From NCBI GenBank assembly GCA_017559385.1, contig JAFYSK010000046.1, positions 1 through 64,000 of the forward strand: DNA of 64,000 bases. Reading direction: 5' to 3'. The notes under the pieces were generated by a model that ran no database searches, was not told the origin of the DNA, and saw nothing but the letters and a program-made list of their open reading frames with translations. The translations under genes were made by a program, and so were the position numbers. Numbering within the stretch: the first letter of the stretch is position 1; each line of letters begins with the position of its first letter. Positions 1 to 64,000 of the stretch are shown piece after piece. The DNA is from Paludibacteraceae bacterium (lineage in GTDB: Bacteria; Bacteroidota; Bacteroidia; Bacteroidales; Paludibacteraceae).

Positions 1-126
1 AGCACAACAGGCAAATCAAAAACAGACCAACACAAGCAACACATCAGTCAAGCAATGCGCAAATATTGGTCACAGATACCCCATAAACCTACCGACTTGA
101 GCATGGATGAATTTTTGGGCAACTAA
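1..126 (+). CDS. hypothetical protein, C-terminal fragment (partial)
   Basis: An open frame enters from the left edge and stops with TAA at 124-126, leaving 41 C-terminal residues. The tail is polar and basic, includes QAMRKYWSQIPHKP and ends DEFLGN. It is not recognised. It lies upstream of the replication gene on the same strand with a 69-nt gap that holds a small hairpin, so it is probably part of the same mobile element. It could be a mobilisation or structural protein, but nothing in the fragment decides this. Confidence 0.55.
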   Translation, partial: STTGKSKTDQHKQHISQAMRKYWSQIPHKPTDLSMDEFLGN

Positions 127-129
127 ACC

Positions 130-155
130 ACTTAACAAGGTTAAGTTTTCGGTTT
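130..155 (+). terminator. short hairpin after the partial gene
   Basis: ACTTAAC and GTTAAGT form a perfect 7-bp inverted repeat with a 3-nt loop, followed by TTTTCGGTTTTT. It fits a weak intrinsic terminator for the partial gene ending at 126. It could instead be an operator or a replication-protein site, since it stands just before the rep gene. Confidence 0.35.
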
Positions 156-158
156 TTC

Positions 159-190
159 AAGGAGGACAAATGGAAAAAATAAGAAGGTAG
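159..190 (+). promoter_or_regulatory. strong ribosome site with a 6-codon leader ORF before rep
   Basis: A perfect Shine-Dalgarno AAGGAGG (159-165) precedes ATG at 170, which opens an ORF of only six codons (MEKIRR) closed by TAG at 188-190. The replication gene begins six bases later with TTG in another frame. The arrangement suggests translational coupling or a minimal leader peptide. The alternative is that an upstream frame was broken by an indel. Confidence 0.4.
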
Positions 191-195
191 AAATA

Positions 196-1146
196 TTGAA
201 AAAAGTGATAAAATTAGATAAGATAAAAATAGTAGTAAATGAAAAATATATAACCAATATCAATGAAGATGTATTTATAACAATCATTAAAAATGGTCAG
301 ATAGTAGAATATAGATACGAGCAACAATATCCCTATCTTCTATACATTGAAAAAGACTTGATTGAGCATGAATTAGTTATAGAGTTTACGGGTAAGATAC
401 TACAAGAACAATATCCATTATTGATAAGTCAAGACACGATACACCAGTGTTTAGATAATATCAATAGACTTGGTATTTGTCATATAGAAGTTTCAAGCAT
501 AATTACCGCAGCACAAGTGGTAAAAGCAGATGTCACACAAGATATATGCTGCGGTAGTTATGAGCAACTGATAGGTTCGTTAAGAACATCCATAAAAAAC
601 CATAACAAATACTTGTCAAGGGTAGTAAATGGAACATTTGTTATAGAGAAGAACGTGGCTACCAGAAATTATAAAGTACGTATGACCATATATAACAAAG
701 CCAATGAAATGCGCATTAAAGCAAATCAAGACTTTTTGACCCTGTTACCAAACACAGAAGAAGTAACCGAATATTTCAAGGACAAAGTAAGGTTTGAATT
801 GAACTTAAATTCCAAGGATCAGATACGAAAACAACTCAGTATTAATAACACAATGTTATATGATGTATTACATAGTGATATAAACCCAATTGTAAATTTT
901 ATGGATAAAGTATTTGAAGATGAGCCAGCACCTCAAGGTTTGAAGTTACGTGACTTGGAGAGGTTAGCATTATTAAAGAAGGTAGGCATGGACATGCACA
1001 AACTTGAAATGATAGTGCGCCAGCACTCCTCTCCTAAATCTCACATATCCCAACTTATGTTACCATATAGAAACTTACTAAAGACTATTGAGTACCAAGA
1101 TACAAACTATTTACAAACAATACGAACGCTACTACTTGAGAAATAG
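196..1146 (+). CDS. replication initiation protein, Rep_trans / phage gpII-X-like
   Basis: Protein of 316 residues. The block RMTIYNKANEMR near residues 162-173, followed by VRFELNLNSKDQIRKQL, resembles the Y(D/N)KxxE and RFEL segments of Rep_trans and gene II/X replication proteins, which nick and join DNA to start rolling-circle replication of small plasmids and filamentous phages. No signal peptide or membrane segment is visible. The frame has no ATG; TTG at 196 is the likely start, with AAGGT at 185-189 as ribosome site and no better start before the in-frame stop at 142. Its neighbours are a repressor and serine recombinases, which fits a mobile element. The family call rests on motif resemblance and is moderately sure. 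Confidence 0.6.
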   Translation: MKKVIKLDKIKIVVNEKYITNINEDVFITIIKNGQIVEYRYEQQYPYLLYIEKDLIEHELVIEFTGKILQEQYPLLISQDTIHQCLDNINRLGICHIEVSSIITAAQVVKADVTQDICCGSYEQLIGSLRTSIKNHNKYLSRVVNGTFVIEKNVATRNYKVRMTIYNKANEMRIKANQDFLTLLPNTEEVTEYFKDKVRFELNLNSKDQIRKQLSINNTMLYDVLHSDINPIVNFMDKVFEDEPAPQGLKLRDLERLALLKKVGMDMHKLEMIVRQHSSPKSHISQLMLPYRNLLKTIEYQDTNYLQTIRTLLLEK

Positions 1147-1151
1147 TTATT

Positions 1152-1177
1152 GTATCAATATAAATATGATACTTTTT
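1152..1177 (+). terminator. weak terminator after rep
   Basis: GTATCA and TGATAC arms (6 bp) with a 9-nt AT-rich loop are followed by CTTTTT, eight bases after the rep stop codon. It is short but correctly placed for rep transcripts. Confidence 0.4.
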
Positions 1178-1209
1178 AATCTTTCAACAAGTAAGAAATA
1201 AGCATTACA

Positions 1210-1248
1210 AATGTGTGAATATAACCTAAAAGATTGTTTTCACACATT
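1210..1248 (-). terminator. hairpin at the 3' end of the repressor gene
   Basis: AATGTGTGAA and TTCACACATT form a perfect 10-bp inverted repeat with a 19-nt loop, directly after the stop codon of the minus-strand repressor. No long T-run follows on the minus strand, so termination is plausible but not certain. Confidence 0.4.
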
Positions 1249-1249
1249 A

Positions 1250-1558
1250 TTATTCCCAAGGAATATCATATACGGTTTTCTTATATTCTTTTTCTAATTC
1301 TTCAATAGAATTAAAGCGTATAAGTTCGTTACCAATATAAGCAATGCCATCTACTCTCCTGCTTTCACGAAATAGATTCGCAACAGGGACTTCCAGTGCA
1401 TCAGCAATTTTAATGATAGTATCAAGTTGAGGGTTACCATGTAGGGCGCGAGCCAGACTCGCAGGTTTAATACCAATTTTCTTTGACAACTCAGCTTTGC
1501 TCATGTCTCGTTCTTCACAATAGAATTTGACGTTACGTGCGAAATCATGTATAGTCAT
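1250..1558 (-). CDS. Cro/C1 (XRE) family helix-turn-helix regulator
   Basis: Small DNA-binding protein of 102 residues from ATG at 1558. Residues about 17-60 form a typical HTH_3 domain (MSKAELSKKIGIKPASLARA, then a third helix leading to IIKIADALEVPVANLF). The C-terminal 35 residues (IGNELIRFNSIEELEKEY) may mediate dimerisation. The frame stays open upstream to about 1636, but those extra residues would overlap the promoter at 1575-1605, so the start at 1558 is preferred. It is transcribed divergently from the serine recombinase at 1749 and is probably the element's maintenance repressor or an orphan antitoxin-like regulator. No toxin partner is seen beside it. Confidence 0.75.
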   Translation of the reverse strand: MTIHDFARNVKFYCEERDMSKAELSKKIGIKPASLARALHGNPQLDTIIKIADALEVPVANLFRESRRVDGIAYIGNELIRFNSIEELEKEYKKTVYDIPWE

Positions 1559-1574
1559 AATATCAAAATTTTCG

Positions 1575-1605
1575 CAAAGGTAATCAAAATAAATCAAACC
1601 AACAA
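1575..1605 (-). promoter_or_regulatory. Bacteroidota promoter for the XRE regulator
   Basis: On the minus strand -33 TTG (1603-1605) and -7 TACCTTTG (1575-1582) are 20 nt apart, an exact match to the Bacteroidota vegetative consensus, 17 nt before the start codon. Confidence 0.7.
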
Positions 1606-1674
1606 GAAAAATTTGAATAAATTCTAATAAAATCACATTTTATTCACTTAAGTTCTAATTTTATTGCTTAAAAA

Positions 1675-1706
1675 TTTGCATATATAATTAACTTTTAGTA
1701 TCTTTG
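1675..1706 (+). promoter_or_regulatory. Bacteroidota promoter for the serine recombinase
   Basis: -33 TTTG (1675-1678) and -7 TATCTTTG (1699-1706) are spaced by 20 nt, 42 nt before the recombinase start. It diverges from the repressor promoter 70-100 bp away, so the repressor may act on both. Confidence 0.7.
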
Positions 1707-1748
1707 CAGCGTTTTTAATTTACACTATACGTTAATTGATGAATCAAA

Positions 1749-2372
1749 ATGAAGAAGGTTTGTATCTATGCAAGGGTTAGCACCCAAGGACAAGACTATC
1801 AACGTCAGCTAAATGAATTACGTGAATATGCAAGTCGCATGAACTACGAGGTGGTAAGAGAGTTTAGCGAGAAAATTAGCGGTGCAAAATCGGTTGCAGA
1901 GCGCCAAGCATTGACAGAGCTATTAGATTATGCTGCGGCTAATCGAATAGACAAAGTGTTGGTTTATGAGTGCAGTCGTATTAGTCGTAGAGCGATTGAT
2001 TTCTTGCAAGTGATAGAACAACTTACACAGATGAAAGTGAGCGTGTATATCCTTCAAAATGGGTTAGAGACGCTTATGGCTGATGGTTCTGTGAACCCGA
2101 TAGCCCAATTGGTTCTTGGTATAATTGGTCAGTTCAATTCGATGGAGCGAAGTCTAATTCGTAGTCGCATGTCCAGTGGTTACCAACATTTCCGCAGCAA
2201 TGGTGGCAAAGTGGGCAGAAAAGAAGGTTACAAGAAATCAGAGGAGCAGATGCGCCAGCAGTACAACAAGGAACTATCATTACTCAAAAAGGGGTTGTCG
2301 CTGCGGAATATTCAAGCAATCACAGGTACAAGTATCAATACGTTACGAAAGTTGAAGTTGCTTATCTCTTGA
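1749..2372 (+). CDS. small serine recombinase (resolvase/invertase family)
   Basis: Protein of 207 residues with the full resolvase layout: N-terminal catalytic domain with the nucleophile in YARVSTQGQ (Ser11), the RxxR-type segment ECSRISRR, the long E-helix around FNSMERSLIRSRMSSG, and a C-terminal helix-turn-helix (LLKKGLSLRNIQAITG to TLRKLK). Length matches Tn3-type resolvases and DNA invertases. It would resolve multimers of the element or invert a segment of it. A 13-bp inverted repeat lies just downstream (2382-2437) and could be a binding site. Which reaction it performs cannot be told from sequence. Confidence 0.85.
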   Translation: MKKVCIYARVSTQGQDYQRQLNELREYASRMNYEVVREFSEKISGAKSVAERQALTELLDYAAANRIDKVLVYECSRISRRAIDFLQVIEQLTQMKVSVYILQNGLETLMADGSVNPIAQLVLGIIGQFNSMERSLIRSRMSSGYQHFRSNGGKVGRKEGYKKSEEQMRQQYNKELSLLKKGLSLRNIQAITGTSINTLRKLKLLIS

Positions 2373-2437
2373 CATTTTAATAATTTTCGTATATTTGTTA
2401 TAAAGCAATTATTTTATGTAACAGATATACGAAAATT
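2369..2437 (+). promoter_or_regulatory. promoter-like site overlapped by a 13-bp inverted repeat
   Basis: AATTTTCGTATAT (2382-2394) and its exact complement ATATACGAAAATT (2425-2437) are separated by 30 nt. The left arm overlaps a possible -7 box TATATTTG (2390-2397), with TTG at 2369-2371 an imperfect 18 nt upstream. The repeat may be an operator, a resolvase sub-site or part of the attachment region. The promoter call is weaker than the inverted repeat itself. Confidence 0.45.
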
Positions 2438-2514
2438 TATTTATAAGCATTAGTCTGCTTTGGCGACAATAAAAGTCTTTCAAATAAGTACGAAAGAGCC
2501 TAAAAGACGAATAA

Positions 2515-2556
2515 GCGGTATCGAATACCGCACCCGTGAGGGGAAAATTTCCGTAA
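2515..2556 (+). promoter_or_regulatory. structured leader before the recombinase operon
   Basis: Two small perfect hairpins stand in a row: GCGGTAT-CGA-ATACCGC (2515-2531) and CCC-GTGA-GGG, followed by GGAAAATTTCC. They end just before the start of the 59-codon ORF at 2560. They may form a structured 5' leader or part of a recombination site. No known riboswitch or RNA family was recognised. Confidence 0.35.
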
Positions 2557-2559
2557 AGG

Positions 2560-2739
2560 ATGTTAGATATAAAAAAGTACAAAGAAGATTTTGATAAGTT
2601 AGGTATATATGACGAACAAGAACAATTAGAAATACTAAACTCATTATTGCAACTCGCAATTATAACACAAAATAACTACAACAACATATATCAAGATAGT
2701 GATGACAAAGCCAATAGTACCATACAACAAGTTAAATAA
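2560..2739 (+). CDS. small hypothetical protein (59 aa) overlapping the large recombinase
   Basis: ATG at 2560 opens 59 codons, beginning MLDIKKYKEDFDKLGIYDEQ and ending IQQVK. The sequence is acidic, helical-looking, with a heptad-like LEILNSLLQLAI core. GTAAAGG lies directly before the ATG. It overlaps the start of the large serine recombinase by 38 nt in another frame, which implies translational coupling. Small proteins in this position can be recombination directionality factors, but no family was recognised, so the role is open. Confidence 0.5.
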   Translation: MLDIKKYKEDFDKLGIYDEQEQLEILNSLLQLAIITQNNYNNIYQDSDDKANSTIQQVK

Positions 2740-4342
2740 GAGAGTAGCAGCACTATGGACACGTGTATCAAGTCAAGACCAATTCAATAAGAACTGCTCA
2801 TTAGACACGCAACGAGAAACATGCGAGAGATATGCCCAAGCACACAACATAACAATTAAAAAGCATTTCGGTGCAACCTTTGAGAGTGCCAAAAGTGAGG
2901 GCAAACTCTATCAACAAATGATAAGCGAGGTAGCCAAAGATAATGAGATAAACGTAATTCTTGTTTATTCATTCGATAGATTTAGTCGTGCAGGCGATGA
3001 AGCCATTGTTACCAAAGCATTTCTTAAATCGAAAGGGATATACGTAGTATCTGCTACACAAGCCACCGATCCAGACACTGCAGCGGGCGAGTTAATGGAA
3101 AATTTGCTATTCCTATTCAATAAGTTTGAAAACCAAATGCGCAGAGATAAAACCTATGGCGGAACGATTGCAAGCCTTCAGCGTGGGGATTATTGTTTGC
3201 AATGTCCACTTGGTTATAGCCGCCACAAAGAGGGCAAGAAGTTAATAATGGAAATCAATGATGAGGGGCGTATTTTACGTAATGCTTGGGTATGGAGAGC
3301 ACAAGGGATGAGTGAAATAGATATATGTGACAAACTCAATGCTATGGGCTTAAACGTAAAATATAAACGCCTAAACCAAATACTGAAAATGCCAATCTAT
3401 TGTGGGTATATTGTACATGAGAAGCTAGAGGGTGGTCGGGTTAAAGGAAACTTTGAGCCATTGATAGATGAGGAAACTTTCAATATAGCAAATGGATTAG
3501 CTAACGTTGGATATGTAAAGCATCAAGTTAATGAGTTATATCCATTATGTGGACATGTGAGATGCGCAGATTGTGGCACTAAACTAAGTGGCTATGAAGC
3601 AAAGCAAAGACATATACACTACTACAAATGTAGCACCAAGCATTGTAAGAACAATAAAAGTCTCAAGATTATGCACATGCTATATGCGGAGTTCCTCAAA
3701 GAATTTCAACTTAAACCCGAATTAGTCCCATTGTTTCAAAAAGTCATAAGGTTGGAATTAGGACATTTTAATGAAGAACAAGATAACGAGGTAAAAACTA
3801 TCAAAGCAAATAAAACTGAAATAGAAAATAAGATAAAAAAAGTGCAAGTTAGATTAGGGTTAGGAGAAATCAGCAAAGAAATATACGATACTACAATAGG
3901 AGCATTACAAACAGAACTATATAAAATCAACACTCAACTGAATAGTTATTCTAAAAAGTTGTCGAACATTGATAAAATAGCAAATAGCATCTCTACAACC
4001 TCCTGTAAATTAGTTAGTTTGTGGAATAATGGCAATTATCAAGACAAAGTACAACTGCAAAAATTAGTCTTTCCTGAAGGTGTTTTGTGGGATAAAGTTA
4101 ATGAGAGTTTTCGAACATTGAAAATAAATAGGGTGTTTGATGTAATCCACTCATTAACTGATGATTATAATGATAAAAAAGAAAGAAGCGATAATGAAAT
4201 TTCTCCATTATCGCATCTTGTCGGGATGGCGAGATTCGAACTCACGACCTCCTGCTCCCAAAGCAGGCATTCTAACCGGGCTGAACTACATCCCGCACAC
4301 TTCCTTTTCGAAAGCGAGTGCAAAGGTACTGCTTTTTTTTGA
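2702..4342 (+). CDS. large serine recombinase (integrase)
   Basis: About 546 residues with the large serine integrase layout: catalytic resolvase domain with nucleophile in WTRVSSQDQ (near residue 23), a Recombinase domain (about 165-270, PLGYSRHKEGKKL, NAMGLNVKYKRLNQIL, MPIYCGYIVHEKL), a zinc ribbon (CADCGTKLSGYE, YKCSTKHCKN) and a lysine-rich coiled coil (about 355-430). It would integrate and excise the element. ATG 2702 is chosen; GTG 2699 is also possible. The last roughly 45 codons are not native integrase sequence: from about 4221 they translate the antisense of tRNA-Pro (MARFELTTSCSQS) and then the tRNA promoter, ending at TGA 4340. In the excised circle the frame would continue into other sequence, so the C-terminus depends on integration. 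Confidence 0.88.
   Translation: MTKPIVPYNKLNKRVAALWTRVSSQDQFNKNCSLDTQRETCERYAQAHNITIKKHFGATFESAKSEGKLYQQMISEVAKDNEINVILVYSFDRFSRAGDEAIVTKAFLKSKGIYVVSATQATDPDTAAGELMENLLFLFNKFENQMRRDKTYGGTIASLQRGDYCLQCPLGYSRHKEGKKLIMEINDEGRILRNAWVWRAQGMSEIDICDKLNAMGLNVKYKRLNQILKMPIYCGYIVHEKLEGGRVKGNFEPLIDEETFNIANGLANVGYVKHQVNELYPLCGHVRCADCGTKLSGYEAKQRHIHYYKCSTKHCKNNKSLKIMHMLYAEFLKEFQLKPELVPLFQKVIRLELGHFNEEQDNEVKTIKANKTEIENKIKKVQVRLGLGEISKEIYDTTIGALQTELYKINTQLNSYSKKLSNIDKIANSISTTSCKLVSLWNNGNYQDKVQLQKLVFPEGVLWDKVNESFRTLKINRVFDVIHSLTDDYNDKKERSDNEISPLSHLVGMARFELTTSCSQSRHSNRAELHPAHFLFESECKGTAFF
4172..4214 (-). terminator. intrinsic terminator of tRNA-Pro
   Basis: On the minus strand, seven bases after the tRNA, GCGATAATG and CATTATCGC form a perfect 9-bp stem with a 9-nt loop, followed by TTCTTTCTTTTTT. 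It lies inside the 3' part of the large recombinase frame, so part of the recombinase coding end may be host-derived sequence or the terminator may have come with the element. Confidence 0.7.
4221..4295 (-). tRNA. tRNA-Pro (anticodon TGG)
   Basis: The minus strand gives a complete 75-nt cloverleaf: acceptor stem CGGGATG/CATCCCG, D-arm GTTCAGCCCGGTTAGAAT, anticodon stem CCTGC/GCAGG around TTTGGGA (anticodon TGG), T-arm with GTTCGAATC, and discriminator A. CCA is not encoded. The gene is intact although a mobile element ends at its 3' side, so the element restored the tRNA end on insertion. It is the only tRNA found in the window. Confidence 0.95.
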
Positions 4343-4352
4343 TATGACCAAA
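4321..4352 (-). promoter_or_regulatory. promoter of tRNA-Pro
   Basis: On the minus strand -33 TTTG (4349-4352) and -7 TACCTTTG (4321-4328) are exactly 20 nt apart, 25 nt before the tRNA 5' end. Confidence 0.8.
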
Positions 4353-4422
4353 TATTTTCCAAAAAAAATGCAAAAAAAATGTAATTTGTGTTGTTTTTCT
4401 TTCATATTCCGTTTTTTTTTAG

Positions 4423-4430
4423 TAATTTTG
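4423..4430 (+). promoter_or_regulatory. -7 box before yidC
   Basis: TAATTTTG matches the Bacteroidota -7 element, 70 nt before yidC. No good -33 element was found at 20 nt upstream; a T-tract lies between. Confidence 0.5.
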
Positions 4431-4500
4431 CAAAGATTTTGCGTGTTTTGCGCAGATGGAGTAGAAATATTATAATTATTAACCCAAAATATAATTTTTG

Positions 4501-6450
4501 ATGGATAAGAATACTTGGATTGGCTTTGGCTTGATAGCCGCAGTGATCATTGGATTTTCAATTTTTAATAAGCCTTCAAAGGAGGAATTAGCCGAACGTC
4601 AGCGTGTGCAGGATTCTATAAATATTGCTATTCAGCAAGAGCAAAAGGCTAAAGAGATTTCTGAAGCTATTGCTAAACAAATGTTGGTGGAGAAAGAAGA
4701 TACTTTATCTCAAGAAGAACAAAGCATTCAACTAGCAGCTTTGTATGGTGCGTTTGCACCAGCAGCACGAGGCGCCGAAGGTGTCGTAACCCTAGAGAAT
4801 GACTTGGTTCGTATTGGTGTTAATCGTTTGGGAGGTTATATATCGAAGGCAGAGCTTAAAAATTACAAAGCTTATGGCGATTCGGTTAATCCACTATGTT
4901 TGTTTCAAACTAGATACGAAATTGATGGACTAGATACTACAGTAGTCAATGAGCAAGAGCTAAACTTTATTTTCAATACGAATAATAACCTCGTTCTAGC
5001 TACTAAGCACTTGTATTTTGAACCAATTGCTCAAAACAAGGATTCACTGTCATCTACTCTGGTTATGCGTCTGTATACTACTATTGAAAATAGTTATATA
5101 GATTTTGTATATACTTTGCCAGCAGATGATTATATGGTATCTATGAGTGTTAAGCCTCATAACATGCACCTTGTCTTGGCTCAAAATATGACATCTTTGA
5201 TGATGCAATGGGATCAAAAAATCCCTCAACAGGAGAAGGGCCGCAAGTTTGAGGAGAAATACGCGCAACTACAATATATGTTTGTAGATGGTGAAATGGA
5301 AAAACTCAAGGAACTCAAGGCGGATAGCAAGAATGAGACGTCACGTATCAAGTGGATTGCGCACAAAGATCAATTCTTCTCTACTGTAATGATTGCAAAG
5401 GATGCGTTTGAATCTGCTGAGTTGGAGTCTACTCCTATGGGTGCGCATACGCGTTACATCAAGGAGTATAAAACTAAGGCTGTACTTCCATTTGATATTA
5501 CAGGTAACAAGTCAACTGATTTAAAGTATTATCTTGGTCCTAACCACTACAATACGCTTAAAGCATACGACAAAGATGTTGTTGATGGAGAGAAGTTGCA
5601 TCTTAAGGAGTTGGTTCCATTAGGATGGAAAGTAGTGTCTTGGATTAATAAAATTCTTGTTATTCCAATGTTTGATCTCTTTACTTCATGGGGATTGCAT
5701 ATTGGAATTGTTATTCTGCTTATGACATTGGTAATCAAGTTGATACTCTTACCATTTGTGTTTGCTTCGAATAAGTCTAGTGCTAGGATGCGTGTGCTGA
5801 AACCACAATTGGATGAGATCAACGCCAAATACCCACCAGAAAAGATGCAGGAGCGTCAACAAGCAACTATGGCACTATATCAAAAAGCAGGTGTAAATCC
5901 TATGTCGGGTTGTTTGCCAATGTTGTTCCAATTCCCTGTTTTGATGGCTATGTTCTGGTTCTTACCTACAGCTATTGAGTTACGTGGCCAATCACTATTC
6001 TGGGCTGATGACTTATCTACTTATGATGCTATTTTGTCTTGGGACAAGCCTATATTCTTGTTTGGTAACCACTTGAGTCTCTTCTGTTTATTGATGACCA
6101 TTGTGAATATTATTTATACTCACATCAATATGCAAACTCAATCTGCAGGTCAAGAGATGAAGATGATGAAGTGGATGATGTACTTGATGCCTTTGATGTT
6201 CCTCTTCTTCTTTAACGATTATGCAGCGGGTTTGAGTTACTACTATTTCGTAAGTTTGCTGATTACTATTTTGCAAACCATGATTTTCCGTTGGACTACA
6301 GATGACAAAAAAGTGTTAGCGGAGATGGAAGCGAATGCAAAGAAAAAAGGTTCTGCAAAGAAATCTGGATTCGCAGCTCGTCTAGAGGCTATGCAACGCG
6401 AGCAACAGCGCATTGCTCGTGAGAATGCGAAAGCACAAATGAGAAGATAA
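4501..6450 (+). CDS. yidC: membrane protein insertase YidC
   Basis: YidC/Oxa1 inserts proteins into the inner membrane, alone or with SecYEG. The 649-residue protein starts MDKNTWIGFGLIAAVIIGFS, a membrane anchor typical of Bacteroidota YidC. A long periplasmic P1 domain follows to about residue 370, then the conserved 60KD_IMP region with several membrane segments: LGWKVVSWINKILVIPMFDL, NKSSARMRVLKPQLDEI, YPPEKMQERQQATMALYQKA and GVNPMSGCLPMLFQFPVLMA. The tail is basic (AKKKGSAKKSGFAARL), as expected for ribosome contact. ATG 4501 is preferred to the TTG just before it. Length is normal for the phylum. Confidence 0.97.
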   Translation: MDKNTWIGFGLIAAVIIGFSIFNKPSKEELAERQRVQDSINIAIQQEQKAKEISEAIAKQMLVEKEDTLSQEEQSIQLAALYGAFAPAARGAEGVVTLENDLVRIGVNRLGGYISKAELKNYKAYGDSVNPLCLFQTRYEIDGLDTTVVNEQELNFIFNTNNNLVLATKHLYFEPIAQNKDSLSSTLVMRLYTTIENSYIDFVYTLPADDYMVSMSVKPHNMHLVLAQNMTSLMMQWDQKIPQQEKGRKFEEKYAQLQYMFVDGEMEKLKELKADSKNETSRIKWIAHKDQFFSTVMIAKDAFESAELESTPMGAHTRYIKEYKTKAVLPFDITGNKSTDLKYYLGPNHYNTLKAYDKDVVDGEKLHLKELVPLGWKVVSWINKILVIPMFDLFTSWGLHIGIVILLMTLVIKLILLPFVFASNKSSARMRVLKPQLDEINAKYPPEKMQERQQATMALYQKAGVNPMSGCLPMLFQFPVLMAMFWFLPTAIELRGQSLFWADDLSTYDAILSWDKPIFLFGNHLSLFCLLMTIVNIIYTHINMQTQSAGQEMKMMKWMMYLMPLMFLFFFNDYAAGLSYYYFVSLLITILQTMIFRWTTDDKKVLAEMEANAKKKGSAKKSGFAARLEAMQREQQRIARENAKAQMRR

Positions 6451-6492
6451 TTGATAAATGACTATTCTTTTAGACTGTTAGTCAAGTAGATA

Positions 6493-7206
6493 ATGAAAAA
6501 ACTAATCGTTATATTGGCCCTGTGCTCAGCAATGAGCATGGGGCTTTTTGCTCAAAATGTTGATGCACAATCTGTTGATACAGTAGGAGATAAGTATACT
6601 TTTGGCGATTTTTTTGATGCACTGGATTTACCAACAGTACTTGGAGTAGGGTTTACTCCAAATGGGATAGAAAGTGCTACATTTAATTCTGCTATGCGTC
6701 TAGGTTGGCGTCATCATAAGAACTATGGAACATTTGTGTATATCACCTATGATACTCATTCTAATAAGTATGAATCATTAACCATTGAGGGTAGCAATAT
6801 TTCTAATGGAGAGGTGTGGTATAATGAGATAGGTATGAGTGTGGGATATCGCTTTCCTCTGGTCAAGGATATTAAAGCTTTTTATCAGGCACCATATTTT
6901 CATCCATGGGACATTTTTGTAAGTATCCAACCGGGAATATCCATTGCTACTGTTAAAAATATAACCTCTGTAGGTTCGGAACCTATATATTCTATGGAAA
7001 ATTATGACCACATTGTACCCACTTTGAAATTTTCTGCTGGAGTAGAGTGGTTTATATTTTCTAATTTTGGTGTGTTTGCAGAAGCGGCTTACACTCAGCA
7101 TCTCATGCCAACCATAATAGAGAAAGCAGCGATAAATAATCAGGATATAAAGCATCTGTCGGGCCCAATAACCTTATCGGTTGGATTGTCTTTGTTTTTC
7201 AATTAA
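6493..7206 (+). CDS. predicted outer-membrane beta-barrel protein
   Basis: Protein of 237 residues with a signal peptide (MKKLIVILALCSAMSMGLFA, cleavage probably before QNVDA). The mature part alternates polar and aromatic residues in a strand pattern (LGWRHHKNYGTFVYITYDTH, EIGMSVGYRF, FSAGVEWFIFSNFGVFAEAAY) and ends in a short strand with terminal Phe-Asn (LSVGLSLFFN). This fits a small outer-membrane barrel of the OmpA/PorT-like type. The precise family and function are unknown. It lies 42 nt after yidC and may be cotranscribed with it; a strong terminator follows. Confidence 0.6.
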   Translation: MKKLIVILALCSAMSMGLFAQNVDAQSVDTVGDKYTFGDFFDALDLPTVLGVGFTPNGIESATFNSAMRLGWRHHKNYGTFVYITYDTHSNKYESLTIEGSNISNGEVWYNEIGMSVGYRFPLVKDIKAFYQAPYFHPWDIFVSIQPGISIATVKNITSVGSEPIYSMENYDHIVPTLKFSAGVEWFIFSNFGVFAEAAYTQHLMPTIIEKAAINNQDIKHLSGPITLSVGLSLFFN

Positions 7207-7230
7207 TATTATCTCGTAATATTAAGATTT

Positions 7231-7264
7231 ATACCTCCAGCAAAACTTTTTTTGCTGGAGGTAT
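7231..7264 (+). terminator. strong hairpin between the barrel protein and dnaE
   Basis: A perfect 15-bp stem (ATACCTCCAGCAAAA and its complement) closes a 4-nt loop, 24 nt after the stop codon. Its last bases overlap the -33 element of the dnaE promoter. It closes the yidC unit. Confidence 0.8.
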
Positions 7265-7294
7265 TGCATAAGTCAAAAAAAAATTGTACTTTTG
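7264..7294 (+). promoter_or_regulatory. promoter of dnaE
   Basis: -33 TTG (7264-7266) and -7 TACTTTTG (7287-7294), 20 nt apart, give a consensus promoter with a leader of about 60 nt before dnaE. Confidence 0.75.
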
Positions 7295-7358
7295 CACACA
7301 GAATAATAAATAAAATAGATGATCATTAAACTATAAACTTTAACAACCATTTATCAGT

Positions 7359-10300
7359 ATGAAATTCACCCATTTACATGTCCATTCGCACTATTCCGTA
7401 TTAGACGGAATGAGTAAGGTACCTGATCTGATTGACAAATGTCTTAATACAGGCATGCACGCCGTCGCATTAACCGATCACGGATGTATGTATGGTATCA
7501 AGGAACTCCTAGATTGTGCTAAAAAGACGAATAAGAAACTTAAGGAGGAAGCTACTAAGAATGGAACTGATTTTATTCCGTTCAAACCGATTGTAGGTGT
7601 TGAGGCCTATTGTGCTCGTCGTGGTCGTAAAGATCGTGATAAAGATCTTAAGGCAATTAGTCCTGAGGGTAAGCAATATATTGTTGATCAAAGTGGATGG
7701 CACTTGATTTTACTAGCAAAGAACAAAAAAGGATACCACAACTTGTGCAAGATTGTTAGTGAAAGTTTCATGGATGAATGTTATTATCGTCGTCCTCGTA
7801 TTGACAAGGCATTGCTAGAGGAATATCATGATGGTATTATTTGTTCTTCGGCATGTTTGGGTGGTGAGATATCTCAAAAAATCATGCAAGGACTGCAGAA
7901 ACCATCAGAATTGGATTTTGAAGAGCGATTCGCGGATGCAATACAGGCCGTGCTGTGGTTTAAGAGCATCTTTGGAGATGACTACTATATTGAGATTCAA
8001 CGACATCAAACAGATGTAGAAGGTGCAGACCAAATGGTCTATCAGAAACAGATAGACGTTAATGCTGTATTGGTGGAGATTGCTAACAGATATGCAATCA
8101 AAGTGATTGCGACAAATGATGTTCACTTTGTTGACGAAGACCAAGCAGAAGCCCATGACCACCTGATATGTGTGTCGACCAACCACTTTATCGATGATCC
8201 TGATCGTATGCGGTATACGAAACAGGAATGGTTGAAATCTCCAGAGGAGATGGCTGATATCTTTAGTGATATTCCAGAGGCACTAACTAATACACAAGAG
8301 ATTGTTGACAAGGTAGAAGTATATGATATTGATTCTGGGCCACTGATGCCTAAATTTCCAATTCCTGTGGATTTTGGTACAGAAGAACTATATCGCGAGC
8401 GTTTCACACATGATGATTTATACAATGAATTCACTTGTGATGAAAATGGCAACGAGATCATGACGCGTGAAGAAGGGGAAAAGAAAATTAAAAATCTTGG
8501 TGGCTATGATAAGTTGTATCGTATTAAACTAGAAGCTGACTATCTGGCATATCTCACATATAAAGGTGCGCAGGTGCGTTATGGTGATACTTTAACTGAC
8601 GAGCAACAAGAGCGTATTAAATTTGAACTTCATATCATGAAAACCATGGGTTTCCCTGGATATTTCTTGATTGTGATGGACTTTATTCGTGCAGCCCGAG
8701 AGGAACTTGGTGTTAGTGTAGGTCCTGGTCGTGGTAGTGCAGCTGGTTCTGTTGTCGCATATTGTTTGCGCATTACGGACCTTGATCCACTTCAATATGA
8801 TCTACTTTTTGAGCGATTTCTCAACCCAGATCGTATCTCGCTTCCCGATATTGATACCGACTTCGATGACGCTGGTCGTGCCAAGGTTCTAGACTGGGTT
8901 AGCGATAAATATGGCCATACTCAAGTAGCACATATCATTACCTATGGTACTATGGCTACTAAGTCGGCTATCGCAGATGTTGGTCGTGTTCAGCGTGTAC
9001 CATTGAGTCGTGTAAACGAAATCAAATCGTTGATCCCAGAGAAAAGTTTTCCAGATGGCATCAAAGACGAGAAAGGCAAATCGCCAAAAGTGAATCTCAA
9101 AAACTGCTATAAGTATGTTGATGAACTTCGTGCTTTGCTTAATGGAGGTGAAGCTGAGATTCGAGCTATGTTGCGCAATGCTGCACAACTAGAGGATACG
9201 ATCCGTCAAGTAGGTGTGCATGCTTGTGGCATTATTATTGGTGCAGATGATCTGACTAATTATGTTCCTCTCTCAACGGTTGAAGATCGTGAGTCTGGAA
9301 AACGGGTTCTTGTGACGGAATATGACGGGCATGTCGTTGAAAGCGTGGGACTTATAAAAATGGACTTCCTTGGATTGAAAACCTTAACTATCATTAAGGA
9401 GTGTCTTAAGAATATTGAAAAAGCTCGCAACGAGAAAGTTGATATTGATCATATTTCTATTGAAGACGTTGATACATACAAACTCTTCCAAGAAGGTCGT
9501 ACTGTGGGTGTATTCCAATTTGAGTCTTTAGGTATGCGCAAGTATATGAAGGAGCTCAAACCTACTGTCATGGGTGATTTGATTGCTATGAACGCCTTGT
9601 ATCGCCCAGGACCAATGGACTATATTCCACAGTTTATTCGTCGTAAGCATGGACTAGAACCTGTTACATATGATATTCCTATCATGGAGAAGTATCTGAA
9701 AGATACTTATGGTGTAACTGTTTATCAAGAGCAGGTGATGCTTCTTTCTCGTCTTTTGGCTAATTTTACCCGTGGTGAGAGTGATCAATTGCGTAAGGCG
9801 ATGGGTAAGAAAATCATCAAGATGCTGGAGGAGTTGAAACCAAAGTTTATTAACGGTGGCAAAAGTAATGGACATAACGAGAAAATTCTTGAGAAAATCT
9901 GGGCAGACTGGGAGAAGTTCGCCTCCTACGCATTCAATAAGTCCCACGCTGCTTGTTACTCGTGGGTGGCTTACCAGACTGCATATCTCAAAGCTCATTA
10001 TCCAGCTGAGTTTATGGCGGCCAACTTGACCGTTGCTAAAGACGACATCAAAGATGTAACTAAATTCATGGACGAGTGTAAGGCCATGAAAATATCCGTG
10101 CTTGCGCCAGATGTCAATGAGTCTGAAATGAACTTTACTGTTAATAGCAAAGGTGATATTCGTTTCGGATTAGGTGGTATTAAGGGTGTCGGAGAAGCCG
10201 CGGTAGAAGCTATTTTGAATGAGCGTGCTAAAAATGGTAAATTCAAAAGCATATTTGACTTCTTAGAGCGTGTCAATCTGCAGACATGTAACCGTAAAAC

Positions 10301-11312
10301 AGTTGAAAATCTTGCACTTGCAGGTGCGTTTGATTGTTTTGAGGATATCTATCGAGAGCAGCTTCTCGGCTTAAATTCTAAAGCGGAAACTGTACTCGAG
10401 ACGCTGATGAGATATGGTAATAAGTACCAACAGGATAAGAGTCAGCAACTCAACTCTCTCTTTGGTGATTTAGGTGGTGATGGTGGAGTGGAAATACAGC
10501 ATCCAGAGTTACCTAAAGTGGAAAGATGGTCTACTATTGAGCGACTTAACAAAGAAAAGTCACTCATTGGTATTTTCCTCTCTGCGCACCCACTAGATGA
10601 ATGGAGTTTCGAATTTAACGAAATGTGTAATATTACAGCTGCGGAACTCAACCAATTTGAAACTTGGAAACGCCCTGACGCACGTAAATCATTGGCTGTT
10701 ACTACGGATGAAAGCTCCGAAGAAGAGGAAGTGAAGCCTATAAATCCTACTGATTGGATTGAGCAACACGAGAATATGATTTTCAGACTTGGAGGTATCG
10801 TAACTGCAGCAGAAGATTTAAAAACAGCCAAAGGTTTGCCTTTTGGACGATATACAATTGAAGATTATACAGGTAGTTATCAGTTTACTTTGTTTGGAGA
10901 TGAATACAAACAATATTCGCCGCTGCTCAAACCTAATATTTATGTGATGATCAATTGTTCTATCAAACAGAAGGGATATTATCTGAAATATTTTAAACCT
11001 CAAGCATTAGATGAGGCAGAATATACTTTTGCTGTACAACAAGTTTCGTTGATACAAGATACACAAAAGATACTGCAGTCTATTACTTTGCAGGTTCCAA
11101 TTGAGAAAATTCAGCCTTCACTTATTGATGAGTTGGCCGAAGCAGTATCTCAGAATCCTGGTAATACACCGTTGAATCTTGTTATATATGATGATACGAG
11201 ACAAAATTTGATTACATTCAATGCTTCTCCGGTCAAGATGTCTCATGAGTTTTACCATTGGCTTCAAATGCAACGGATGGATGCAACATTAGATTTCACT
11301 GTGCAAATATAG
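7359..11312 (+). CDS. dnaE: DNA polymerase III alpha subunit
   Basis: Catalytic subunit of the replicative polymerase, 1317 residues. The PHP domain opens the protein (HLHVHSHYSVLDG, residues 5-17). The polymerase palm shows GPGRGSAAGS and the catalytic pair in PDIDTDFDD (about 496-504). Fingers motifs include the block from LIAMNALYRPGPMD to YGVTVYQEQVM and the segment FNKSHAACYSWVAYQTAYLK. A helix-hairpin-helix (FGLGGIKGVGEAAV) and a C-terminal OB fold (FRLGGIVTAAEDLKTAKG) follow. It is of the DnaE1 type, without an internal exonuclease. Length is at the upper end of normal for Bacteroidales. It is monocistronic with its own promoter. Confidence 0.97.
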   Translation: MKFTHLHVHSHYSVLDGMSKVPDLIDKCLNTGMHAVALTDHGCMYGIKELLDCAKKTNKKLKEEATKNGTDFIPFKPIVGVEAYCARRGRKDRDKDLKAISPEGKQYIVDQSGWHLILLAKNKKGYHNLCKIVSESFMDECYYRRPRIDKALLEEYHDGIICSSACLGGEISQKIMQGLQKPSELDFEERFADAIQAVLWFKSIFGDDYYIEIQRHQTDVEGADQMVYQKQIDVNAVLVEIANRYAIKVIATNDVHFVDEDQAEAHDHLICVSTNHFIDDPDRMRYTKQEWLKSPEEMADIFSDIPEALTNTQEIVDKVEVYDIDSGPLMPKFPIPVDFGTEELYRERFTHDDLYNEFTCDENGNEIMTREEGEKKIKNLGGYDKLYRIKLEADYLAYLTYKGAQVRYGDTLTDEQQERIKFELHIMKTMGFPGYFLIVMDFIRAAREELGVSVGPGRGSAAGSVVAYCLRITDLDPLQYDLLFERFLNPDRISLPDIDTDFDDAGRAKVLDWVSDKYGHTQVAHIITYGTMATKSAIADVGRVQRVPLSRVNEIKSLIPEKSFPDGIKDEKGKSPKVNLKNCYKYVDELRALLNGGEAEIRAMLRNAAQLEDTIRQVGVHACGIIIGADDLTNYVPLSTVEDRESGKRVLVTEYDGHVVESVGLIKMDFLGLKTLTIIKECLKNIEKARNEKVDIDHISIEDVDTYKLFQEGRTVGVFQFESLGMRKYMKELKPTVMGDLIAMNALYRPGPMDYIPQFIRRKHGLEPVTYDIPIMEKYLKDTYGVTVYQEQVMLLSRLLANFTRGESDQLRKAMGKKIIKMLEELKPKFINGGKSNGHNEKILEKIWADWEKFASYAFNKSHAACYSWVAYQTAYLKAHYPAEFMAANLTVAKDDIKDVTKFMDECKAMKISVLAPDVNESEMNFTVNSKGDIRFGLGGIKGVGEAAVEAILNERAKNGKFKSIFDFLERVNLQTCNRKTVENLALAGAFDCFEDIYREQLLGLNSKAETVLETLMRYGNKYQQDKSQQLNSLFGDLGGDGGVEIQHPELPKVERWSTIERLNKEKSLIGIFLSAHPLDEWSFEFNEMCNITAAELNQFETWKRPDARKSLAVTTDESSEEEEVKPINPTDWIEQHENMIFRLGGIVTAAEDLKTAKGLPFGRYTIEDYTGSYQFTLFGDEYKQYSPLLKPNIYVMINCSIKQKGYYLKYFKPQALDEAEYTFAVQQVSLIQDTQKILQSITLQVPIEKIQPSLIDELAEAVSQNPGNTPLNLVIYDDTRQNLITFNASPVKMSHEFYHWLQMQRMDATLDFTVQI

Positions 11313-11331
11313 TAGTGTTTACGCACTATTG

Positions 11332-11364
11332 TCGCACAATAATCGCACAATAATCGCACAATTA
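11332..11364. repeat. tandem repeat, 3 x 11 bp
   Basis: TCGCACAATAA occurs at 11332-11342 and 11343-11353, and TCGCACAATTA at 11354-11364, just after the dnaE stop codon. It is one of four exactly 3 x 11 bp repeats of unrelated sequence at gene boundaries in this window. The rest of the 166-nt gap holds only the next promoter. Confidence 0.9.
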
Positions 11365-11426
11365 TCATTATTTTCCATTAGATGATGTGCTTATATACTT
11401 GCAGACTGTAAGTTTTATGTGAAAAA

Positions 11427-11458
11427 TTTGTTGATTTGTTAATTTTTATATAACTTTG
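11427..11458 (+). promoter_or_regulatory. promoter of the small lipoprotein
   Basis: -33 TTTG (11427-11430) and -7 TAACTTTG (11451-11458) with 20 nt between them; the coding start is 26 nt further on. It may also serve mutS2 and folK. Confidence 0.75.
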
Positions 11459-11484
11459 CACCGAAATAACTAATTTATTTGATT

Positions 11485-11931
11485 ATGAAAAAGTTTCTTT
11501 TATTTGCACTTATAGTGTGCATGGCGAGTTGTACGGTTGTAGAGCAACCAAGTACAACGATGAAAACCATTACCGTCAAAGTAGCTGCTACTGACTGGAA
11601 ATACACAGATCAAGGTAATAATAATTATTTTTATGCAGGTGTTGATATACCAGAAATAACCAATGCGGTTTTTGAAAAAGGAGAAGTAAAGGCATATTTG
11701 GTAAAAGATCGCTATAATAGTTATTATGCTCGTAAACATGCACTTCCATATGTGATGCACAAGGAAGAATATCTGAATGACAACTGGATTTTCTATACAG
11801 AGACAGTTGACTTTACTTATGGTAAGGGATGGGTAGAGTTCAATTTCCGTGCAAGTGACTTTGCATATGAAGAGAATGTAAATATCAATCCAGAGGCTAT
11901 GGAATTTGATGTGGTTATTACCAAACCCTAA
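11485..11931 (+). CDS. small hypothetical lipoprotein
   Basis: Protein of 148 residues with a lipoprotein signal: MKKFLLFALIVCMASC, lipobox ending at Cys16. The mature part begins TVVEQPSTTMKTITVKV and continues with beta-rich, aromatic sequence (DQGNNNYFYAGVDIPEI, DNWIFYTETVDFTYG). No catalytic motif is visible. It is probably an outer-membrane-anchored periplasmic or surface protein of unknown function. ATG 11485 is chosen because it begins the signal peptide. The gene lies 31 nt before mutS2. Confidence 0.6.
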   Translation: MKKFLLFALIVCMASCTVVEQPSTTMKTITVKVAATDWKYTDQGNNNYFYAGVDIPEITNAVFEKGEVKAYLVKDRYNSYYARKHALPYVMHKEEYLNDNWIFYTETVDFTYGKGWVEFNFRASDFAYEENVNINPEAMEFDVVITKP

Positions 11932-11962
11932 TAATATTTATATCAGGTAACCAATTATTAAA

Positions 11963-14299
11963 ATGATTTACCCTCAGAACATAGAGCAGAAGATTGATTT
12001 TAATATCATACGTGACTGCTTAAAGGGATTTTGTAGCTCGCCACTTGGAAAAGAAAGAGTGGACGAGATGTCGTGGGTAAATCATTATGATTCTGCTAAA
12101 AATCGGCTAGCACACCTACGTGAAATGATGGGGGTGTTAGCTGATAGTACGCTTTCGTTTCCACAAGGGGATATTTATGACCTACGTGAAGCTCTATCGC
12201 GCATACGAATTGAGGGGCTATTTATGGACGAGAGTGAGTTGTTCTCGTTGCGCAAGATGCTGGATTATGTAGGACAGTTAGAGCGTTTTTTCACTTTACT
12301 AGATAAAGAAAAATATCCGCTATTAGCTTCTTTACCACTTATATCTTTTCCTAATCATCTGATCGCAGAGATTGACCGCATCATTGACCGTTATGGCAAG
12401 ATGAAAGATTCGGCATCCCCCGAACTAGCTCGTATTCGAAAGGATATTGCCCAATCGCAAGGTTCTGTTAGTCGTGCTCTTAATACGATTTTACGCCAAG
12501 CACAGGCAGAAGGACTTCTTGATAAAGATGCGACGCCAACAATGCGTGAAGGACGATTGGTATTACCTGTACCACCTGCATATAAGCGAAAAATTGGTGG
12601 TATAGTACATGATGAGTCTGCTACAGGTAAAACTGTCTTTATTGAACCTCAACAGGTCGTTGAAGCTAATAATAGAATACGAGAACTAGAGGGTGAAGAG
12701 CGCCGTGAGCGGATGCGTATCCTGTTAGAAATGACTGAGTCTATTCGCCCAGAGATACCTCAGATATTGGCTAGTGAACAATTTTTGGCTGATGTCGATT
12801 TCCTGCGTGCTAAGGCATTATTTGCTGTTGATATTGAGGCTATTGTACCTGAAGTACACAACAAGCCCATGCTAGATTGGCGCGAGGCAAGACATCCTAT
12901 TTTATTACTCAATTTTCGTAAGCAAGGTAGAGAAGTGGTTCCCCTATCTATTAGACTTACTGATAATCGTATCTTAGTCATAAGTGGTCCAAATGCGGGT
13001 GGTAAATCTGTATGTTTGAAAACTGTGGCCTTACTACAGTACATGTTGCAATGTGGTTTAGCTGTACCGCTGAGTGAAGCCAGCGAGATGGGCTTCTTTG
13101 AGAAGTTATTACTTGATATTGGTGACGAGCAATCTATCGAAGACGATCTGTCAACCTATTCTTCACATCTTCGCAACATGAAACACTTTGTGCGATATGC
13201 CAATGGCAGGACCTTACTCTTGATTGATGAGTTTGGCACGGGTACAGAACCATTGATAGGTGGAGCAATTGCTGAGGCTGTATTGACACAACTCAACGAA
13301 CAAAAAGCCTATGGTGTAATCACTACCCACTATACTAATCTCAAGCACTTGGCTGAGCGTAGCAAAGGTATTATCAACGGTGCAATGTTATATGATAGAG
13401 GACAGCTAAAACCGTTGTTCCAATTATCTATTGGACAGGCTGGTAGTAGTTTTGCTGTAGAGATTGCACGGCAAATAGGCTTGCCGGAACAGATTATACA
13501 ACGTGCAACAGATATAGTTGGTGAAGAGCATATTGACTATGATAAGCAATTGCAAGATATTGCTCGTGACAAGCGATATTGGGAGAATAAACGACAGAAT
13601 ATCCGCCAAAAAGAGAAACATCTTGAGGAGAAAATAGCGCATTATGAGGAGCAAATGGCTGGCATTAAGGCCAAGAAAAGAGCTATTATTGAAGAAGCTA
13701 ACCAACAGGCTGCTGATTTGCTCAAGAAGAGTAATGCAACGATAGAAAGAACCATTCGAGAAATAAAGGAAGCGAAAGCGGAGAAGCTGGCTACTCAACA
13801 AGCTAGACAGAAAGTAGAGAATTTGAAGTCCAAAGTAGAGGAAAAATCTGCGAAAATAGCTAAACCTTCTTCCACAAATACCACGACGAAAAAGCAGGGT
13901 AGTGTACTTCGCGATTTAAGTGATTTGAAGATTCTAACTAAGAATCCTGCGAAACTGATTCAAGAAACCAATACTCCGAAACCAAGAATGGTGGCTAGCA
14001 GTGTGGCTGATGAGCTGCGTCGCCGCAAATTGTCTTTCTCGCGAGAGTTAGATATTCGTGGATTGCGTGTGGATGAAGCCCTTGAAGTGCTGATTGCATA
14101 TATCGATGATGCATTGATGGTGAATGCCGAGATGGTAACCATCTTACACGGAACAGGTACTGGAGCACTTAAACAAGTTGTGCGTGACTATTTAGCTGAA
14201 AGACAAAAGACCATGCGTAAGTTGCATAGTGGTGATATACATTTTCATGACGGCGATCCAGATAGAGGTGGAGCGGGGATAACTGTGGTTGAACTATGA
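11963..14299 (+). CDS. mutS2: endonuclease MutS2
   Basis: MutS2 paralogue of MutS, 778 residues. It lacks the mismatch-recognition domain; it has the core/clamp domain, the ATPase (Walker A GPNAGGKS near 342-349, Walker B LLIDEFGTGTEP, then ITTHYTNLKHLA), a long coiled coil (about 520-640, rich in E, K, R and Q) and a C-terminal Smr nuclease domain (LDIRGLRVDEA near 695, HGTGTGAL near 729). Family members act on recombination intermediates and, in Bacillus, on collided ribosomes. It heads a tight cluster with folK (15-nt gap). Confidence 0.95.
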   Translation: MIYPQNIEQKIDFNIIRDCLKGFCSSPLGKERVDEMSWVNHYDSAKNRLAHLREMMGVLADSTLSFPQGDIYDLREALSRIRIEGLFMDESELFSLRKMLDYVGQLERFFTLLDKEKYPLLASLPLISFPNHLIAEIDRIIDRYGKMKDSASPELARIRKDIAQSQGSVSRALNTILRQAQAEGLLDKDATPTMREGRLVLPVPPAYKRKIGGIVHDESATGKTVFIEPQQVVEANNRIRELEGEERRERMRILLEMTESIRPEIPQILASEQFLADVDFLRAKALFAVDIEAIVPEVHNKPMLDWREARHPILLLNFRKQGREVVPLSIRLTDNRILVISGPNAGGKSVCLKTVALLQYMLQCGLAVPLSEASEMGFFEKLLLDIGDEQSIEDDLSTYSSHLRNMKHFVRYANGRTLLLIDEFGTGTEPLIGGAIAEAVLTQLNEQKAYGVITTHYTNLKHLAERSKGIINGAMLYDRGQLKPLFQLSIGQAGSSFAVEIARQIGLPEQIIQRATDIVGEEHIDYDKQLQDIARDKRYWENKRQNIRQKEKHLEEKIAHYEEQMAGIKAKKRAIIEEANQQAADLLKKSNATIERTIREIKEAKAEKLATQQARQKVENLKSKVEEKSAKIAKPSSTNTTTKKQGSVLRDLSDLKILTKNPAKLIQETNTPKPRMVASSVADELRRRKLSFSRELDIRGLRVDEALEVLIAYIDDALMVNAEMVTILHGTGTGALKQVVRDYLAERQKTMRKLHSGDIHFHDGDPDRGGAGITVVEL

Positions 14300-14314
14300 T
14301 AATCTCCTAATAGC

Positions 14315-14749
14315 ATGATAATATACTTTGGCATAGGAACCAATTTAGGCAATCGAGAAGAAAATATTCGCGAAGCTTTGCGTTTGTTAGATGCTAAGGT
14401 AGGGGTTCAGATGGCATGCTCATCCATTTATCGCAGTAAACCTCAAGGTTTTGTTTCTGACAATGAGTTTGCTAATGTTGTTGTTGTATATCAAACGGAA
14501 TACACACCTGAGGAAATATTGCATATTACGCAACAAATAGAACAAGAATTAGGGCGTACACATAAGACAGTTGATGGCATCTATCATGATCGTATCATTG
14601 ATATTGACCTTTTGCTTGCGAAAATAGGTACACTATCACTTGATTGTAACACTCCAACATTAACTATTCCACATCCCCGCATGAATAGCCGTGATTTTGT
14701 CTTACTACCATTACAAGAAGTAGAACACCTTCTCTTAAATAAACTATGA
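14315..14749 (+). CDS. folK: 2-amino-4-hydroxy-6-hydroxymethyldihydropteridine diphosphokinase
   Basis: HPPK transfers pyrophosphate from ATP to 6-hydroxymethyl-dihydropterin in folate synthesis. The 144-residue protein contains the expected IYFGIGTNLGNREENI start, SSIYRSKPQGF pterin loop, FANVVV, and the catalytic and metal-binding block HDRIIDIDLLL, then IPHPRMNSRDFVLLPL. Length is normal for a single-domain HPPK. It follows mutS2 by 15 nt, and its stop overlaps the start of the next gene (ATGA), so the three are probably cotranscribed. Confidence 0.93.
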   Translation: MIIYFGIGTNLGNREENIREALRLLDAKVGVQMACSSIYRSKPQGFVSDNEFANVVVVYQTEYTPEEILHITQQIEQELGRTHKTVDGIYHDRIIDIDLLLAKIGTLSLDCNTPTLTIPHPRMNSRDFVLLPLQEVEHLLLNKL

Positions 14750-16125
14750 TTCTGTCTATTATCTTATCAATATTTTCCGTTACTTTCACCTTGAGTTCAA
14801 CTACCGAGGTGAAACCATCAGGTGTCTTACCTGATTCTACGACTTATAGATACGAGCGTACGGCTATAACAGGACAAAGAGGTCAAATGACAAAAGATAA
14901 TTCTACTTACCTTGAGTTGAATGATTGGGATGGATATGTTATTCGTGCTGTAGAACTTCAAATGCGTTCAAATAAAAGTTCGGGAAAAGGTTTGCTCAAT
15001 ATGACTGTAGGTGATGATGTTGTTTGGTCGATAGAAGATCACGATTTTTGTGATGATGCATGGGCAGGTATGTATACTACAAATTGGGTGCCAATTTATA
15101 AAAAGATAAATGTATTGGTAAATAAAGAACCAATAAGAATATCTATTTCTGCTACAGAAAATAGTTTATATATTCATTCCTATACTATTTACTACGAAAA
15201 AGCATATCATACAGCTACACCCGATTTACCTAGTATACCTTCAGTTCCATTAGAAGCCAAAGCATATACTGTTTATTTTAATTCAGGTTGTGATACCTCA
15301 CCTGCACCGATTACTCAATCCAGTCCCAATACTCCTATTATCCTCCCTGAGTGGCAAGACACACTTTCATGGTTTTTTATAGGGTGGAGTGAATCAGAAG
15401 TAGTTGACAACAAACTTTATACTCCGATATTGCAGCCAGGCCAAAATTACATGCCTACTAGAAATACTAAATTATGGGCTGTCTATTCAGATGTTAAAAA
15501 TAATGTCGCAACAACCGATTATATATCTGGCAAATATGTAATAGCTCGTTATAATGACTTTACAGTTGAAATAGGTGGGTCAGGATTAGCATCATATGGC
15601 AAAATAGATGTTGACAGGCTTCATCTTAATGTACTTGAAATGTCTAAAGTTGATAACGAAAACTATTGTATGGAATCTTCATATGATAGTACTATGATTT
15701 ATCAATTAGTGTTTAATAGTCATGACAGTACAGTGTATATTACACACTTTGAAACAGGTGAACCTATTGGCTATAAAGAGAGTTGCTTATCTGCAATCGA
15801 TACTGCATGGAAATACAGAGTTTTAGGTGATAATTCAATCATATTTTATTATACATATGCTGATAAAGATTATGTATTTTATTTTGGAAAAAAAGATGGT
15901 AAGGAGTGCGCTTTTTCGTTCCATACCTCATCATTAAAAATTTGGAGCGAGAATGGATTTTGGCTATTTCCTATTGTGGAGAGACATATTACTTCATGGC
16001 CGCTTGGTATTCTCAATGCTGTAGAAGATATTGATAAACCAATAGAGTCAATGGATGCTATATACCATTTCGGTATATATGAGCTACATATACATAATGG
16101 AAAGAAATCACTCATCATACGGTAA
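14746..16125 (+). CDS. secreted protein with an InlB-type repeat
   Basis: Protein of 459 residues starting with a hydrophobic signal (MILSIILSIFSVTFTLSSTT). Residues about 173-250 look like one Listeria-Bacteroides (InlB B) repeat: AYTVYFNSGCDTSP, then WFFIGWSESEV, then TKLWAVYSD. The N-terminal part resembles a beta-sandwich (YVIRAVELQMRSNKSSGKG). The end, GIYELHIHNGKKSLIIR, resembles the last strand of type IX secretion C-terminal sorting domains. It is therefore probably an exported surface protein. Its start overlaps folK by 4 nt. Function is unknown; the sorting-tail call is an inference from one short segment. Confidence 0.55.
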   Translation: MILSIILSIFSVTFTLSSTTEVKPSGVLPDSTTYRYERTAITGQRGQMTKDNSTYLELNDWDGYVIRAVELQMRSNKSSGKGLLNMTVGDDVVWSIEDHDFCDDAWAGMYTTNWVPIYKKINVLVNKEPIRISISATENSLYIHSYTIYYEKAYHTATPDLPSIPSVPLEAKAYTVYFNSGCDTSPAPITQSSPNTPIILPEWQDTLSWFFIGWSESEVVDNKLYTPILQPGQNYMPTRNTKLWAVYSDVKNNVATTDYISGKYVIARYNDFTVEIGGSGLASYGKIDVDRLHLNVLEMSKVDNENYCMESSYDSTMIYQLVFNSHDSTVYITHFETGEPIGYKESCLSAIDTAWKYRVLGDNSIIFYYTYADKDYVFYFGKKDGKECAFSFHTSSLKIWSENGFWLFPIVERHITSWPLGILNAVEDIDKPIESMDAIYHFGIYELHIHNGKKSLIIR

Positions 16126-16149
16126 GAACTTTTAACATATTTAGTTTAT

Positions 16150-17556
16150 ATGCGTCACCGTCAAAAAATAGCAATAGCTCGTCTTATATCTGATCTCATA
16201 AAGTCAGACACTGTTATATGCCCTGAAGAAATTGCTGCGTATAACAAAATTGTTCGTAATTTTGATATTTCAGATGCTGAACTATATGAGGCACAATATA
16301 TATCACTTGCAGACGCCATGGCGATAGTTAAAAATATGTCGCCAGATGATCAACAACGTTTTCTCAAAACATTTTATAATGCAGCACATTCAGAAAAAAG
16401 GTGTGTGCCGAAAGAAGCGTTGTTGATGCTGGCTATCTCTAACTTGGTAAATGATAAAGAAGATAAATATGCATTCTTTTCTAGCGAAATAAATAGATAT
16501 CAAATGCCTGAAAAGTATGTTATTTATCTAGAGAGTGACTATATGCCAGTCATTAATGATGAAATACTTTTGCATTACGATACGATTTCTAACTTGCTGA
16601 AACTATGGAACTTTGAGTTTATCTACATTCCTAAATTGTCGCAATCTTTTCGTGATATGGATACGCAATTTCTCTACGATTTATTACGCTATATGAATCC
16701 ACGATTACCTGTAGAGAATATTGAAATGTTGTATAATCGTCTCACTGCGTTTACAACAGAGAGTTATACGCGTGACTATATGACACATATATATCAGCAA
16801 CAATCATTTTATGATATACCACCTTCTATTTTGATCTTTATAGGAAACTCTATTTTACCTTCAAAGACTCAATCACATAAGGATTTATGTATGCTAAATA
16901 TGTTAACTATTCGTCTGGAAGATGAAACAAATAGTGTGCTTAATGAAGTGCGAAGATTTATTCAGCAATATGAAAAACATATTACTGAACCTGAGATATG
17001 TTGTCCAAAAGTAGGAATGGGGCTTTTTAGATATCATGGGTTATATAAAGAGTTATTTGATTATCTTGCGCGTCATAAATCAAATGGGGTAGAGAATAGT
17101 ATTATTATAGACTTAACAAAGCATCGAATTACAATGCGTGGAGAGGAAGTTCCTATGTCTGGTACTCAGTTGGCTACATATATGTTGATATTGCATCAAA
17201 CATTTTGTACGCATCATGGAGGCTTAATTAAAGCTGGACAACATCGTCCTCTATCCGAAACTGAGGTACAGCGATTAACAAGAACTTTTAATACTATGTG
17301 TAATATATTTAGGGATACACCTATTGATAAAGCACATAATTATTTAGATGAAGTAAATAATATTCGTAGTTATATAGCACGTATTCGTACAGTAATAACT
17401 AATGTTATTGATTCTAACGACCTAAATTATTATCTACCAAAGGATTCTTTACACAAAGATATGTATCAAATAACGATTGATCCTTCACACATACATATAA
17501 AAGATGCTATTAGTGAATACGAATTCACTAAATATCCTCTTTGGAAGAAGATATAA
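16150..17556 (+). CDS. TerB-like / winged-helix domain protein of unknown function
   Basis: A 468-residue cytoplasmic protein without a signal or membrane segment. The first 100 residues are helical and resemble TerB-like domains (MRHRQKIAIARLISDLIKSD, then LYEAQYISLADAMAIV). The C-terminal part (about 316-463) has the pattern of an OmpR-type winged helix: IIIDLTKHRITMRGEEVPMS, GTQLATYMLILHQ, then a helix NNIRSYIARIRTVITNVI and a final hairpin DMYQITIDP. The middle region is unassigned. It begins 24 nt after the secreted protein and ends in a terminator. A regulatory or sensor role is suggested only by the fold resemblance. Confidence 0.5.
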   Translation: MRHRQKIAIARLISDLIKSDTVICPEEIAAYNKIVRNFDISDAELYEAQYISLADAMAIVKNMSPDDQQRFLKTFYNAAHSEKRCVPKEALLMLAISNLVNDKEDKYAFFSSEINRYQMPEKYVIYLESDYMPVINDEILLHYDTISNLLKLWNFEFIYIPKLSQSFRDMDTQFLYDLLRYMNPRLPVENIEMLYNRLTAFTTESYTRDYMTHIYQQQSFYDIPPSILIFIGNSILPSKTQSHKDLCMLNMLTIRLEDETNSVLNEVRRFIQQYEKHITEPEICCPKVGMGLFRYHGLYKELFDYLARHKSNGVENSIIIDLTKHRITMRGEEVPMSGTQLATYMLILHQTFCTHHGGLIKAGQHRPLSETEVQRLTRTFNTMCNIFRDTPIDKAHNYLDEVNNIRSYIARIRTVITNVIDSNDLNYYLPKDSLHKDMYQITIDPSHIHIKDAISEYEFTKYPLWKKI

Positions 17557-17576
17557 TTCTTACTAGAAATAATGAT

Positions 17577-17640
17577 AACAATATTGTTAATTGAGTAACT
17601 ACTGGATGGTTTTCTCTTTTAACAATATTGTTGTTTTTTG
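17577..17640 (+). terminator. terminator of the mutS2 to winged-helix cluster
   Basis: The 12-bp palindrome AACAATATTGTT occurs twice (17577-17588 and 17621-17632) and can pair across a loop of about 30 nt, followed by GTTTTTTG. It ends the upstream transcript; the final TTTG also serves as -33 of the next promoter. Confidence 0.6.
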
Positions 17641-17668
17641 TCAAGGTGTGAAATAAGCTGTAATTTTG
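17637..17668 (+). promoter_or_regulatory. promoter of the actuator-domain protein
   Basis: -33 TTTG (17637-17640) and -7 TAATTTTG (17661-17668) are 20 nt apart, with a leader of about 65 nt before the gene. Confidence 0.75.
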
Positions 17669-17737
17669 TGCGCTTTTTAGCAAAAGACACAGCTCTTGCC
17701 ATTAAACATTAACCAAACTAACTAAACTATTACTACT

Positions 17738-18655
17738 ATGCAACAGCGTTATTATGGATTGACTCTGGGGCAAGTCTATGAAAATCGAATGCGCTATGGC
17801 GCAAATGTTGTAAATCCCCCTACAACTGAAAATTGGAGTGTCAAACTCCATAATGTGAGTTCTTTTTGGTTGATAAAGCTCTTAAACTTTATCTCACTGA
17901 TGGCTATTTTTTTACTGCCACTACTTGACTTGTTGGGAGTAGAGATGTCTATCAAAATATGGAGTATTTTGCTAATTCTACCAATTTTATTGCTCGTATC
18001 ATTTATAGTAATATGGGTAAACGGGCATAATAATACTACTGCAACTCGCTATCAAGTTGATGTGATTACAATAGCATTGCTATTATTCCTAATGGTTGCA
18101 TGCTTTGTCACTTATTATAGGAGTTTGTTTTTATCAGATATTGATTGGAAAAGATATATTAATACTATGATTTTAGCTGGACTAATTTTGTTGATTTCAT
18201 TGATACGATTCTTGTTTCGTTTAAGACATCGCAATGATACCATAAAAAAAGAGAAATTAGATGATTTAACTCAAGTACAGGTTATTCGTGATGGTCTAAA
18301 TCAATTAATTGCTCGAAAAGACATTGTTGTCGGTGATTTGATATGTATAAAGTCAGGTGATATAATCGCTGCAGATGCTGAATTGGTAAGTGCAACGGAT
18401 CTAGTGGTAGATGAATATCAATTGACAGGTCAATCTATCAGTATAAAGTCTATTGATATAGATCCAATAGGTACAATAGTTCCATCGAACCATGTATTAA
18501 AAGGAAGTCATGTTCTGCAAGGAGAAGCAATAGCTGAGGTCTTTGCAGTGGGAGAACACACATTTCAAGCTAAAAAAGATGGAAAAAAAACAACAGAACA
18601 CAATAATTCCGATATCATAGAAAAACAATCAAGTGATATTCAATTTGTGTTCTAA
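17738..18655 (+). CDS. P-type ATPase N-terminus and actuator domain only
   Basis: A 305-residue membrane protein matching only the front of a P2-type cation ATPase. The cation-ATPase N-terminal motif (GLTLGQVYENRMRYGANVVN) is followed by four hydrophobic segments (about 45-68, 72-94, 108-126, 141-160) and an E1-E2 ATPase actuator domain (VQVIRDGLNQLIARKDIVVG, IKSGDIIAADAE, VVDEYQLTGQS at 223-233). The conserved TGES loop, which drives dephosphorylation, reads TGQS, and DES reads DEY. The phosphorylation motif DKTGT and the whole P and N domains are absent. It has its own promoter and a strong terminator, and no downstream remnant, so it looks like a complete short gene. It cannot be a pump by itself; its role is unknown. 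Confidence 0.75.
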   Translation: MQQRYYGLTLGQVYENRMRYGANVVNPPTTENWSVKLHNVSSFWLIKLLNFISLMAIFLLPLLDLLGVEMSIKIWSILLILPILLLVSFIVIWVNGHNNTTATRYQVDVITIALLLFLMVACFVTYYRSLFLSDIDWKRYINTMILAGLILLISLIRFLFRLRHRNDTIKKEKLDDLTQVQVIRDGLNQLIARKDIVVGDLICIKSGDIIAADAELVSATDLVVDEYQLTGQSISIKSIDIDPIGTIVPSNHVLKGSHVLQGEAIAEVFAVGEHTFQAKKDGKKTTEHNNSDIIEKQSSDIQFVF

Positions 18656-18671
18656 CTTCTTATTATAATAA

Positions 18672-18707
18672 AAAATAGGGTGTATTGTCAGCAATACACC
18701 CTATTTT
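18672..18707. terminator. bidirectional terminator
   Basis: A perfect 16-bp stem (AAAATAGGGTGTATTG and its complement) with loop TCAG lies between the convergent genes 17738-18655 (+) and 18724-20079 (-). A-tracts and T-tracts on both sides suit both directions. Confidence 0.9.
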
Positions 18708-18723
18708 GTTGGTTATATATTAT

Positions 18724-20079
18724 TTATTTACTCAAAATAATATGTTGCCATGGTTTGAGTGTTACACTATGAGTTGCGTCCAATTTCATAGTCTTTCCGC
18801 ATAAGCAATTATATTCGCCTGCGTATTGATCAATTGTAAGATTGACAACTTGTTCTTCTGCAGACATATTCATGATAGCGATTACAGTATTTTCTTTTTT
18901 GTCTTTTGGGCAAACTGCGTGACGAACGCATGCAAATACTTTGTCATTGTCTGCATTGATACGTACCATAGGAGCACCAATCTCGTTACTCCACAATGCG
19001 AAGTTATTCTCTCGTAATTGGTTGAGTTTGGTGTACATTTCTTTTTGTGGTGCACCCTCTACACGATCAATAACATCTTTCTCAAAGAACTCCAAACGAT
19101 GGTTGTTACCGCTAGGTTGACCTGTATAAATCATTGGCATACCAGGAGCGATGTATGTGAATGCAGCGAATAGTGCATATGCATCACCCATACGCTCAAA
19201 CTCAGTACCATTCCATGAGTTTTCATCGTGGTTTGAGGTGAAGTTCATACGAATAGCCTCTGGACGAATGGTAGTGTCAACTTTTGCAAAGTATCCCCAA
19301 AGGTCCTCAACGGTCTTTTTACCTTGTGCAACACCATTCATTAAGTGGTGGAGTTCCCAACCATAGTACATGTCGAATGCAGTTTCTGTGAGGTCTTGAG
19401 CTTCAGCTTCATCCTCTGCCAAAGTAAACATATTAGGGTGTTTAACGCGGAGCTCAGCCATAACGTCGTTCCAGAAATCAGTAGGTACTTCACCTGCTAC
19501 ATCGCAACGGAAACCATCAATGCCAATAGTATCCATCCACCAATGCATAGCTTGCTTCATAGCTACGCGCATATCTTGGTTCTCGTAATTGAGTTTAGAA
19601 ATGTCGGTCCAATCATATTGTACCATAAGATTACCAAGGCTATCGCGGTAGTGCCAGCCATCATTCTTAGTCCACTCGCTATCTGGAGCGGTGTGGTTAG
19701 CAACCCAATCAAGAATAACCTTGAGACCTAATTTGTGAGCCTCTGCAAGGAAATGCTCAAAGTCTGCACGGGTACCAAACTCTGGGTTGAATTGGCAGTA
19801 GTCAGTAATAGCGTAATAGCTACCTAGTGTACCCTTGCGCTCTAGTTCGCCAATTTTTTGGATAGGCATAATCCAAATGATATCCACGCCAAGTTCTTTC
19901 AACTCTGGAAGTACAGCCTCTGCTGCTTTGAAGGTACCCTCTGGGGTCAATTGACGGGTATTAAGTTCGTAGATAGTAGCATCATAGCTGTAGCATGGAT
20001 GCTCATGTTGGCAGCAAGGCTGCTTCGCGCAGGAAACTAAACAAAGCAATCCTAACGCTGCAAAAAGAATTTTTTTCAT
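18724..20079 (-). CDS. GH13 alpha-amylase family lipoprotein
   Basis: Glycoside hydrolase family 13 protein, 451 residues, that would cleave alpha-glucans at the cell surface or in the periplasm. The lipobox ends at Cys17 (LGLLCLVSC). The (beta/alpha)8 barrel shows all four signature regions: DWVANHT (124-130), the nucleophile in GFRCDVAGE (Asp193), the acid/base in TLAEDEAE (Glu222) and the transition-state Asp in TSNHDEN (Asp285). A short beta domain ends the protein. It lies 23 nt after another GH13 gene on the same strand. No SusC/SusD pair is next to it, so a classical starch utilisation locus is not shown. Confidence 0.92.
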   Translation of the reverse strand: MKKILFAALGLLCLVSCAKQPCCQHEHPCYSYDATIYELNTRQLTPEGTFKAAEAVLPELKELGVDIIWIMPIQKIGELERKGTLGSYYAITDYCQFNPEFGTRADFEHFLAEAHKLGLKVILDWVANHTAPDSEWTKNDGWHYRDSLGNLMVQYDWTDISKLNYENQDMRVAMKQAMHWWMDTIGIDGFRCDVAGEVPTDFWNDVMAELRVKHPNMFTLAEDEAEAQDLTETAFDMYYGWELHHLMNGVAQGKKTVEDLWGYFAKVDTTIRPEAIRMNFTSNHDENSWNGTEFERMGDAYALFAAFTYIAPGMPMIYTGQPSGNNHRLEFFEKDVIDRVEGAPQKEMYTKLNQLRENNFALWSNEIGAPMVRINADNDKVFACVRHAVCPKDKKENTVIAIMNMSAEEQVVNLTIDQYAGEYNCLCGKTMKLDATHSVTLKPWQHIILSK

Positions 20080-20102
20080 TGTTTAAATATTAATTTGAAT
20101 GA

Positions 20103-22181
20103 TTATTGAATACTCCATACTTTGTTTCCATCGATAGAAATGCTGCTCTCTGATGAGAGAGAGAGCACTACATCAACCACTTGACCCATATAAATACGTT
20201 TGAAATGCAAGGTGTCATCTGTCGTTTTTACAGGAATATATTCTCCATATATTAATGCCATGTTTTCGCGACGGAGTTTAGCTAATTCTTGTACTTTTAC
20301 TCGGAAAGCTGCTTGTTGTTCGTTAAATCCATCAAATTTTACCATGTGGCGGTTGTCAGGATCATTTGCGCCAGCCTCACCATATTCATCTCCTTGATAT
20401 ACGCATGGTACACCAGGGATGGTGAAGTTTATTACTTCAAGAAGCATAGCCATCTTGTATGCATGTGCTTCTTTGCTAGTATCTCCATCTGCTGTTACGC
20501 CGATATTGCGTGTCCAACCTGCAGCTTTATCATTTTCATCCCAACTAACAGCACCACCTGCCAAAGAGATAAAACGACATTTGTCGTGGTTGCCTGAGAT
20601 ATTACCCATAGTGTGGTGAGAACCGTATGCAGCCAATGATTCCATAATAGTTTCATTCATGCGTTTAAGCGATTGATTTGGCTTACCTAATACGTCAATA
20701 GCTGTATGATAAATATTGAAGTCGAATTGTGCATTTAGCATACCACTCTTAACATATGAACCAATCAATTCGGTGTTACCATAAGTTTCACCAATCATCC
20801 ATATGTGACGATCAGGGAAACGCTGTTTCATCTTCTTGCCTAATTCACGCCAATAATTCAAAGGAATATGTTTGCATGCATCATGACGGAAACCATCAAA
20901 ATCAAAGTTCTCTAACCAATATAATGCAGAGTCTGTCATTGGGCCACATACTTCTTCGCGCTCTAGATCTAGGGTAGGTATGTGTACATCAAACCAAGTA
21001 GTTAGTCGAGCCTCATCCCATAATTCAAAATTGCGTCTACCATCTGGCAAAATGCTATCAGTATGCCATGTTGGGTTTTGTTGTAATGTAGGCGAGTTGA
21101 TATGCATATGGTTGGCTACATAGTCCAATACTACGTTTATGTTGTTTGCATGAGCTGTTGCAAGCAATGTTCTCAACTCTTCTTCGGTTCCAAATCGTTT
21201 ATCTACTGCAGTGGCAAATATTGGCCAATAACCGTGATAACCTGAGAATTTGGTGTAGGTCTTGGTGCTGTCATATTTGTTGCCATTAGGGAATGGGTAC
21301 ATACCCCATGCATCCCATGGATTTTGTGTAATAGGAGAAATCCATATAGTAGAAACTCCCAATTCAGTGAAGAAGCCTTCTTCAATCTTTTTGGTGATAC
21401 CAGCTAAATCTCCACCTTGGTAGTCTACGATGTCTAATACTTCTGGACTATTCATTTTCCAATCGTTATCTTTATTTCCATTTTCAAAACGATCTATCAT
21501 CAATGAGTATAGAATTTGAGCTTGATCATCAAAGCGAGTCAAATCCTTCACGTCGTTAACAACTTTACCATTTTCCAATGGGATAAGTACGTCGTTTAGT
21601 TGTTTACCATCACCCATTGCAAAGATGCGGACAAATGATCGTCCAGTACTATTGCGCCATGCCTGTTCAATAGTGATTATTGCCTCGTCTCCGTATTGAG
21701 TGTATTCAACAAACTCATTAGCCTGTTGATTTTGCCAGAAGATGCGGAACTGCAGATGTTCGTATTCATTCAAAACACCAATTGTAATAGTAGAATCGGT
21801 AAATGACTTAGTTACTAAACCAGCTTCGTAATTCGATACCGCTATGATGGGTATATCATAGGTGATGCCAGTAGTCAAGTCTTCTACGCTTAATACAGAT
21901 AATGTTTGATCACCAATAAGCGTGAGGATACCTTTCTCTACATCTACATCTAGTACTTGATAGCTAGGCTCTGTGGTGAAATTCAAACTATCCCAATGAT
22001 TCACTTGTGGTAAATAATCGGTTAGATAAATTTCTTGTCCTTTCGCACTGCTGTTATAGTAGGCGATAGGCATAATTGGATTCTGAGTGTTCGCATTGCG
22101 TTCCACTACTGCTTGTTTTTCAGGGGCGCCACATGCTACTAATCCCAGTGCTGCGGCAAATAATAAAACGATTTTCTTCAT
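20103..22181 (-). CDS. GH13 alpha-amylase / neopullulanase-like lipoprotein
   Basis: Second GH13 enzyme, 692 residues, lipobox ending at Cys17 (ALGLVACG). An N-terminal beta domain (about 25-215) of the type found in neopullulanase and cyclomaltodextrinase-like enzymes precedes the barrel: VVLDYVANHMH, nucleophile in FDGFRHDACKH (Asp434), acid/base in MIGETYGN (Glu465), and GNISGNHDK (Asp533). The enzyme probably works on maltooligosaccharides, pullulan-like glucans or cyclodextrins. It is followed directly by the smaller GH13 gene, and the two likely share a transcript. No promoter was found in the 24-nt gap upstream, so they may be read from the long upstream unit. Confidence 0.92.
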   Translation of the reverse strand: MKKIVLLFAAALGLVACGAPEKQAVVERNANTQNPIMPIAYYNSSAKGQEIYLTDYLPQVNHWDSLNFTTEPSYQVLDVDVEKGILTLIGDQTLSVLSVEDLTTGITYDIPIIAVSNYEAGLVTKSFTDSTITIGVLNEYEHLQFRIFWQNQQANEFVEYTQYGDEAIITIEQAWRNSTGRSFVRIFAMGDGKQLNDVLIPLENGKVVNDVKDLTRFDDQAQILYSLMIDRFENGNKDNDWKMNSPEVLDIVDYQGGDLAGITKKIEEGFFTELGVSTIWISPITQNPWDAWGMYPFPNGNKYDSTKTYTKFSGYHGYWPIFATAVDKRFGTEEELRTLLATAHANNINVVLDYVANHMHINSPTLQQNPTWHTDSILPDGRRNFELWDEARLTTWFDVHIPTLDLEREEVCGPMTDSALYWLENFDFDGFRHDACKHIPLNYWRELGKKMKQRFPDRHIWMIGETYGNTELIGSYVKSGMLNAQFDFNIYHTAIDVLGKPNQSLKRMNETIMESLAAYGSHHTMGNISGNHDKCRFISLAGGAVSWDENDKAAGWTRNIGVTADGDTSKEAHAYKMAMLLEVINFTIPGVPCVYQGDEYGEAGANDPDNRHMVKFDGFNEQQAAFRVKVQELAKLRRENMALIYGEYIPVKTTDDTLHFKRIYMGQVVDVVLSLSSESSISIDGNKVWSIQ

Positions 22182-22205
22182 TGTTATTATGATTTAATTG
22201 TATTG

Positions 22206-23486
22206 TCAAAATAATGTAAGTTGTCTTTGTGCGAAAATTTGATAACCAACTTGACAGTTATAGCATTGATGAGGTTGGCAGTAGTTTTGAAATAAATGTA
22301 GTAATGCTTGTGTATCTGCTGCTGATTGAATGCTTTGTCCTAGCATCTTCCATTGTCTAATAATGCTATTATCTTCTGCAGGTATTTGTTCTATTAAGTT
22401 CAAGATATCTACTTCATTATCTGTTTTATGTTGAGCCTTGTTATATGCGTATTGGTAGGGGATGATTGTGTTAATCAATAATATGTCGATAGACTTACGT
22501 CCCAAAGTAGGAGGACTGCTAAACTGTTCGTTATTTTTAGTAATAGGTGTTTGCAATATACGCACCATTGTGTCAATATTTTTAGCCTGCATTAAGTCTG
22601 AGAATAAAAATTCTGACTGATGTATTAATCGTGCAAATTGTCTTATTCTTATTTCTGGTGCATTTTGTGGACGCATTCTTGATTTTTTCCAAATCGTTAC
22701 ATTCATTGGTGTTAATGAGAATTTCCTTCGCAGAAATTCATATTCCATCCACAATGCTTTATGTTCTTTGTCTATTGCAGTTTGTTCGTTGAGTAATCCT
22801 GATTGTCCTAGTAATATTGCTGTGACTTGAAATAGGTTATCTCTATGTTTTAGCAGACACGACAATGGTGTCTGCATAGCTAAGGTTTCAAAAGGTATTC
22901 CATTGGTGTGGAATCCAAAATTATGTGCTAAGCTGATGTAAAATGCGTGACTCCAGCTATTTTGAGTTATACTGAGTAACTGTTCTATAGATTTGAATTT
23001 GCATTCTAATCGCTTGAGCAATAATGCTCTTTTCCAACCGTATGTAATTAGTGTTGTATCATTTTGTAACTGATTACTACATTCTATATGATATGATGGG
23101 CTTTGCACTTGTTGTGCATATTTTAACCACTCACTCATATAGTCTTGATGGTGCGGATATTGTAATTCACATTGAGGGATTTTTTCGCCCTTAGTATTAT
23201 TGATATCCTTATCAGCAACACATACTACATGCAATATAGTATTATCGTATGCAGGATTGGTATGATGTTGGTGTTTATACCAATCTGATGCATGAATATG
23301 TATTTCAATGTTTCCTATCCATTCCTGCTTCCCTATTCGAATATGTGCATTGCAGAAATCAGGACCAGCATTTGTATTATATTGCCCCGTTGAGATAATC
23401 TCAATCGCTTCTCCAGCTGTGGTATATTGTGGTAAACCTGACCACAATCGCTTTTGCCATATATAGTGCAATAGTATTTCTGGCAT
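22206..23486 (-). CDS. DUF2851 family protein
   Basis: Protein of 426 residues with the hallmark N-terminus of DUF2851: EILLHYIWQKRLW, the segment TAGEAIEIISTGQYNTNAGP followed by DFCNAHIRI, and EWIGNIEIHIHASDWYKHQH. The family is widespread in Bacteroidota and has no established biochemical function. The conserved NAGPDF, GNIEIH and S-W-H residues resemble a nuclease-like active site, but this is only an impression. The gene is cytoplasmic, 24 nt before the GH13 pair and 19 nt after cvpA. Confidence 0.85.
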   Translation of the reverse strand: MPEILLHYIWQKRLWSGLPQYTTAGEAIEIISTGQYNTNAGPDFCNAHIRIGKQEWIGNIEIHIHASDWYKHQHHTNPAYDNTILHVVCVADKDINNTKGEKIPQCELQYPHHQDYMSEWLKYAQQVQSPSYHIECSNQLQNDTTLITYGWKRALLLKRLECKFKSIEQLLSITQNSWSHAFYISLAHNFGFHTNGIPFETLAMQTPLSCLLKHRDNLFQVTAILLGQSGLLNEQTAIDKEHKALWMEYEFLRRKFSLTPMNVTIWKKSRMRPQNAPEIRIRQFARLIHQSEFLFSDLMQAKNIDTMVRILQTPITKNNEQFSSPPTLGRKSIDILLINTIIPYQYAYNKAQHKTDNEVDILNLIEQIPAEDNSIIRQWKMLGQSIQSAADTQALLHLFQNYCQPHQCYNCQVGYQIFAQRQLTLF

Positions 23487-23505
23487 AAATGCTATCCGGA
23501 CAAGA

Positions 23506-24024
23506 TTATTTGTTGGTTTGTTGATTAGCCTGATATTCGTTTATTTGTATGGTAATATTTTGCCACATCTTTTCTGCAATTGGTGCAGCTTGCATGTATA
23601 CGACTGATTGGTCTTTAAGATCTTGGCTAATAAAATTAAATTGCTTGTCAAGTCGATGTATACACAATACTACAATTAAGACAATGACACTCCATTTAAG
23701 CATCCCAAATAATCCTCCTAATAGGCGATTAGCCCATCCTAGAGTGATTTTTTTTACTGCTTTTGTCAGCAGTTTTGCGAGGAGTATTAACCCCAATGCC
23801 ACTATTATAAAGATCACGGCATATGCTACTACAGAACAAACAGCCTCGTTCCAATTGAATGATGTCATCAACCACGACGCAACAACTGCACTGAAGATTT
23901 TACTACAGATGTATCCAATACCAATAGCGGCAATAGATACTACTTCAATTAATACCCCCCTCACCAGTCCCATAACGAGACCGATGAGTAGGGGAATTAA
24001 TATGATAATATCAAGCCATGACAT
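23506..24024 (-). CDS. cvpA: CvpA family membrane protein
   Basis: Protein of 172 residues with four hydrophobic segments (MSWLDIIILIPLLIGLVMGL, VVSIAAIGIGYICSKIF, VVAYAVIFIIVALGLILLA, LLGGLFGMLKWSVIVLIVVL). The arrangement, G-x-x-R-G motif near residue 22 (VRGVLIEVVS) and length match CvpA, an inner-membrane protein named for colicin V production and linked to envelope stress tolerance. It lies 4 nt after the DUF5689 gene. Confidence 0.85.
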   Translation of the reverse strand: MSWLDIIILIPLLIGLVMGLVRGVLIEVVSIAAIGIGYICSKIFSAVVASWLMTSFNWNEAVCSVVAYAVIFIIVALGLILLAKLLTKAVKKITLGWANRLLGGLFGMLKWSVIVLIVVLCIHRLDKQFNFISQDLKDQSVVYMQAAPIAEKMWQNITIQINEYQANQQTNK

Positions 24025-24028
24025 TTGC

Positions 24029-25138
24029 TTATTTCTTATACTCTACGCGTGGCCAGAGTTGTCCATTAGCATCTTTGAGTTGCAAGTCATCCAAATCACG
24101 AATAGTAATAGACCAATCATCGTATGCAGGATCGTATTTAGCATTGTCGTTGTAGAAACCTAGGATACCTTCTACATCTCCTACATAGTTCTTGCAATTG
24201 TCTATACCATTTTGATCTGCACCTGGCAAATAGAAGTGAGCAAACTTAGCATACTCAGAGGATGAGATACCTGTCTTATTTCCACTAGCATCTTCTATAA
24301 TACGAGTTTGTGGATAGCCGATATTAGTAGTTGTAGGTGCAAAGACATTCGCATTGGTATCATCCTCAGGATTACCAGTTGTACATTTAGCAGTACCGCT
24401 AGTAGTGAAATAGTAGCCAGTGTAATGAACGTTTTTCAGTCGCACAAGTTTTCCATCCCAATTACGAGCCTCTTGTAGATTAAGGATGGATGTGAAATCC
24501 TTGATGTTAAGTTCATCATATACCAACTTATTCATATCAGGCAAACCTATGCAATATGTATGTGCTTTGAAGATAGCAGCAGGGATACGTCCTGGTGCCC
24601 AACCAATCTTCTGCTCATAATTGTTTGCATAGATATTATTGTTGTATGATGGCATACACAATTGTGGTTGATTAGCGTATCTACCAATAGCCAAACCATC
24701 CACGCGGATCAAGATTTCTTGTCCCATTTGATATAGACCATTAGCAGAGCCCATATCTACGGATACACGCAAGGCTTGTTGTTTGCCATCTACAATTTGT
24801 TGAATGCACAATGATTTGTAGAAGTTACCACCTTGATCATCCGTTGTGATACGACCGCGGATATAGATTGGCTTCTCTGATTTAGAGATAGTATCAATAG
24901 AAAAAAGGTAGTTTATACCATCTTTAGTGGCACGTGTACGATACAAGCTAGTGTCGCTAAGAAAGTTTCCTTTCTCTGTCATATAGGTGTCTTTGAACTC
25001 TTGCAAAGTAAGGATAGTACCTTCAGCAATGAGTTCTTGTGCACTTTCTTCGGTGAGAAAGACCTTTGATTCTTCTGTAGCAGGAGGTGTACATGCTGCA
25101 CAGAGTGCCACAAGGGCGATATATAGAATCTTTTTCAT
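24029..25138 (-). CDS. DUF5689 domain lipoprotein
   Basis: Lipoprotein of 369 residues; the lipobox ends at Cys16 (ALVALCAAC). The mature part carries a DUF5689-like region from about 50 (TLQEFKDTYMTEKGNFL) with an OB-like segment (EKPIYIRGRITTDDQGGNFY, KSLCIQQIVDGKQQALRVSV) and a GRYANQPQL block. Such proteins accompany TonB-dependent receptors in Bacteroidota and are thought to sit on the outer membrane. Here the receptor gene ends 5 nt upstream, so the two are almost certainly cotranscribed partners. The ligand is unknown. Confidence 0.8.
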   Translation of the reverse strand: MKKILYIALVALCAACTPPATEESKVFLTEESAQELIAEGTILTLQEFKDTYMTEKGNFLSDTSLYRTRATKDGINYLFSIDTISKSEKPIYIRGRITTDDQGGNFYKSLCIQQIVDGKQQALRVSVDMGSANGLYQMGQEILIRVDGLAIGRYANQPQLCMPSYNNNIYANNYEQKIGWAPGRIPAAIFKAHTYCIGLPDMNKLVYDELNIKDFTSILNLQEARNWDGKLVRLKNVHYTGYYFTTSGTAKCTTGNPEDDTNANVFAPTTTNIGYPQTRIIEDASGNKTGISSSEYAKFAHFYLPGADQNGIDNCKNYVGDVEGILGFYNDNAKYDPAYDDWSITIRDLDDLQLKDANGQLWPRVEYKK

Positions 25139-25143
25139 ATTAC

Positions 25144-28100
25144 TTAGAATTTGTATTGGATGTTAAGATAGAAATTGGTTCCCCATGCATAGTAGTATTT
25201 TGAAGGGAACTTCCATGCGTTAGGACTTATGACAGAGTTCTTATTATCGTCTACACCTTGACGAGTTTGACGAGGCAAACGAGCTTGTTGGTAACCTCCA
25301 GTCTTGAAGTGGGTGTTGTTCAACAAGTTGTTAACAGTCAAGTTGATAGAGATAGATTGACGATCTTTCAAATAGATGAGTTTACCTACACTGACATCTA
25401 CCAAGAAGCGATGGAGTGGGTTGGAAGATGTCAATGACTCTTGTTGCGACATGATAGAGTATGGGTATTTGAGGGTAGGTACTCCATTCACATCGTAGAT
25501 AACATCACCATTTGCATCTTTTTCAATTGCGTTGGTATATTGATCGCCATACCAACCATTTACTGCACTACCATCTGCGCGTGTGCCTGTAAACAAGCCT
25601 TTCATGCGGCGTGCAGGAGCATAATCTAGATAACTCCAATCAAAGTAGTTGACTGTAATATCAGCGAACCACATATCAGGGTGGAAGAAACTGAGTTTCA
25701 AACTTGAGTTCAATTGTGGGCCCGTTGCTACTCGCAATCCTTTGAGTAATACGCTATCGCGTAACTCATAGATAGGACCATTTGCATTTTCAGCTAATGC
25801 CATACCATTTTCTGCAGAAGTGATGGCCATTGCATTGCTTGTATAACGATAGTCGCCAATACTCAAAGCACCTGTCAGAGTGAAGTACAATCCCAGTTTC
25901 ACTGCAGCGGCAGCCTCTACACCAGCGTGACGGCGGTTGATACCTGTCAATGATTGGTTCACGAAAGTGCGCGACTCATCGTCGTAGTAACCATTGAGCT
26001 CAGTTCCATTCCAAAATTGGGTGTAGAATGCAGTCACACGACCACGAACCAATGGATAGTTGAACGAATAAGTCAAGTCTCCACCTACGATTTTTTGACT
26101 AGCACCGAAGTACTCTTCCAATGCTGAGGTGCCATAAATACCTGCATAATAGCGAGCGTAATCGTGACGATAGATGTTCGCAACTGCGCGATCGTGTACA
26201 CGTGGAGAGATATATGCATCGCGTGCAAGAGGAGCCTTGGTTTCTGCGATAGCATTCAGTTTGATTTGGTTACGACCATCTACCTTGTAGTTTATACCAG
26301 CTTTGAATGCGGGATCAATAAAGTGGTGTGTGTAACCCACCATACGCTCTGGTACTGCTTGCCCATTGAGTACAGCATCTGCGTTATCTGCTAAATAATA
26401 CCATGCGTTATTAGGATTTAGTTTTGCCAAATACCATGCGCGACCATTCAACATATCTGTTGTCCGTTGCATAGAAGAGTAGGATACTTGTAATGCATAG
26501 TATAAATCTAATGCATTCCAGCTCCATTCGTTTTGTGCCCAGAGTTTAGCATTCATCATGTTGATGCGATAGTCGTAACCGAAACGACCATTTTTTCCAA
26601 TAACAGCGTTAGGATTGCGCAAGTCATTTTGCTTCACATTTTCGATATCAGCTTGTGTCAAACCAATATTGGTTGCCAACTCCTTAATATCGCGCTCAGC
26701 AAATGGGTCCACGTCAATCCATTGGTTACCGCCCAAAAGATCATCTACGCTTTTGTAATGAATACCTTGTGATGCTTTAAGCTCCAAACCAACGGTTGTT
26801 GTCAAGTGCTCAATAGATGTGTTGCGGTAGTTGGCATTAGCCACAGCTTCTTGAATATCGTTGTGACGACGCTCAATGATGTAGCGCGCTGATCCGTCAG
26901 GGTTGTTTACATTGTTAGCATAGTTGGCTGCATATAGAGCATCCCAATCAATTTGAGTAGCCTTATTATCACGGCTGGTCCATAGATCAACCATAGCTTG
27001 GTAGGTGTCATCGTTAATAGAAGGACCTACATAACTACCATTGATCGTTCCGCCATTACCCAATGGTTTGCCGTTCGCATCCTGATAGATGAAGTTACCA
27101 TTCTTATCAATTTGTCCATCCCACAATGCTGATGGTAAATTACGATAGTAATCAGGACGAGGGTCTGGTGCATTGTAGAAAGTCAATGCAGAGTTACTAT
27201 AGAATGAATAGTGATAGCCAGCTGCTACTTTTAAATGATTTTCTTCGTTGATTTTCCAATCAAAACTTGCGATTGCAGTAGGATCGTAAGAATGTACGAT
27301 ACGCGAGTTGCGCATCTTGCCATCTTGGTATCCCCAATATGGGTTGTAGTTGTTATGTCCCCATGATGTCTTGTTGTATTGGTTGGTCAAGTCATATGTC
27401 TCTTGAGTCAAAGCTGCTGATTGACCACGCATGGTAGGTGCACCAAAAGTGATGAGTGATAGACGCATATCATCACCCCAACGCTTTTCAGCAGTTAAGA
27501 AATAACCTATTGAACTGTAGGTGATTCCCTCGCCGATTTGACCTTTGACATCAATGTATGGGCTGTAACGCCATGCTAATTGTGCAGCGAATGCCCATCC
27601 GTTCTCCATCAATCCGCTAGAGTAGGTAGCGCGTGCAGCACCCTTGTAGTTACGGTTGGTACCTGCTAATCCAACTTTCCAACCTTGCGCATAGTTAGTT
27701 GCTGATTGTAAGTAATTGGTAGCTTGTCCCACTGAACCAAATGAGAAGTTGTTTGCTTCGATACCCTCAACAACCTCTTTGTATCGAGTTGCATCGTTCA
27801 AACCGCCCATAGCAGAGAAGTTGAATTGTCCACGCTCTGCCGAGTTGAAACTCAAACCTTGGATATAGTTTTGCTCGTAGGTTTGCTCGTATCCACGATT
27901 GCGATAGCGTGCGTTGGACCATGCAAATGATACTGTGGAGTTGAATACATCCTGACTCGCACTAGCAGAAGAAGATACTGATTGACTTTTGCCTTCGTCA
28001 TCATTCAAGTCCATCTCATTTAAGTTGAGAAGTACTTCCTCTTTTACTTCTGCTAAAAGATCTGCTTGCAGAATGATATCTCCCAGATCAGTAACTTGAT

Positions 28101-28362
28101 TTTGTACTAATTGCGTTAGTACGATGTCTGACATAAATCCATTAGCTTCGATAATGACTTCTTCATCGATAGCTTCTAGATATGTAAATGAAAAACGACC
28201 TTCATCATTGGTGGTAGTAGAGTACCCTTGATTGGCCAATGTGATGGTGGCGCCTTCAATGGCTTGTTCTTCTGCTGTTACTACACGGCCAACCAATCTG
28301 GTTTGAGCACTAGCCCAAGTAGAGAAGGCAATGAGTACGGCAAATAAAATAGTATGTTTCAT
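25144..28362 (-). CDS. TonB-dependent receptor with carboxypeptidase-like N-domain
   Basis: Outer-membrane receptor of 1072 residues. A signal peptide (MKHTILFAVLIAFSTWASAQ) is followed by a carboxypeptidase-regulatory-like domain (LVGRVVTAEEQAIEGATITL, about 22-95), a plug region without a clear TonB box, and a large beta-barrel rich in aromatic strands. It ends YLNIQYKF with the terminal Phe typical of outer-membrane barrels. It does not look like a canonical SusC, and no SusD follows; instead a DUF5689 lipoprotein does. It would import an unknown large substrate with TonB-ExbBD energy. Confidence 0.88.
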   Translation of the reverse strand: MKHTILFAVLIAFSTWASAQTRLVGRVVTAEEQAIEGATITLANQGYSTTTNDEGRFSFTYLEAIDEEVIIEANGFMSDIVLTQLVQNQVTDLGDIILQADLLAEVKEEVLLNLNEMDLNDDEGKSQSVSSSASASQDVFNSTVSFAWSNARYRNRGYEQTYEQNYIQGLSFNSAERGQFNFSAMGGLNDATRYKEVVEGIEANNFSFGSVGQATNYLQSATNYAQGWKVGLAGTNRNYKGAARATYSSGLMENGWAFAAQLAWRYSPYIDVKGQIGEGITYSSIGYFLTAEKRWGDDMRLSLITFGAPTMRGQSAALTQETYDLTNQYNKTSWGHNNYNPYWGYQDGKMRNSRIVHSYDPTAIASFDWKINEENHLKVAAGYHYSFYSNSALTFYNAPDPRPDYYRNLPSALWDGQIDKNGNFIYQDANGKPLGNGGTINGSYVGPSINDDTYQAMVDLWTSRDNKATQIDWDALYAANYANNVNNPDGSARYIIERRHNDIQEAVANANYRNTSIEHLTTTVGLELKASQGIHYKSVDDLLGGNQWIDVDPFAERDIKELATNIGLTQADIENVKQNDLRNPNAVIGKNGRFGYDYRINMMNAKLWAQNEWSWNALDLYYALQVSYSSMQRTTDMLNGRAWYLAKLNPNNAWYYLADNADAVLNGQAVPERMVGYTHHFIDPAFKAGINYKVDGRNQIKLNAIAETKAPLARDAYISPRVHDRAVANIYRHDYARYYAGIYGTSALEEYFGASQKIVGGDLTYSFNYPLVRGRVTAFYTQFWNGTELNGYYDDESRTFVNQSLTGINRRHAGVEAAAAVKLGLYFTLTGALSIGDYRYTSNAMAITSAENGMALAENANGPIYELRDSVLLKGLRVATGPQLNSSLKLSFFHPDMWFADITVNYFDWSYLDYAPARRMKGLFTGTRADGSAVNGWYGDQYTNAIEKDANGDVIYDVNGVPTLKYPYSIMSQQESLTSSNPLHRFLVDVSVGKLIYLKDRQSISINLTVNNLLNNTHFKTGGYQQARLPRQTRQGVDDNKNSVISPNAWKFPSKYYYAWGTNFYLNIQYKF

Positions 28363-28399
28363 ATTTTTAATGATTAAATGTTCGCCTTATATTTTCACC

Positions 28400-29797
28400 T
28401 TAAAACTCAGCAGTTTTAGGTGTGCGTGGGAATGGAATCACATCGCGGATATTTTGCATACCGGTCACGAATAACAATAGACGTTCAAAACCAAGTCCGA
28501 AACCCGCGTGAGGTGCAGCGCCAAAGCGGCGAGTATCTAGGTACCACCACATATCCTTCATAGGAATATCGCGGCGCTCAATCTCGCTGTTTAGTTTATC
28601 TAGGCTCTCCTCACGTACACTACCACCGATGATCTCACCAATTTGTGGGAAGAGTACGTCGGTACCTTGTACAGTCTTGTCATCTTCGTTGATTTTCATA
28701 TAGAATGCCTTGATATCCTTTGGATAATCGGACATGATAACTGGTTTATTGAAATGCTCCTCTACCAGGTAACGTTCGTGTTCAGAAGCCAAGTCATCGC
28801 CCCAGGTGCATGGGAACTCAAATTTCTTGCCATTCTTTACTGCTTCTTGCAGGATCTTAATACCCTCGGTGTAGGTGAGGCGTACAAAATCAGTGTTCAC
28901 CACAGATTCCAAACGTGCGATAAGGCCTTTGTCCACGAATTGGTTGAGAAACTCCAAATCATCCTTGCAGTGCTCCAATGCCCAGCGAACACAGTACTTG
29001 ATGAAATCTTCCTCGAGGTCCATGAGCTCATCTTTTTGGATGAATGCTACCTCTGGCTCAATCATCCAGAACTCTGCCAAGTGGCGAGGGGTGTTGCTGT
29101 TCTCTGCGCGGAAGGTTGGGCCAAAAGTATAAATCTTACCCAACGCCATGGCTGCCAACTCGCCCTCTAACTGACCAGATACGGTCAAACTAGTTTGCTT
29201 GCCAAAGAAGTCGTCTGAGTAATCAATCTTACCTTCATCATCTTTCTTGAGGTTGTAGAGGTTTTTGGTAGTTACTTGGAACATTTGTCCTGCACCCTCG
29301 CAGTCAGAAGCGGTGATGATAGGGGTGTGGAAGTAGAAGAAACCATGCTCGTGGAAGTAATTGTGGATAGCCATGGCCATATTGTGACGAATACGGAATA
29401 CAGCTCCAAAAGTATTGGTGCGTGGACGTAGGTGGGCAATTGTGCGCAAGTACTCCATGCTCAACCCTTTCTTTTGCAATGGATATTGCTCAGGATCTGC
29501 AGTACCATAAACTTCTAATTCAGTCAATTGTATCTCTACAGCTTGACCACTACCTTGACTAGCAACCAAGTGACCTGTTGCTGAGATACAAGAACCAGTT
29601 GTCACTGGTTTTAAGTTCTCTTCTGGGAATTGCGCCAAATCCACTACGATTTGGATATTTTTGATGGTAGAGCCGTCATTCAATGCAATAAAACTGACAT
29701 TTTTATTGCCACGACGACTACGCACCCATCCACGGACATTGATAAGTTGTCCTTCTCCTGCGCATTGCAGGGCATCAATAATTACTGTTCTTTCCAT
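28400..29797 (-). CDS. asnS: asparaginyl-tRNA synthetase
   Basis: Class II aminoacyl-tRNA synthetase charging tRNA-Asn, 465 residues, normal length. The N-terminal OB anticodon-binding domain ([20 protein letters not shown]) is followed by motif 1 ([20 protein letters not shown]), the flipping region with [20 protein letters not shown], motif 2 ([21 protein letters not shown]) and motif 3 ([20 protein letters not shown]). The [11 protein letters not shown] sequence distinguishes AsnRS from AspRS. It lies between dnaB and the TonB receptor on the minus strand. Confidence 0.96.
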
Positions 29798-29838
29798 TAT
29801 ATTTTTGTATTTTTTAGCTCGTAATATATAGTTATCTA

Positions 29839-29871
29839 CTCGGTATCTTCTCGGTATCTTCTTGATATTTT
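29839..29871. repeat. tandem repeat, 3 x 11 bp
   Basis: CTCGGTATCTT at 29839-29849 and 29850-29860, then CTTGATATTTT at 29861-29871, in the 78-nt gap between dnaB and asnS, ending just before the dnaB stop codon. Same unit length and copy number as the repeats at 11332, 40259 and 52064, but unrelated sequence. Confidence 0.85.
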
Positions 29872-29875
29872 CTTA

Positions 29876-31438
29876 CTATCCAAGAGGATTAGGATCAAAG
29901 TCATCAAAACGATCGTTATCCAATGATGCTCCATCTGCTTCGGCTGGTTGTATGTTCATTCGGCTTTGATGAGTGTTATATGATATGTTTGCATATAATT
30001 CATCATCTTGTTCATATGCGTCATTTTCGTTTTGGAAGCGTGTGTACTTACCAATGAAGCGTAACCATATTTCGTCGGTAGCACCATTACGGTGTTTTGC
30101 TACGATGATTTGTCCCAATCCGCGTAGGTCCTTGCCATTGCCATCATCGTATAATTTATAATACTCTGGACGGTGAATAAAGCATACCATATCAGCATCT
30201 TGCTCAATCGCTCCTGATTCACGCAAGTCTGATAGTAATGGTTTCTTACCATCTACCGTATTGTTGGATGAGTCGCGTTTTTCTACTGCACGACTCAACT
30301 GACTCAATGCAATGATTGGTATATCCAATTCTTTGGCCAGTCCCTTTAAGTTTCTTGAAATGATACTAACCTCTTGCTCACGGCTACCAAAATTAAAACC
30401 GTTGGCATTCATCAACTGTAGATAGTCAATGATGATCAATTCTATTTTCTTTTCGCGAACTAACTTACGTGCTTTGCTTCGCAGTTCAGTAATACTCAAA
30501 CCAGGCGTATCATCTACATAAATAGGGGTATTATGTAGCAACTTGATGCGGCTTTCTAGTTTTGCCCATTCAGATGGAGACAATCTACCATTTCGAATCT
30601 TATTACCCTCAATCTCGCAGACATTCATGATCAAACGATTGACCAATTGCACATTCGACATCTCCAGAGAGAATATCGCCACAGGTATTTGAAAATCTAC
30701 AGCAATATTCTTTGCCATAGATAGCACGAATGCCGTTTTACCCATGGCTGGACGAGCAGCAATGATAACGAGATCAGATTTTTGCCATCCAGATGTGATT
30801 TTATCTAGTTCTGTAAATCCGCTAGGAATACCTGAGATGTTGCCATCATTTTGCGAAGCAGCACGCATGCGTGCAAATGCCTCTGTTATCACAGGGTCAA
30901 TACTAGTCACTTCGCGTTTTTGCGAGCGTTGCGATATCTCAAAAATACGTCCTTCTGCTTCTTGAATTAGCTCATCTACATCTTGTGTCTCGTCATAACC
31001 TTTCTCTTCTATCTGGCAAGCCACTGTGATCAAATCACGAGCTGTAGCTTTTTGGGCTACAATTTGTGCATGATAACGCAAGTGGGCTGCTGATGCTACT
31101 CGACGAGTTAAATCACTCAAGAATACCACTCCTCCTGCTTCCTCCAATAACCCCATCGTTTTTAGTTGCTGGGCTACGGAAAGTACATCTATTGGATTAT
31201 CATTGTTAGATAATGTGCGAATAGCTTCATAGATATAGCGATGCTTGGCTGCGTAGAATGATTCTGGACGCAACAAGTCTGCCACTATACCATAGGCTTC
31301 TTTTTCTATCATCAATGCACCCAATACTGACTCTTCAAAGTCAAGAGCCTGTGGTGGGAGTTTACCAATTTCATTGGCACCTACAGTCACGATTGTAGGT
31401 GTAGTTTTCTTTTTACTATTTTTTGTTAAGGTCGCCAT
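29876..31438 (-). CDS. dnaB: replicative DNA helicase DnaB
   Basis: Hexameric 5'-3' helicase that unwinds the replication fork, 520 residues. The N-terminal primase-interacting domain (PPQALDFEESVLGALMIEKE, 28-125) is joined by a linker to the RecA-like core with Walker A ARPAMGKTA (228-236), FSLEMSNVQLVNRL, Walker B IIIDYLQLM, LSQLSRAVEKR and the arginine-finger region. The acidic tail (DDFDPNPLG) is common in Bacteroidota DnaB. No intein is present. Its first 23 nt overlap the end of meaB, which suggests translational coupling. Confidence 0.97.
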   Translation of the reverse strand: MATLTKNSKKKTTPTIVTVGANEIGKLPPQALDFEESVLGALMIEKEAYGIVADLLRPESFYAAKHRYIYEAIRTLSNNDNPIDVLSVAQQLKTMGLLEEAGGVVFLSDLTRRVASAAHLRYHAQIVAQKATARDLITVACQIEEKGYDETQDVDELIQEAEGRIFEISQRSQKREVTSIDPVITEAFARMRAASQNDGNISGIPSGFTELDKITSGWQKSDLVIIAARPAMGKTAFVLSMAKNIAVDFQIPVAIFSLEMSNVQLVNRLIMNVCEIEGNKIRNGRLSPSEWAKLESRIKLLHNTPIYVDDTPGLSITELRSKARKLVREKKIELIIIDYLQLMNANGFNFGSREQEVSIISRNLKGLAKELDIPIIALSQLSRAVEKRDSSNNTVDGKKPLLSDLRESGAIEQDADMVCFIHRPEYYKLYDDGNGKDLRGLGQIIVAKHRNGATDEIWLRFIGKYTRFQNENDAYEQDDELYANISYNTHQSRMNIQPAEADGASLDNDRFDDFDPNPLG

Positions 31439-32510
31439 ATTGTTTAAGTAATTCGTATGCTGCAGTAAAACTGCTCAATTCGTTGTTTAATACGCGGTTT
31501 TCAGTGGCGGTAATCAAGCCTTCCATCACTTCTGATTTGTAAAAACTATCTAGCAGATTTTGATTGATGGTTTCGTACATCCAATATTTAGCTTGTTGTG
31601 TGCGTAGATGTTGTAGATAACCGTTCTCGCGCGCGAACCCTATATATTGTTCTACCATATCCCAAACATCCATTATGCCATTTCCTTCGATAGCAGAGCA
31701 TGTCACGGCATATGGTTTCCAGCCTGATTCGGTAGGAGGGAAAAGCGACAATGCGTTCTTGAAGCTTACGCGTGCTGCTTCGGCTTTCTGTACATTTGAC
31801 CCGTCACACTTATTAATGGCAATACCATCGGCCATTTCCATGATTCCGCGTTTGATGCCTTGCAACTCATCACCAGTACCGGTCACTTGCAATAGTAAGA
31901 AAAAGTCCACCATTGAGTGTGCTGCAGTTTCTGACTGACCTACACCTACAGTCTCTACAATAATCGTATCAAAACCAGCAGCTTCGCATAGTACAATCGT
32001 TTCGCGTGTTTTTCGTGCTACACCACCTAAGCTACCTGCTGATGGGCTAGGACGAATAAAGGCATTATTCTCCACAGAGAGCTGATTCATACGTGTTTTA
32101 TCGCCTAGAATACTACCTTTGCTGCGCTCAGATGAAGGGTCAATAGCTAATACTGCTAATTTTTTGCCCATCTGACACAGACGAGTACCTATGGCTTCGA
32201 TAAATGTGGATTTGCCGGCACCGGGTACACCTGTGATACCCAAGCGAATGGAGTTGCCCGCATAGGGTAGGCATTTCTCTATTACTTGTTGGGCTATCAT
32301 CTGATCGCTTTGTAGGTTGCTTTCAATCAGTGTCACCGCTTGACTCAGCAATCGCATATCACCACGCAATATGCCTTCTACATATTCGTCAGCACTCAAA
32401 ACCTGTTTGCGACGACGGAAGGTGGCATATGGATTTACTGATGGCAAGTTTTCTACACCTGCGTTTACCGTCAAACCCTTGTATTCTTTATCGTTCTCTG
32501 GATGTATCAT
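31416..32510 (-). CDS. meaB: methylmalonyl-CoA mutase-associated GTPase MeaB
   Basis: G3E-family P-loop GTPase that protects and reloads adenosylcobalamin-dependent methylmalonyl-CoA mutase. Length 364. Walker A is GVPGAGKS (94-101); DPSSERSKGSILGDKTRM, the FDTIIVETVGVGQSE switch region and the NKCDG base-recognition motif are all present. The mutase genes are not in the window. Its 3' end overlaps dnaB by 23 nt, and it starts 18 nt after the DUF1573 gene. Confidence 0.94.
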   Translation of the reverse strand: MIHPENDKEYKGLTVNAGVENLPSVNPYATFRRRKQVLSADEYVEGILRGDMRLLSQAVTLIESNLQSDQMIAQQVIEKCLPYAGNSIRLGITGVPGAGKSTFIEAIGTRLCQMGKKLAVLAIDPSSERSKGSILGDKTRMNQLSVENNAFIRPSPSAGSLGGVARKTRETIVLCEAAGFDTIIVETVGVGQSETAAHSMVDFFLLLQVTGTGDELQGIKRGIMEMADGIAINKCDGSNVQKAEAARVSFKNALSLFPPTESGWKPYAVTCSAIEGNGIMDVWDMVEQYIGFARENGYLQHLRTQQAKYWMYETINQNLLDSFYKSEVMEGLITATENRVLNNELSSFTAAYELLKQYGDLNKK

Positions 32511-32528
32511 AACCTTTAAACTTTGTTC

Positions 32529-33599
32529 TTACTCCACAGTCCAACTAACTTTCACTTTGTGGATAGGCTTGTTTGGATCGTTAGTGATGATGGTGATTTC
32601 TCTAGAGTATTGTGCTGGTTTTGCGTCTACAGCATTAATTTCAAGGCGGATTTCACCAGATTTTCCACCTTTCACACTTTTAGGTGCTACTATATTGATT
32701 CTGTTATCATTGCTGTAAACACGATGAATCAACATTGGGTTAACACCTACATTCTTGATATGAATTTTGCTAGTTAACTTTTTACCTACAGCCACTTTGC
32801 CTGCATTGATTGTAGTCGTTGCCTCGATGATTGGAGCTTGTTGTCTTTCTGCTGCAGTCATCTTGCTGAAATCTTGCTTGACATCTGCCTTAAAGGTAAA
32901 TGCTTCTTTACTTGACTTATGTGCAGTTCCATTTACTACAAAAAATACTTTCGTCTCAATTGGTCCATATAGTGGGCACTCGTTGGTAGCCAAAGTCATT
33001 TGCAGTTTACCAGTCTCTTTTGCTTTTAATGTGGTTTGGCTGATATATGGCTTCCAATATACTTTATTGCTCTCAAAAATGATATCGACTTTGATATCTT
33101 TGTCGGTGGTGTTTGCATACTCAATTTCACCCATTTTGGTGCTACCCTTTAAAATTGAGCCCAAGTTTACTAGGTTTCTTTGCACGCTCAGTTCGCCTAC
33201 TTTATGCGCATAGGTTGGTTGAGCTGGTTTTGGAATTACCTCACCTTTGATATACAAGCGTACAGGCTCACTTGATGCATTGCTGGTAACGGTAATTGAC
33301 TTTTGGAAACGGCCAGGACGACCATTAGGGTTGTAGGTTACTGTAATCTCACCCGCCTCTCCTGGAGCAATAGGTTCTCTAGTCCATTTGGGTGTTGTAC
33401 AACCGCAACTAGCTTTTACATTTGTCAGCACCAAAGGAGTCATACCTTCGTTTTTACATACAAATGCGGTGGTTACTCGACCATCGGCTTCGTTGATTTT
33501 ACCGAAGTCATGTGTGGTCTTGTTAAATGTTATTACGGCCTCTTGTGCCATTGTTGCTACACTCATTAGAATAGCAACCATCATAAACATCTTTTTCAT
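32529..33599 (-). CDS. DUF1573 domain protein, exported
   Basis: Protein of 356 residues with a signal peptide (MKKMFMMVAILMSVATMAQE). A first DUF1573 domain (FNKTTHDFGKINEADGRVTT, ASCGCTTPKWTREPIAPGEA) is followed by two further immunoglobulin-like (ASH/MSP-type) repeats with GxPGxF and NVGVNPMLI segments. DUF1573 proteins are abundant in Bacteroidota and are presumed periplasmic or cell-surface proteins; no activity is established. The CGC motif is intact. The start codon directly follows a heptamer repeat array that also contains the stop of rel. Confidence 0.85.
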   Translation of the reverse strand: MKKMFMMVAILMSVATMAQEAVITFNKTTHDFGKINEADGRVTTAFVCKNEGMTPLVLTNVKASCGCTTPKWTREPIAPGEAGEITVTYNPNGRPGRFQKSITVTSNASSEPVRLYIKGEVIPKPAQPTYAHKVGELSVQRNLVNLGSILKGSTKMGEIEYANTTDKDIKVDIIFESNKVYWKPYISQTTLKAKETGKLQMTLATNECPLYGPIETKVFFVVNGTAHKSSKEAFTFKADVKQDFSKMTAAERQQAPIIEATTTINAGKVAVGKKLTSKIHIKNVGVNPMLIHRVYSNDNRINIVAPKSVKGGKSGEIRLEINAVDAKPAQYSREITIITNDPNKPIHKVKVSWTVE

Positions 33600-33604
33600 A
33601 TACT

Positions 33605-33632
33605 CATTTACTTTTAACTTTCAACATTCAAC
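33605..33632. repeat. heptamer array spanning the rel stop codon
   Basis: On the plus strand four 7-bp units run CATTTAC, TTTTAAC, TTTCAAC, ATTCAAC. On the minus strand they supply the last residues (LNVES) and the stop codon of rel, and end six bases before the start of the DUF1573 gene. Same unit family (GTTGAAT, GTTGAAA, GTAAATG) as in cinA and before the SDR at 49830. Confidence 0.75.
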
Positions 33633-35401
33633 TTCCCCTCAATCTCCACAACATTCACTGCAGTTACGCTCTCGATGGAGCGCAGTTTCATGCATATCTG
33701 GCTCACTACTTTTTGCTTAAAGATCACCAACTCTACATCGCAATGAAACATCTTACCTTTTGTTGTTACATGCAGGTCACGCATATTGGCCTTGTGGTCG
33801 CATATGATATTTAATATGCGCATCAGTACTCCAAACGAGTCCTCGCCACTTATGCGTATTCTAGCGATGCGTGCTTTAGCCTCTTTTTCTTGTTCTAAGA
33901 TGCTCAAAATGCCTCTACTTTTTCTAAAGTACTTCTTGATGCTATCTTTAGCTTTGGCTGTTACAGCTATTTCTAGCCATTCAGGTTCAGGCTGCTGTTT
34001 CTTCGAGGTTAATATTTCTACCTGATCACCACTCTGAAGTATATAACTTAGGGGTCTAGCCGTACGATTGACATTCGCTCCTATACAATGTTCACCCAAC
34101 TCTGAGTGCAATTGATAGGCCAAATCTAATACTGTTGCGCCTTGCGCTAGTGTGCGAATATCTCCCTTTGGAGTGAAGACAAATACTTCGTGCGAAAACA
34201 AATTCAGCGTAAAGGTGTCCAAAAATGCTATTGCGTCTGGATCAGGATTCGCTAATACATCTTTAATCTCTTTTAACCACTTGTCTAATCCGCCACCACT
34301 ACCTTCGCCTGTCTTGTAACGCCAATGTGCAGCCAAACCGTGTTCTGCCAACTCATGCATACGCTTGGTACGAATCTGCACCTCTATCCATTGACCATGA
34401 TTGCTCATAACGGTCACATGCAAGGCTTCGTAGCCATTCGCTTTAGGCATGGAAATCCAATCACGAATGCGCTCAGGGTGGGGACGATAGATCTCTGTGA
34501 TAGCAGAATATAGCATCCAACATTGGTCCTTTTCTGAGAACGAACTCTGTGGCTCAAACACTATGCGTGCAGCCAATAGATCATATATTTGCTCAAAAGG
34601 AACACCCTTCTTGGTCATCTTCTTGTAGATAGAATACACCGATTTTGTTCGTGAGAACATTTTGTATTCATATCCCATCATAGTCAACTTTCTATGAATA
34701 GGAGCAGCAAATTCTTCAAAATAACCTGCTTGCACCTCTTTTACTTGAACTAACTTCTGTTCTATTTCCGCATATAGTTCTGGATGCTCGTATTTAAAGC
34801 TCAAGTCCTCCAATTCCGTCTTTATCGGGAACAAACCTAATCGATGGGCCATTGGAGCATAGATATATTGAGTCTCTGCAGCTATCTTGCGCTGTTTTTC
34901 TGGGCGCTGAGCAGCCAAAGTACGCATGTTATGCAAGCGGTCAGCCAATTTGACTAGCATAACGCGGATATCATCCGACATGGTCAACATCAACTTGCGC
35001 ACATTTTCCGCTTGCTTCATTGCTTTGTCGGCAAATACACCTCCTGACAACTTGGTCAAACCCTCTACTATTGAAGCGATTTTTTTATCAAACATGCGCT
35101 CAATATCCTCTACCGTATAATCTGTGTCTTCCACCACATCGTGCAGTAAGGCTGCGCAGATACTTGTACTACCCAAACCTATCTCATTAACTACGATGCG
35201 AGCTACGGATAGTGGGTGCATCATATACGGCTCGCCCGACAACCTGCGCACACCATGGTGAGCAGACTTGGCTAGTTGATATGCACGAGTAATCAGTTCT
35301 ACGCGATTGCCATGCGGAGAACGAATATACTCACCTAGTAATGCTTGAAACTCTTGTTCCAGCATCGCCTCTTCTGCAGGTGTGAATTCGTTGGTTGTCA
35401 T
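33614..35401 (-). CDS. rel: RelA/SpoT (Rel) family (p)ppGpp synthetase/hydrolase, short form
   Basis: Stringent-response enzyme making and degrading (p)ppGpp. Residues 30-190 form the HD hydrolase (AHHGVRRLSGEPYMMHP, LLHDVVEDTD, KLADRLHNMRTL), 235-350 the synthetase (SRTKSVYSIYKKM, IYDLLAARIV, RIRDWISMPKANGYEALH, VQIRTKRMHELAEHGLAAHW), 403-465 the TGS domain and 513-590 an ACT domain. At 595 residues it is about 130 shorter than usual long RSH proteins (about 700-760): the ACT domain follows the TGS segment almost directly, and the helical and zinc-finger/conserved-cysteine regions are missing. The last residues come from a repeat. Both catalytic domains look intact. Confidence 0.92.
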   Translation of the reverse strand: MTTNEFTPAEEAMLEQEFQALLGEYIRSPHGNRVELITRAYQLAKSAHHGVRRLSGEPYMMHPLSVARIVVNEIGLGSTSICAALLHDVVEDTDYTVEDIERMFDKKIASIVEGLTKLSGGVFADKAMKQAENVRKLMLTMSDDIRVMLVKLADRLHNMRTLAAQRPEKQRKIAAETQYIYAPMAHRLGLFPIKTELEDLSFKYEHPELYAEIEQKLVQVKEVQAGYFEEFAAPIHRKLTMMGYEYKMFSRTKSVYSIYKKMTKKGVPFEQIYDLLAARIVFEPQSSFSEKDQCWMLYSAITEIYRPHPERIRDWISMPKANGYEALHVTVMSNHGQWIEVQIRTKRMHELAEHGLAAHWRYKTGEGSGGGLDKWLKEIKDVLANPDPDAIAFLDTFTLNLFSHEVFVFTPKGDIRTLAQGATVLDLAYQLHSELGEHCIGANVNRTARPLSYILQSGDQVEILTSKKQQPEPEWLEIAVTAKAKDSIKKYFRKSRGILSILEQEKEAKARIARIRISGEDSFGVLMRILNIICDHKANMRDLHVTTKGKMFHCDVELVIFKQKVVSQICMKLRSIESVTAVNVVEIEGKLNVES

Positions 35402-35479
35402 ATGATTAGCATTTATATTAAAACTTTTGTTTTAACCTATACTTGGTTTTTGCTTGTGTGTAGTACACGAATTAGCCCG

Positions 35480-35511
35480 CAAAATTAGTAAAAAAAAAGC
35501 ATATATGCAAA
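35480..35511 (-). promoter_or_regulatory. promoter of rel
   Basis: On the minus strand -33 TTTG (35508-35511) and -7 TAATTTTG (35480-35487) are exactly 20 nt apart, with a leader of about 75 nt. It is the only strong promoter seen for the long minus-strand run down to 18724. Confidence 0.8.
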
Positions 35512-35799
35512 CAAAATCTCGCTTATTTTTAAATTCGATAGATTTTATCTATCATTCACCCCTAAAACTTTGAAATAAGCGGCATGGTTACATGACGCTT
35601 TAAAAAACTCTAAAAACAATACTTTTGTTACGATTAAAACCTCTAAAGCTTTATTGTTATCTCATGTACACGCATACGCGCGGTTGTGTAAAAGGTATGC
35701 GCACGTTCTCGTATATGCCATTTATTTGCGTTTTAAGGCACTTTAGGGTGTGTCGTGAGGGGAGGCCGAAAATAAAAATTGCAAAAAAATACGCAAAAA

Positions 35800-35831
35800 T
35801 TTGGTGGAGTCAAAAAAAAGATGTAATTTTG
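35800..35831 (+). promoter_or_regulatory. promoter of gyrA
   Basis: -33 TTTG (35800-35803) and -7 TAATTTTG (35824-35831) with 20 nt spacing; the leader to gyrA is about 150 nt and contains a hairpin-bearing repeat. Confidence 0.8.
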
Positions 35832-35988
35832 CACCGTGGTTTCGTGCGCGCATTGGGGCGCGTGGGTTTTTTGGTGTGCTCACCATTGCGCGTACTATTC
35901 GAGTTTTAGACCCTTAAAACTCTTAAAGCCTCAACAACAGCGGTTCTACCGTGGCTAAAACTTTTAAAACTATTAAAACTAAAAATAA

Positions 35989-38547
35989 ATGATTGACAAC
36001 GACAGAATTATTCCTGTGAAGATTGACGAGGAGATGCGAACCTCGTACATCGATTATTCGATGAGCGTCATCGTGGCACGTGCTTTGCCAGATGTGCGTG
36101 ACGGCTTCAAGCCTGTTCATCGCCGTGTGCTCTTCGGAATGAATGAGCTGGGAAACACCAGCGATAAACCTACTAAGAAATCCGCGCGTATCGTCGGTGA
36201 GGTGATGGGTAAGTACCACCCACATGGCGATAGTAGTATCTATGGTACCCTCGTTCGTATGGCGCAGCCATGGAATATGCGCAGCGTATTGGTAGATGGC
36301 CAAGGTAACTTTGGTTCTATTGACGGCGATGGTGCTGCGGCTATGCGTTACACCGAGGCGAGACTCTCTAAGCTTGCAGAGGAGATGCTTCGTGACATTG
36401 AGAAAGATACTGTGGATATGCAGCTCAACTTCGACGACTCGCTCAAAGAGCCTGTTGTGTTACCATGTCGATTCCCTAACTTGCTCGTTAATGGTGCTAG
36501 TGGTATCGCGGTGGGTATGGCTACCAACATGCCTACACACAATCTAGGCGAAGTGATTGATGGCTGCGTGGCATATGTGAAGAACGCTGTTGAGCGCATC
36601 CAAAACCCAGAAGCTGAACCTATCACTGTAGCTGAACTAATGGAGTATATCAAAGCTCCTGATTTCCCAACTGGTGGTACTATCTATGGCTACCAAGGTG
36701 TGCGCGACGCGTATGAGACGGGTCGTGGACGTATTATCATTCGCTCTAAAGCAGAGATTGAAACCGAGGATAATGGTCGCGAGCGTATCGTCATTGGCGA
36801 ACTACCTTATGGCGTAGTAAAGTCTGACCTGGTGAAGAATATTGCTGATCTTGTAAACGACAAGAAGATTGAAGGCATTTCTGGTATCAGCGACCAATCA
36901 AAACGCGATGTGCGTATCATTATTGAAATCAAGCGTGATGCTAATGCTCAGGTGGTACTCAACAAGCTATATAAATATACCGCATTGCAATCTAGTTTCT
37001 CTGTTAATAGCATTGCTTTGGTTAAGGGACGTCCACAGTTGCTCAACCTCCACGATATGGTGGCTAATTTCATTGAGCACCGAATGGATGTGGTTATTCG
37101 TCGCACGAAGTACGACTTGCGAAAGGCTGAGGAGCGTGCTCATATCCTCGAGGGCTTGATTATTGCTGTTGATAATATCGATGAAGTAGTTCGTATCATC
37201 CGTGCTAGCCGCACTCCTGCTGAGGCGCAAAGCAACCTCGAAGCTCGTTTCAATCTCGATAACCTACAGTCTAAAGCTATCGTTGATATGCGTCTGTCAC
37301 AACTCACAGGCTTGCGTATCGAGGAGTTGAAAGAGGAGTATAACAAACTTCAAAATCTCATCCAATATCTCAACGAACTTCTCAATGACGAAACAAAACG
37401 TTATGAGGTAATTGAGAGCGAACTTCAAGAGATCAAGGATAAGTATGCTGACGAGCGTCGTACACGCATCATCAAGATGGCTACTGAGTTTAATCCTGAG
37501 GATATGTATGCTGACGACGATATGGTAATCACCATTTCACACCTCGGTTATATTAAGCGTACACCACTAGCAGACTTCCGTCAACAAGGTCGAGGTGGAG
37601 TAGGTGCTAAGGCTAGTTCAGCCCGCGATGAGGACTTCATCGAGTATGTACACCAAGCTAATATGCACTCTACCATGATGTTCTTTACCGAGCAAGGACG
37701 ACTCTACTGGATCAAGGTGTATGATATTCCAGAGGGCAACCGCCAGTCTAAGGGCCGTGCACTCCAAAACATGATTAATATCCAAAAGGGTGACAAGGTT
37801 TGCGCATTTATCCATGTGAAGAACCTTAATGATCAAGAGTATGTGGATAACCACTATCTCATCTTCGCTACTAAGAACGGTCTGATGAAGAAGACTACTC
37901 TCGAGTCATATAGCCGCCCACGCGCTAATGGTATTATCGCCCTCGGATTACGCGAGGATGATCGACTCATTCGCGTTACTCTCACCGATGGTAAGAGCCA
38001 AATGCTCGTAGCTTCATACAACGGTAAGGTTGTTCGCTTCCCAGAAGAGACTATCCGTCCAATGGGACGAACTGCTTCAGGTGTACGTGCTATCAAACTT
38101 GATGAAGATGGCAAGGACTGCGTAGTTGGCATGATTTGCGTTGAAGAGGGTAGCAAGGATACTGTACTCGTGATTTCTAATAAAGGCTACGGTAAGCGTA
38201 CAGCCCTTGATGATGAGAACGGAGAACCTATCTATCGTATCACCAACCGCGGCGGTAAGGGTGTGAAGACCATTAATATCACCGACAAGACCGGTAATCT
38301 CATTGGTATGGAGGCTGTGAACGATGATCAAGACCTTATGCTTATCACTAAGTCTGGTACTGCTATTCGTATGCCGATGACATCTATAAGTGTGCTAGGT
38401 CGTGCTACTCAAGGTGTCAAACTCATCGAACTCCAAAAACGCAACGATACACTCATGTTTGGCTGTGTCGTTCCTAAAGAAGAGATGGAGGAGACAAACG
38501 AAACAGCAGAGGTATCCGCAGAACAACCAATCACAACAGAGGAATAA
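35989..38547 (+). CDS. gyrA: DNA gyrase subunit A
   Basis: Type II topoisomerase subunit that cuts and rejoins DNA, 852 residues. The winged-helix breakage domain carries the catalytic tyrosine in AAMRYTEARLS (Tyr121). The tower and coiled-coil gate follow, then a six-bladed beta-pinwheel C-terminal domain whose first blade contains the gyrase box QGRGGVGAK, marking it as GyrA rather than ParC. The quinolone-determining segment reads HPHGDSSIYGTLVRMAQ: Ser82 (E. coli Ser83) is retained, and Gly86 stands where E. coli has Asp87. The acidic tail is normal. A TPR gene follows by 37 nt, a common arrangement in Bacteroidota. Confidence 0.97.
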   Translation: MIDNDRIIPVKIDEEMRTSYIDYSMSVIVARALPDVRDGFKPVHRRVLFGMNELGNTSDKPTKKSARIVGEVMGKYHPHGDSSIYGTLVRMAQPWNMRSVLVDGQGNFGSIDGDGAAAMRYTEARLSKLAEEMLRDIEKDTVDMQLNFDDSLKEPVVLPCRFPNLLVNGASGIAVGMATNMPTHNLGEVIDGCVAYVKNAVERIQNPEAEPITVAELMEYIKAPDFPTGGTIYGYQGVRDAYETGRGRIIIRSKAEIETEDNGRERIVIGELPYGVVKSDLVKNIADLVNDKKIEGISGISDQSKRDVRIIIEIKRDANAQVVLNKLYKYTALQSSFSVNSIALVKGRPQLLNLHDMVANFIEHRMDVVIRRTKYDLRKAEERAHILEGLIIAVDNIDEVVRIIRASRTPAEAQSNLEARFNLDNLQSKAIVDMRLSQLTGLRIEELKEEYNKLQNLIQYLNELLNDETKRYEVIESELQEIKDKYADERRTRIIKMATEFNPEDMYADDDMVITISHLGYIKRTPLADFRQQGRGGVGAKASSARDEDFIEYVHQANMHSTMMFFTEQGRLYWIKVYDIPEGNRQSKGRALQNMINIQKGDKVCAFIHVKNLNDQEYVDNHYLIFATKNGLMKKTTLESYSRPRANGIIALGLREDDRLIRVTLTDGKSQMLVASYNGKVVRFPEETIRPMGRTASGVRAIKLDEDGKDCVVGMICVEEGSKDTVLVISNKGYGKRTALDDENGEPIYRITNRGGKGVKTINITDKTGNLIGMEAVNDDQDLMLITKSGTAIRMPMTSISVLGRATQGVKLIELQKRNDTLMFGCVVPKEEMEETNETAEVSAEQPITTEE

Positions 38548-38584
38548 TCCTTAAAACTTTAAAAATTTTAAAACTTCTAGTCAT

Positions 38585-39823
38585 ATGAAAAAGTCAATTT
38601 TTCTTGCAGCTCTTCTCCTCATTGGTGTAGGCTGCTTCGCACAAAAAGCTAATGTAAGCAAAGCTCGTAATCTTTGCGATGCTGAGGTTCCTGATTATGC
38701 TGGTGCTAATGAGGCCATCAAGCTAGCTCTTGAGAACGATGAAACAAAAGATCTGCCTAATACATGGTATGTAGCCGGTTATGTAGGATACAAAGAGTTC
38801 TCTTATGGTTTCGACCGTGCTGCGGCTAACAAGGGTGTTTACCAATCTATCAAGTACTGGGAGAAAGCTTACGAACTAACTAAAACTCCACTTAGTTATG
38901 ATAAGAAAGGTAATCCTAAATACGATACTCGTACTCCTAAATCCATCCTTCCTAAGTTGGCAGAGTACTTTGTGAATGCTCCTTTGGTAAATGCAGCTTA
39001 TGCTGCTTACGACCAGAAGAATCTCTCTGAAGCATATGATTATCTCTCAACTCATGTTTATATCCCTAAGATGGATATTTACACTGATTTCCCTGCTGAG
39101 GCTGCTAAGTTGTTGCGCGACACCAACTATTACACCTATGTTAATAACGCTTCTTTCTTCGCGTTTAACTCTCAACGCTATGAGGACGCTATAGCATTGG
39201 GTCAACTCTTAGACGATCACGCAGTTAAGACCGCTCTTAGTCGCGACTTGAAGGAAATTAACGAGCGTATCTATCAATCATATATGCAGCTCAAGGATAC
39301 TGCTAATGCTATAGCTGCAGTGGAGCGTGCTATCCAGATGATGCCAGAGGAGGATAACTTTATACTTATGCTCGTTGATATATATATCGCTCAAAATAAC
39401 GAAGCTAAAGCAATGGCATACCTTGATAAGGTGATTAATAATAGCCCAGATGTAGCACGTTACTATTTGATTAAGGGTGATATCCTTTCTATCATGCTCG
39501 GTAAGTTTGAGGAGTCTTTCCCATACTACGATAAGGCACTTGAATTGGAGCCTGATAACGCAGAGAACCAATTCCAATATGGTGTAGCGCTATACAACTA
39601 TGGTAGTAATATCTACAACGATGCTTCTTCACTCGATTATAATAGCGCTGAGTACAAAGTAGAGGAAGAAAGAAGCTTTGAATACTACAGAAAGGCTCTC
39701 CCATGCTTCCAAAAGGCATATGAACTCGAGCCTACCAACGAACAATACAAGCGTTACCTTGGAAATGCATATTACCGTCTCCAAATGCACGCTGAGATCG
39801 AGGCCCTTGGTATAGAGCAATAA
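38585..39823 (+). CDS. exported tetratricopeptide-repeat protein
   Basis: Protein of 412 residues with a signal peptide (MKKSIFLAALLLIGVGCFAQ). The second half holds TPR units, for example YEDAIALGQLLDDHAV, ANAIAAVERAIQMMPEED, AKAMAYLDKVINNSPDVARY, FEESFPYYDKALELEPDNAE and KALPCFQKAYELEPTNEQ. TPRs mediate protein-protein contacts; the protein is probably periplasmic or outer-membrane attached. It is likely cotranscribed with gyrA, but a functional link is not known. Confidence 0.82.
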   Translation: MKKSIFLAALLLIGVGCFAQKANVSKARNLCDAEVPDYAGANEAIKLALENDETKDLPNTWYVAGYVGYKEFSYGFDRAAANKGVYQSIKYWEKAYELTKTPLSYDKKGNPKYDTRTPKSILPKLAEYFVNAPLVNAAYAAYDQKNLSEAYDYLSTHVYIPKMDIYTDFPAEAAKLLRDTNYYTYVNNASFFAFNSQRYEDAIALGQLLDDHAVKTALSRDLKEINERIYQSYMQLKDTANAIAAVERAIQMMPEEDNFILMLVDIYIAQNNEAKAMAYLDKVINNSPDVARYYLIKGDILSIMLGKFEESFPYYDKALELEPDNAENQFQYGVALYNYGSNIYNDASSLDYNSAEYKVEEERSFEYYRKALPCFQKAYELEPTNEQYKRYLGNAYYRLQMHAEIEALGIEQ

Positions 39824-39836
39824 TCACTCAACAACC

Positions 39837-40250
39837 ATGGGTCGCATTCTAGCGATAGATTTCGGTCGTAAACGAACAGGATTAGCCGTTACGGATCCAC
39901 TCCGTATAACGGCTAATCCGCTTATTACAATACCCACTCATACGCTTGAGGCGTGGCTAACCGACTATTTTGCTAAAGAGGCTGTAGATGAGGTGGTTAT
40001 AGGCCATCCTTATCAAATGAATGGCGAGGACTCTGAGTCTATGCAATATATCCAACCCTTTATCAATCGCTTTCAAAAAGTCTTTCCTAATATGCAGCTC
40101 AAAGAGTATGACGAACGTTTTACTTCCGTCATTGCACATCAAGCTATGATTGCTGGGGGGATGAAAAAGAGCCAAAGACAAGATAAATCAGTTGTTGACA
40201 AATTGGCCGCTTGCATTATTTTGGAAGGCTATTTGGATTCTATACGTTAG
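39837..40250 (+). CDS. ruvX: Holliday junction resolvase-like / pre-16S rRNA nuclease RuvX (YqgF)
   Basis: RNase H-fold protein of 137 residues: MGRILAIDFGRKRTGLAV with catalytic Asp8, VIGHPYQMNGEDSESMQ, LKEYDERFTSVIAHQAM and KSVVDKLAACIILEGYLDS. All acidic active-site residues of the YqgF family are visible. The family is linked to maturation of 16S rRNA 5' ends. It stands 13 nt after the TPR gene and is followed by def, across a 3 x 11 bp repeat. Confidence 0.93.
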   Translation: MGRILAIDFGRKRTGLAVTDPLRITANPLITIPTHTLEAWLTDYFAKEAVDEVVIGHPYQMNGEDSESMQYIQPFINRFQKVFPNMQLKEYDERFTSVIAHQAMIAGGMKKSQRQDKSVVDKLAACIILEGYLDSIR

Positions 40251-40258
40251 CGGTCTTC

Positions 40259-40291
40259 ACTATGTGATTACTATGCGATTACTATGTGATT
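40259..40291. repeat. tandem repeat, 3 x 11 bp
   Basis: ACTATGTGATT (40259-40269), ACTATGCGATT (40270-40280) and ACTATGTGATT (40281-40291), nine bases after the ruvX stop codon. Third example of a 33-bp, three-copy repeat at a gene boundary. Confidence 0.9.
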
Positions 40292-40329
40292 TCGCTACCT
40301 ATATGCTACAATTATTAACACTGAACAAA

Positions 40330-40878
40330 ATGATTTTACCAATATATTTATACGGTCAACCTGTGTTACGTAAGCCCACAGAAGACATTACACCAGAATC
40401 ACTTGACTTACAACAACTCCTTTCTGACATGTGGGAGACACTTGCTGTCGCTGAGGGCTGCGGTTTAGCTGCACCACAAATAGGCAAAGCTATTCGTCTC
40501 TTTATCGTTGATGGAACTGAACTAGCAGAGGATTATCCTGAGTGTCAAGATTTCAAGAAAGTTTTTATCAATCCTGAGATTATTGAGGAAAGCGAGGACG
40601 ACGCTACTTTTGCAGAAGGTTGTCTTTCACTTCCTGGCATTTCTGAGAATGTAATTCGTCCTGCTAGCATCACTATTCGTTATATGGATGAGAATTTTAC
40701 TGAGCATACTGAAACCTACGAGGGTTTTGCTGCTCGTATCATTCAGCACGAGTACGATCATCTAGAGGGACATGTCTTCACCGATCGTATCTCACCTATT
40801 CGTAAGCAGTTTGTTAAAACAAAACTCACCAATATCGCTAAAGGCAAAGTTTCAGCCCGCTACCGCGTTAAACGATAA
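40330..40878 (+). CDS. def: peptide deformylase
   Basis: Metalloenzyme removing the N-formyl group from new proteins, 182 residues. The three signature motifs are intact: GCGLAAPQIG (43-52), EGCLSLPG (96-103, metal ligand Cys98) and HEYDH (140-144, with two His ligands and the catalytic Glu). The reading frame stays open upstream through the 11-bp repeat to about 40192, but those residues overlap ruvX and have no family match, so ATG 40330 (MILPIYLYGQPVL) is taken as the start. Confidence 0.95.
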   Translation: MILPIYLYGQPVLRKPTEDITPESLDLQQLLSDMWETLAVAEGCGLAAPQIGKAIRLFIVDGTELAEDYPECQDFKKVFINPEIIEESEDDATFAEGCLSLPGISENVIRPASITIRYMDENFTEHTETYEGFAARIIQHEYDHLEGHVFTDRISPIRKQFVKTKLTNIAKGKVSARYRVKR

Positions 40879-40886
40879 TTCTGTTA

Positions 40887-41025
40887 GTGTATAGTTTATA
40901 GTGTATAGTTTATAGGAAGAGAAACCAGCGTAGCTGTATCCTCCGCCCATACACCATACACCCATACACCATACACCCATACACCATACACCCATACACC
41001 ATACACCATACACCGTCCACTAAAC
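40887..41025. repeat. repeat element: heptamer arrays around a hairpin core, before mntP
   Basis: Left arm: GTGTATA GTTTATA twice (40887-40914). Core: ACCAGCGTAGCTGTA within 40921-40943, able to fold as CAGC-GTA-GCTG. Right arm: four perfect copies of the 15-mer CCCATACACCATACA (40946-41005) plus a partial copy; on the opposite strand its 7-8 bp units TGTATGG echo the left arm. It ends CCGTCC-ACTAAAC directly at the mntP start codon. The core differs from the one inside cinA (42697-42719) at only two of 23 positions. Confidence 0.85.
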
Positions 41026-41592
41026 ATGACACTAATAACTATCATATTACTTGCCATTGGCCTTGCCATGGATTGTTTTGCGGTCTCAGTCTGCAAAGGA
41101 TTGGCTTCGCCACATGGTTATGTACCACGATACATCAAACCGATGCTCATGGCATTGCTTTTTGGTGTTTTCCATGCTTGCATGCCGCTAATCGGCTATT
41201 TTACAGGTAGTTTCTTTGTTTCTTTCTTCGAACGTTTTGCTCCATGGATAGCCCTCATTTTATTAGGATTTATTGGCGGTAAAATGATATATGACTCGCT
41301 CCATGATGATGACAATGCGGCACATTTAGCTGATTTCTCGTTCGTGGGCTTGTTATCGTTGGCCTTCGCAACATCTATGGACACATTGGCTACAGGTGTT
41401 ATTTTCATTCCTCACCCAGAGGTACTTTGGTTGGCAGTAGCCATTATCGCTCTTACTTGTTTTTTATTTTCCATGACAGGATTTATCCTTGGTCATATTG
41501 TTGGAACTCGCTTGCGTATTAATGTCAATATCCTTGGAGGAGTGATTCTGATTCTTATTGGCATAAAAATCTTCCTCGAAGGAATTCTATAA
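41026..41592 (+). CDS. mntP: manganese efflux pump MntP family
   Basis: Inner-membrane protein of 188 residues with six hydrophobic segments and the two related halves of MntP: LAIGLAMDCFAVSVCKGLAS and SLAFATSMDTLATGVIF, each with the conserved Asp in a membrane helix, plus GFIGGKMIYDS. The family exports Mn2+. No yybP-ykoY manganese riboswitch was recognised upstream; instead the start codon directly follows a repeat element. Confidence 0.9.
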   Translation: MTLITIILLAIGLAMDCFAVSVCKGLASPHGYVPRYIKPMLMALLFGVFHACMPLIGYFTGSFFVSFFERFAPWIALILLGFIGGKMIYDSLHDDDNAAHLADFSFVGLLSLAFATSMDTLATGVIFIPHPEVLWLAVAIIALTCFLFSMTGFILGHIVGTRLRINVNILGGVILILIGIKIFLEGIL

Positions 41593-41594
41593 AC

Positions 41595-41635
41595 ACTAAA
41601 CAGTAGCGGCTCTGCCGCGTCCACTAAACACCAAA
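41595..41635. repeat. repeat core with GCGGC-TCT-GCCGC hairpin before the DUF3109 gene
   Basis: The order is ACTAAAC (41595-41601), core AGTAGCGGCTCTGCCGCGTC (from 41602), then ACTAAAC (41623-41629) and a variant unit, ending four bases before the start codon. The hairpin GCGGC-TCT-GCCGC is at 41606-41618. Related cores lie at 43596-43636, 48017-48037 and, degenerate, at 35937-35961. Confidence 0.8.
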
Positions 41636-41638
41636 CAT

Positions 41639-42223
41639 ATGTTCTTGATTCAAAATACATTAGTTAGCTTAGATGTCTTGGAGAAAGACTTTTGCTGTGA
41701 CTTGGATAAATGTCGCGGTTGTTGTTGTATTGAGGGTGATGCTGGTGCTCCGCTTACAGATGAAGAAGAAGAGAAGATTCATGAGATTCTGCCAATCATC
41801 CTTCCTGACATGACCAAGGAGGCGCGTGCTGTGGTTGAGGCACAAGGATTATCTTACCTTGACCCATCAGGTGAAAAAGTGACTTCTATTGTCAACGATA
41901 AAGATTGTGTCTTTGCTCGCACCGATCACAATGGTTGGTGCTATTGCCTTATAGAGAAGGCATACAACGCGGGTAAGATTGACTTCAAGAAACCCATATC
42001 ATGTCACTTGTATCCTATCCGCCTTAATCATGTTGGTGATATGATTGGGGTTGAGTACCATCGTTGGGATATTTGCCATTGTGCTCGTGTGTTAGGTAAG
42101 AAACTTCACTTACCTATTTATCAGTTCCTTAAAGAACCGCTTATTCGTCGTTTCGGACAAGAATGGTACGATGAACTCTGCTTGGTAGCAGAAGAATGGA
42201 AAAAACAATGCAAAAACTCCTAA
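41639..42223 (+). CDS. DUF3109 family cysteine-cluster protein
   Basis: Protein of 194 residues with a cysteine pattern typical of DUF3109 and YkgJ-type zinc/iron-sulfur proteins: FCCDLDKCRGCCCIEGDAG near the start, DCVFARTDHNGWCYCLIEKA, PISCHLYPIRL and WDICHCA. The cysteines are likely metal ligands. The biochemical role of the family is not known. It overlaps the longest possible cinA frame but not the chosen cinA start. Confidence 0.88.
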   Translation: MFLIQNTLVSLDVLEKDFCCDLDKCRGCCCIEGDAGAPLTDEEEEKIHEILPIILPDMTKEARAVVEAQGLSYLDPSGEKVTSIVNDKDCVFARTDHNGWCYCLIEKAYNAGKIDFKKPISCHLYPIRLNHVGDMIGVEYHRWDICHCARVLGKKLHLPIYQFLKEPLIRRFGQEWYDELCLVAEEWKKQCKNS

Positions 42224-42240
42224 CCCCTGAACTTCATAGT

Positions 42241-43584
42241 ATGCGAGCAGAAATCATTACCATAGGTGACGAATTGCTGATTGGTCAGGTTGTAGATACC
42301 AATTCTGCATGGATGGGAGAGCGCCTCAACGAGGCGGGGATTGAATTGTATCAGATTACATCCGTTCACGACAATCGCGAACATATTCTCAAGGCGATAG
42401 ACGAGGCATTCTCTCGTGTTGATATAGTTCTCACTACCGGTGGCTTGGGTCCTACCAAGGATGATATTACCAAGAATGTCATGTGCGAATATTTTAACAC
42501 CACTCTCATAGAGGATGTTCGCGTACGCACGCACATCCAAGATCTTTACAAAGATCGTCCAGATGCGCTCAACCGACTAACAGCCACTCAATGGCTAGTT
42601 CCTGAGTCTGCTACCATCTTACCTAATAGAGTAGGTAGTGCACCGATTATGGTATTTGATGAGTTTAAAGTTGAACGTTTAAAGTTTAAAGTAAATGAAA
42701 CCAGCGAAGCTGTAACCTCTGACTCTCAACTTTCAACATTCAACATTCAACCTCCAAAGTTCCTTGTTGCCCTCCCCGGCGTCCCTCATGAGATGAAGAT
42801 TGCCATGACCGAGCAGGTACTCCCTTTTCTTAGGTTAAAGGCTAAAGGCGAAAGGCGAGAGGCGAGAGATATTGTTCATCGAACAATTCTAGTTCATGGA
42901 ATTCCAGAATCCAAACTTGCCATACTCATTGAGGATTGGGAAAACGCTCTTCCGGCATATATCCATCTTGCTTACTTACCCAAGGACGGCATTATTCGTT
43001 TGCGTCTGAGTTCATATGGTGAAGCTACTGAAAAAGAGGTTCAATCATATATTGACTCGCTTCTCCCGCTTATTAGTGATTATATACTTGCAAATGAAGA
43101 TATCTCGCTAGAGGCTTTAGTTGGTCGTTTACTCAAGCAGCATGCCATGACTATTGCTACGGCTGAGAGTTGCACAGGTGGTCGTTTAGCTGCTGCATTG
43201 AATGCACAATCCGGTTCCTCTGCATACTACATGGGATCGGTGGTGGCTTATGATAATAGTATCAAAGAGCATGTGCTTGGTGTACAGCAAGATACGCTGA
43301 TGCAGTATGGTGCCGTCAGCGAACAAACTGTGCGCAAAATGGCTGAAGGTGTTCGCGCTTTGATGCACACCGATTTTGCTATTGCTACATCAGGAATAGC
43401 TGGTCCTACTGGTGGTACTCCAGATAAACCTGTTGGTACTGTTTGGATTGCCTGGGCCACTCCTACTGCCACTGAGGCAAAGTGTTTTCATTTTGGCGCC
43501 TCTCGCGAACGCGAACAGATCACCCTCCGCGCAGTTACCGAAGCACTTGTTAGATTAGTCAAATGTCTAAAGTCTAAAGTTTAA
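42241..43584 (+). CDS. cinA: CinA family protein, NMN amidohydrolase, with two repeat insertions
   Basis: Residues 1 to about 170 form the MoCF-like COG1058 domain (MRAEIITIGDELLIGQVVDT, VLTTGGLGPTKDDIT, then LVALPGVPHEMK), and the C-terminal part is the PncC nicotinamide-nucleotide amidase (AESCTGGRLAAAL near 308, YYMGSVVAYDNSIKEHVLGV, TSGIAGPTGGTPDKPVGTVW). Two in-frame stretches have no counterpart in the family: about residues 141-171 (FKVERLKFKVNETSEA, TSDSQLSTFNIQ) and about 198-209 (RLKAKGERREAR). Both are encoded by heptamer repeats. The stop codon also lies in a heptamer array. ATG 42241 begins the conserved domain and avoids the DUF3109 overlap. Confidence 0.92.
   Translation: MRAEIITIGDELLIGQVVDTNSAWMGERLNEAGIELYQITSVHDNREHILKAIDEAFSRVDIVLTTGGLGPTKDDITKNVMCEYFNTTLIEDVRVRTHIQDLYKDRPDALNRLTATQWLVPESATILPNRVGSAPIMVFDEFKVERLKFKVNETSEAVTSDSQLSTFNIQPPKFLVALPGVPHEMKIAMTEQVLPFLRLKAKGERREARDIVHRTILVHGIPESKLAILIEDWENALPAYIHLAYLPKDGIIRLRLSSYGEATEKEVQSYIDSLLPLISDYILANEDISLEALVGRLLKQHAMTIATAESCTGGRLAAALNAQSGSSAYYMGSVVAYDNSIKEHVLGVQQDTLMQYGAVSEQTVRKMAEGVRALMHTDFAIATSGIAGPTGGTPDKPVGTVWIAWATPTATEAKCFHFGASREREQITLRAVTEALVRLVKCLKSKV
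42663..42751. repeat. repeat element inserted in frame in cinA
   Basis: Left arm of five heptamers (GTTTAAA, GTTGAAC, GTTTAAA, GTTTAAA, GTAAATG; 42663-42697). Core ACCAGCGAAGCTGTA (within 42697-42719), folding as CAGC-GAA-GCTG. Right arm of five heptamers (CTCTGAC, TCTCAAC, TTTCAAC, ATTCAAC, ATTCAAC; 42717-42751) that are inverted relatives of the left units. The frame stays open through all 89 nt. Confidence 0.88.
42832..42866. repeat. second heptamer array inside cinA
   Basis: Five units AGGTTAA, AGGCTAA, AGGCGAA, AGGCGAG, AGGCGAG encode RLKAKGERREAR between the conserved LPFL and IVHRT segments. The drift between neighbours is one or two bases, as in stepwise duplication. Confidence 0.85.
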
Positions 43585-43657
43585 AGTCAAATGTCAGTAG
43601 CGCAGCGTCCACTAAACAGTAGGGCTCTGCCCGTCCACTAATCACTAAATACTATAA
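43565..43657. repeat. heptamer array and two hairpin cores between cinA and the LRR gene
   Basis: GTCTAAA, GTCTAAA, GTTTAAA, GTCAAAT, GTCAGTA (43565-43599) contain the cinA stop codon (TAA at 43582). Two cores follow, AGTAGCGCAGCGTCC (43596-43610) and AGTAGGGCTCTGCCCGTCC (43618-43636, hairpin GGGC-TCT-GCCC), each followed by ACTAAAC-like heptamers that run to three bases before the LRR start codon. Confidence 0.82.
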
Positions 43658-43660
43658 AAC

Positions 43661-45985
43661 ATGAAACGTTTAATTCCAATCTTCATCTTTGTGTTCGTAG
43701 CTAACACTTTGTTGGCATATGATTTCAAGCAAAAGCAAATTTGCTACAGTATCATGACTCTGGGCGAGAGTGACACTCCAGTTGCTGTTGTGTCGCAACA
43801 AGAAGCCACAGCTGACAACTACAAGCGTATCACCGAACTGGTCATACCAGAAACGGTGAAATACAAGGGTACAGAATATCCTGTGGCGGCTGTTGGTAAT
43901 GATGCGTTTAAGAATGCCCATTCGCTTGTTTCTGTTACTTTGCCTGCTTCTGTCGTTCAAATTCAGTCTGGTGCTTTCGTCAATTGTATTGCTCTTAAGC
44001 AGGTCACATGTTTAGAAGGTTCAATGCTGCATACTATCGACGACGATGCGTTCTCGGGTTGTATTTCGCTTACTGATCTCAATCTAGGTCATAAGCTCCA
44101 ACATATTGGTCAACGTGCTTTTATCAGTTGTACATCGCTCCAGACCATCAACTTAGGCACAGCGCTTAAGCGTATCAATGAACGAGCATTCGCCCATTGT
44201 ACAGCGCTTACTTCTTTTACTATTCCTGTTTCTACGGAGTATCTGGGAAAAGATATCTTTGATGGTTGCACATCACTCACATCCCTCTCAGTTTTAGCAC
44301 GTTCATGCAAGGTTGATAAAGAGTATATGTCCAATGCCATCAAAGCTCAAATCACCCACATCAGTTTTGGCAATGGGGTAGAGCATATACCTGCTTACTT
44401 GTGCCAGGGCATGACCCAACTGAAAAGCGTATCAATGTCTAATTCGCTTAAGTCCATCAGCCAGAATGCCTTTAGCGGATGTACAGCGCTTGCTGATCTT
44501 GCCTTGCCTGAAACGCTACAGGAGATCCACGAACATGCTTTCGAAGGTTGTACAAGCCTATCGCATATTCGTATCCCTAAGAATGTTACCACGCTCCATC
44601 CCAAGGCTTTTCAGGGCTGCTCATCTCTTACATCAATCGAATGGTGCCCAGTTAATTTCGAATCAAACCACAGCGAATCTATTTTCGAAGCTATAGCTAC
44701 TCAGATCACCCGTTTCACTTTTGATGCTAATGTATCCAGCGTGCCATCTCGTCTTTGCCAGGGTATGACCTCTCTTTCATCTGTGTCCTTGCCTAGCAAT
44801 ATCACCAAGATAGGTGATTGTGCGTTCGAGCGTTGTAGTTCGATGCCATCTATATTGTTCTCTAATAACTTGCAGACTATTGGTTCAGAGGCTTTCAGCG
44901 GTTGTACTTCGCTCACCTCTGTTACACTTCCTAATTCAGTTACAACTTGTGGCAGTGGGGCGTTTGAGGGCTGTACCCAACTCCGTTCCTTCAACTTATC
45001 TACTAGCATGACTAGTATCAGTTCTAAGATGTTAAAGGGCTGTTCATCTTTGGACTCTGTTACCTTTACTTCCTCTATCAATAATATCGAATCAGAGGCT
45101 TTCAGTGGTTGTACTTCGCTAACCTCTGTTACGCTTCCTAACACACTTACTAACTGTGGCAGTGGTGCGTTTGAGGACTGTACTCAACTCAGTTCCTTCA
45201 CATTTTCTACTAGCATGACTAGTATCAGTTCTAAGATGTTCAAAGGCTGTTCATCGCTTCAGTCTATCGAGTTACTATCTTCTATCAATAATATCGAATC
45301 CGAGGCTTTTGCTAATTGCAGTAGCCTTACTGCAATCCATCACCCTACAGGAAACTTAAATATGGCGGAAAATGCCCTCGCTAATTGCTCTGCTATCCTC
45401 CTCCTGCCATATCTGTCAAGTGATTTGAAGATGATGTTAGTTAGAGGTCGTGTCAAGAGTATTGTGGATAATAATTCTGGCTATTCTTACTTACTCGCAA
45501 GTGGTACATTAGACTATACCTATGAGGGTATGTTGGTATCTACATTAATTGAAGAAGATTCTGACGACGAAGATTATGATGAAGATTGTACTACCGAGCT
45601 TGAGCGCAATAGCGAGGGCCAACTCCTTGAGATAGGTGACTGTAGTTGGGGAGATTCATGGACGTACAACGAAGATGGATTTGTTGCTACGCACTCAATG
45701 TTTGATGCTGAATGGGGCCGTGACATTGACTATACATATGAATATAACGAGAATAACGACGTAGTAAAGGCTAATTGTGTTTTTACCAGTAGTGAAGGAA
45801 AGTCCGTAGATACTATTATTTATTCTAACTACAAATACGATGGATATGGCAACTGGATTTCTCGTGATGCAACCCAGGAAACGAAGTCATATAATTACGA
45901 TGTGGCTAGCGATTCATACGTATATGATGCAGAGTCTGATACTTCCGTCACCCGCACCGAAACCCGTGTGATTATATATTATTAG
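43661..45985 (+). CDS. BspA-like leucine-rich-repeat surface protein
   Basis: Exported protein of 774 residues: signal peptide MKRLIPIFIFVFVANTLLAY, then about 20 LRR_5 (BspA/TpLRR) units of 23 residues with the pattern IxxxAFxGCTSLxxVxLP from about 60 to 590. C-terminal to the repeats are an acidic stretch (EEDSDDEDYDEDC) and YD-like strands (DYTYEYNENNDVVKAN, YSNYKYDGYGNWISRD). BspA proteins bind host matrix or other bacteria. A 207-bp (three-LRR) block is duplicated with few changes (shared segment STSMTSISSKM at 45000 and 45207). No type IX sorting tail is obvious. Confidence 0.88.
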   Translation: MKRLIPIFIFVFVANTLLAYDFKQKQICYSIMTLGESDTPVAVVSQQEATADNYKRITELVIPETVKYKGTEYPVAAVGNDAFKNAHSLVSVTLPASVVQIQSGAFVNCIALKQVTCLEGSMLHTIDDDAFSGCISLTDLNLGHKLQHIGQRAFISCTSLQTINLGTALKRINERAFAHCTALTSFTIPVSTEYLGKDIFDGCTSLTSLSVLARSCKVDKEYMSNAIKAQITHISFGNGVEHIPAYLCQGMTQLKSVSMSNSLKSISQNAFSGCTALADLALPETLQEIHEHAFEGCTSLSHIRIPKNVTTLHPKAFQGCSSLTSIEWCPVNFESNHSESIFEAIATQITRFTFDANVSSVPSRLCQGMTSLSSVSLPSNITKIGDCAFERCSSMPSILFSNNLQTIGSEAFSGCTSLTSVTLPNSVTTCGSGAFEGCTQLRSFNLSTSMTSISSKMLKGCSSLDSVTFTSSINNIESEAFSGCTSLTSVTLPNTLTNCGSGAFEDCTQLSSFTFSTSMTSISSKMFKGCSSLQSIELLSSINNIESEAFANCSSLTAIHHPTGNLNMAENALANCSAILLLPYLSSDLKMMLVRGRVKSIVDNNSGYSYLLASGTLDYTYEGMLVSTLIEEDSDDEDYDEDCTTELERNSEGQLLEIGDCSWGDSWTYNEDGFVATHSMFDAEWGRDIDYTYEYNENNDVVKANCVFTSSEGKSVDTIIYSNYKYDGYGNWISRDATQETKSYNYDVASDSYVYDAESDTSVTRTETRVIIYY

Positions 45986-46023
45986 TTGTTAATGTACAAA
46001 GTTTACCAACTACATTCAACTCT

Positions 46024-46069
46024 CGTACACGAGCTCTGCGAGTGATCGTTCGAGCAAACGCGAGATAAG
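46024..46069. repeat. 46-bp direct repeat, left copy, before the AspT-type gene
   Basis: Begins CGTACACGAGCT and ends GAGATAAG. A second copy in the same orientation lies at 47775-47819 after the gene; 37 of 46 aligned positions agree. Both copies are preceded by TTCAACTCTC-type heptamers. Confidence 0.75.
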
Positions 46070-46082
46070 AACTCTCAACAAT

Positions 46083-47741
46083 ATGACCTTCTTCAACGAA
46101 TTATTCATAACTCCTTCCGTCACTCAATCTATCGTCTTATTGACTTTAGTTGTTTTCTTGGGCTTATGGGCTGGTGAACGCCTTAAGATACGAAACTTTA
46201 CTTTTGGTGTCACATGGATTTTGTTTGTTGGTATTGCTCTTTCGGCTTTTGGCTTGACTATTGATGAAGATGTAGCCTCTTTTGCCAAGAATTTAGGACT
46301 TATCCTATTTGTCTATTCTATTGGTCTTCAGGTGGGCCCTTCTTTCTCGCCTTTTGGAAAGAACGGTCTTCGTCTTAATCTCTTGGCTACGGCTATTGTT
46401 CTCTTGGGTTGTATCGTTACTGTGGTATTGCATTATATCACGGGTACGAATATGACTATCATGGCGGGTATTATGTCCGGTGCGGTCATGAACACGCCTT
46501 CTTTGGGTGCTGTTCAGCAGACGGCTTCTGACTTAAACCTAGCCACACCCGATATTGCTATTGGATATGCTTTAGCTTATCCGCTTAGTATTGTGGGACT
46601 TATATTGTCGTTCGAATTAATCCGTTTCTTCTGCCGCGTCAATCTTCGCAAAGAAGATGAGGCACTTCAGCAAGAGCATGTATCAGACGACGATCCTATC
46701 TGCATAGATATTCGTCTATCAATCACGCAGGATGCTACGCTCCAGCAGTTGCACGATCTCTGTCCTTGCCAACACATGCTTGTCACACGTGTCATGCGTG
46801 TGGATGACACCGACGAACTAGTCGATGCTTCTACTGTTTTCCATCCGGGCGATGTGGTGCGTATCGTCAGCGACCGTCGTCACGAGAAAGATCTCCAGTC
46901 TTTAGGCGAGATCACCCACTACGGTTTCCATGGTGGCGAGCGCGATAATCACCTCATCTCGCGCCGTATTGTGGTCACTCGCACGCGTTGCAATGGCAAG
47001 CGCCTAAGCTCTTTTGATGTGCGCCATCGTTACCATGCTACAATCACACGTATCAATCGTGCGGGTGTTGAGCTTTTGGCTACGCCAGATTTAGTTTTGC
47101 AATTAGGCGACCGATTGATGGTTGTGGGCGATCGAGAGGATGTGCGCCATGTAGCGGATATCTTTGGTAATGAGCTCAAACGCCTTGATTTACCTAACTT
47201 GATGCCTATTTTCTTTGGCATTTTCTTAGGGGTCTTGTTTGGATCTTTGCCTATTGCAATCCCGGGTATGGATATCACTTTTAAATTGGGTCTTGCAGGT
47301 GGCTCTTTGATTGTGGCATTGCTGATTGGTCGTTTTGGCCCATATTATAATCTCGTTACTTTCGCTACCACTTCTGCCAATATGATGCTTCGTCAGGTGG
47401 GTTTGACCTTGTTCCTTGCGTCTGTTGCTCTTACGGTGGGACAAGGCTTTGTCTCTACTTTGCTTGCTGGTGGATATATGTGGGTTTTGTATGGTGTACT
47501 TATCACAATGATTCCTTTGTTGTTGGTAGGTTTCTTGGCTTATAAGATAATGAAATTCAATTATTTTAAAGTTGTAGGTCTCCTGATAGGTTCCATGACA
47601 GGTGCCCCAGCTTTGGGTTATGCACAGAGTCTTTCGGATAAGAACGACCAAGCTTCTGTGTGCTATGCTACGGTCTATCCGCTGACCATGTTCCTGCGTG
47701 TGATGGCAGGCCAGCTGCTGATTGTCTTCTTCTGTTCTTAG
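46083..47741 (+). CDS. AspT/YidE/YbjL-type transporter
   Basis: Inner-membrane protein of 552 residues: about five N-terminal membrane segments (SIVLLTLVVFLGLWAGERL, GLILFVYSIGLQVGPSF), a cytoplasmic pair of TrkA-C (RCK_C) domains (about 205-380, CQHMLVTRVMRVDDTDELVD, LQLGDRLMVVGDREDVRHVA), and five more segments (LMPIFFGIFLGVLFGSLPIA to the end). The internally duplicated AspT membrane domain has the conserved NTPSLGAVQ and GAPALGYAQS motifs. Family members are antiporters, such as aspartate/alanine exchangers. The substrate here is unknown. Direct repeats flank the gene. Confidence 0.88.
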   Translation: MTFFNELFITPSVTQSIVLLTLVVFLGLWAGERLKIRNFTFGVTWILFVGIALSAFGLTIDEDVASFAKNLGLILFVYSIGLQVGPSFSPFGKNGLRLNLLATAIVLLGCIVTVVLHYITGTNMTIMAGIMSGAVMNTPSLGAVQQTASDLNLATPDIAIGYALAYPLSIVGLILSFELIRFFCRVNLRKEDEALQQEHVSDDDPICIDIRLSITQDATLQQLHDLCPCQHMLVTRVMRVDDTDELVDASTVFHPGDVVRIVSDRRHEKDLQSLGEITHYGFHGGERDNHLISRRIVVTRTRCNGKRLSSFDVRHRYHATITRINRAGVELLATPDLVLQLGDRLMVVGDREDVRHVADIFGNELKRLDLPNLMPIFFGIFLGVLFGSLPIAIPGMDITFKLGLAGGSLIVALLIGRFGPYYNLVTFATTSANMMLRQVGLTLFLASVALTVGQGFVSTLLAGGYMWVLYGVLITMIPLLLVGFLAYKIMKFNYFKVVGLLIGSMTGAPALGYAQSLSDKNDQASVCYATVYPLTMFLRVMAGQLLIVFFCS

Positions 47742-47774
47742 ACCGTCAACGTTCATCGTTCAACTCTCAACTTT

Positions 47775-47819
47775 CGTACACGAGCTTGGCTAGTGATAGT
47801 TCTGGCGACGGGAGATAAG
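47775..47819. repeat. 46-bp direct repeat, right copy
   Basis: Same orientation as 46024-46069, one base shorter, with conserved CGTACACGAGCT, AGTGAT, GTTC and GAGATAAG blocks. The two copies bracket the transporter gene. Confidence 0.75.
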
Positions 47820-47831
47820 TATTTTCAAGTA

Positions 47832-47860
47832 AAAATGCGCCGTTGATGGCGCATTTTTTT
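47832..47860 (+). terminator. terminator of the AspT-type transporter gene
   Basis: AAAATGCGC and GCGCATTTT form a 9-bp stem with an 8-nt loop, followed by a T-run (TTTTTTT in total). Confidence 0.85.
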
Positions 47861-47867
47861 ATAAATA

Positions 47868-47899
47868 TTTGCGAGAATGTAAAATAAATTGTAACTTTG
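47868..47899 (+). promoter_or_regulatory. upstream promoter of the TPR gene region
   Basis: -33 TTTG (47868-47871) and -7 TAACTTTG (47892-47899), 20 nt apart. It would start about 190 nt before the TPR gene. Confidence 0.75.
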
Positions 47900-47970
47900 T
47901 CAGCGGAATGACGAAGAATCAGTTACAAATACTTCGTTGGGGGCGTTGGCTATAGATATTTCTCGTATTG

Positions 47971-48002
47971 TTTGCGTATGTGCATTATTTTTACTAACTT
48001 TG
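47971..48002 (+). promoter_or_regulatory. downstream promoter of the TPR gene
   Basis: -33 TTTG (47971-47974) and -7 TAACTTTG (47995-48002), 20 nt apart, about 93 nt before the TPR gene. The -33 and -7 boxes are identical to those of the promoter 103 bp upstream. Confidence 0.75.
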
Positions 48003-48016
48003 CAGCATAGAAGAAC

Positions 48017-48044
48017 AGTAACGGCTCTACCGCGTCCACTAAAC
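48017..48044. repeat. repeat core in the leader of the TPR gene
   Basis: AGTAACGGCTCTACCGCGTC followed by CACTAAAC is the same core as at 41602 with two base changes (hairpin CGG-CTCTA-CCG). Confidence 0.75.
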
Positions 48045-48094
48045 TGAGCTACAAGCGCCTAATTTTAAACATTCAACTCTAAACACAAAAAAAT

Positions 48095-49711
48095 ATGAAA
48101 CGACTACTAACCATCCTACTTTCCCTGACACTGACACTAACGCTTGCTTTAGCAGGTCCTAAAAAAGGCATCAATTTTGATTCATATTACATGCAATTAG
48201 GTATGGATGCGCTTAAAAATGGACAAATAGAAGAGGCCTTACAATCATTTGAAAAAGTACTACAAGGGGATTCAACAAATGGATACGCACACTTTTGGAT
48301 AGGAATAGGACTTGCCGATAAAGGTGAAGTAGATGCTTCCTTAACTGCTATCAACAATGCACTGACATATCTACCTAAAAAAGAAAAGTCTTACCTAAGT
48401 TCGGCCTATGGCGTCAGAGCTGAAGTCTATCTGATAAAACAAGACACAACTGCTGCACTAGATGACTATGCTAAGGCAATAAAATGTATACCAGAAAGAA
48501 AATCACTATACGAAGATAGAGCCGAGTTGTACTTTGAATTGCATCAATACGACCTATCCAATAAGGACTATGACAAACTACTAGAACTAGACCCTAATTC
48601 GGTATATGCCTATATGGGTAAAGGTAGAAACTTCCGAGACCTAAAGCAATACGATCTGGCTATCAGGTATTTTTCATATGCATTACAGATGTATCCAAAC
48701 TTCTCGAGAGGATACTCTTTCCGCGCCGAGTGCTTCATCCTGCAAAAAAAATACAACGAAGCAGCGGACGACATCATAGCAGCACTGGATCTAGACGGCG
48801 ACTCTAAGGCTCGTGGCCTGATGATATACAAGTATACTGGCGACAAGATGGACATTATAAAGCATAAACTAGAACGTATGACCCACAAAGAGCCTAAACG
48901 TACTCTGTGGCGCCACAACTTGGCAGTCTTGCTAGAAGCAAATGATCAATACAAAGATGCCATCATGCAATACAAAGAGGCTAAACGCATTAACCCAAAT
49001 GCAATAGTGGATGAGCGCATAGCAGTATGCCACGCTAGTATGGGCAACTATGCCAAAGCACTGGAGTACCTCAATCTAGTAATAGCCAAAGATACTACCA
49101 AAGCTAATCTGTACAGCAGACGTGCACACTACTACAGCGAACTGGGTGAGTATCAAAAAGCCATAGAAGACTACGACAAGTACGTAGAAATGATGCCTGG
49201 CAATAGTAGAGCGTATTTCTTGCGTGGTTGGGAAAAACATATGGCAGGACAGCACGAAGACGCTATAGAAGACCTGAGCATATCCATCAATATGGATAGC
49301 ACCTTTTCTGTAGCCTATGATGGTCGCGGTAGAAGTTACTTGTCACTTGGACAAATAGACCTAGCCAAAGCCGATTTTGAGAAGATACTAAGCTTTGACA
49401 CCGTGCCGGCTACTAACTCATGCGCCGCTTTTGCGTACCACTTCCTCGGACAAGACTCAATAGCCATTGACTACGCTTTGCGCTGCCTAGAGGTAGATCC
49501 ACGCACTTTATATAATGTGGCTTGCGCGTACGCACTAGCAGGCAATGCAGAGAAGGCTGTAGAGTACTTGCGAAAAGATTTTGAAGACGGTTTTGTTCGC
49601 TTGTACCACCTAAGCAGAGATGTTGACTTTGATGCTATCCGACAAGATCCTGCATTCCAAGCACTGATAGAAGAATACACCCAGAAAATCCAGCAAAGCT
49701 GGGTAGAGTAG
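48095..49711 (+). CDS. exported tetratricopeptide-repeat protein
   Basis: Protein of 538 residues with a signal peptide (MKRLLTILLSLTLTLTLALA). Almost all of the mature part is TPR units: QIEEALQSFEKVLQGDSTNG, TAALDDYAKAIKCIPERKSL, YDLSNKDYDKLLELDPNS, YDLAIRYFSYALQMYPNFSR, YQKAIEDYDKYVEMMPGNSR, HEDAIEDLSISINMD. It ends IQQSWVE. A scaffold or adaptor role in the periplasm is likely. It has two promoters of its own. Confidence 0.85.
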   Translation: MKRLLTILLSLTLTLTLALAGPKKGINFDSYYMQLGMDALKNGQIEEALQSFEKVLQGDSTNGYAHFWIGIGLADKGEVDASLTAINNALTYLPKKEKSYLSSAYGVRAEVYLIKQDTTAALDDYAKAIKCIPERKSLYEDRAELYFELHQYDLSNKDYDKLLELDPNSVYAYMGKGRNFRDLKQYDLAIRYFSYALQMYPNFSRGYSFRAECFILQKKYNEAADDIIAALDLDGDSKARGLMIYKYTGDKMDIIKHKLERMTHKEPKRTLWRHNLAVLLEANDQYKDAIMQYKEAKRINPNAIVDERIAVCHASMGNYAKALEYLNLVIAKDTTKANLYSRRAHYYSELGEYQKAIEDYDKYVEMMPGNSRAYFLRGWEKHMAGQHEDAIEDLSISINMDSTFSVAYDGRGRSYLSLGQIDLAKADFEKILSFDTVPATNSCAAFAYHFLGQDSIAIDYALRCLEVDPRTLYNVACAYALAGNAEKAVEYLRKDFEDGFVRLYHLSRDVDFDAIRQDPAFQALIEEYTQKIQQSWVE

Positions 49712-49729
49712 GCAGGCGCGCAGCGGAGC

Positions 49730-49832
49730 TGCAGTTTGAGGACGGCACAAAGTGCCTGTAGATCGGGCAAAGCCCTGTAGATCGCCTGCTGCTTGAAGTT
49801 GAATGTCTAAAGTTGAAAGTAAAAAGTATATG
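49730..49832. repeat. hairpins and heptamer array running into the SDR start codon
   Basis: Two hairpins, GGCACAAAGTGCC and GGGC-AAA-GCCC, each followed by TGTAGATCG. Then five heptamers GTTGAAT, GTCTAAA, GTTGAAA, GTAAAAA, GTATATG (49798-49832). The last heptamer contains the likely start codon of the SDR gene (ATG 49830). The TGTAGATC motif recurs in the insertion inside the aldehyde dehydrogenase gene. Confidence 0.8.
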
Positions 49833-50597
49833 TACGCACTAATCACAGGAGCTAGTTCAGGGTGTGGATACGAATATGCACGAGTAATGGCTAGCAGAGG
49901 ATATGATCTACTCATAGTAAGCAACGAAGAGGCTATACACGACAAAGCAGCGCTTCTTCGCCAAGATTATACCGTTAATGTCATTTCTCTCGTGCAAAAC
50001 CTAGGCACACAAACTGCTGCCAAAGAACTATACGAATACTGCCAAACACAAGCACTAGAAGTGGAAGTGCTAATCAATAACGCTGGCGTATACCACGACC
50101 GCGACTTCCTAGATGACTCAGAGGCATTCAACGAACTCATCTTCAATCTGCATATGCATACACCCGCTATGCTGATGTACTACTTCGCACAAGATATGGC
50201 GAAACGAGGCAAAGGATATATCCTTAATATGTGCTCCATCACTGCCGACATAGCCGTGCAACGACTTGGCAGCTACAGCGCTACCAAATCCTTCCTAAGA
50301 AACCTCACACGCTCATTGCACGTAGAACTCAAAGGCAAAGGCGTATATATTACCGACGTAACACCAGGAGCCATCAACACCGGACTATATAACATCCGTC
50401 CATGGCTCACTAAGATGGGACTCGTACTTGGATATATCGTTGAACCACAACGCTTAGCACGACGCGCCGTAAGATGCATGATGCGTGGAAAAGCCAAAGT
50501 ATCCATACCCGGCGTATGGAACACTATCTTGCTAGCCCTAGTGGCATTGGTGCCAACTTGTCTGCTCAGATTGATTAGACGAATGGGATTGTTCTAG
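49830..50597 (+). CDS. short-chain dehydrogenase/reductase
   Basis: NAD(P)-dependent oxidoreductase of about 255 residues. The cofactor motif MYALITGASSGCGYEYA opens it, NNAG follows (VLINNAGVYHD), and the catalytic Ser-Tyr-Lys set is visible in NMCSITADI and SYSATKSF. A hydrophobic C-terminus (NTILLALVALVPTCLLRLI) suggests membrane association, as in SDRs acting on lipids. The frame also offers ATG 49803, but its nine extra codons (MSKVESKKY) are repeat sequence, so 49830 is preferred. It converges on the aldehyde dehydrogenase with the two stop codons overlapping in CTAG. Confidence 0.88.
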   Translation: MYALITGASSGCGYEYARVMASRGYDLLIVSNEEAIHDKAALLRQDYTVNVISLVQNLGTQTAAKELYEYCQTQALEVEVLINNAGVYHDRDFLDDSEAFNELIFNLHMHTPAMLMYYFAQDMAKRGKGYILNMCSITADIAVQRLGSYSATKSFLRNLTRSLHVELKGKGVYITDVTPGAINTGLYNIRPWLTKMGLVLGYIVEPQRLARRAVRCMMRGKAKVSIPGVWNTILLALVALVPTCLLRLIRRMGLF

Positions 50598-52009
50598 ACC
50601 AACTTTTTGATAAGGGCAAAAAGCTTATACGGCATATATCTAAACGGCATGTCCACAAAGGTAGGCGTGCTGACTACCGCACGGCGATGAGAGAAAGTCA
50701 TAAAACTCTCCTTGCCATGATAAGTACCCATACCAGAATTGCCTACACCACCAAATGGCATATCATGATTGACAATGTGCATAATCACATCGTTGATACA
50801 TGTGCCGCCCGAAATGGTATGGCGGAGGATATAGTCGCCTTTCTTGCCGAAATAATAAAGCGCCAAAGGGCGTTCACGCTTAGCCACAAACTCCGTAACC
50901 TCCTCTATCTGCTTGAAAGTCAACACAGGGAAGATAGGACCAAAAATCTCCTCCTGCATAACAGGGGCGTCTGGACTGACGTTGGTCAAAATGGTAGGAG
51001 AAAGATAGCGCTCGGCGCGGTCGTAGTGACCGCCGTGATAGATAGTAGATCGCTTCGCTGTAGATGGTAGATCGGCTTCGCCTGTAGATGGTAGATATCC
51101 AATCAAGCGATCGAGGGCTTTGTCGCTGACGATACGGACGAAGTGTTTGGCCTGTTGTGGATCTTTGGTGAGCAAGTGTTTCCACTCTTTGACAAGCAGT
51201 TTGAGGAACTTGTTCTTGACATCCTCGTGAATCATCAGATAATCAGGGGCAATACAGGTTTGTCCTGCATTGAGGGCTTTGCCCCATGCCACACGTTTGG
51301 CAGCCACCTTGAGGTCTGCATCTTGGTCTATGATACATGGGCTCTTGCCACCTAACTCCAGTACCACAGGAGTAAGGTGCTTGGATGCTGCTTCCATGAC
51401 CATTTTACCCAAAACGGGGCTTCCTGTGAAGAAAATCAAGTCCCAACGCTCTGCGAGGAGCATTTGGTTGACATCGCGGTTGCCTTCTACAATAGCAATA
51501 TACTCCTCGGAGAAAGTATTACGAATCATCTCGGTGAGTACGCGAGAGACATTTGGCACATATGGCGAGGGTTTGAGCATAGCCGTACAACCCGACGAAA
51601 TTGCACCTACCAGTGGATTGAGGAGTAGCTGAACAGGGTAGTTCCATGGGGCGATAATGAGGGTGTTGCCCAATGGTTGTTTGATGATCTTACTCGTTGC
51701 TGGCATGATGGCCAAGGGCGAACATTTGCGTTCGGGGCGTGCCCACTTGCGGAGATGGCGTAAGTGATTGCGTATCTCGCCATAGACAATGCTGAGTTCG
51801 GTGAGGTATGCCTCTTCGTAGGATTTGTGAAGATCTTGCCAAAGGGCATCGGAGAGTGCCTTCTCATATTGGTGCATGGCTGAAGTGAGCTTGCGAAGCA
51901 TTTGCTTGCGGAAAGGTAGCGCAAGGGTAGCGCCAGAATGGAAATACTGCTTTTGCTTGTTGAGGGTGGTTGAAATATATTCTTTCATATTATCAAGTTT
52001 TTCTGCCAT
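50594..52009 (-). CDS. aldehyde dehydrogenase (class 3 type) with repeat insertion
   Basis: Oxidises aldehydes to acids with NAD(P). Length 471. Motifs include NTLIIAPWNYPVQLLLNPLV, FFTGSPVLGK, the general base in VLELGGKSP (Glu218), the nucleophile in NAGQTCIAPDY (Cys252) and QEEIFGPIFPVL. The lack of an N-terminal extension and the hydrophobic end (FRYMPYKLFALIKKLV) resemble fatty aldehyde dehydrogenases of the ALDH3 class. Residues about 306-321 (PSTGEADLPSTAKRST) are an extra segment encoded by repeats. It lies downstream of the SDR at 52134-52943 on the same strand, probably in one operon controlled by the TetR operator. Confidence 0.92.
   Translation of the reverse strand: MAEKLDNMKEYISTTLNKQKQYFHSGATLALPFRKQMLRKLTSAMHQYEKALSDALWQDLHKSYEEAYLTELSIVYGEIRNHLRHLRKWARPERKCSPLAIMPATSKIIKQPLGNTLIIAPWNYPVQLLLNPLVGAISSGCTAMLKPSPYVPNVSRVLTEMIRNTFSEEYIAIVEGNRDVNQMLLAERWDLIFFTGSPVLGKMVMEAASKHLTPVVLELGGKSPCIIDQDADLKVAAKRVAWGKALNAGQTCIAPDYLMIHEDVKNKFLKLLVKEWKHLLTKDPQQAKHFVRIVSDKALDRLIGYLPSTGEADLPSTAKRSTIYHGGHYDRAERYLSPTILTNVSPDAPVMQEEIFGPIFPVLTFKQIEEVTEFVAKRERPLALYYFGKKGDYILRHTISGGTCINDVIMHIVNHDMPFGGVGNSGMGTYHGKESFMTFSHRRAVVSTPTFVDMPFRYMPYKLFALIKKLV
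51038..51098. repeat. repeat inserted in frame in the aldehyde dehydrogenase gene
   Basis: Successive units of about 22-24 bp on the plus strand: TAGAT-CGCTTCGC-TGTAGATGG, TAGAT-CGGCTTCGCC-TGTAGATGG, TAGATATCC. Each has a short hairpin (GGC-TTC-GCC or GC-TTC-GC) framed by GTAGAT. The motif matches the intergenic hairpins at 49755-49785. Confidence 0.82.
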
Positions 52010-52063
52010 GAATCTGCCTGTTTTCTCTTCGTATTCCTTCGGAGTTCCTTCGGTGAGGTTCCG

Positions 52064-52096
52064 ATGAAGTCCCTATGAAGTCCCTATGAAGTCCCT
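52064..52096. repeat. tandem repeat, 3 x 11 bp
   Basis: ATGAAGTCCCT occurs three times without a mismatch (52064-52074, 52075-52085, 52086-52096) in the 124-nt gap between the SDR and aldehyde dehydrogenase genes. Fourth 3 x 11 bp repeat in the window. The flanks hold looser repeats (TTCCTTCGGAG). Confidence 0.92.
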
Positions 52097-52133
52097 ATGG
52101 ATACAGGTGGCAGATAGGTGGCAATAAAAGGGG

Positions 52134-52943
52134 TTACTTAGTGCGTCCTGTGAAATTATCCATTGCATGATAGATGCCAAAAACTGTGCCAAAGACGAAG
52201 TCAAAGACACGAATTGGCAGAATAGCTTGCCAAAAACGGATAAAATGGAAGCCAAATGGTATGCCACGGAAGGTTTGGTTGCGTTCGATGGCACAAATAA
52301 TCTTTTTGGCAGTAGGTTCCGGCTTTTGTATTGGCAGAAGAGGTGACTTCACGCCGTTGAACATACCCGTGTTGATGAAGTAGGGTGCAATGGTGGTCAC
52401 ATGTACGTTGGATTTCATCTCTTGTAGTTCGATACGCACGGAGTCGCTCCAACCGATAGCCGCCCATTTGCTAGCTGCATAGACAGACATCTTGGGGTTG
52501 GAAAGCATACCTCCCGCCGAAGCGATATTGCAGATATGACCGCTATTGCGACGTAGCATATCGGGGAGAATCTCCTTGGTGATGATCATCGGAGCAATGG
52601 TGTTGACCTCCAATGTGAGGCGGATATCTTGCTCGGTTTGTTGGTCAAACGTTTTGTTCCCACGAACGATTCCCGCACAGTTAATCAGGATATCCACTCC
52701 TCCACACTCCTGTTTGATTTGCTGATAGGTAGAAGCTACTAATAGACTGTTTGTGATGTCCACTTTATAGATATATACACGTCCGCGCGAAGCGAACTCT
52801 GCTGCTGTGGCTTCTATTGCTTCTTGATTCACATCCCAAATAATCAACGCTTTAGCCCCTTTTTCTAACGCCATCCTGCCCATAATTTTGCCAATTCCAG
52901 ATGCTCCACCTGTGATTAGCACATTTGCATTTTTCAGTTTCAT
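52134..52943 (-). CDS. short-chain dehydrogenase/reductase
   Basis: Oxidoreductase of 269 residues: cofactor loop NVLITGGASGIGKIMG, acidic residue in IIWDVNQEA (suggesting NAD preference), LINCAGIV, and catalytic residues in NIASAGGMLSNP and VYAASKWAA (YxxxK). The C-terminus (FWQAILPIRVFDFVFGTVFG) is hydrophobic, as in retinol dehydrogenase-like and lipid-acting SDRs. It is first in an operon with the aldehyde dehydrogenase and is read divergently from the TetR gene. An alcohol-to-aldehyde step followed by aldehyde oxidation is a reasonable inference. Confidence 0.9.
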   Translation of the reverse strand: MKLKNANVLITGGASGIGKIMGRMALEKGAKALIIWDVNQEAIEATAAEFASRGRVYIYKVDITNSLLVASTYQQIKQECGGVDILINCAGIVRGNKTFDQQTEQDIRLTLEVNTIAPMIITKEILPDMLRRNSGHICNIASAGGMLSNPKMSVYAASKWAAIGWSDSVRIELQEMKSNVHVTTIAPYFINTGMFNGVKSPLLPIQKPEPTAKKIICAIERNQTFRGIPFGFHFIRFWQAILPIRVFDFVFGTVFGIYHAMDNFTGRTK

Positions 52944-52947
52944 AATT

Positions 52948-53017
52948 GTTCAATATAGTTCAAAATTGTTCAATGTGGTTCAAAATAGTTCTTATAATTG
53001 TTCAAGATAGTTGATAC
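52948..53017. repeat. 10-bp periodic GTTCAA repeats in the SDR leader
   Basis: GTTCAATATA, GTTCAAAATT, GTTCAATGTG, GTTCAAAATA, GTTCTTATAATT, GTTCAAGATA, GTTGATAC follow each other from 52948, starting five bases before the SDR start codon. On the SDR coding strand they read TTGAAC every 10 bases, which resembles half of the nearby GAACGNNTGTTC operator. Confidence 0.75.
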
Positions 53018-53041
53018 AATAATTATACCAAAATTCGGGGG

Positions 53042-53049
53042 CAAAGGTA
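53042..53049 (-). promoter_or_regulatory. -7 box of the SDR-aldehyde dehydrogenase operon
   Basis: On the minus strand TACCTTTG (53042-53049). No exact -33 TTG is found 20 nt upstream; that region is occupied by the GAACGTATGTTC operator, which fits repression by occlusion. Confidence 0.65.
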
Positions 53050-53062
53050 CTACTTTGTTTTC

Positions 53063-53074
53063 GAACGTATGTTC
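53063..53074. promoter_or_regulatory. TetR-type operator GAACGTATGTTC
   Basis: A dyad GAAC-GTAT-GTTC upstream of the -7 box of the SDR operon and 19 bp before the -33 element of the tetR promoter. The same motif, GAACGATTGTTC, occurs at the acyl-CoA ligase promoter (53840-53851). Binding by the adjacent TetR protein is inferred from position and sequence identity. Confidence 0.65.
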
Positions 53075-53092
53075 AGTTTTTTTGAGAAAAAA

Positions 53093-53124
53093 TTTGTATA
53101 TATCAAAAAAAATGCTTACCTTTG
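53093..53124 (+). promoter_or_regulatory. promoter of the tetR gene
   Basis: -33 TTTG (53093-53096) and -7 TACCTTTG (53117-53124), 20 nt apart, with a leader of about 60 nt. The operator lies just upstream, so autoregulation is likely. Confidence 0.78.
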
Positions 53125-53186
53125 CGGTCGAAAGTTTGTAAATTGGGAGGATAGTTTAAGTATAAATCATTAAATACCATTTATTT

Positions 53187-53783
53187 ATGGAAGAGGATCG
53201 CAGAGAGAAAATACTACTTAAGGCTATTGAGTTGTACATGATAGAAGGCTATGCTAATGTTTCCATCACGGATTTACAAGCGGCGTTGAATATGGGTAGA
53301 GGAACCATGTACTATTATTTTAAGGACAAAGATGAATTGTTCCAGGAAGCAGTTAGCACATTCTTGATTCACCCTAAACAAAAAGCTCTGGATCGAATAA
53401 AAGAAGGGGCAAGTATCCCTGAAATGATAGAAGCAATGGTCTATTATCTCAATCAACTTAGAGATGTGCATGAACAAGTTGATAATAAGAATATCAACAC
53501 TTCGAATGTGGTCAATGTGATGTTTACAGCGTATAGTAAGTTTCCTGAACTCTATAAGAAAGCTCGTAAATTATATGAGCGTGAGTTGAGTCTATGGATA
53601 CAAGCTATCAAAACCAGTATGCGTGCTGGCGTAGTGCGTGGGGATGTGCATATAGAAACAATCGCGCATATGTTTCTGCATATCAAAGATGGCTGGGATC
53701 CAGGACGTACAAGTGGTCCTATGAACTACGAGATATTGTACGACCAATACAATTATCTCTATGAATTAATAAAAAAAACGTAA
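53187..53783 (+). CDS. TetR/AcrR family transcriptional regulator
   Basis: Regulator of 198 residues. The N-terminal DNA-binding domain is typical: REKILLKAIELYMIEGYANV, SITDLQAALNMGRGTMYYYF, KDKDELFQEAV. The C-terminal ligand domain is helical and unassigned. It stands between the divergent SDR-aldehyde dehydrogenase operon and the acyl-CoA ligase gene, and both targets carry the same GAACGNNTGTTC dyad. A fatty acid, acyl-CoA or aldehyde ligand is therefore plausible but not shown. Confidence 0.92.
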   Translation: MEEDRREKILLKAIELYMIEGYANVSITDLQAALNMGRGTMYYYFKDKDELFQEAVSTFLIHPKQKALDRIKEGASIPEMIEAMVYYLNQLRDVHEQVDNKNINTSNVVNVMFTAYSKFPELYKKARKLYERELSLWIQAIKTSMRAGVVRGDVHIETIAHMFLHIKDGWDPGRTSGPMNYEILYDQYNYLYELIKKT

Positions 53784-53839
53784 GAATTTATTAAAAAAAG
53801 CACGTTTTATCTATAAAAAATCATTTTTTATTTCGTTTT

Positions 53840-53851
53840 GAACGATTGTTC
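53840..53851. promoter_or_regulatory. TetR-type operator GAACGATTGTTC
   Basis: Dyad with extended symmetry, TTTTGAAC-GATT-GTTCGAAA, covering the -33 region of the acyl-CoA ligase promoter. Matches the operator at 53063-53074 at 10 of 12 positions. Confidence 0.68.
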
Positions 53852-53864
53852 GAAAAAAAGGTAG

Positions 53865-53872
53865 TATCTTTG
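53865..53872 (+). promoter_or_regulatory. -7 box of the acyl-CoA ligase gene
   Basis: TATCTTTG, 47 nt before the ATG. The -33 position falls within or beside the operator (candidate TTG at 53846-53848 is only 16 nt away), so exact -33 bases are uncertain. Confidence 0.65.
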
Positions 53873-53919
53873 CAATCGCATATGAAATATATGCAAAGAT
53901 ATTAATAAAAATAAGTAAT

Positions 53920-55572
53920 ATGGAATTAAAGCATTATTTGGAATATCTCCAAAATACAACTAAAAGAAAGTGGTCAGATTTGGCCATGAAGGATTTGGAT
54001 GGTAACACATCTTACACCTATGGTGAATTGGCTAATGAGATTGCTCGTTTGCATACTACTTTTCGTCTGTTGGGCGTAGAGCAGGGTGATAAGATTGCGC
54101 TGTGTGGTCGCAACTGCGCGAATTGGGGTGTTTTGTTCTTAGCTGTAGAAACCTACAAAGCAGTAGCGGTAAGTATCCTACCTGATTTTACTGCAGAGGA
54201 TGTACATGGTTTGGTGGCACACTCTGAGGCTAAATTGCTATATGTTGGTCCTAATGTACTCAAGAAGGTGGATGCGACTCAAATGCCAGGTTTGACTGCT
54301 ATGATCTATATGGATGATTTCTCATTGAAGCATGCAGCTAACGAGGAGGTAGAGAAGGTTTATGCTACCATCGATGAGGAGTTTAAGAAGGAGTGGCCTA
54401 ATGGTCTCAGTGCTGAGGATGTAGTTTATCCTACTGATAATCATGATGATTTGGCCCTTATTAACTATACTTCAGGTTCAACAGGTAACCCTAAGGGTGT
54501 GATGTTGACACACAAGAACTTGAGCGGTAATATCGACTTTGCTTGTAAGAAGATTCCTCACCTGCCAGGTGATAAGATGATGTCAATGTTGCCTATTGCG
54601 CATATGTTTGGTTTGGCATTTGAGTTCCTATATCAGGTTTGCGATGGTGCTGAGTTATACTTCCTAACAAAAGCTCCAACACCAAGTACACTGATGAAAG
54701 CTTTTGCTCAGGTACATCCATTTATGATCTTGACAGTGCCATTGGTGATTGAGAAGATTATCAAAGGTAAAGTATTGCCTGTGATCAATAAACCATTGAT
54801 GAAGTTGCTTTGGAAGACTCCAGGTATCAAGAAACTGTTGCACAAGAAGGTCAGTGGCACCTTGTTGCAAGCTTTTGGTGGCAATTTACGTTACCTTATT
54901 ATTGGTGGTGCAGCGCTCAACGAAGAGGTGGAAACTTGTATGAAGGATATGCACTTCATGTATTGCGTGGGTTATGGTATGACTGAGTGTGCTCCGCTCA
55001 TTAGCTACGAAGATTGGCAAAAATATGCATATCGCTCATGTGGTAAAGCCATCCCTGGCATGCAGATTCGTATTGATTCTGAAGATCCTCACAACAAAGA
55101 GGGTGAGGTACAAGTATATGGCGTGAACGTAATGAAGGGCTATTATAAGAACGAGCAAGCTACTCGCGAGACCTTTACTGAGGATGGCTGGATGCGTACG
55201 GGCGACTTAGGTATTTTGGATAAGGATGGTAACCTCTTCCTACGTGGACGTAGTAAGAATATGTTGCTAGGTCCTAGTGGACAGAATATCTACCCTGAGG
55301 AGATCGAAGATAAGATCAATAGTTTGCCACTTGTATTGGAAACAGTGGTAGTTCAGCGTGATCAAAAACTGGTAGCCCTTGTGTATCCAGATACCACACC
55401 TGCAGGACAAAAGATATTGGCTGGTCGCAATATCTTCGAGTTTATGGAGGAAAACCGCAAGGAGGTTAACAAGGTCTTGCCTAACTATAGTCAAATTGTT
55501 GCTATTGAAGTGGTAGAGAAAGAATTCGAGAAGACTCCAAAGCGTAGCATCAAGCGATTCCTTTATAGTTAA
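53920..55572 (+). CDS. long-chain acyl-CoA ligase (AMP-binding)
   Basis: Activates fatty acids as acyl-AMP and then acyl-CoA. Length 550. Adenylation motifs are intact: P-loop YTSGSTGNPKGVMLTHKN (near 188), MLPIAHMFGLAFEFLYQ, GYGMTECAPLISY, GWMRTGDLG and the C-terminal KTPKRSIKRFLYS with the catalytic Lys. Members of this class act on medium or long fatty acids. It is an isolated transcription unit with its own operator and terminator. With the SDR and aldehyde dehydrogenase it suggests conversion of a fatty alcohol to an acyl-CoA under one regulator. Confidence 0.93.
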   Translation: MELKHYLEYLQNTTKRKWSDLAMKDLDGNTSYTYGELANEIARLHTTFRLLGVEQGDKIALCGRNCANWGVLFLAVETYKAVAVSILPDFTAEDVHGLVAHSEAKLLYVGPNVLKKVDATQMPGLTAMIYMDDFSLKHAANEEVEKVYATIDEEFKKEWPNGLSAEDVVYPTDNHDDLALINYTSGSTGNPKGVMLTHKNLSGNIDFACKKIPHLPGDKMMSMLPIAHMFGLAFEFLYQVCDGAELYFLTKAPTPSTLMKAFAQVHPFMILTVPLVIEKIIKGKVLPVINKPLMKLLWKTPGIKKLLHKKVSGTLLQAFGGNLRYLIIGGAALNEEVETCMKDMHFMYCVGYGMTECAPLISYEDWQKYAYRSCGKAIPGMQIRIDSEDPHNKEGEVQVYGVNVMKGYYKNEQATRETFTEDGWMRTGDLGILDKDGNLFLRGRSKNMLLGPSGQNIYPEEIEDKINSLPLVLETVVVQRDQKLVALVYPDTTPAGQKILAGRNIFEFMEENRKEVNKVLPNYSQIVAIEVVEKEFEKTPKRSIKRFLYS

Positions 55573-55575
55573 TTC

Positions 55576-55610
55576 GGTTATAGGATAAGGGATATCGGTT
55601 ATCGGAATAA
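55576..55610. repeat. heptamer array after the acyl-CoA ligase gene
   Basis: GGTTATA, GGATAAG, GGATATC, GGTTATC, GGAATAA, three bases after the stop codon. GGATATC also occurs in the array inside the neighbouring MATE gene (56573-56614). Confidence 0.82.
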
Positions 55611-55615
55611 TTGTG

Positions 55616-55652
55616 AAAATGCGCATACCATTTGTGTATGTGCATTTTTTTT
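55616..55652 (+). terminator. terminator of the acyl-CoA ligase gene
   Basis: AAAATGCGCATAC pairs with GTATGTGCATTTT (one G-U pair) around the 7-nt loop CATTTGT, followed by more T. The -33 element of the MATE promoter lies in the loop. Confidence 0.85.
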
Positions 55653-55662
55653 AGTACTTTTG
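55631..55662 (+). promoter_or_regulatory. promoter of the MATE gene, embedded in the terminator
   Basis: -33 TTTG (55631-55634) and -7 TACTTTTG (55655-55662) are 20 nt apart. The ATG is at 55667, only 4 nt after the -7 box, so the mRNA would be nearly or fully leaderless. Confidence 0.75.
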
Positions 55663-55666
55663 CAGC

Positions 55667-57001
55667 ATGAAGTCGCTTAACTCACAAATCTTGCGCCTTG
55701 CTATACCTAGCATCTTGGCCAATATCACTATTCCTCTCGTTGGAGTGGTGGATACCGCTATTGTGGGTCATATTGCCAATGCTACCTATATCGGCGGTAT
55801 CGCTATTGGTACGATGCTTTTTGATCTGCTCTATTGGAATTTTGGTTTTCTGCGAGTAGGTACTAGTGGTATGACGGCGCAGGCCTATGGTCGTGGAGAT
55901 AGAGTAGAGTGTGCGCGTTTGCTGGGTCAGAGTGTGAGCATTGCTTTGATAGGTGCTATTCTCTTATGGGTGATTCAGTGGCTGTTTGTTACGGCTGTGC
56001 TTGCGATTGTACCTTGTTCTGCGGAAGTAGCATCCTTCGCTCGCGAATACTTTTGCGTACGTATATGGGCAGCCCCTGCTACCCTGTCTTTAATGGCATT
56101 TAAAGGCTGGTTTATTGGCATGCAAGATACAGTAAGTCCGATGATTACGGACATTGTGGTCAATGTGGTAAATATGGTAGTTAGTTACATTTTAGCCGTT
56201 TATACACCAATGGGTGCTATGGGTGTAGCGTATGGTACAGTGGTGGCGCAACTAACAGGCCTGCTCTTGGCTCTCATACTTTGTCTAGTAAAATATAGGA
56301 CTATTGTACAAGAGGTCTGGAAAGTACTAAGCGATAAGGCGATAAGGCTATTAGGCGATCAGGAAATGAAGCGGTTTATGTCTCTCAATGGCAATCTATT
56401 TATCCGCTCGTTGTGCTTTATGGTTGTGTATGTAGGCTTCACATCATTGGCATCTAAATATGGTGATGTGGAGTTAGCAGTTAGTACTATCATGATGAAG
56501 CTCTTTATGCTATTCTCCTATTTTGTGGATGGCTTTGCATATGCTGGTGAGGCTTTAGTGGGCAAGGAGTTTGGATATCGAAAATCGGATATCGGCAATC
56601 GGGTATCAAGTATCAGTAGGGTAGTTCGTTTGCTATTTGCATGGTCGCTGGGAGTAGGAGTGTTGTTTACGATAATCTTTGTGGTTTGGTCGGGGGATTT
56701 CTACCGTGCCATGACATCGGATACCACAGTCTTGTCTCGCTTGGCAGATTATACGGGCTGGCTAATAGCTATGCCTATTGTGTCCACTTTGGCCTTTATG
56801 TGGGACGGTGTTTATGCTGGGGCTACTGCGGGCAAGCAAATTCGTAACGCAATGATTTACGCGGCTTCAGGATTCGTCTTGTGCTATGTTACGACCTATT
56901 GGTGCTTAGGTATTCAAGGCTTGTATATTGCCTATTTTGCTCATCTTGTAGCACGAGTCTTGTATTTAACACTAGCCTGGAAGAAAGTCTTAGTATTGTA
57001 A
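55667..57001 (+). CDS. MATE family efflux transporter (DinF-like) with repeat insertions
   Basis: Twelve-helix multidrug and toxin extrusion protein, 444 residues, exporting organic cations or other compounds against Na+ or H+. The start SLNSQILRLAIPSILANITI and the following VGVVDTAIVGHIANATYIGG, FLRVGTSGMTAQAYGRGD and ALVGKEFGYR are typical of the DinF branch. Two short loops are encoded by direct repeats: an octamer array (56329-56360, SDKAIRLLGDQ) and a heptamer array (56573-56614, RKSDIGNRVSSI). Both fall between membrane segments, where insertions are tolerated. The ATG lies almost at the predicted transcription start. Confidence 0.9.
   Translation: MKSLNSQILRLAIPSILANITIPLVGVVDTAIVGHIANATYIGGIAIGTMLFDLLYWNFGFLRVGTSGMTAQAYGRGDRVECARLLGQSVSIALIGAILLWVIQWLFVTAVLAIVPCSAEVASFAREYFCVRIWAAPATLSLMAFKGWFIGMQDTVSPMITDIVVNVVNMVVSYILAVYTPMGAMGVAYGTVVAQLTGLLLALILCLVKYRTIVQEVWKVLSDKAIRLLGDQEMKRFMSLNGNLFIRSLCFMVVYVGFTSLASKYGDVELAVSTIMMKLFMLFSYFVDGFAYAGEALVGKEFGYRKSDIGNRVSSISRVVRLLFAWSLGVGVLFTIIFVVWSGDFYRAMTSDTTVLSRLADYTGWLIAMPIVSTLAFMWDGVYAGATAGKQIRNAMIYAASGFVLCYVTTYWCLGIQGLYIAYFAHLVARVLYLTLAWKKVLVL
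56329..56360. repeat. octamer array inside the MATE gene
   Basis: AAGCGATA, AGGCGATA, AGGCTATT, AGGCGATC: four 8-bp units in frame, encoding SDKAIRLLGDQ in a loop. Confidence 0.75.
56573..56614. repeat. heptamer array inside the MATE gene
   Basis: GGATATC, GAAAATC, GGATATC, GGCAATC, GGGTATC, AAGTATC: six units, 42 bp, exactly 14 codons, in a loop between helices. Shares GGATATC with the intergenic array at 55576-55610. Confidence 0.85.
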
Positions 57002-57018
57002 GCCTAGTGTACTTAAAA

Positions 57019-57051
57019 AAAAATGAGATTGCCTACCGCAATCTCATTTTT
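57019..57051. terminator. bidirectional terminator between MATE and pgi
   Basis: A perfect 14-bp stem (AAAAATGAGATTGC and its complement) with loop CTACC, flanked by A and T tracts, between convergent genes. A second small hairpin GCGACT/AGTCGC lies beside the pgi stop codon. Confidence 0.92.
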
Positions 57052-57096
57052 AGTATATATAGCCTCCGTTCTGTCAGGAAGCCTTTGTGCGACTGA

Positions 57097-58428
57097 TTAT
57101 AGTCGCGCTTTAATGGCAGCTGATTCAGCTTCGTACCCTGGTTTGTCAAGTAGTGCAAACATATTCTTCTTGTATGCCTCTACTCCTGGTTGATCGAATG
57201 GGTTAACGCCCAAGATATAACCTGATATACCACATGCACGCTCAAAGAAATAGAGCAACTCACCGATATAATACTCGTTGAGGGTAGGAATAGTGATTTT
57301 CATATTAGGCACACCGCCATCAATATGTGCAATCATTGTACCTAGTTCTGCCATCTTGTTTACTTCGTCTACGCGCTTGCCTGCAAGGAAGTTTAGACCA
57401 TCCAAATTTGCCTCATCATGTGGGAAAGGAACAGTATGGTTAGGCTCCTCCACTGAGATAACTGTCTCAAACAAGTGGCGCTCACCATCTTGGATGTATT
57501 GTCCCATTGAGTGGAGGTCTGTAGTAAAGTCCACACTAGCAGGGAATATGCCTTTACCTTCTTTACCCTCTGACTCGCCGTATAGTTGTTTCCACCATTC
57601 ACTTACATTGTGTAGTTTTGGATGGTAGTTAACTAGGATTTCAATCTTCTTGCCTTGCTCAGCATAGAGACTATTACGAGCAGCAGCATATTGTGCAGCA
57701 GGGTTCTCGTCAAAAGGTGTATCAATACCGCACACATGCATCATGCGCTCAGCACCATCGATCAGTGCGTTAATATCAAATCCTGCGCATGCAATTGGTA
57801 GCAATCCAACAGGCGAAAGTACGGAGAAACGACCACCGATATTATCTTCAATAACAAAAGTCTTGTATCCCTCTTGTGTAGCCAAAGTGCGTAGTGCGCC
57901 TTTCTTAGCGTCGGTGATACATACGATTAGTTTTTTTGCAGCTTCGCGACCTTGTTGCTCTTCTAGTTGAGTCTTCAGCAAACGGAACGCTAAAGCAGGC
58001 TCGGTGGTTGTACCTGATTTAGATATTGAGATGATACCGAACTTCTTGTTTTTGAGTAGGTTCTGCAACTCATATAGATAGTCCTCGCCAATATTTTGAC
58101 CAGCATATACTATTGCAGGTTTGTTGCCTTCTAACCAAGCGAAGCTGCTAGAAAGTGCATCAATCACTGCTTTCGCACCCAAATACGAGCCACCAATACC
58201 AATGCAAACTATCACTTCACACTCACTACGGAGAAGATCTGCGGTTGCTTGAATATCAGCCAATTGTGGGCGGATGTCTGCAGGAAGATTCATCCAGCCT
58301 AAGAAGTCGTTTCCCTTACCTGTGCCATTAACTAGTTGTTCTTGAGCTTTAGCAACTTGTTCTTTATATGCTACTACTGCCTCAGCAGATACTGCTTTTG
58401 CATAAGAAAATTGTATATCTTTTGTCAT
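57097..58428 (-). CDS. pgi: glucose-6-phosphate isomerase
   Basis: Interconverts glucose-6-phosphate and fructose-6-phosphate. The 443-residue protein is of the short bacterial (Bacillus/Bacteroidota) type. Motifs: [52 protein letters not shown] (PGI signature 1), and the C-terminal active-site region with [19 protein letters not shown] and [12 protein letters not shown]. It is third in the lysS-gpsA-pgi cluster, 3 nt after gpsA. Confidence 0.96.
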
Positions 58429-58431
58429 GTC

Positions 58432-59412
58432 TTATTGAAATTTTTGTGTTAGTTCTTTGATTGTCATTTTGGGTGATTTGCGATTGTAAAGGATTTGATA
58501 CATAGCTTCTGCTATAGGTATATCTACTCCCAATTGTTTATTCAGCACATGAATAGCCTTGGTGCCATAGTAACCTTCGGCCACCATTTCCATTTCCGTT
58601 TGTGCTGCCTTAACGCTATAACCCATACCTATCATTTGTCCAAATTGGCGATTGCGTGAGAAATTGGAGTATGCAGTCACCAGCACATCTCCTAGATATC
58701 CGCTGTGGATGATATCGCGTTGGATATCCGATGTGGCATTAGCAAAACGCATAATCTCGTGCATAGCATTGGTCAGCAACACTGCTAAGAAATTGTCACC
58801 ATAGTGCAAACTTTTACACATACCCATTGCAATGGCATATATATTTTTCATAACGCTGGAGAACTCCAGTCCGATAACATCATTGCTTGGGGTGGTGTGT
58901 ACATACTTAGTGCTCATCATTTCGCACCACTCTTGCGATTGCTTGATATCGGTACAACCTATTGTTAGGTAACTTAGTCGCTCTAATGCTATTTCTTCGG
59001 CGTGGCACGGACCTGCTACAATTCCTATATGGTCGTTAGGAATATTGAAGTGCTTGTTCAGATACTCCGTCACACGAATATTGCCATCTGCAATCATACC
59101 TTTGACTGCTGAAATCACCTTTTTGCCCGATATGTCTATCGTTATATCATCTAGACTTAGCTTGACATAAGGTGATGGAATAGCCAAAATCAGCACATCC
59201 GACTGTTCAATCACATAGTTGATGTCGCATGAGAAGTTGATTTTGGAAGTATCAAAATATGCCAACTCCAAGTGGTTAGGATTGCGGCGATTCTCGATAA
59301 ACTCGTCTATCGTTTCTTGTTTGCGGATATACCAATTGATCTCGTCGTTGTTGGTCAACACTATTTTAGCTAATGCAGTTGCCCAACTACCTGAACCTAA
59401 AATACCGATCAT
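58432..59412 (-). CDS. gpsA: glycerol-3-phosphate dehydrogenase [NAD(P)+]
   Basis: Makes sn-glycerol-3-phosphate for phospholipid synthesis. Length 326. The Rossmann motif is GILGSGSWATALAKIVL (3-19); ILAIPSPYVKLSL, KKVISAVKGMIADGNI, HIGIVAGPCHAEEIALER and the substrate-binding ALEFSSVMKNIYAIAMG-type block with catalytic Lys follow. All are as expected. It is separated from lysS by 75 nt that contain a hairpin, and leads directly into pgi. Confidence 0.95.
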   Translation of the reverse strand: MIGILGSGSWATALAKIVLTNNDEINWYIRKQETIDEFIENRRNPNHLELAYFDTSKINFSCDINYVIEQSDVLILAIPSPYVKLSLDDITIDISGKKVISAVKGMIADGNIRVTEYLNKHFNIPNDHIGIVAGPCHAEEIALERLSYLTIGCTDIKQSQEWCEMMSTKYVHTTPSNDVIGLEFSSVMKNIYAIAMGMCKSLHYGDNFLAVLLTNAMHEIMRFANATSDIQRDIIHSGYLGDVLVTAYSNFSRNRQFGQMIGMGYSVKAAQTEMEMVAEGYYGTKAIHVLNKQLGVDIPIAEAMYQILYNRKSPKMTIKELTQKFQ

Positions 59413-59442
59413 AATTGTAATAGTTTAAAGTCTAGTATTTAA

Positions 59443-59472
59443 TATCTACGCATCCAATCAGATGCGTAGATA
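59443..59472 (-). terminator. hairpin between lysS and gpsA
   Basis: TATCTACGCATC pairs perfectly with GATGCGTAGATA (12 bp, loop CAATCA), with outer AGTATT/AATACT extending the stem. No T-run follows on the minus strand, so it may be an attenuator, processing site or palindromic repeat rather than a full terminator. Confidence 0.5.
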
Positions 59473-59487
59473 AATACTAAACTGCGA

Positions 59488-61032
59488 TTATTTCTCTGGC
59501 TTCATTGTTGGGAATAGAAGCACATCTTGGATAGATGGCTGTCCCGTCATGAAGATGGCTAGGCGGTCAATACCTATACCAATACCTGATGTAGGAGGCA
59601 TTCCGTATTCTAGTGCACGCATAAAGTCGTGATCAATAATCATAGCCTCGTCATCACCTTTGTCTGCCAGTTTCATTTGCTCCATAAAGCGGTTGTATTG
59701 GTCGATTGGGTCATTTAGCTCGCTGTATGCGTTGGCCAATTCCTTGCCATTAACCATCAGCTCAAAGCGCTCTGTGAGCCCTGGCTTACTGCGGTGCATC
59801 TTTGTCAGAGGCGACATCTCCACTGGGTAGTCCGTGATGAAAGTAGGTTGGATAAAGCTACCTTCGCATGTCTCGCCAAAGATCTCGTCGATCAGTTTAC
59901 CTTTGCCCATCTTCTCGGTATCTTCTACGCCATAGCTCTTTGCCACTACACGAATCTCATTTTCGGTCATTTGGCTAAGATCATGCCCTGTCTTCTCTTG
60001 AATAGCTTCCAAAATAGGAAGGCGACGATAAGGAGCCTTAAAGTCAACGATATTATCACCAATTTTTACTTGGGTTGTACCATTCACAGCGATTGCTATC
60101 TTCTCTAGCAGCTGCTCTGTAAACTGCATCATCCAGTTATAGTCCTTGTATTGTACATACAACTCCATGCATGTGAACTCTGGGTTATGTGTGCGATCCA
60201 TACCTTCGTTGCGGAAGTTGCGTCCAATTTCATAAACACCCTCAAAACCACCTACAATCAGACGCTTCAAGTATAGCTCAGTGGCGATACGCATGTACAT
60301 ATCTACATCCAATGCATTGTGGTGAGTTAAGAACGGACGAGCTGATGCACCACCTGCAATAGTCTGCAAGATTGGTGTCTCCACCTCTGTGTATCCGGCC
60401 TCATCAAACACCTGACGCATCGTGCGAATGATAGTGGCACGCTTCAAGAACACATCTTTTACACCTTCGTTTACCACCAAATCTACATATCGTTGGCGAT
60501 AGCGTTGCTCTGGATCATTAAAGCCATCGTATGCCACACCATCTTTGTATTTTACGATTGGCAGTGGCTTCAAACTCTTTGCCAATACAGTCAACTTTTG
60601 TGCGTGTACGGATATCTCACCCATTTGAGTGCGGAAGGTAAAACCTTCAATACCGATAAAATCACCTATATCTAGCAGCTTTTTGAATACAACATTATAC
60701 ATTTGTTGCTCAACGCTGGTAGCTGTTTCGCCCTCTGGGGTAGGGGCTTGAATATCATCGCGTGATACATATACTTGGATACGACCCTTCGAGTCTTGCA
60801 ACTCAATAAAAGAGGCCTTACCCATGATACGGCGCGACATTAGTCGGCCTGCTATGCGTACAGGCTTGCCGTTGTACCACGCTGCCTCTTGGTTATCATC
60901 TTCGAAAGTAGATTTAATATCAATTGAATAGCCTGTCACAGGATATTCCGCTGCAGGATATGGATCAATACCCATATCGCGCATCTTTTGCAGACTTTCT
61001 CTGCGGATTACTTCTTGTTCACTAAGTTCCAT
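59488..61032 (-). CDS. lysS: lysyl-tRNA synthetase, class II
   Basis: Charges tRNA-Lys. Length 514, near the standard bacterial length and without a C-terminal extension. OB-fold anticodon-binding domain (PVRIAGRLMSRRIMGKASFI), motif 1 region (VFDEAGYTEVETPILQTIAG), motif 2 (GRNFRNEGMDRTHNPEFTCM) and motif 3 (GIGIGIDRLAIFMTGQPSIQ) are all present. It heads the lysS-gpsA-pgi cluster, a conserved order in Bacteroidales. Confidence 0.97.
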   Translation of the reverse strand: MELSEQEVIRRESLQKMRDMGIDPYPAAEYPVTGYSIDIKSTFEDDNQEAAWYNGKPVRIAGRLMSRRIMGKASFIELQDSKGRIQVYVSRDDIQAPTPEGETATSVEQQMYNVVFKKLLDIGDFIGIEGFTFRTQMGEISVHAQKLTVLAKSLKPLPIVKYKDGVAYDGFNDPEQRYRQRYVDLVVNEGVKDVFLKRATIIRTMRQVFDEAGYTEVETPILQTIAGGASARPFLTHHNALDVDMYMRIATELYLKRLIVGGFEGVYEIGRNFRNEGMDRTHNPEFTCMELYVQYKDYNWMMQFTEQLLEKIAIAVNGTTQVKIGDNIVDFKAPYRRLPILEAIQEKTGHDLSQMTENEIRVVAKSYGVEDTEKMGKGKLIDEIFGETCEGSFIQPTFITDYPVEMSPLTKMHRSKPGLTERFELMVNGKELANAYSELNDPIDQYNRFMEQMKLADKGDDEAMIIDHDFMRALEYGMPPTSGIGIGIDRLAIFMTGQPSIQDVLLFPTMKPEK

Positions 61033-61090
61033 ATGTTATAGAATTTTATTTTCGTAATAGTGTTCTATTTGATAAAATCAAATTTGGGTG

Positions 61091-61121
61091 CAAAGTTAGC
61101 AAAAAAAATCGATATATGCAA
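61091..61121 (-). promoter_or_regulatory. promoter of lysS
   Basis: On the minus strand -33 TTG (61119-61121) and -7 TAACTTTG (61091-61098), 20 nt apart, with a leader of about 55 nt. It lies immediately downstream of the stop codon of the protease gene. Confidence 0.75.
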
Positions 61122-61140
61122 GTTTTGCTGCCTAGTTTTT

Positions 61141-62694
61141 CTACTTGGCAATCTCCTCAATAGCTCGTTTCAACTCATCGTCAAATCTAAGCATATATGT
61201 ATAATAACCCTTTTGATAATAATATCGTTTGATAATTTCGCCGCCTAATAATTTTTCTATTTCACTGCGATGTTTGTAGATTGCTGCTTTATAATCAAAG
61301 GTTAATTTGGCTTGGAGGGCCTCCAACTCTGCTATCATAGCCGAATCAATATCCTCTTTCTGCGCCAATTCCAGCAGTTCCTTAAAGTATTTTCCCGTTT
61401 CCGTTTCGTATTTAAAATTCTTCTCGCCTAGGAATTTGCAAAAATCTTCAATATCGGCATCCGTCAATCGGAATTGTTCCGCCGACGCAATCTCCGCATG
61501 CTTTTGGTGGAATAGGGTAGCATAATCAAAGAACATATTCTCGCGGTATAAACTGTAGCAAATATCTATTTTCATGCTATCTTTCAGCACGATATCTGGC
61601 AATATTCCTCCCGCAGTATCTTTATGTAGCTTGTTGCCTTTCTGACGCTCAGCATAGTCTATGGCCTGAATGCATCGTCCCGATGGTAGGTAGTATTTAG
61701 CCGTTGTGATCTTTAAATGTCCGCCATAGGCTATAGGTCTCAAGTTCTGCACCAAGCCCTTACCATAGGTGCGCTGACCAATGATGGTCGCACGATTCAA
61801 ATCTTGCAAAGCGCCGGCCACAATCTCTGCTGCTGATGCCGAGTTCTCATCCACCATCACAATTAATGGCATATCAGGGAAAATAGGCAAACTGGTCGTC
61901 TTGTAGGAATGACATAGTTTCTCCACTTTGCCTTTCGTTGATACCACTTCCGTGCCTCTTGGCAAGAAGAATCCTAGTATCTTATTTGCCTCATCTATCA
62001 AACCACCTCCATTGCCGCGCAAATCGATTATCAGACGATTGATATGATGAGTTTGTACTAATCTGTCCAACTCAATTAAAAACTCTTGCGATGAGTTTTG
62101 TGTAAACTCCGAGAAGGCGATATAACCTATTGTATCTTGACAAACGGTCGCCAGGTTTACCGCTGGCAAGTGTATATCTTGACGAGTAATCTCCTTGCTG
62201 TATTCCTCTCCATTTCTCTCTAATACCACTTTTACCGTCGTTCCTGGCACTCCGCGCAGCTTATTGCTCAGTTCTTTGACCGTCTTGCCATAGCAGTCCA
62301 TTCCATCTACATTGATAAACTTATCACCCGCCTGCAATCCTGCCTCTGCTGCTGGCATATGCTCATAAGGTTCGCTCACATACAGATTGCTATCGCGCTG
62401 CATAATCAACGCACCCACGCCGCCGTATTTTCCTTCAGTCATGATGCGCAGTTGCTCATCCTCGCTCTTAGGTATATATACCGTGTATGGATCAATATAG
62501 TATAGCATTGCATCGATACTCTGCTGAATCAGCTTGTCGTAGTTCAGAGTATCTACATAATTGAAATCTAACTGACGCATCACATCATTAAAAATCGTCA
62601 AATTCTGATCAATGCGTGTCGTCTGTTGTTTTGCCATCGATGGTACAATGACGGCCACAACCATGCTTATCGAAAAAATCAACTTCTTCATCAT
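61141..62694 (-). CDS. C-terminal processing peptidase, S41 family
   Basis: Exported serine protease of 517 residues. Signal peptide (MMKKLIFSISMVVAVIVPSM), N-terminal helical region, PDZ domain (YGGVGALIMQRDSN, AAEAGLQAGDKFINVDG), and S41 protease domain with RGNGGGLIDEANKILG, nucleophile in DENSASAAEIVAGALQD and general base Lys in TYGKGLVQNLRP. It trims C-termini of periplasmic proteins. Its start overlaps the coaD stop codon (ATGA), so the two are translationally coupled. Confidence 0.94.
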   Translation of the reverse strand: MMKKLIFSISMVVAVIVPSMAKQQTTRIDQNLTIFNDVMRQLDFNYVDTLNYDKLIQQSIDAMLYYIDPYTVYIPKSEDEQLRIMTEGKYGGVGALIMQRDSNLYVSEPYEHMPAAEAGLQAGDKFINVDGMDCYGKTVKELSNKLRGVPGTTVKVVLERNGEEYSKEITRQDIHLPAVNLATVCQDTIGYIAFSEFTQNSSQEFLIELDRLVQTHHINRLIIDLRGNGGGLIDEANKILGFFLPRGTEVVSTKGKVEKLCHSYKTTSLPIFPDMPLIVMVDENSASAAEIVAGALQDLNRATIIGQRTYGKGLVQNLRPIAYGGHLKITTAKYYLPSGRCIQAIDYAERQKGNKLHKDTAGGILPDIVLKDSMKIDICYSLYRENMFFDYATLFHQKHAEIASAEQFRLTDADIEDFCKFLGEKNFKYETETGKYFKELLELAQKEDIDSAMIAELEALQAKLTFDYKAAIYKHRSEIEKLLGGEIIKRYYYQKGYYTYMLRFDDELKRAIEEIAK

Positions 62695-63149
62695 AGCTCT
62701 GTGTCTATTAATTCTGGTAGGTAGTTTGTTATATCTCTTCCATGTGCGTGCAGGTCTCTAACTAGTGACGACGATATATGACCATATTCCGGTCTTGTGT
62801 ATAGCAATACCGTCTCAATGCCGCTCAGTTGTCTGTTGGCTTCGGCTATACTACGCTCATACTCAAAGTCGATCGTGCTTCTCACGCCTCGAACGATATG
62901 CCTAGCACCATGCTCACGGGCGAAATCCACCGTTAAGCCGTCATAGGTGGTCACCACCACTCGCGACTCATCAGCAAAAGCCTTTTCTATTCGCTCTAAA
63001 CGTTCTGTCAAACTGAATGTTGATTGCTTAGCTTGATTCTGTCCAATGCCAATTACAATCTTATCAAATAGCGTCAACGCGCGTTTCACGATATCGTAAT
63101 GACCTATCGTAAACGGATCAAAACTACCAGGGAATATTGCTATTTTCAT
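62691..63149 (-). CDS. coaD: phosphopantetheine adenylyltransferase
   Basis: Fourth step of coenzyme A synthesis. Length 152, normal. Nucleotidyltransferase motifs: FPGSFDPFTIGHYDIVKRAL with the HxGH-type TIGH, VVTTYDGLTVDFAREHGA, IVRGVRSTIDFEYE and the conserved C-terminal HISSSLVRDLHAHGRDIT with the ISSS loop. It lies 26 nt after the YigZ-type gene and overlaps the protease start by 4 nt. Confidence 0.96.
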   Translation of the reverse strand: MKIAIFPGSFDPFTIGHYDIVKRALTLFDKIVIGIGQNQAKQSTFSLTERLERIEKAFADESRVVVTTYDGLTVDFAREHGARHIVRGVRSTIDFEYERSIAEANRQLSGIETVLLYTRPEYGHISSSLVRDLHAHGRDITNYLPELIDTEL

Positions 63150-63175
63150 TTTCTTGCCTGTATTTACTCCTAATT

Positions 63176-63562
63176 TTATTCCATAGCGGCATTCTTCAGC
63201 GCATCTTTCGTTGCCTCTCTATATGCCACCATCAGTCCGCCAGTGCCTAGCAGCGTACCACCAAAATATCGCACCACTACCACCAGTATATTATCTAAAT
63301 TCTGCGCATCTATACTGCGAAGTATTGGCATACCCGCTGTTCCGTGGGGTTCGCCATCATCCTTCGTGCGCCATAAGTTATCGCCCAAACGGTAAGCATA
63401 GCATACATGACGAGCATCATGGTATTTCTTTTTGTACCACTTGATACGCTCCTTAGCTTGCTCTTCATCTGCTATGGGCTCGGCAAAGGATAGGAACTTA
63501 CTGCCCCTATCCTTGAAGATCCCCTTCGAAAGCGATGTGATATGTCTTTTCTCCTCCGCCAT
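63176..63562 (-). CDS. YigZ/IMPACT family protein, N-terminal domain only
   Basis: Protein of 128 residues matching the UPF0029 (IMPACT-N) domain: GSKFLSFAEPIADEEQAK, YHDARHVCYAYRLG, DDGEPHGTAGMPILR and VVRYFGGTLLGTGGLMVAYR are hallmark segments. Usual bacterial YigZ proteins are about 200 residues and carry a second, DUF1949, domain; this one stops after the first. Either the short form is native or the second domain was lost. ATG 63562 (MAEEKRH) is chosen; ATG 63571 would overlap glyA. Confidence 0.88.
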   Translation of the reverse strand: MAEEKRHITSLSKGIFKDRGSKFLSFAEPIADEEQAKERIKWYKKKYHDARHVCYAYRLGDNLWRTKDDGEPHGTAGMPILRSIDAQNLDNILVVVVRYFGGTLLGTGGLMVAYREATKDALKNAAME

Positions 63563-63564
63563 GA

Positions 63565-64000
63565 TTACCATGCAAACAGAGGATACTTCACCATCTCTGC
63601 ATTCACTTCAGCACGAACTGCTGCTATATTCTCTTCCGACTCTGGATTGCTTAGTACACGGTCTATCAGTTCTACAATCCATGCCATTTTATCTTCCTTC
63701 AAACCACGAGTTGTAATGGCTGGAGTACCAAAACGCAAACCACTAGTCTGAAAAGCCGAACGAGTATCAAATGGCACCATGTTCTTATTAGTCGTGATAT
63801 CTGCAGCCACCAATGCTTTCTCTGCCACTTTACCCGTCAACTCTGGGTACTTTGTACGCAAGTCTACTAACATCGAGTGGTTGTCCGTACCGTCCGAGAT
63901 AATCTTATATCCCTTATCCATCAATGCCTTTGCCATGGCTGCGGCATTCAATTGCACTTGCTTCTGATAAGCCTTAAACTCTGGCGACAATGCCTCACCA
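63565..64000 (-). CDS. glyA: serine hydroxymethyltransferase, C-terminal part (partial)
   Basis: Frame open to the right edge; the 144 C-terminal residues are present. [59 protein letters not shown] and [18 protein letters not shown] are diagnostic of bacterial GlyA, the PLP enzyme converting serine and tetrahydrofolate to glycine and methylene-tetrahydrofolate. The catalytic Lys region lies beyond the window. It stops two bases before the yigZ-like start. Confidence 0.95.

Follow-up and report, generated by a model that had tools for sequence, protein, structure and literature searches.

A palindromic element in frame in cinA of a Paludibacteraceae bacterium, probably one copy of a dispersed repeat family with inverted heptamer arms

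The cinA gene of a Paludibacteraceae bacterium (assembly GCA_017559385.1) carries, in frame, a 91-nt palindromic element that is best read as a dispersed, protein-coding palindrome similar to the Rickettsia palindromic elements (RPEs), with a new architecture. The insert is probably one copy of a non-autonomous repeat family, whose members would be copied as a folded strand, survive in certain genes and pass between species by recombination. The window referred to below is the whole stretch of DNA analysed, 64,000 nt from contig JAFYSK010000046.1; its own genome is a 2.0-Mb draft, 85% complete (84.9%). All of the genomes examined closely are draft MAGs, and the nearest named relatives in the comparison are Paludibacteraceae MAGs from ruminant guts. 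The element, its host gene and a second copy nearby are placed as follows.

42241..43584, + strand, cinA coding sequence, host of the element
42662..42752, + strand, palindromic element in frame in cinA (91 nt; CinA residues 141-171, EFKVERLKFKVNETSEAVTSDSQLSTFNIQP)
42662..42691, + strand, left arm of the cinA element: AGTTTAA AGTTGAA CGTTTAA AGTTTAA (four heptamers) plus AG
42702..42712, + strand, core hairpin of the cinA element, CAGC-GAA-GCTG
42723..42752, + strand, right arm of the cinA element, CT plus four inverted heptamers
40886..40977, + strand, intergenic copy between def and mntP, with the same core and arms TGTATAG / CCATACA; its right array extends to about 41014

Both elements follow the plan described in an earlier, sequence-only reading of this DNA, namely a heptamer array, a hairpin core and an inverted heptamer array. 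The cores (42697-42719 and 40921-40943) agree at 21 of 23 positions, as that reading had it, and the arms are unlike in sequence. In the cinA element, 10-nt spacers lie on both sides of the hairpin CAGC-GAA-GCTG. When W stands for the two positions that differ and up to three mismatches are allowed, the core pattern occurs at exactly two places in the 64 kb and at none in 100 shuffles. The claim that the reading frame is kept, with residues 141-171 added, also holds: the frame is stop-free over 469 codons, and the ends of the element are refined to 42662-42752. The match to the MoCF_biosynth domain takes in the insert and spends 195 residues on 143 profile positions. RNA fold z-scores are -2.5 for the cinA element and -4.9 for the mntP copy (40885-41014); for the 27-nt core alone, the values are unremarkable in cinA (-1.4) and modest in the mntP copy (-2.4). 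No Rfam model reached its gathering score over 38000-52500, where a plant miRNA model gave a far sub-threshold match at the mntP copy.

CinA was compared with its counterparts in fifteen relatives (two partial), including the outgroups Saprospiraceae (L020) and Algoriella (L021). The position of the element is a variable loop in this alignment, and the identical 31 residues are found in one relative only, the MAG RGIG906 (L015 = G164). The segment had been taken for an insertion, and distant relatives agree, as it is absent from CinA of both outgroups. Across the genus, 137 of 151 genomes searched have a CinA match; 90 loci were fetched, of which 83 were parsed and seven were not. A 14-residue loop occupies the position in 58 of the 83, among which the segment occurs solely in the window's own CinA. 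Alignment with related Bacteroidales, proposed earlier as a check, therefore places the insert as absent from most relatives.

Comparison of the window with RGIG906 reveals a tract of identity that extends beyond the element.

42622..42759, + strand, 138-nt tract identical to cinA of the MAG RGIG906

Identity between the two cinA genes is 81% over the whole gene and 80% when the element is excluded. The identical tract takes in 40 nt of coding sequence to the left of the element; no stretch longer than 62 nt arises in 2000 column shuffles, and the second-longest run without a difference measures 59 nt (43393-43451). Given that other same-core copies differ by 13-23%, the tract is explained poorly by constraint and well by recombination. 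The tract thus points to a probable exchange between species by recombination.

Copies with this core are also present elsewhere in both genomes. The 98-nt focal DNA has a long match on contig C50 of its own genome (87%, bases 5-80), and in RGIG906 matches contigs C6 (cinA, 100%), C5 (84%) and C37 (77%). When the loop is left free, the core occurs at three places in the window's genome and four in RGIG906; absence of the core from the rest of the genome would have told against a repeat. The same-core copies are few (seven). Their loops are GAA, GTA, GCC, TTA and AAA, their heptamer arms are all in the same phase, and they align without gaps in one alignment, or with a single 2-nt gap for the mntP copy in another. 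The core-only pattern AAACCAGCNNNGCTGTA finds 10 places in five of 178 genus genomes, but it was rejected as a description of the whole family, as three of these places (in G166, G067 and G178) are armless and look like chance matches. The heptamer part of the focal DNA, taken alone, has matches in 132 of the 178 genomes. The earlier suggestion of a mobile or expanding repeat stands as regards dispersal and the occurrence of copies both within and between genes; the word 'mobile' would rest on this dispersal at unrelated loci rather than on an observed move.

The covariance search that had been suggested finds the plan across the genus, inside and between genes. At E≤0.01, a model of the same-core copies (R1) has matches in 49 of the 178 genomes of the genus, and a model from 34 copies with the paired arms set by the analyst (R2) has matches in at least 63 of 178 at E≤0.001 under stricter search filters; in both cases the copies used for training match by construction, and weak matches may be inflated by heptamer-rich DNA. 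High-scoring R2 matches usually occur on both strands. Many R1 matches have the same length and plan with other cores, and others of different length were left out. Forty-three copies, hand-picked from the R1-based match rows (72 + 47, both strands counted), were laid out and have the plan in common; those excluded for another length or plan were L236, L238, L239, L241-L244, L246-L256 and a weak window match at 43547. The usual copy is 86-97 nt long: a left arm of four heptamers followed by AG and a right arm of CT followed by four inverted heptamers enclose a hairpin, mostly of 4-5 bp, with a spacer of about 10 nt on either side. In other species, most copies differ in their core.

Six copies have been placed in the window's own genome: those in cinA and before mntP, that on C50, C61:52025-52118, C28:1702-1796 and C63:40809-40919, the last found by both R1 and R2. 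The cinA copy alone lies inside a long ORF. Outside the genus, a search of the order with the peptide profile matched one of 247 genomes, which is the window's own. A scan of 294 kb from the own genome, 123 kb from relatives and 29 kb from RGIG906 for arms of inverted heptamers detected this core family only; its threshold is too strict for counting copies, because even the mntP copy was missed.

Base pairing in the hairpin is conserved. When 34 copies are aligned with MAFFT, 99.3% of cells at the four stem pairs are paired, a share that drops to 50% or less when the partners are slid along the alignment. Two-sided changes number 14, compared with 4.0 in shuffles, and covariation is 0.346 as against 0.182, with none of 500 shuffles as high. 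Twelve copies were picked from protein-profile matches covering the core (eleven open, one with a stop). In 11 of the 12, the first base of a Ser/Gly/Cys codon pairs with the third base of an Ala/Thr codon (A-T in six, G-C in four and T-A in one, with one A-C). As the third base of the Ala codon is silent, the pairing is not explained by the peptide. Arm-to-arm pairing gives a different picture. With the register re-optimised, arms pair with their own partners at 21.4 of 30 positions and with swapped partners at 21.7, and 16742 of 20000 permutations reach the self value. A first, positive test of arm covariation was discarded as biased, the register having been fitted to self; the unbiased test was negative. 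Over the 34 copies, 69.8% of arm cells are paired in register, compared with 66.3% at -7 and 70.6% at +7. The mntP copy, in which both arms have changed together, is the single counter-case.

Copies inside genes occur in unrelated hosts. In the R1-derived set, a long ORF runs through five of the 43 copies; the genes concerned are cinA, an epimerase gene, a glycosyltransferase gene and two GT2 genes. A profile of the five peptides has matches in 15 of 178 genomes at E≤0.01. Seventy copies were placed from 72 sources chosen by the analyst. An ORF of 180 codons or more runs through 10 of them, and these ten agree in strand and phase; since peptide or protein searches supplied five of the ten, 10/70 is not an unbiased rate. 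The hosts of in-frame copies are CinA, UDP-GlcNAc 2-epimerase, glycosyltransferases and a FemAB protein, and Pfam confirms Epimerase_2, Glycos_transf_2, Glyco_trans_1_4 and FemAB. Their element peptides can be aligned, which gives a conserved peptide in unrelated host genes. Stops interrupt most frames in the majority of the 34 aligned copies, so the common coding frame reflects survival at least in part. Four of the ten genic copies represent one UDP-GlcNAc 2-epimerase site (in G054, G072, G100 and G163), and the copy in G163 is preceded by an extra partial arm; the epimerase gene of the window's own genome lacks the element. In two genomes, several in-frame matches share a contig, with four on G054:C89 and four in three ORFs on G100:C70.

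Related inserts were seen in two further settings. NAD-dependent DNA ligase genes of L284 (G058) and L305 (G072) share the position of a partial in-frame peptide match, which is confined to the left arm. In L319 (G055), the UDP-GlcNAc 2-epimerase gene has another palindromic insert (CTCCCCCCTGAAGGGAGGAG ... CTTCCCTTCAGGGAGGGG) in the same loop.

Heptamer arrays are not confined to this element, and two more lie in or at the end of cinA in the window.

42832..42869, + strand, second in-frame heptamer array in cinA (site 2), without a hairpin core
43557..43596, + strand, heptamer array over the cinA stop codon

Period-7 arrays, of many different heptamers, are present in cinA at the position of the element (site 1) in 10 of 83 genomes and at site 2 in 26 of 83. 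Around the same 83 loci there are none in the 300 nt upstream and one in the 150 nt downstream. Heptamers therefore form or settle repeatedly in cinA loops and, because the genus has many loop arrays without the core, not every heptamer insert in cinA is this element. In 294 kb of own DNA, the commonest periods are 11 (18 arrays) and 7 (15 arrays), with none in one Markov simulation. Heptanucleotide repeats have been described as the commonest class in most repeat-rich genomes, with polymerase slippage as the proposed cause (Mrazek et al., 2007, as reported in the available part of PMC4679880).

Other tandem repeats were noted in the same material. The D-Ala-D-Ala ligase (L067:400-1461) and M28 peptidase (L067:7810-8817) genes, both on contig C63 of the own genome, contain in-frame heptamer arrays such as STLNSQHSTLNIQ. 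Tandem arrays of 11-nt units (ACTATGTGATT, TCGCACAATAA and similar) lie at 40259-40291, 11332-11366 and L014:4201-4306; that at 40259 occupies a spacer in which relatives have hairpin modules or heptamers. At 44885-45309, a 207-nt tandem repeat lies in a long ORF with repeated leucine-rich-like segments.

The abundance of such arrays raises an alternative in which nothing moves: slippage would make the arrays, and template switching across a small hairpin would make the inverted arm, so that each element grows in place. The arrays of many units at the same two cinA loops, the lead of periods 7 and 11 over a simulation with none, and the joint change of both arms in the mntP copy are all consistent with this. 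Growth in place does not, however, yield the same 23-nt core and spacers at unrelated loci, nor a fixed four-heptamer plan with a common hairpin over 34 copies, and we regard it as unlikely. It is a decidedly poor prospect that the element is instead a structured RNA or regulatory element (a terminator, attenuator or mRNA stabiliser) under selection between genes, with the coding copies accidental. Sixty of the 70 placed copies do lie outside ORFs of at least 180 codons, and base pairing is kept, but coding copies keep the hairpin by compensating changes even across Ser/Gly/Cys swaps, and the Rfam search of 38000-52500 gave no match at gathering score.

Two further alternatives concern the cinA insert itself. 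Palindromes and tandem arrays are hard to assemble and the genomes are draft MAGs, so an assembly artefact of metagenome bins might be suspected; yet the insert is identical in the window's genome and RGIG906 despite cinA flanks that are about 80% identical, and the epimerase-gene copies stand at one site in four genomes, which makes an artefact very improbable. The identical segment in RGIG906 could suggest a conserved or clade-typical part of CinA rather than an insertion. This was already refuted by the outgroup proteins and by the 14-residue loop of 58 of 83 genus CinA sequences, and element copies lie at unrelated loci; its probability is negligible.

The reading as a dispersed palindrome family leaves the question of how copies arise. 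A fixed unit at unrelated loci means that copying is needed. New copies would arise by copying of a folded strand, moving as units, and most would land between genes. Those surviving in genes would be the copies that are stop-free in one frame and that lie at loops where the protein fold tolerates about 31 extra residues. After insertion into a gene, the element may pass between species by homologous recombination. The route we favour, at somewhat less than an even chance, involves an enzyme that acts in trans on the hairpin and copies the folded strand. A second route, which is possible but rather doubtful, is recombination or template switching between copies; template switching is known at quasi-palindromes. 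No transposase partner emerged from a search for the Y1_Tnp family (PF01797), which was without a match in the 84.9%-complete own genome and had weak matches in five of 12 same-genus genomes. Inspection of sites by eye revealed neither a target-site duplication nor a clean empty one.

Several known repeats resemble the family in part. Elhai, in 2008, reportedly described small dispersed repeats in Nostoc with a short hairpin core embedded in heptameric arrays. To our knowledge, these are not a fixed four-heptamer unit with inverted arms and are not known for a common coding frame. The terminal inverted repeats of a MITE would have their counterpart here in the inverted heptamer arms, at the in-register pairing given above. 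The TAACTGA heptamer arrays of Beggiatoaceae, cyanobacteria and five Bacteroidetes, with two sets in Paludibacter and some in ORFs, consist of one heptamer in direct repeats, and the available part of their description gives no palindromic core, in contrast to the inverted arms and core found here (PMC4679880).

The closest likeness, to the RPEs, had been proposed from the sequence together with a difference in architecture, and both points are supported. According to the portion of PMC10969869 available, RPEs are palindromic and dispersed, occur between genes and in frame in unrelated genes, and encode a conserved peptide; they are about 150 bp long and form ten families (PMC10969869, citing Ogata 2000 and 2002). 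The present family is about 91 bp long, has four-heptamer arms and belongs to a different phylum. RPEs of R. conorii end in CGTC, and CGTC-type REPs, among which RPEs are counted, seem to be without a dedicated transposase (PMC3733652, available part). CGTC or GACG lies within 12 nt of an end in one of 34 copies of our family, and anywhere in seven of 34. As the CGTC end is absent and size and plan differ, the family is not filed as an RPE; the two are set apart by their descriptions. GTAG- and CGTC-tagged REPs are likewise small palindromes found inside genes in several species, those of the CGTC type being reported in Bacteroidetes, and the same partly available source gives them as 20-40 bp with a tag at one end (PMC3733652); our family appears to lack such tags. 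The focal core was considered as a GTAG/CGTC-like hairpin module and dropped, since the tags do not fit. No such elements in Bacteroidales were found described in the literature searched, which was mostly without subscription papers and without preprints, in keeping with the earlier statement that none was known.

A second hairpin family was observed in the same DNA. Its modules consist of CTAAACAGTA, a stem-loop-stem with very variable stems, and GTYCACTAAA, and lie at 41595-41630 and 43611-43644 (+ strand) and 49732-49788 (- strand); their ends resemble both the GTAG and the CGTC REP tags. A search with the flanks (6-24 nt inside) found 110 places in 14 of 101 genus genomes, compared with one match for the reversed-pattern control. 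Of the interiors, 105 of 110 fold to a 3-5 nt loop and 56 are distinct; 28 distinct 13-mers form 131 of 140 pairs, with at most 106 in 10000 shuffles. Across the order, the pattern matched one of 247 genomes, again the own genome. Scanning own DNA more loosely gave a weak result (25 matches, with 13 for the reversed pattern and 8-13 simulated). The aldehyde dehydrogenase gene at 50594-52009 (- strand) contains in-frame modules of the TACA-GGC-GAA-GCC-GATC type (insert about 51039-51096), with different modules at that site in relatives L008 and L015. At cinA site 2, two in-frame hairpin modules replace the heptamer array in L013 (6548-6605) and L019.

It is conceivable, if rather speculative, that Bacteroidales have protein-coding palindromes of their own as shared cassettes, with recombination between in-frame copies moving gene segments from one species to another, as in cinA, and remodelling genes for surface polysaccharides. 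For cinA and the UDP-GlcNAc 2-epimerase gene, natural versions with and without the element are available. An independent family in another phylum, of another build, with a single frame and silent-site pairing, would make selfish spread testable, together with the survival of such elements inside genes and the creation of new protein loops.
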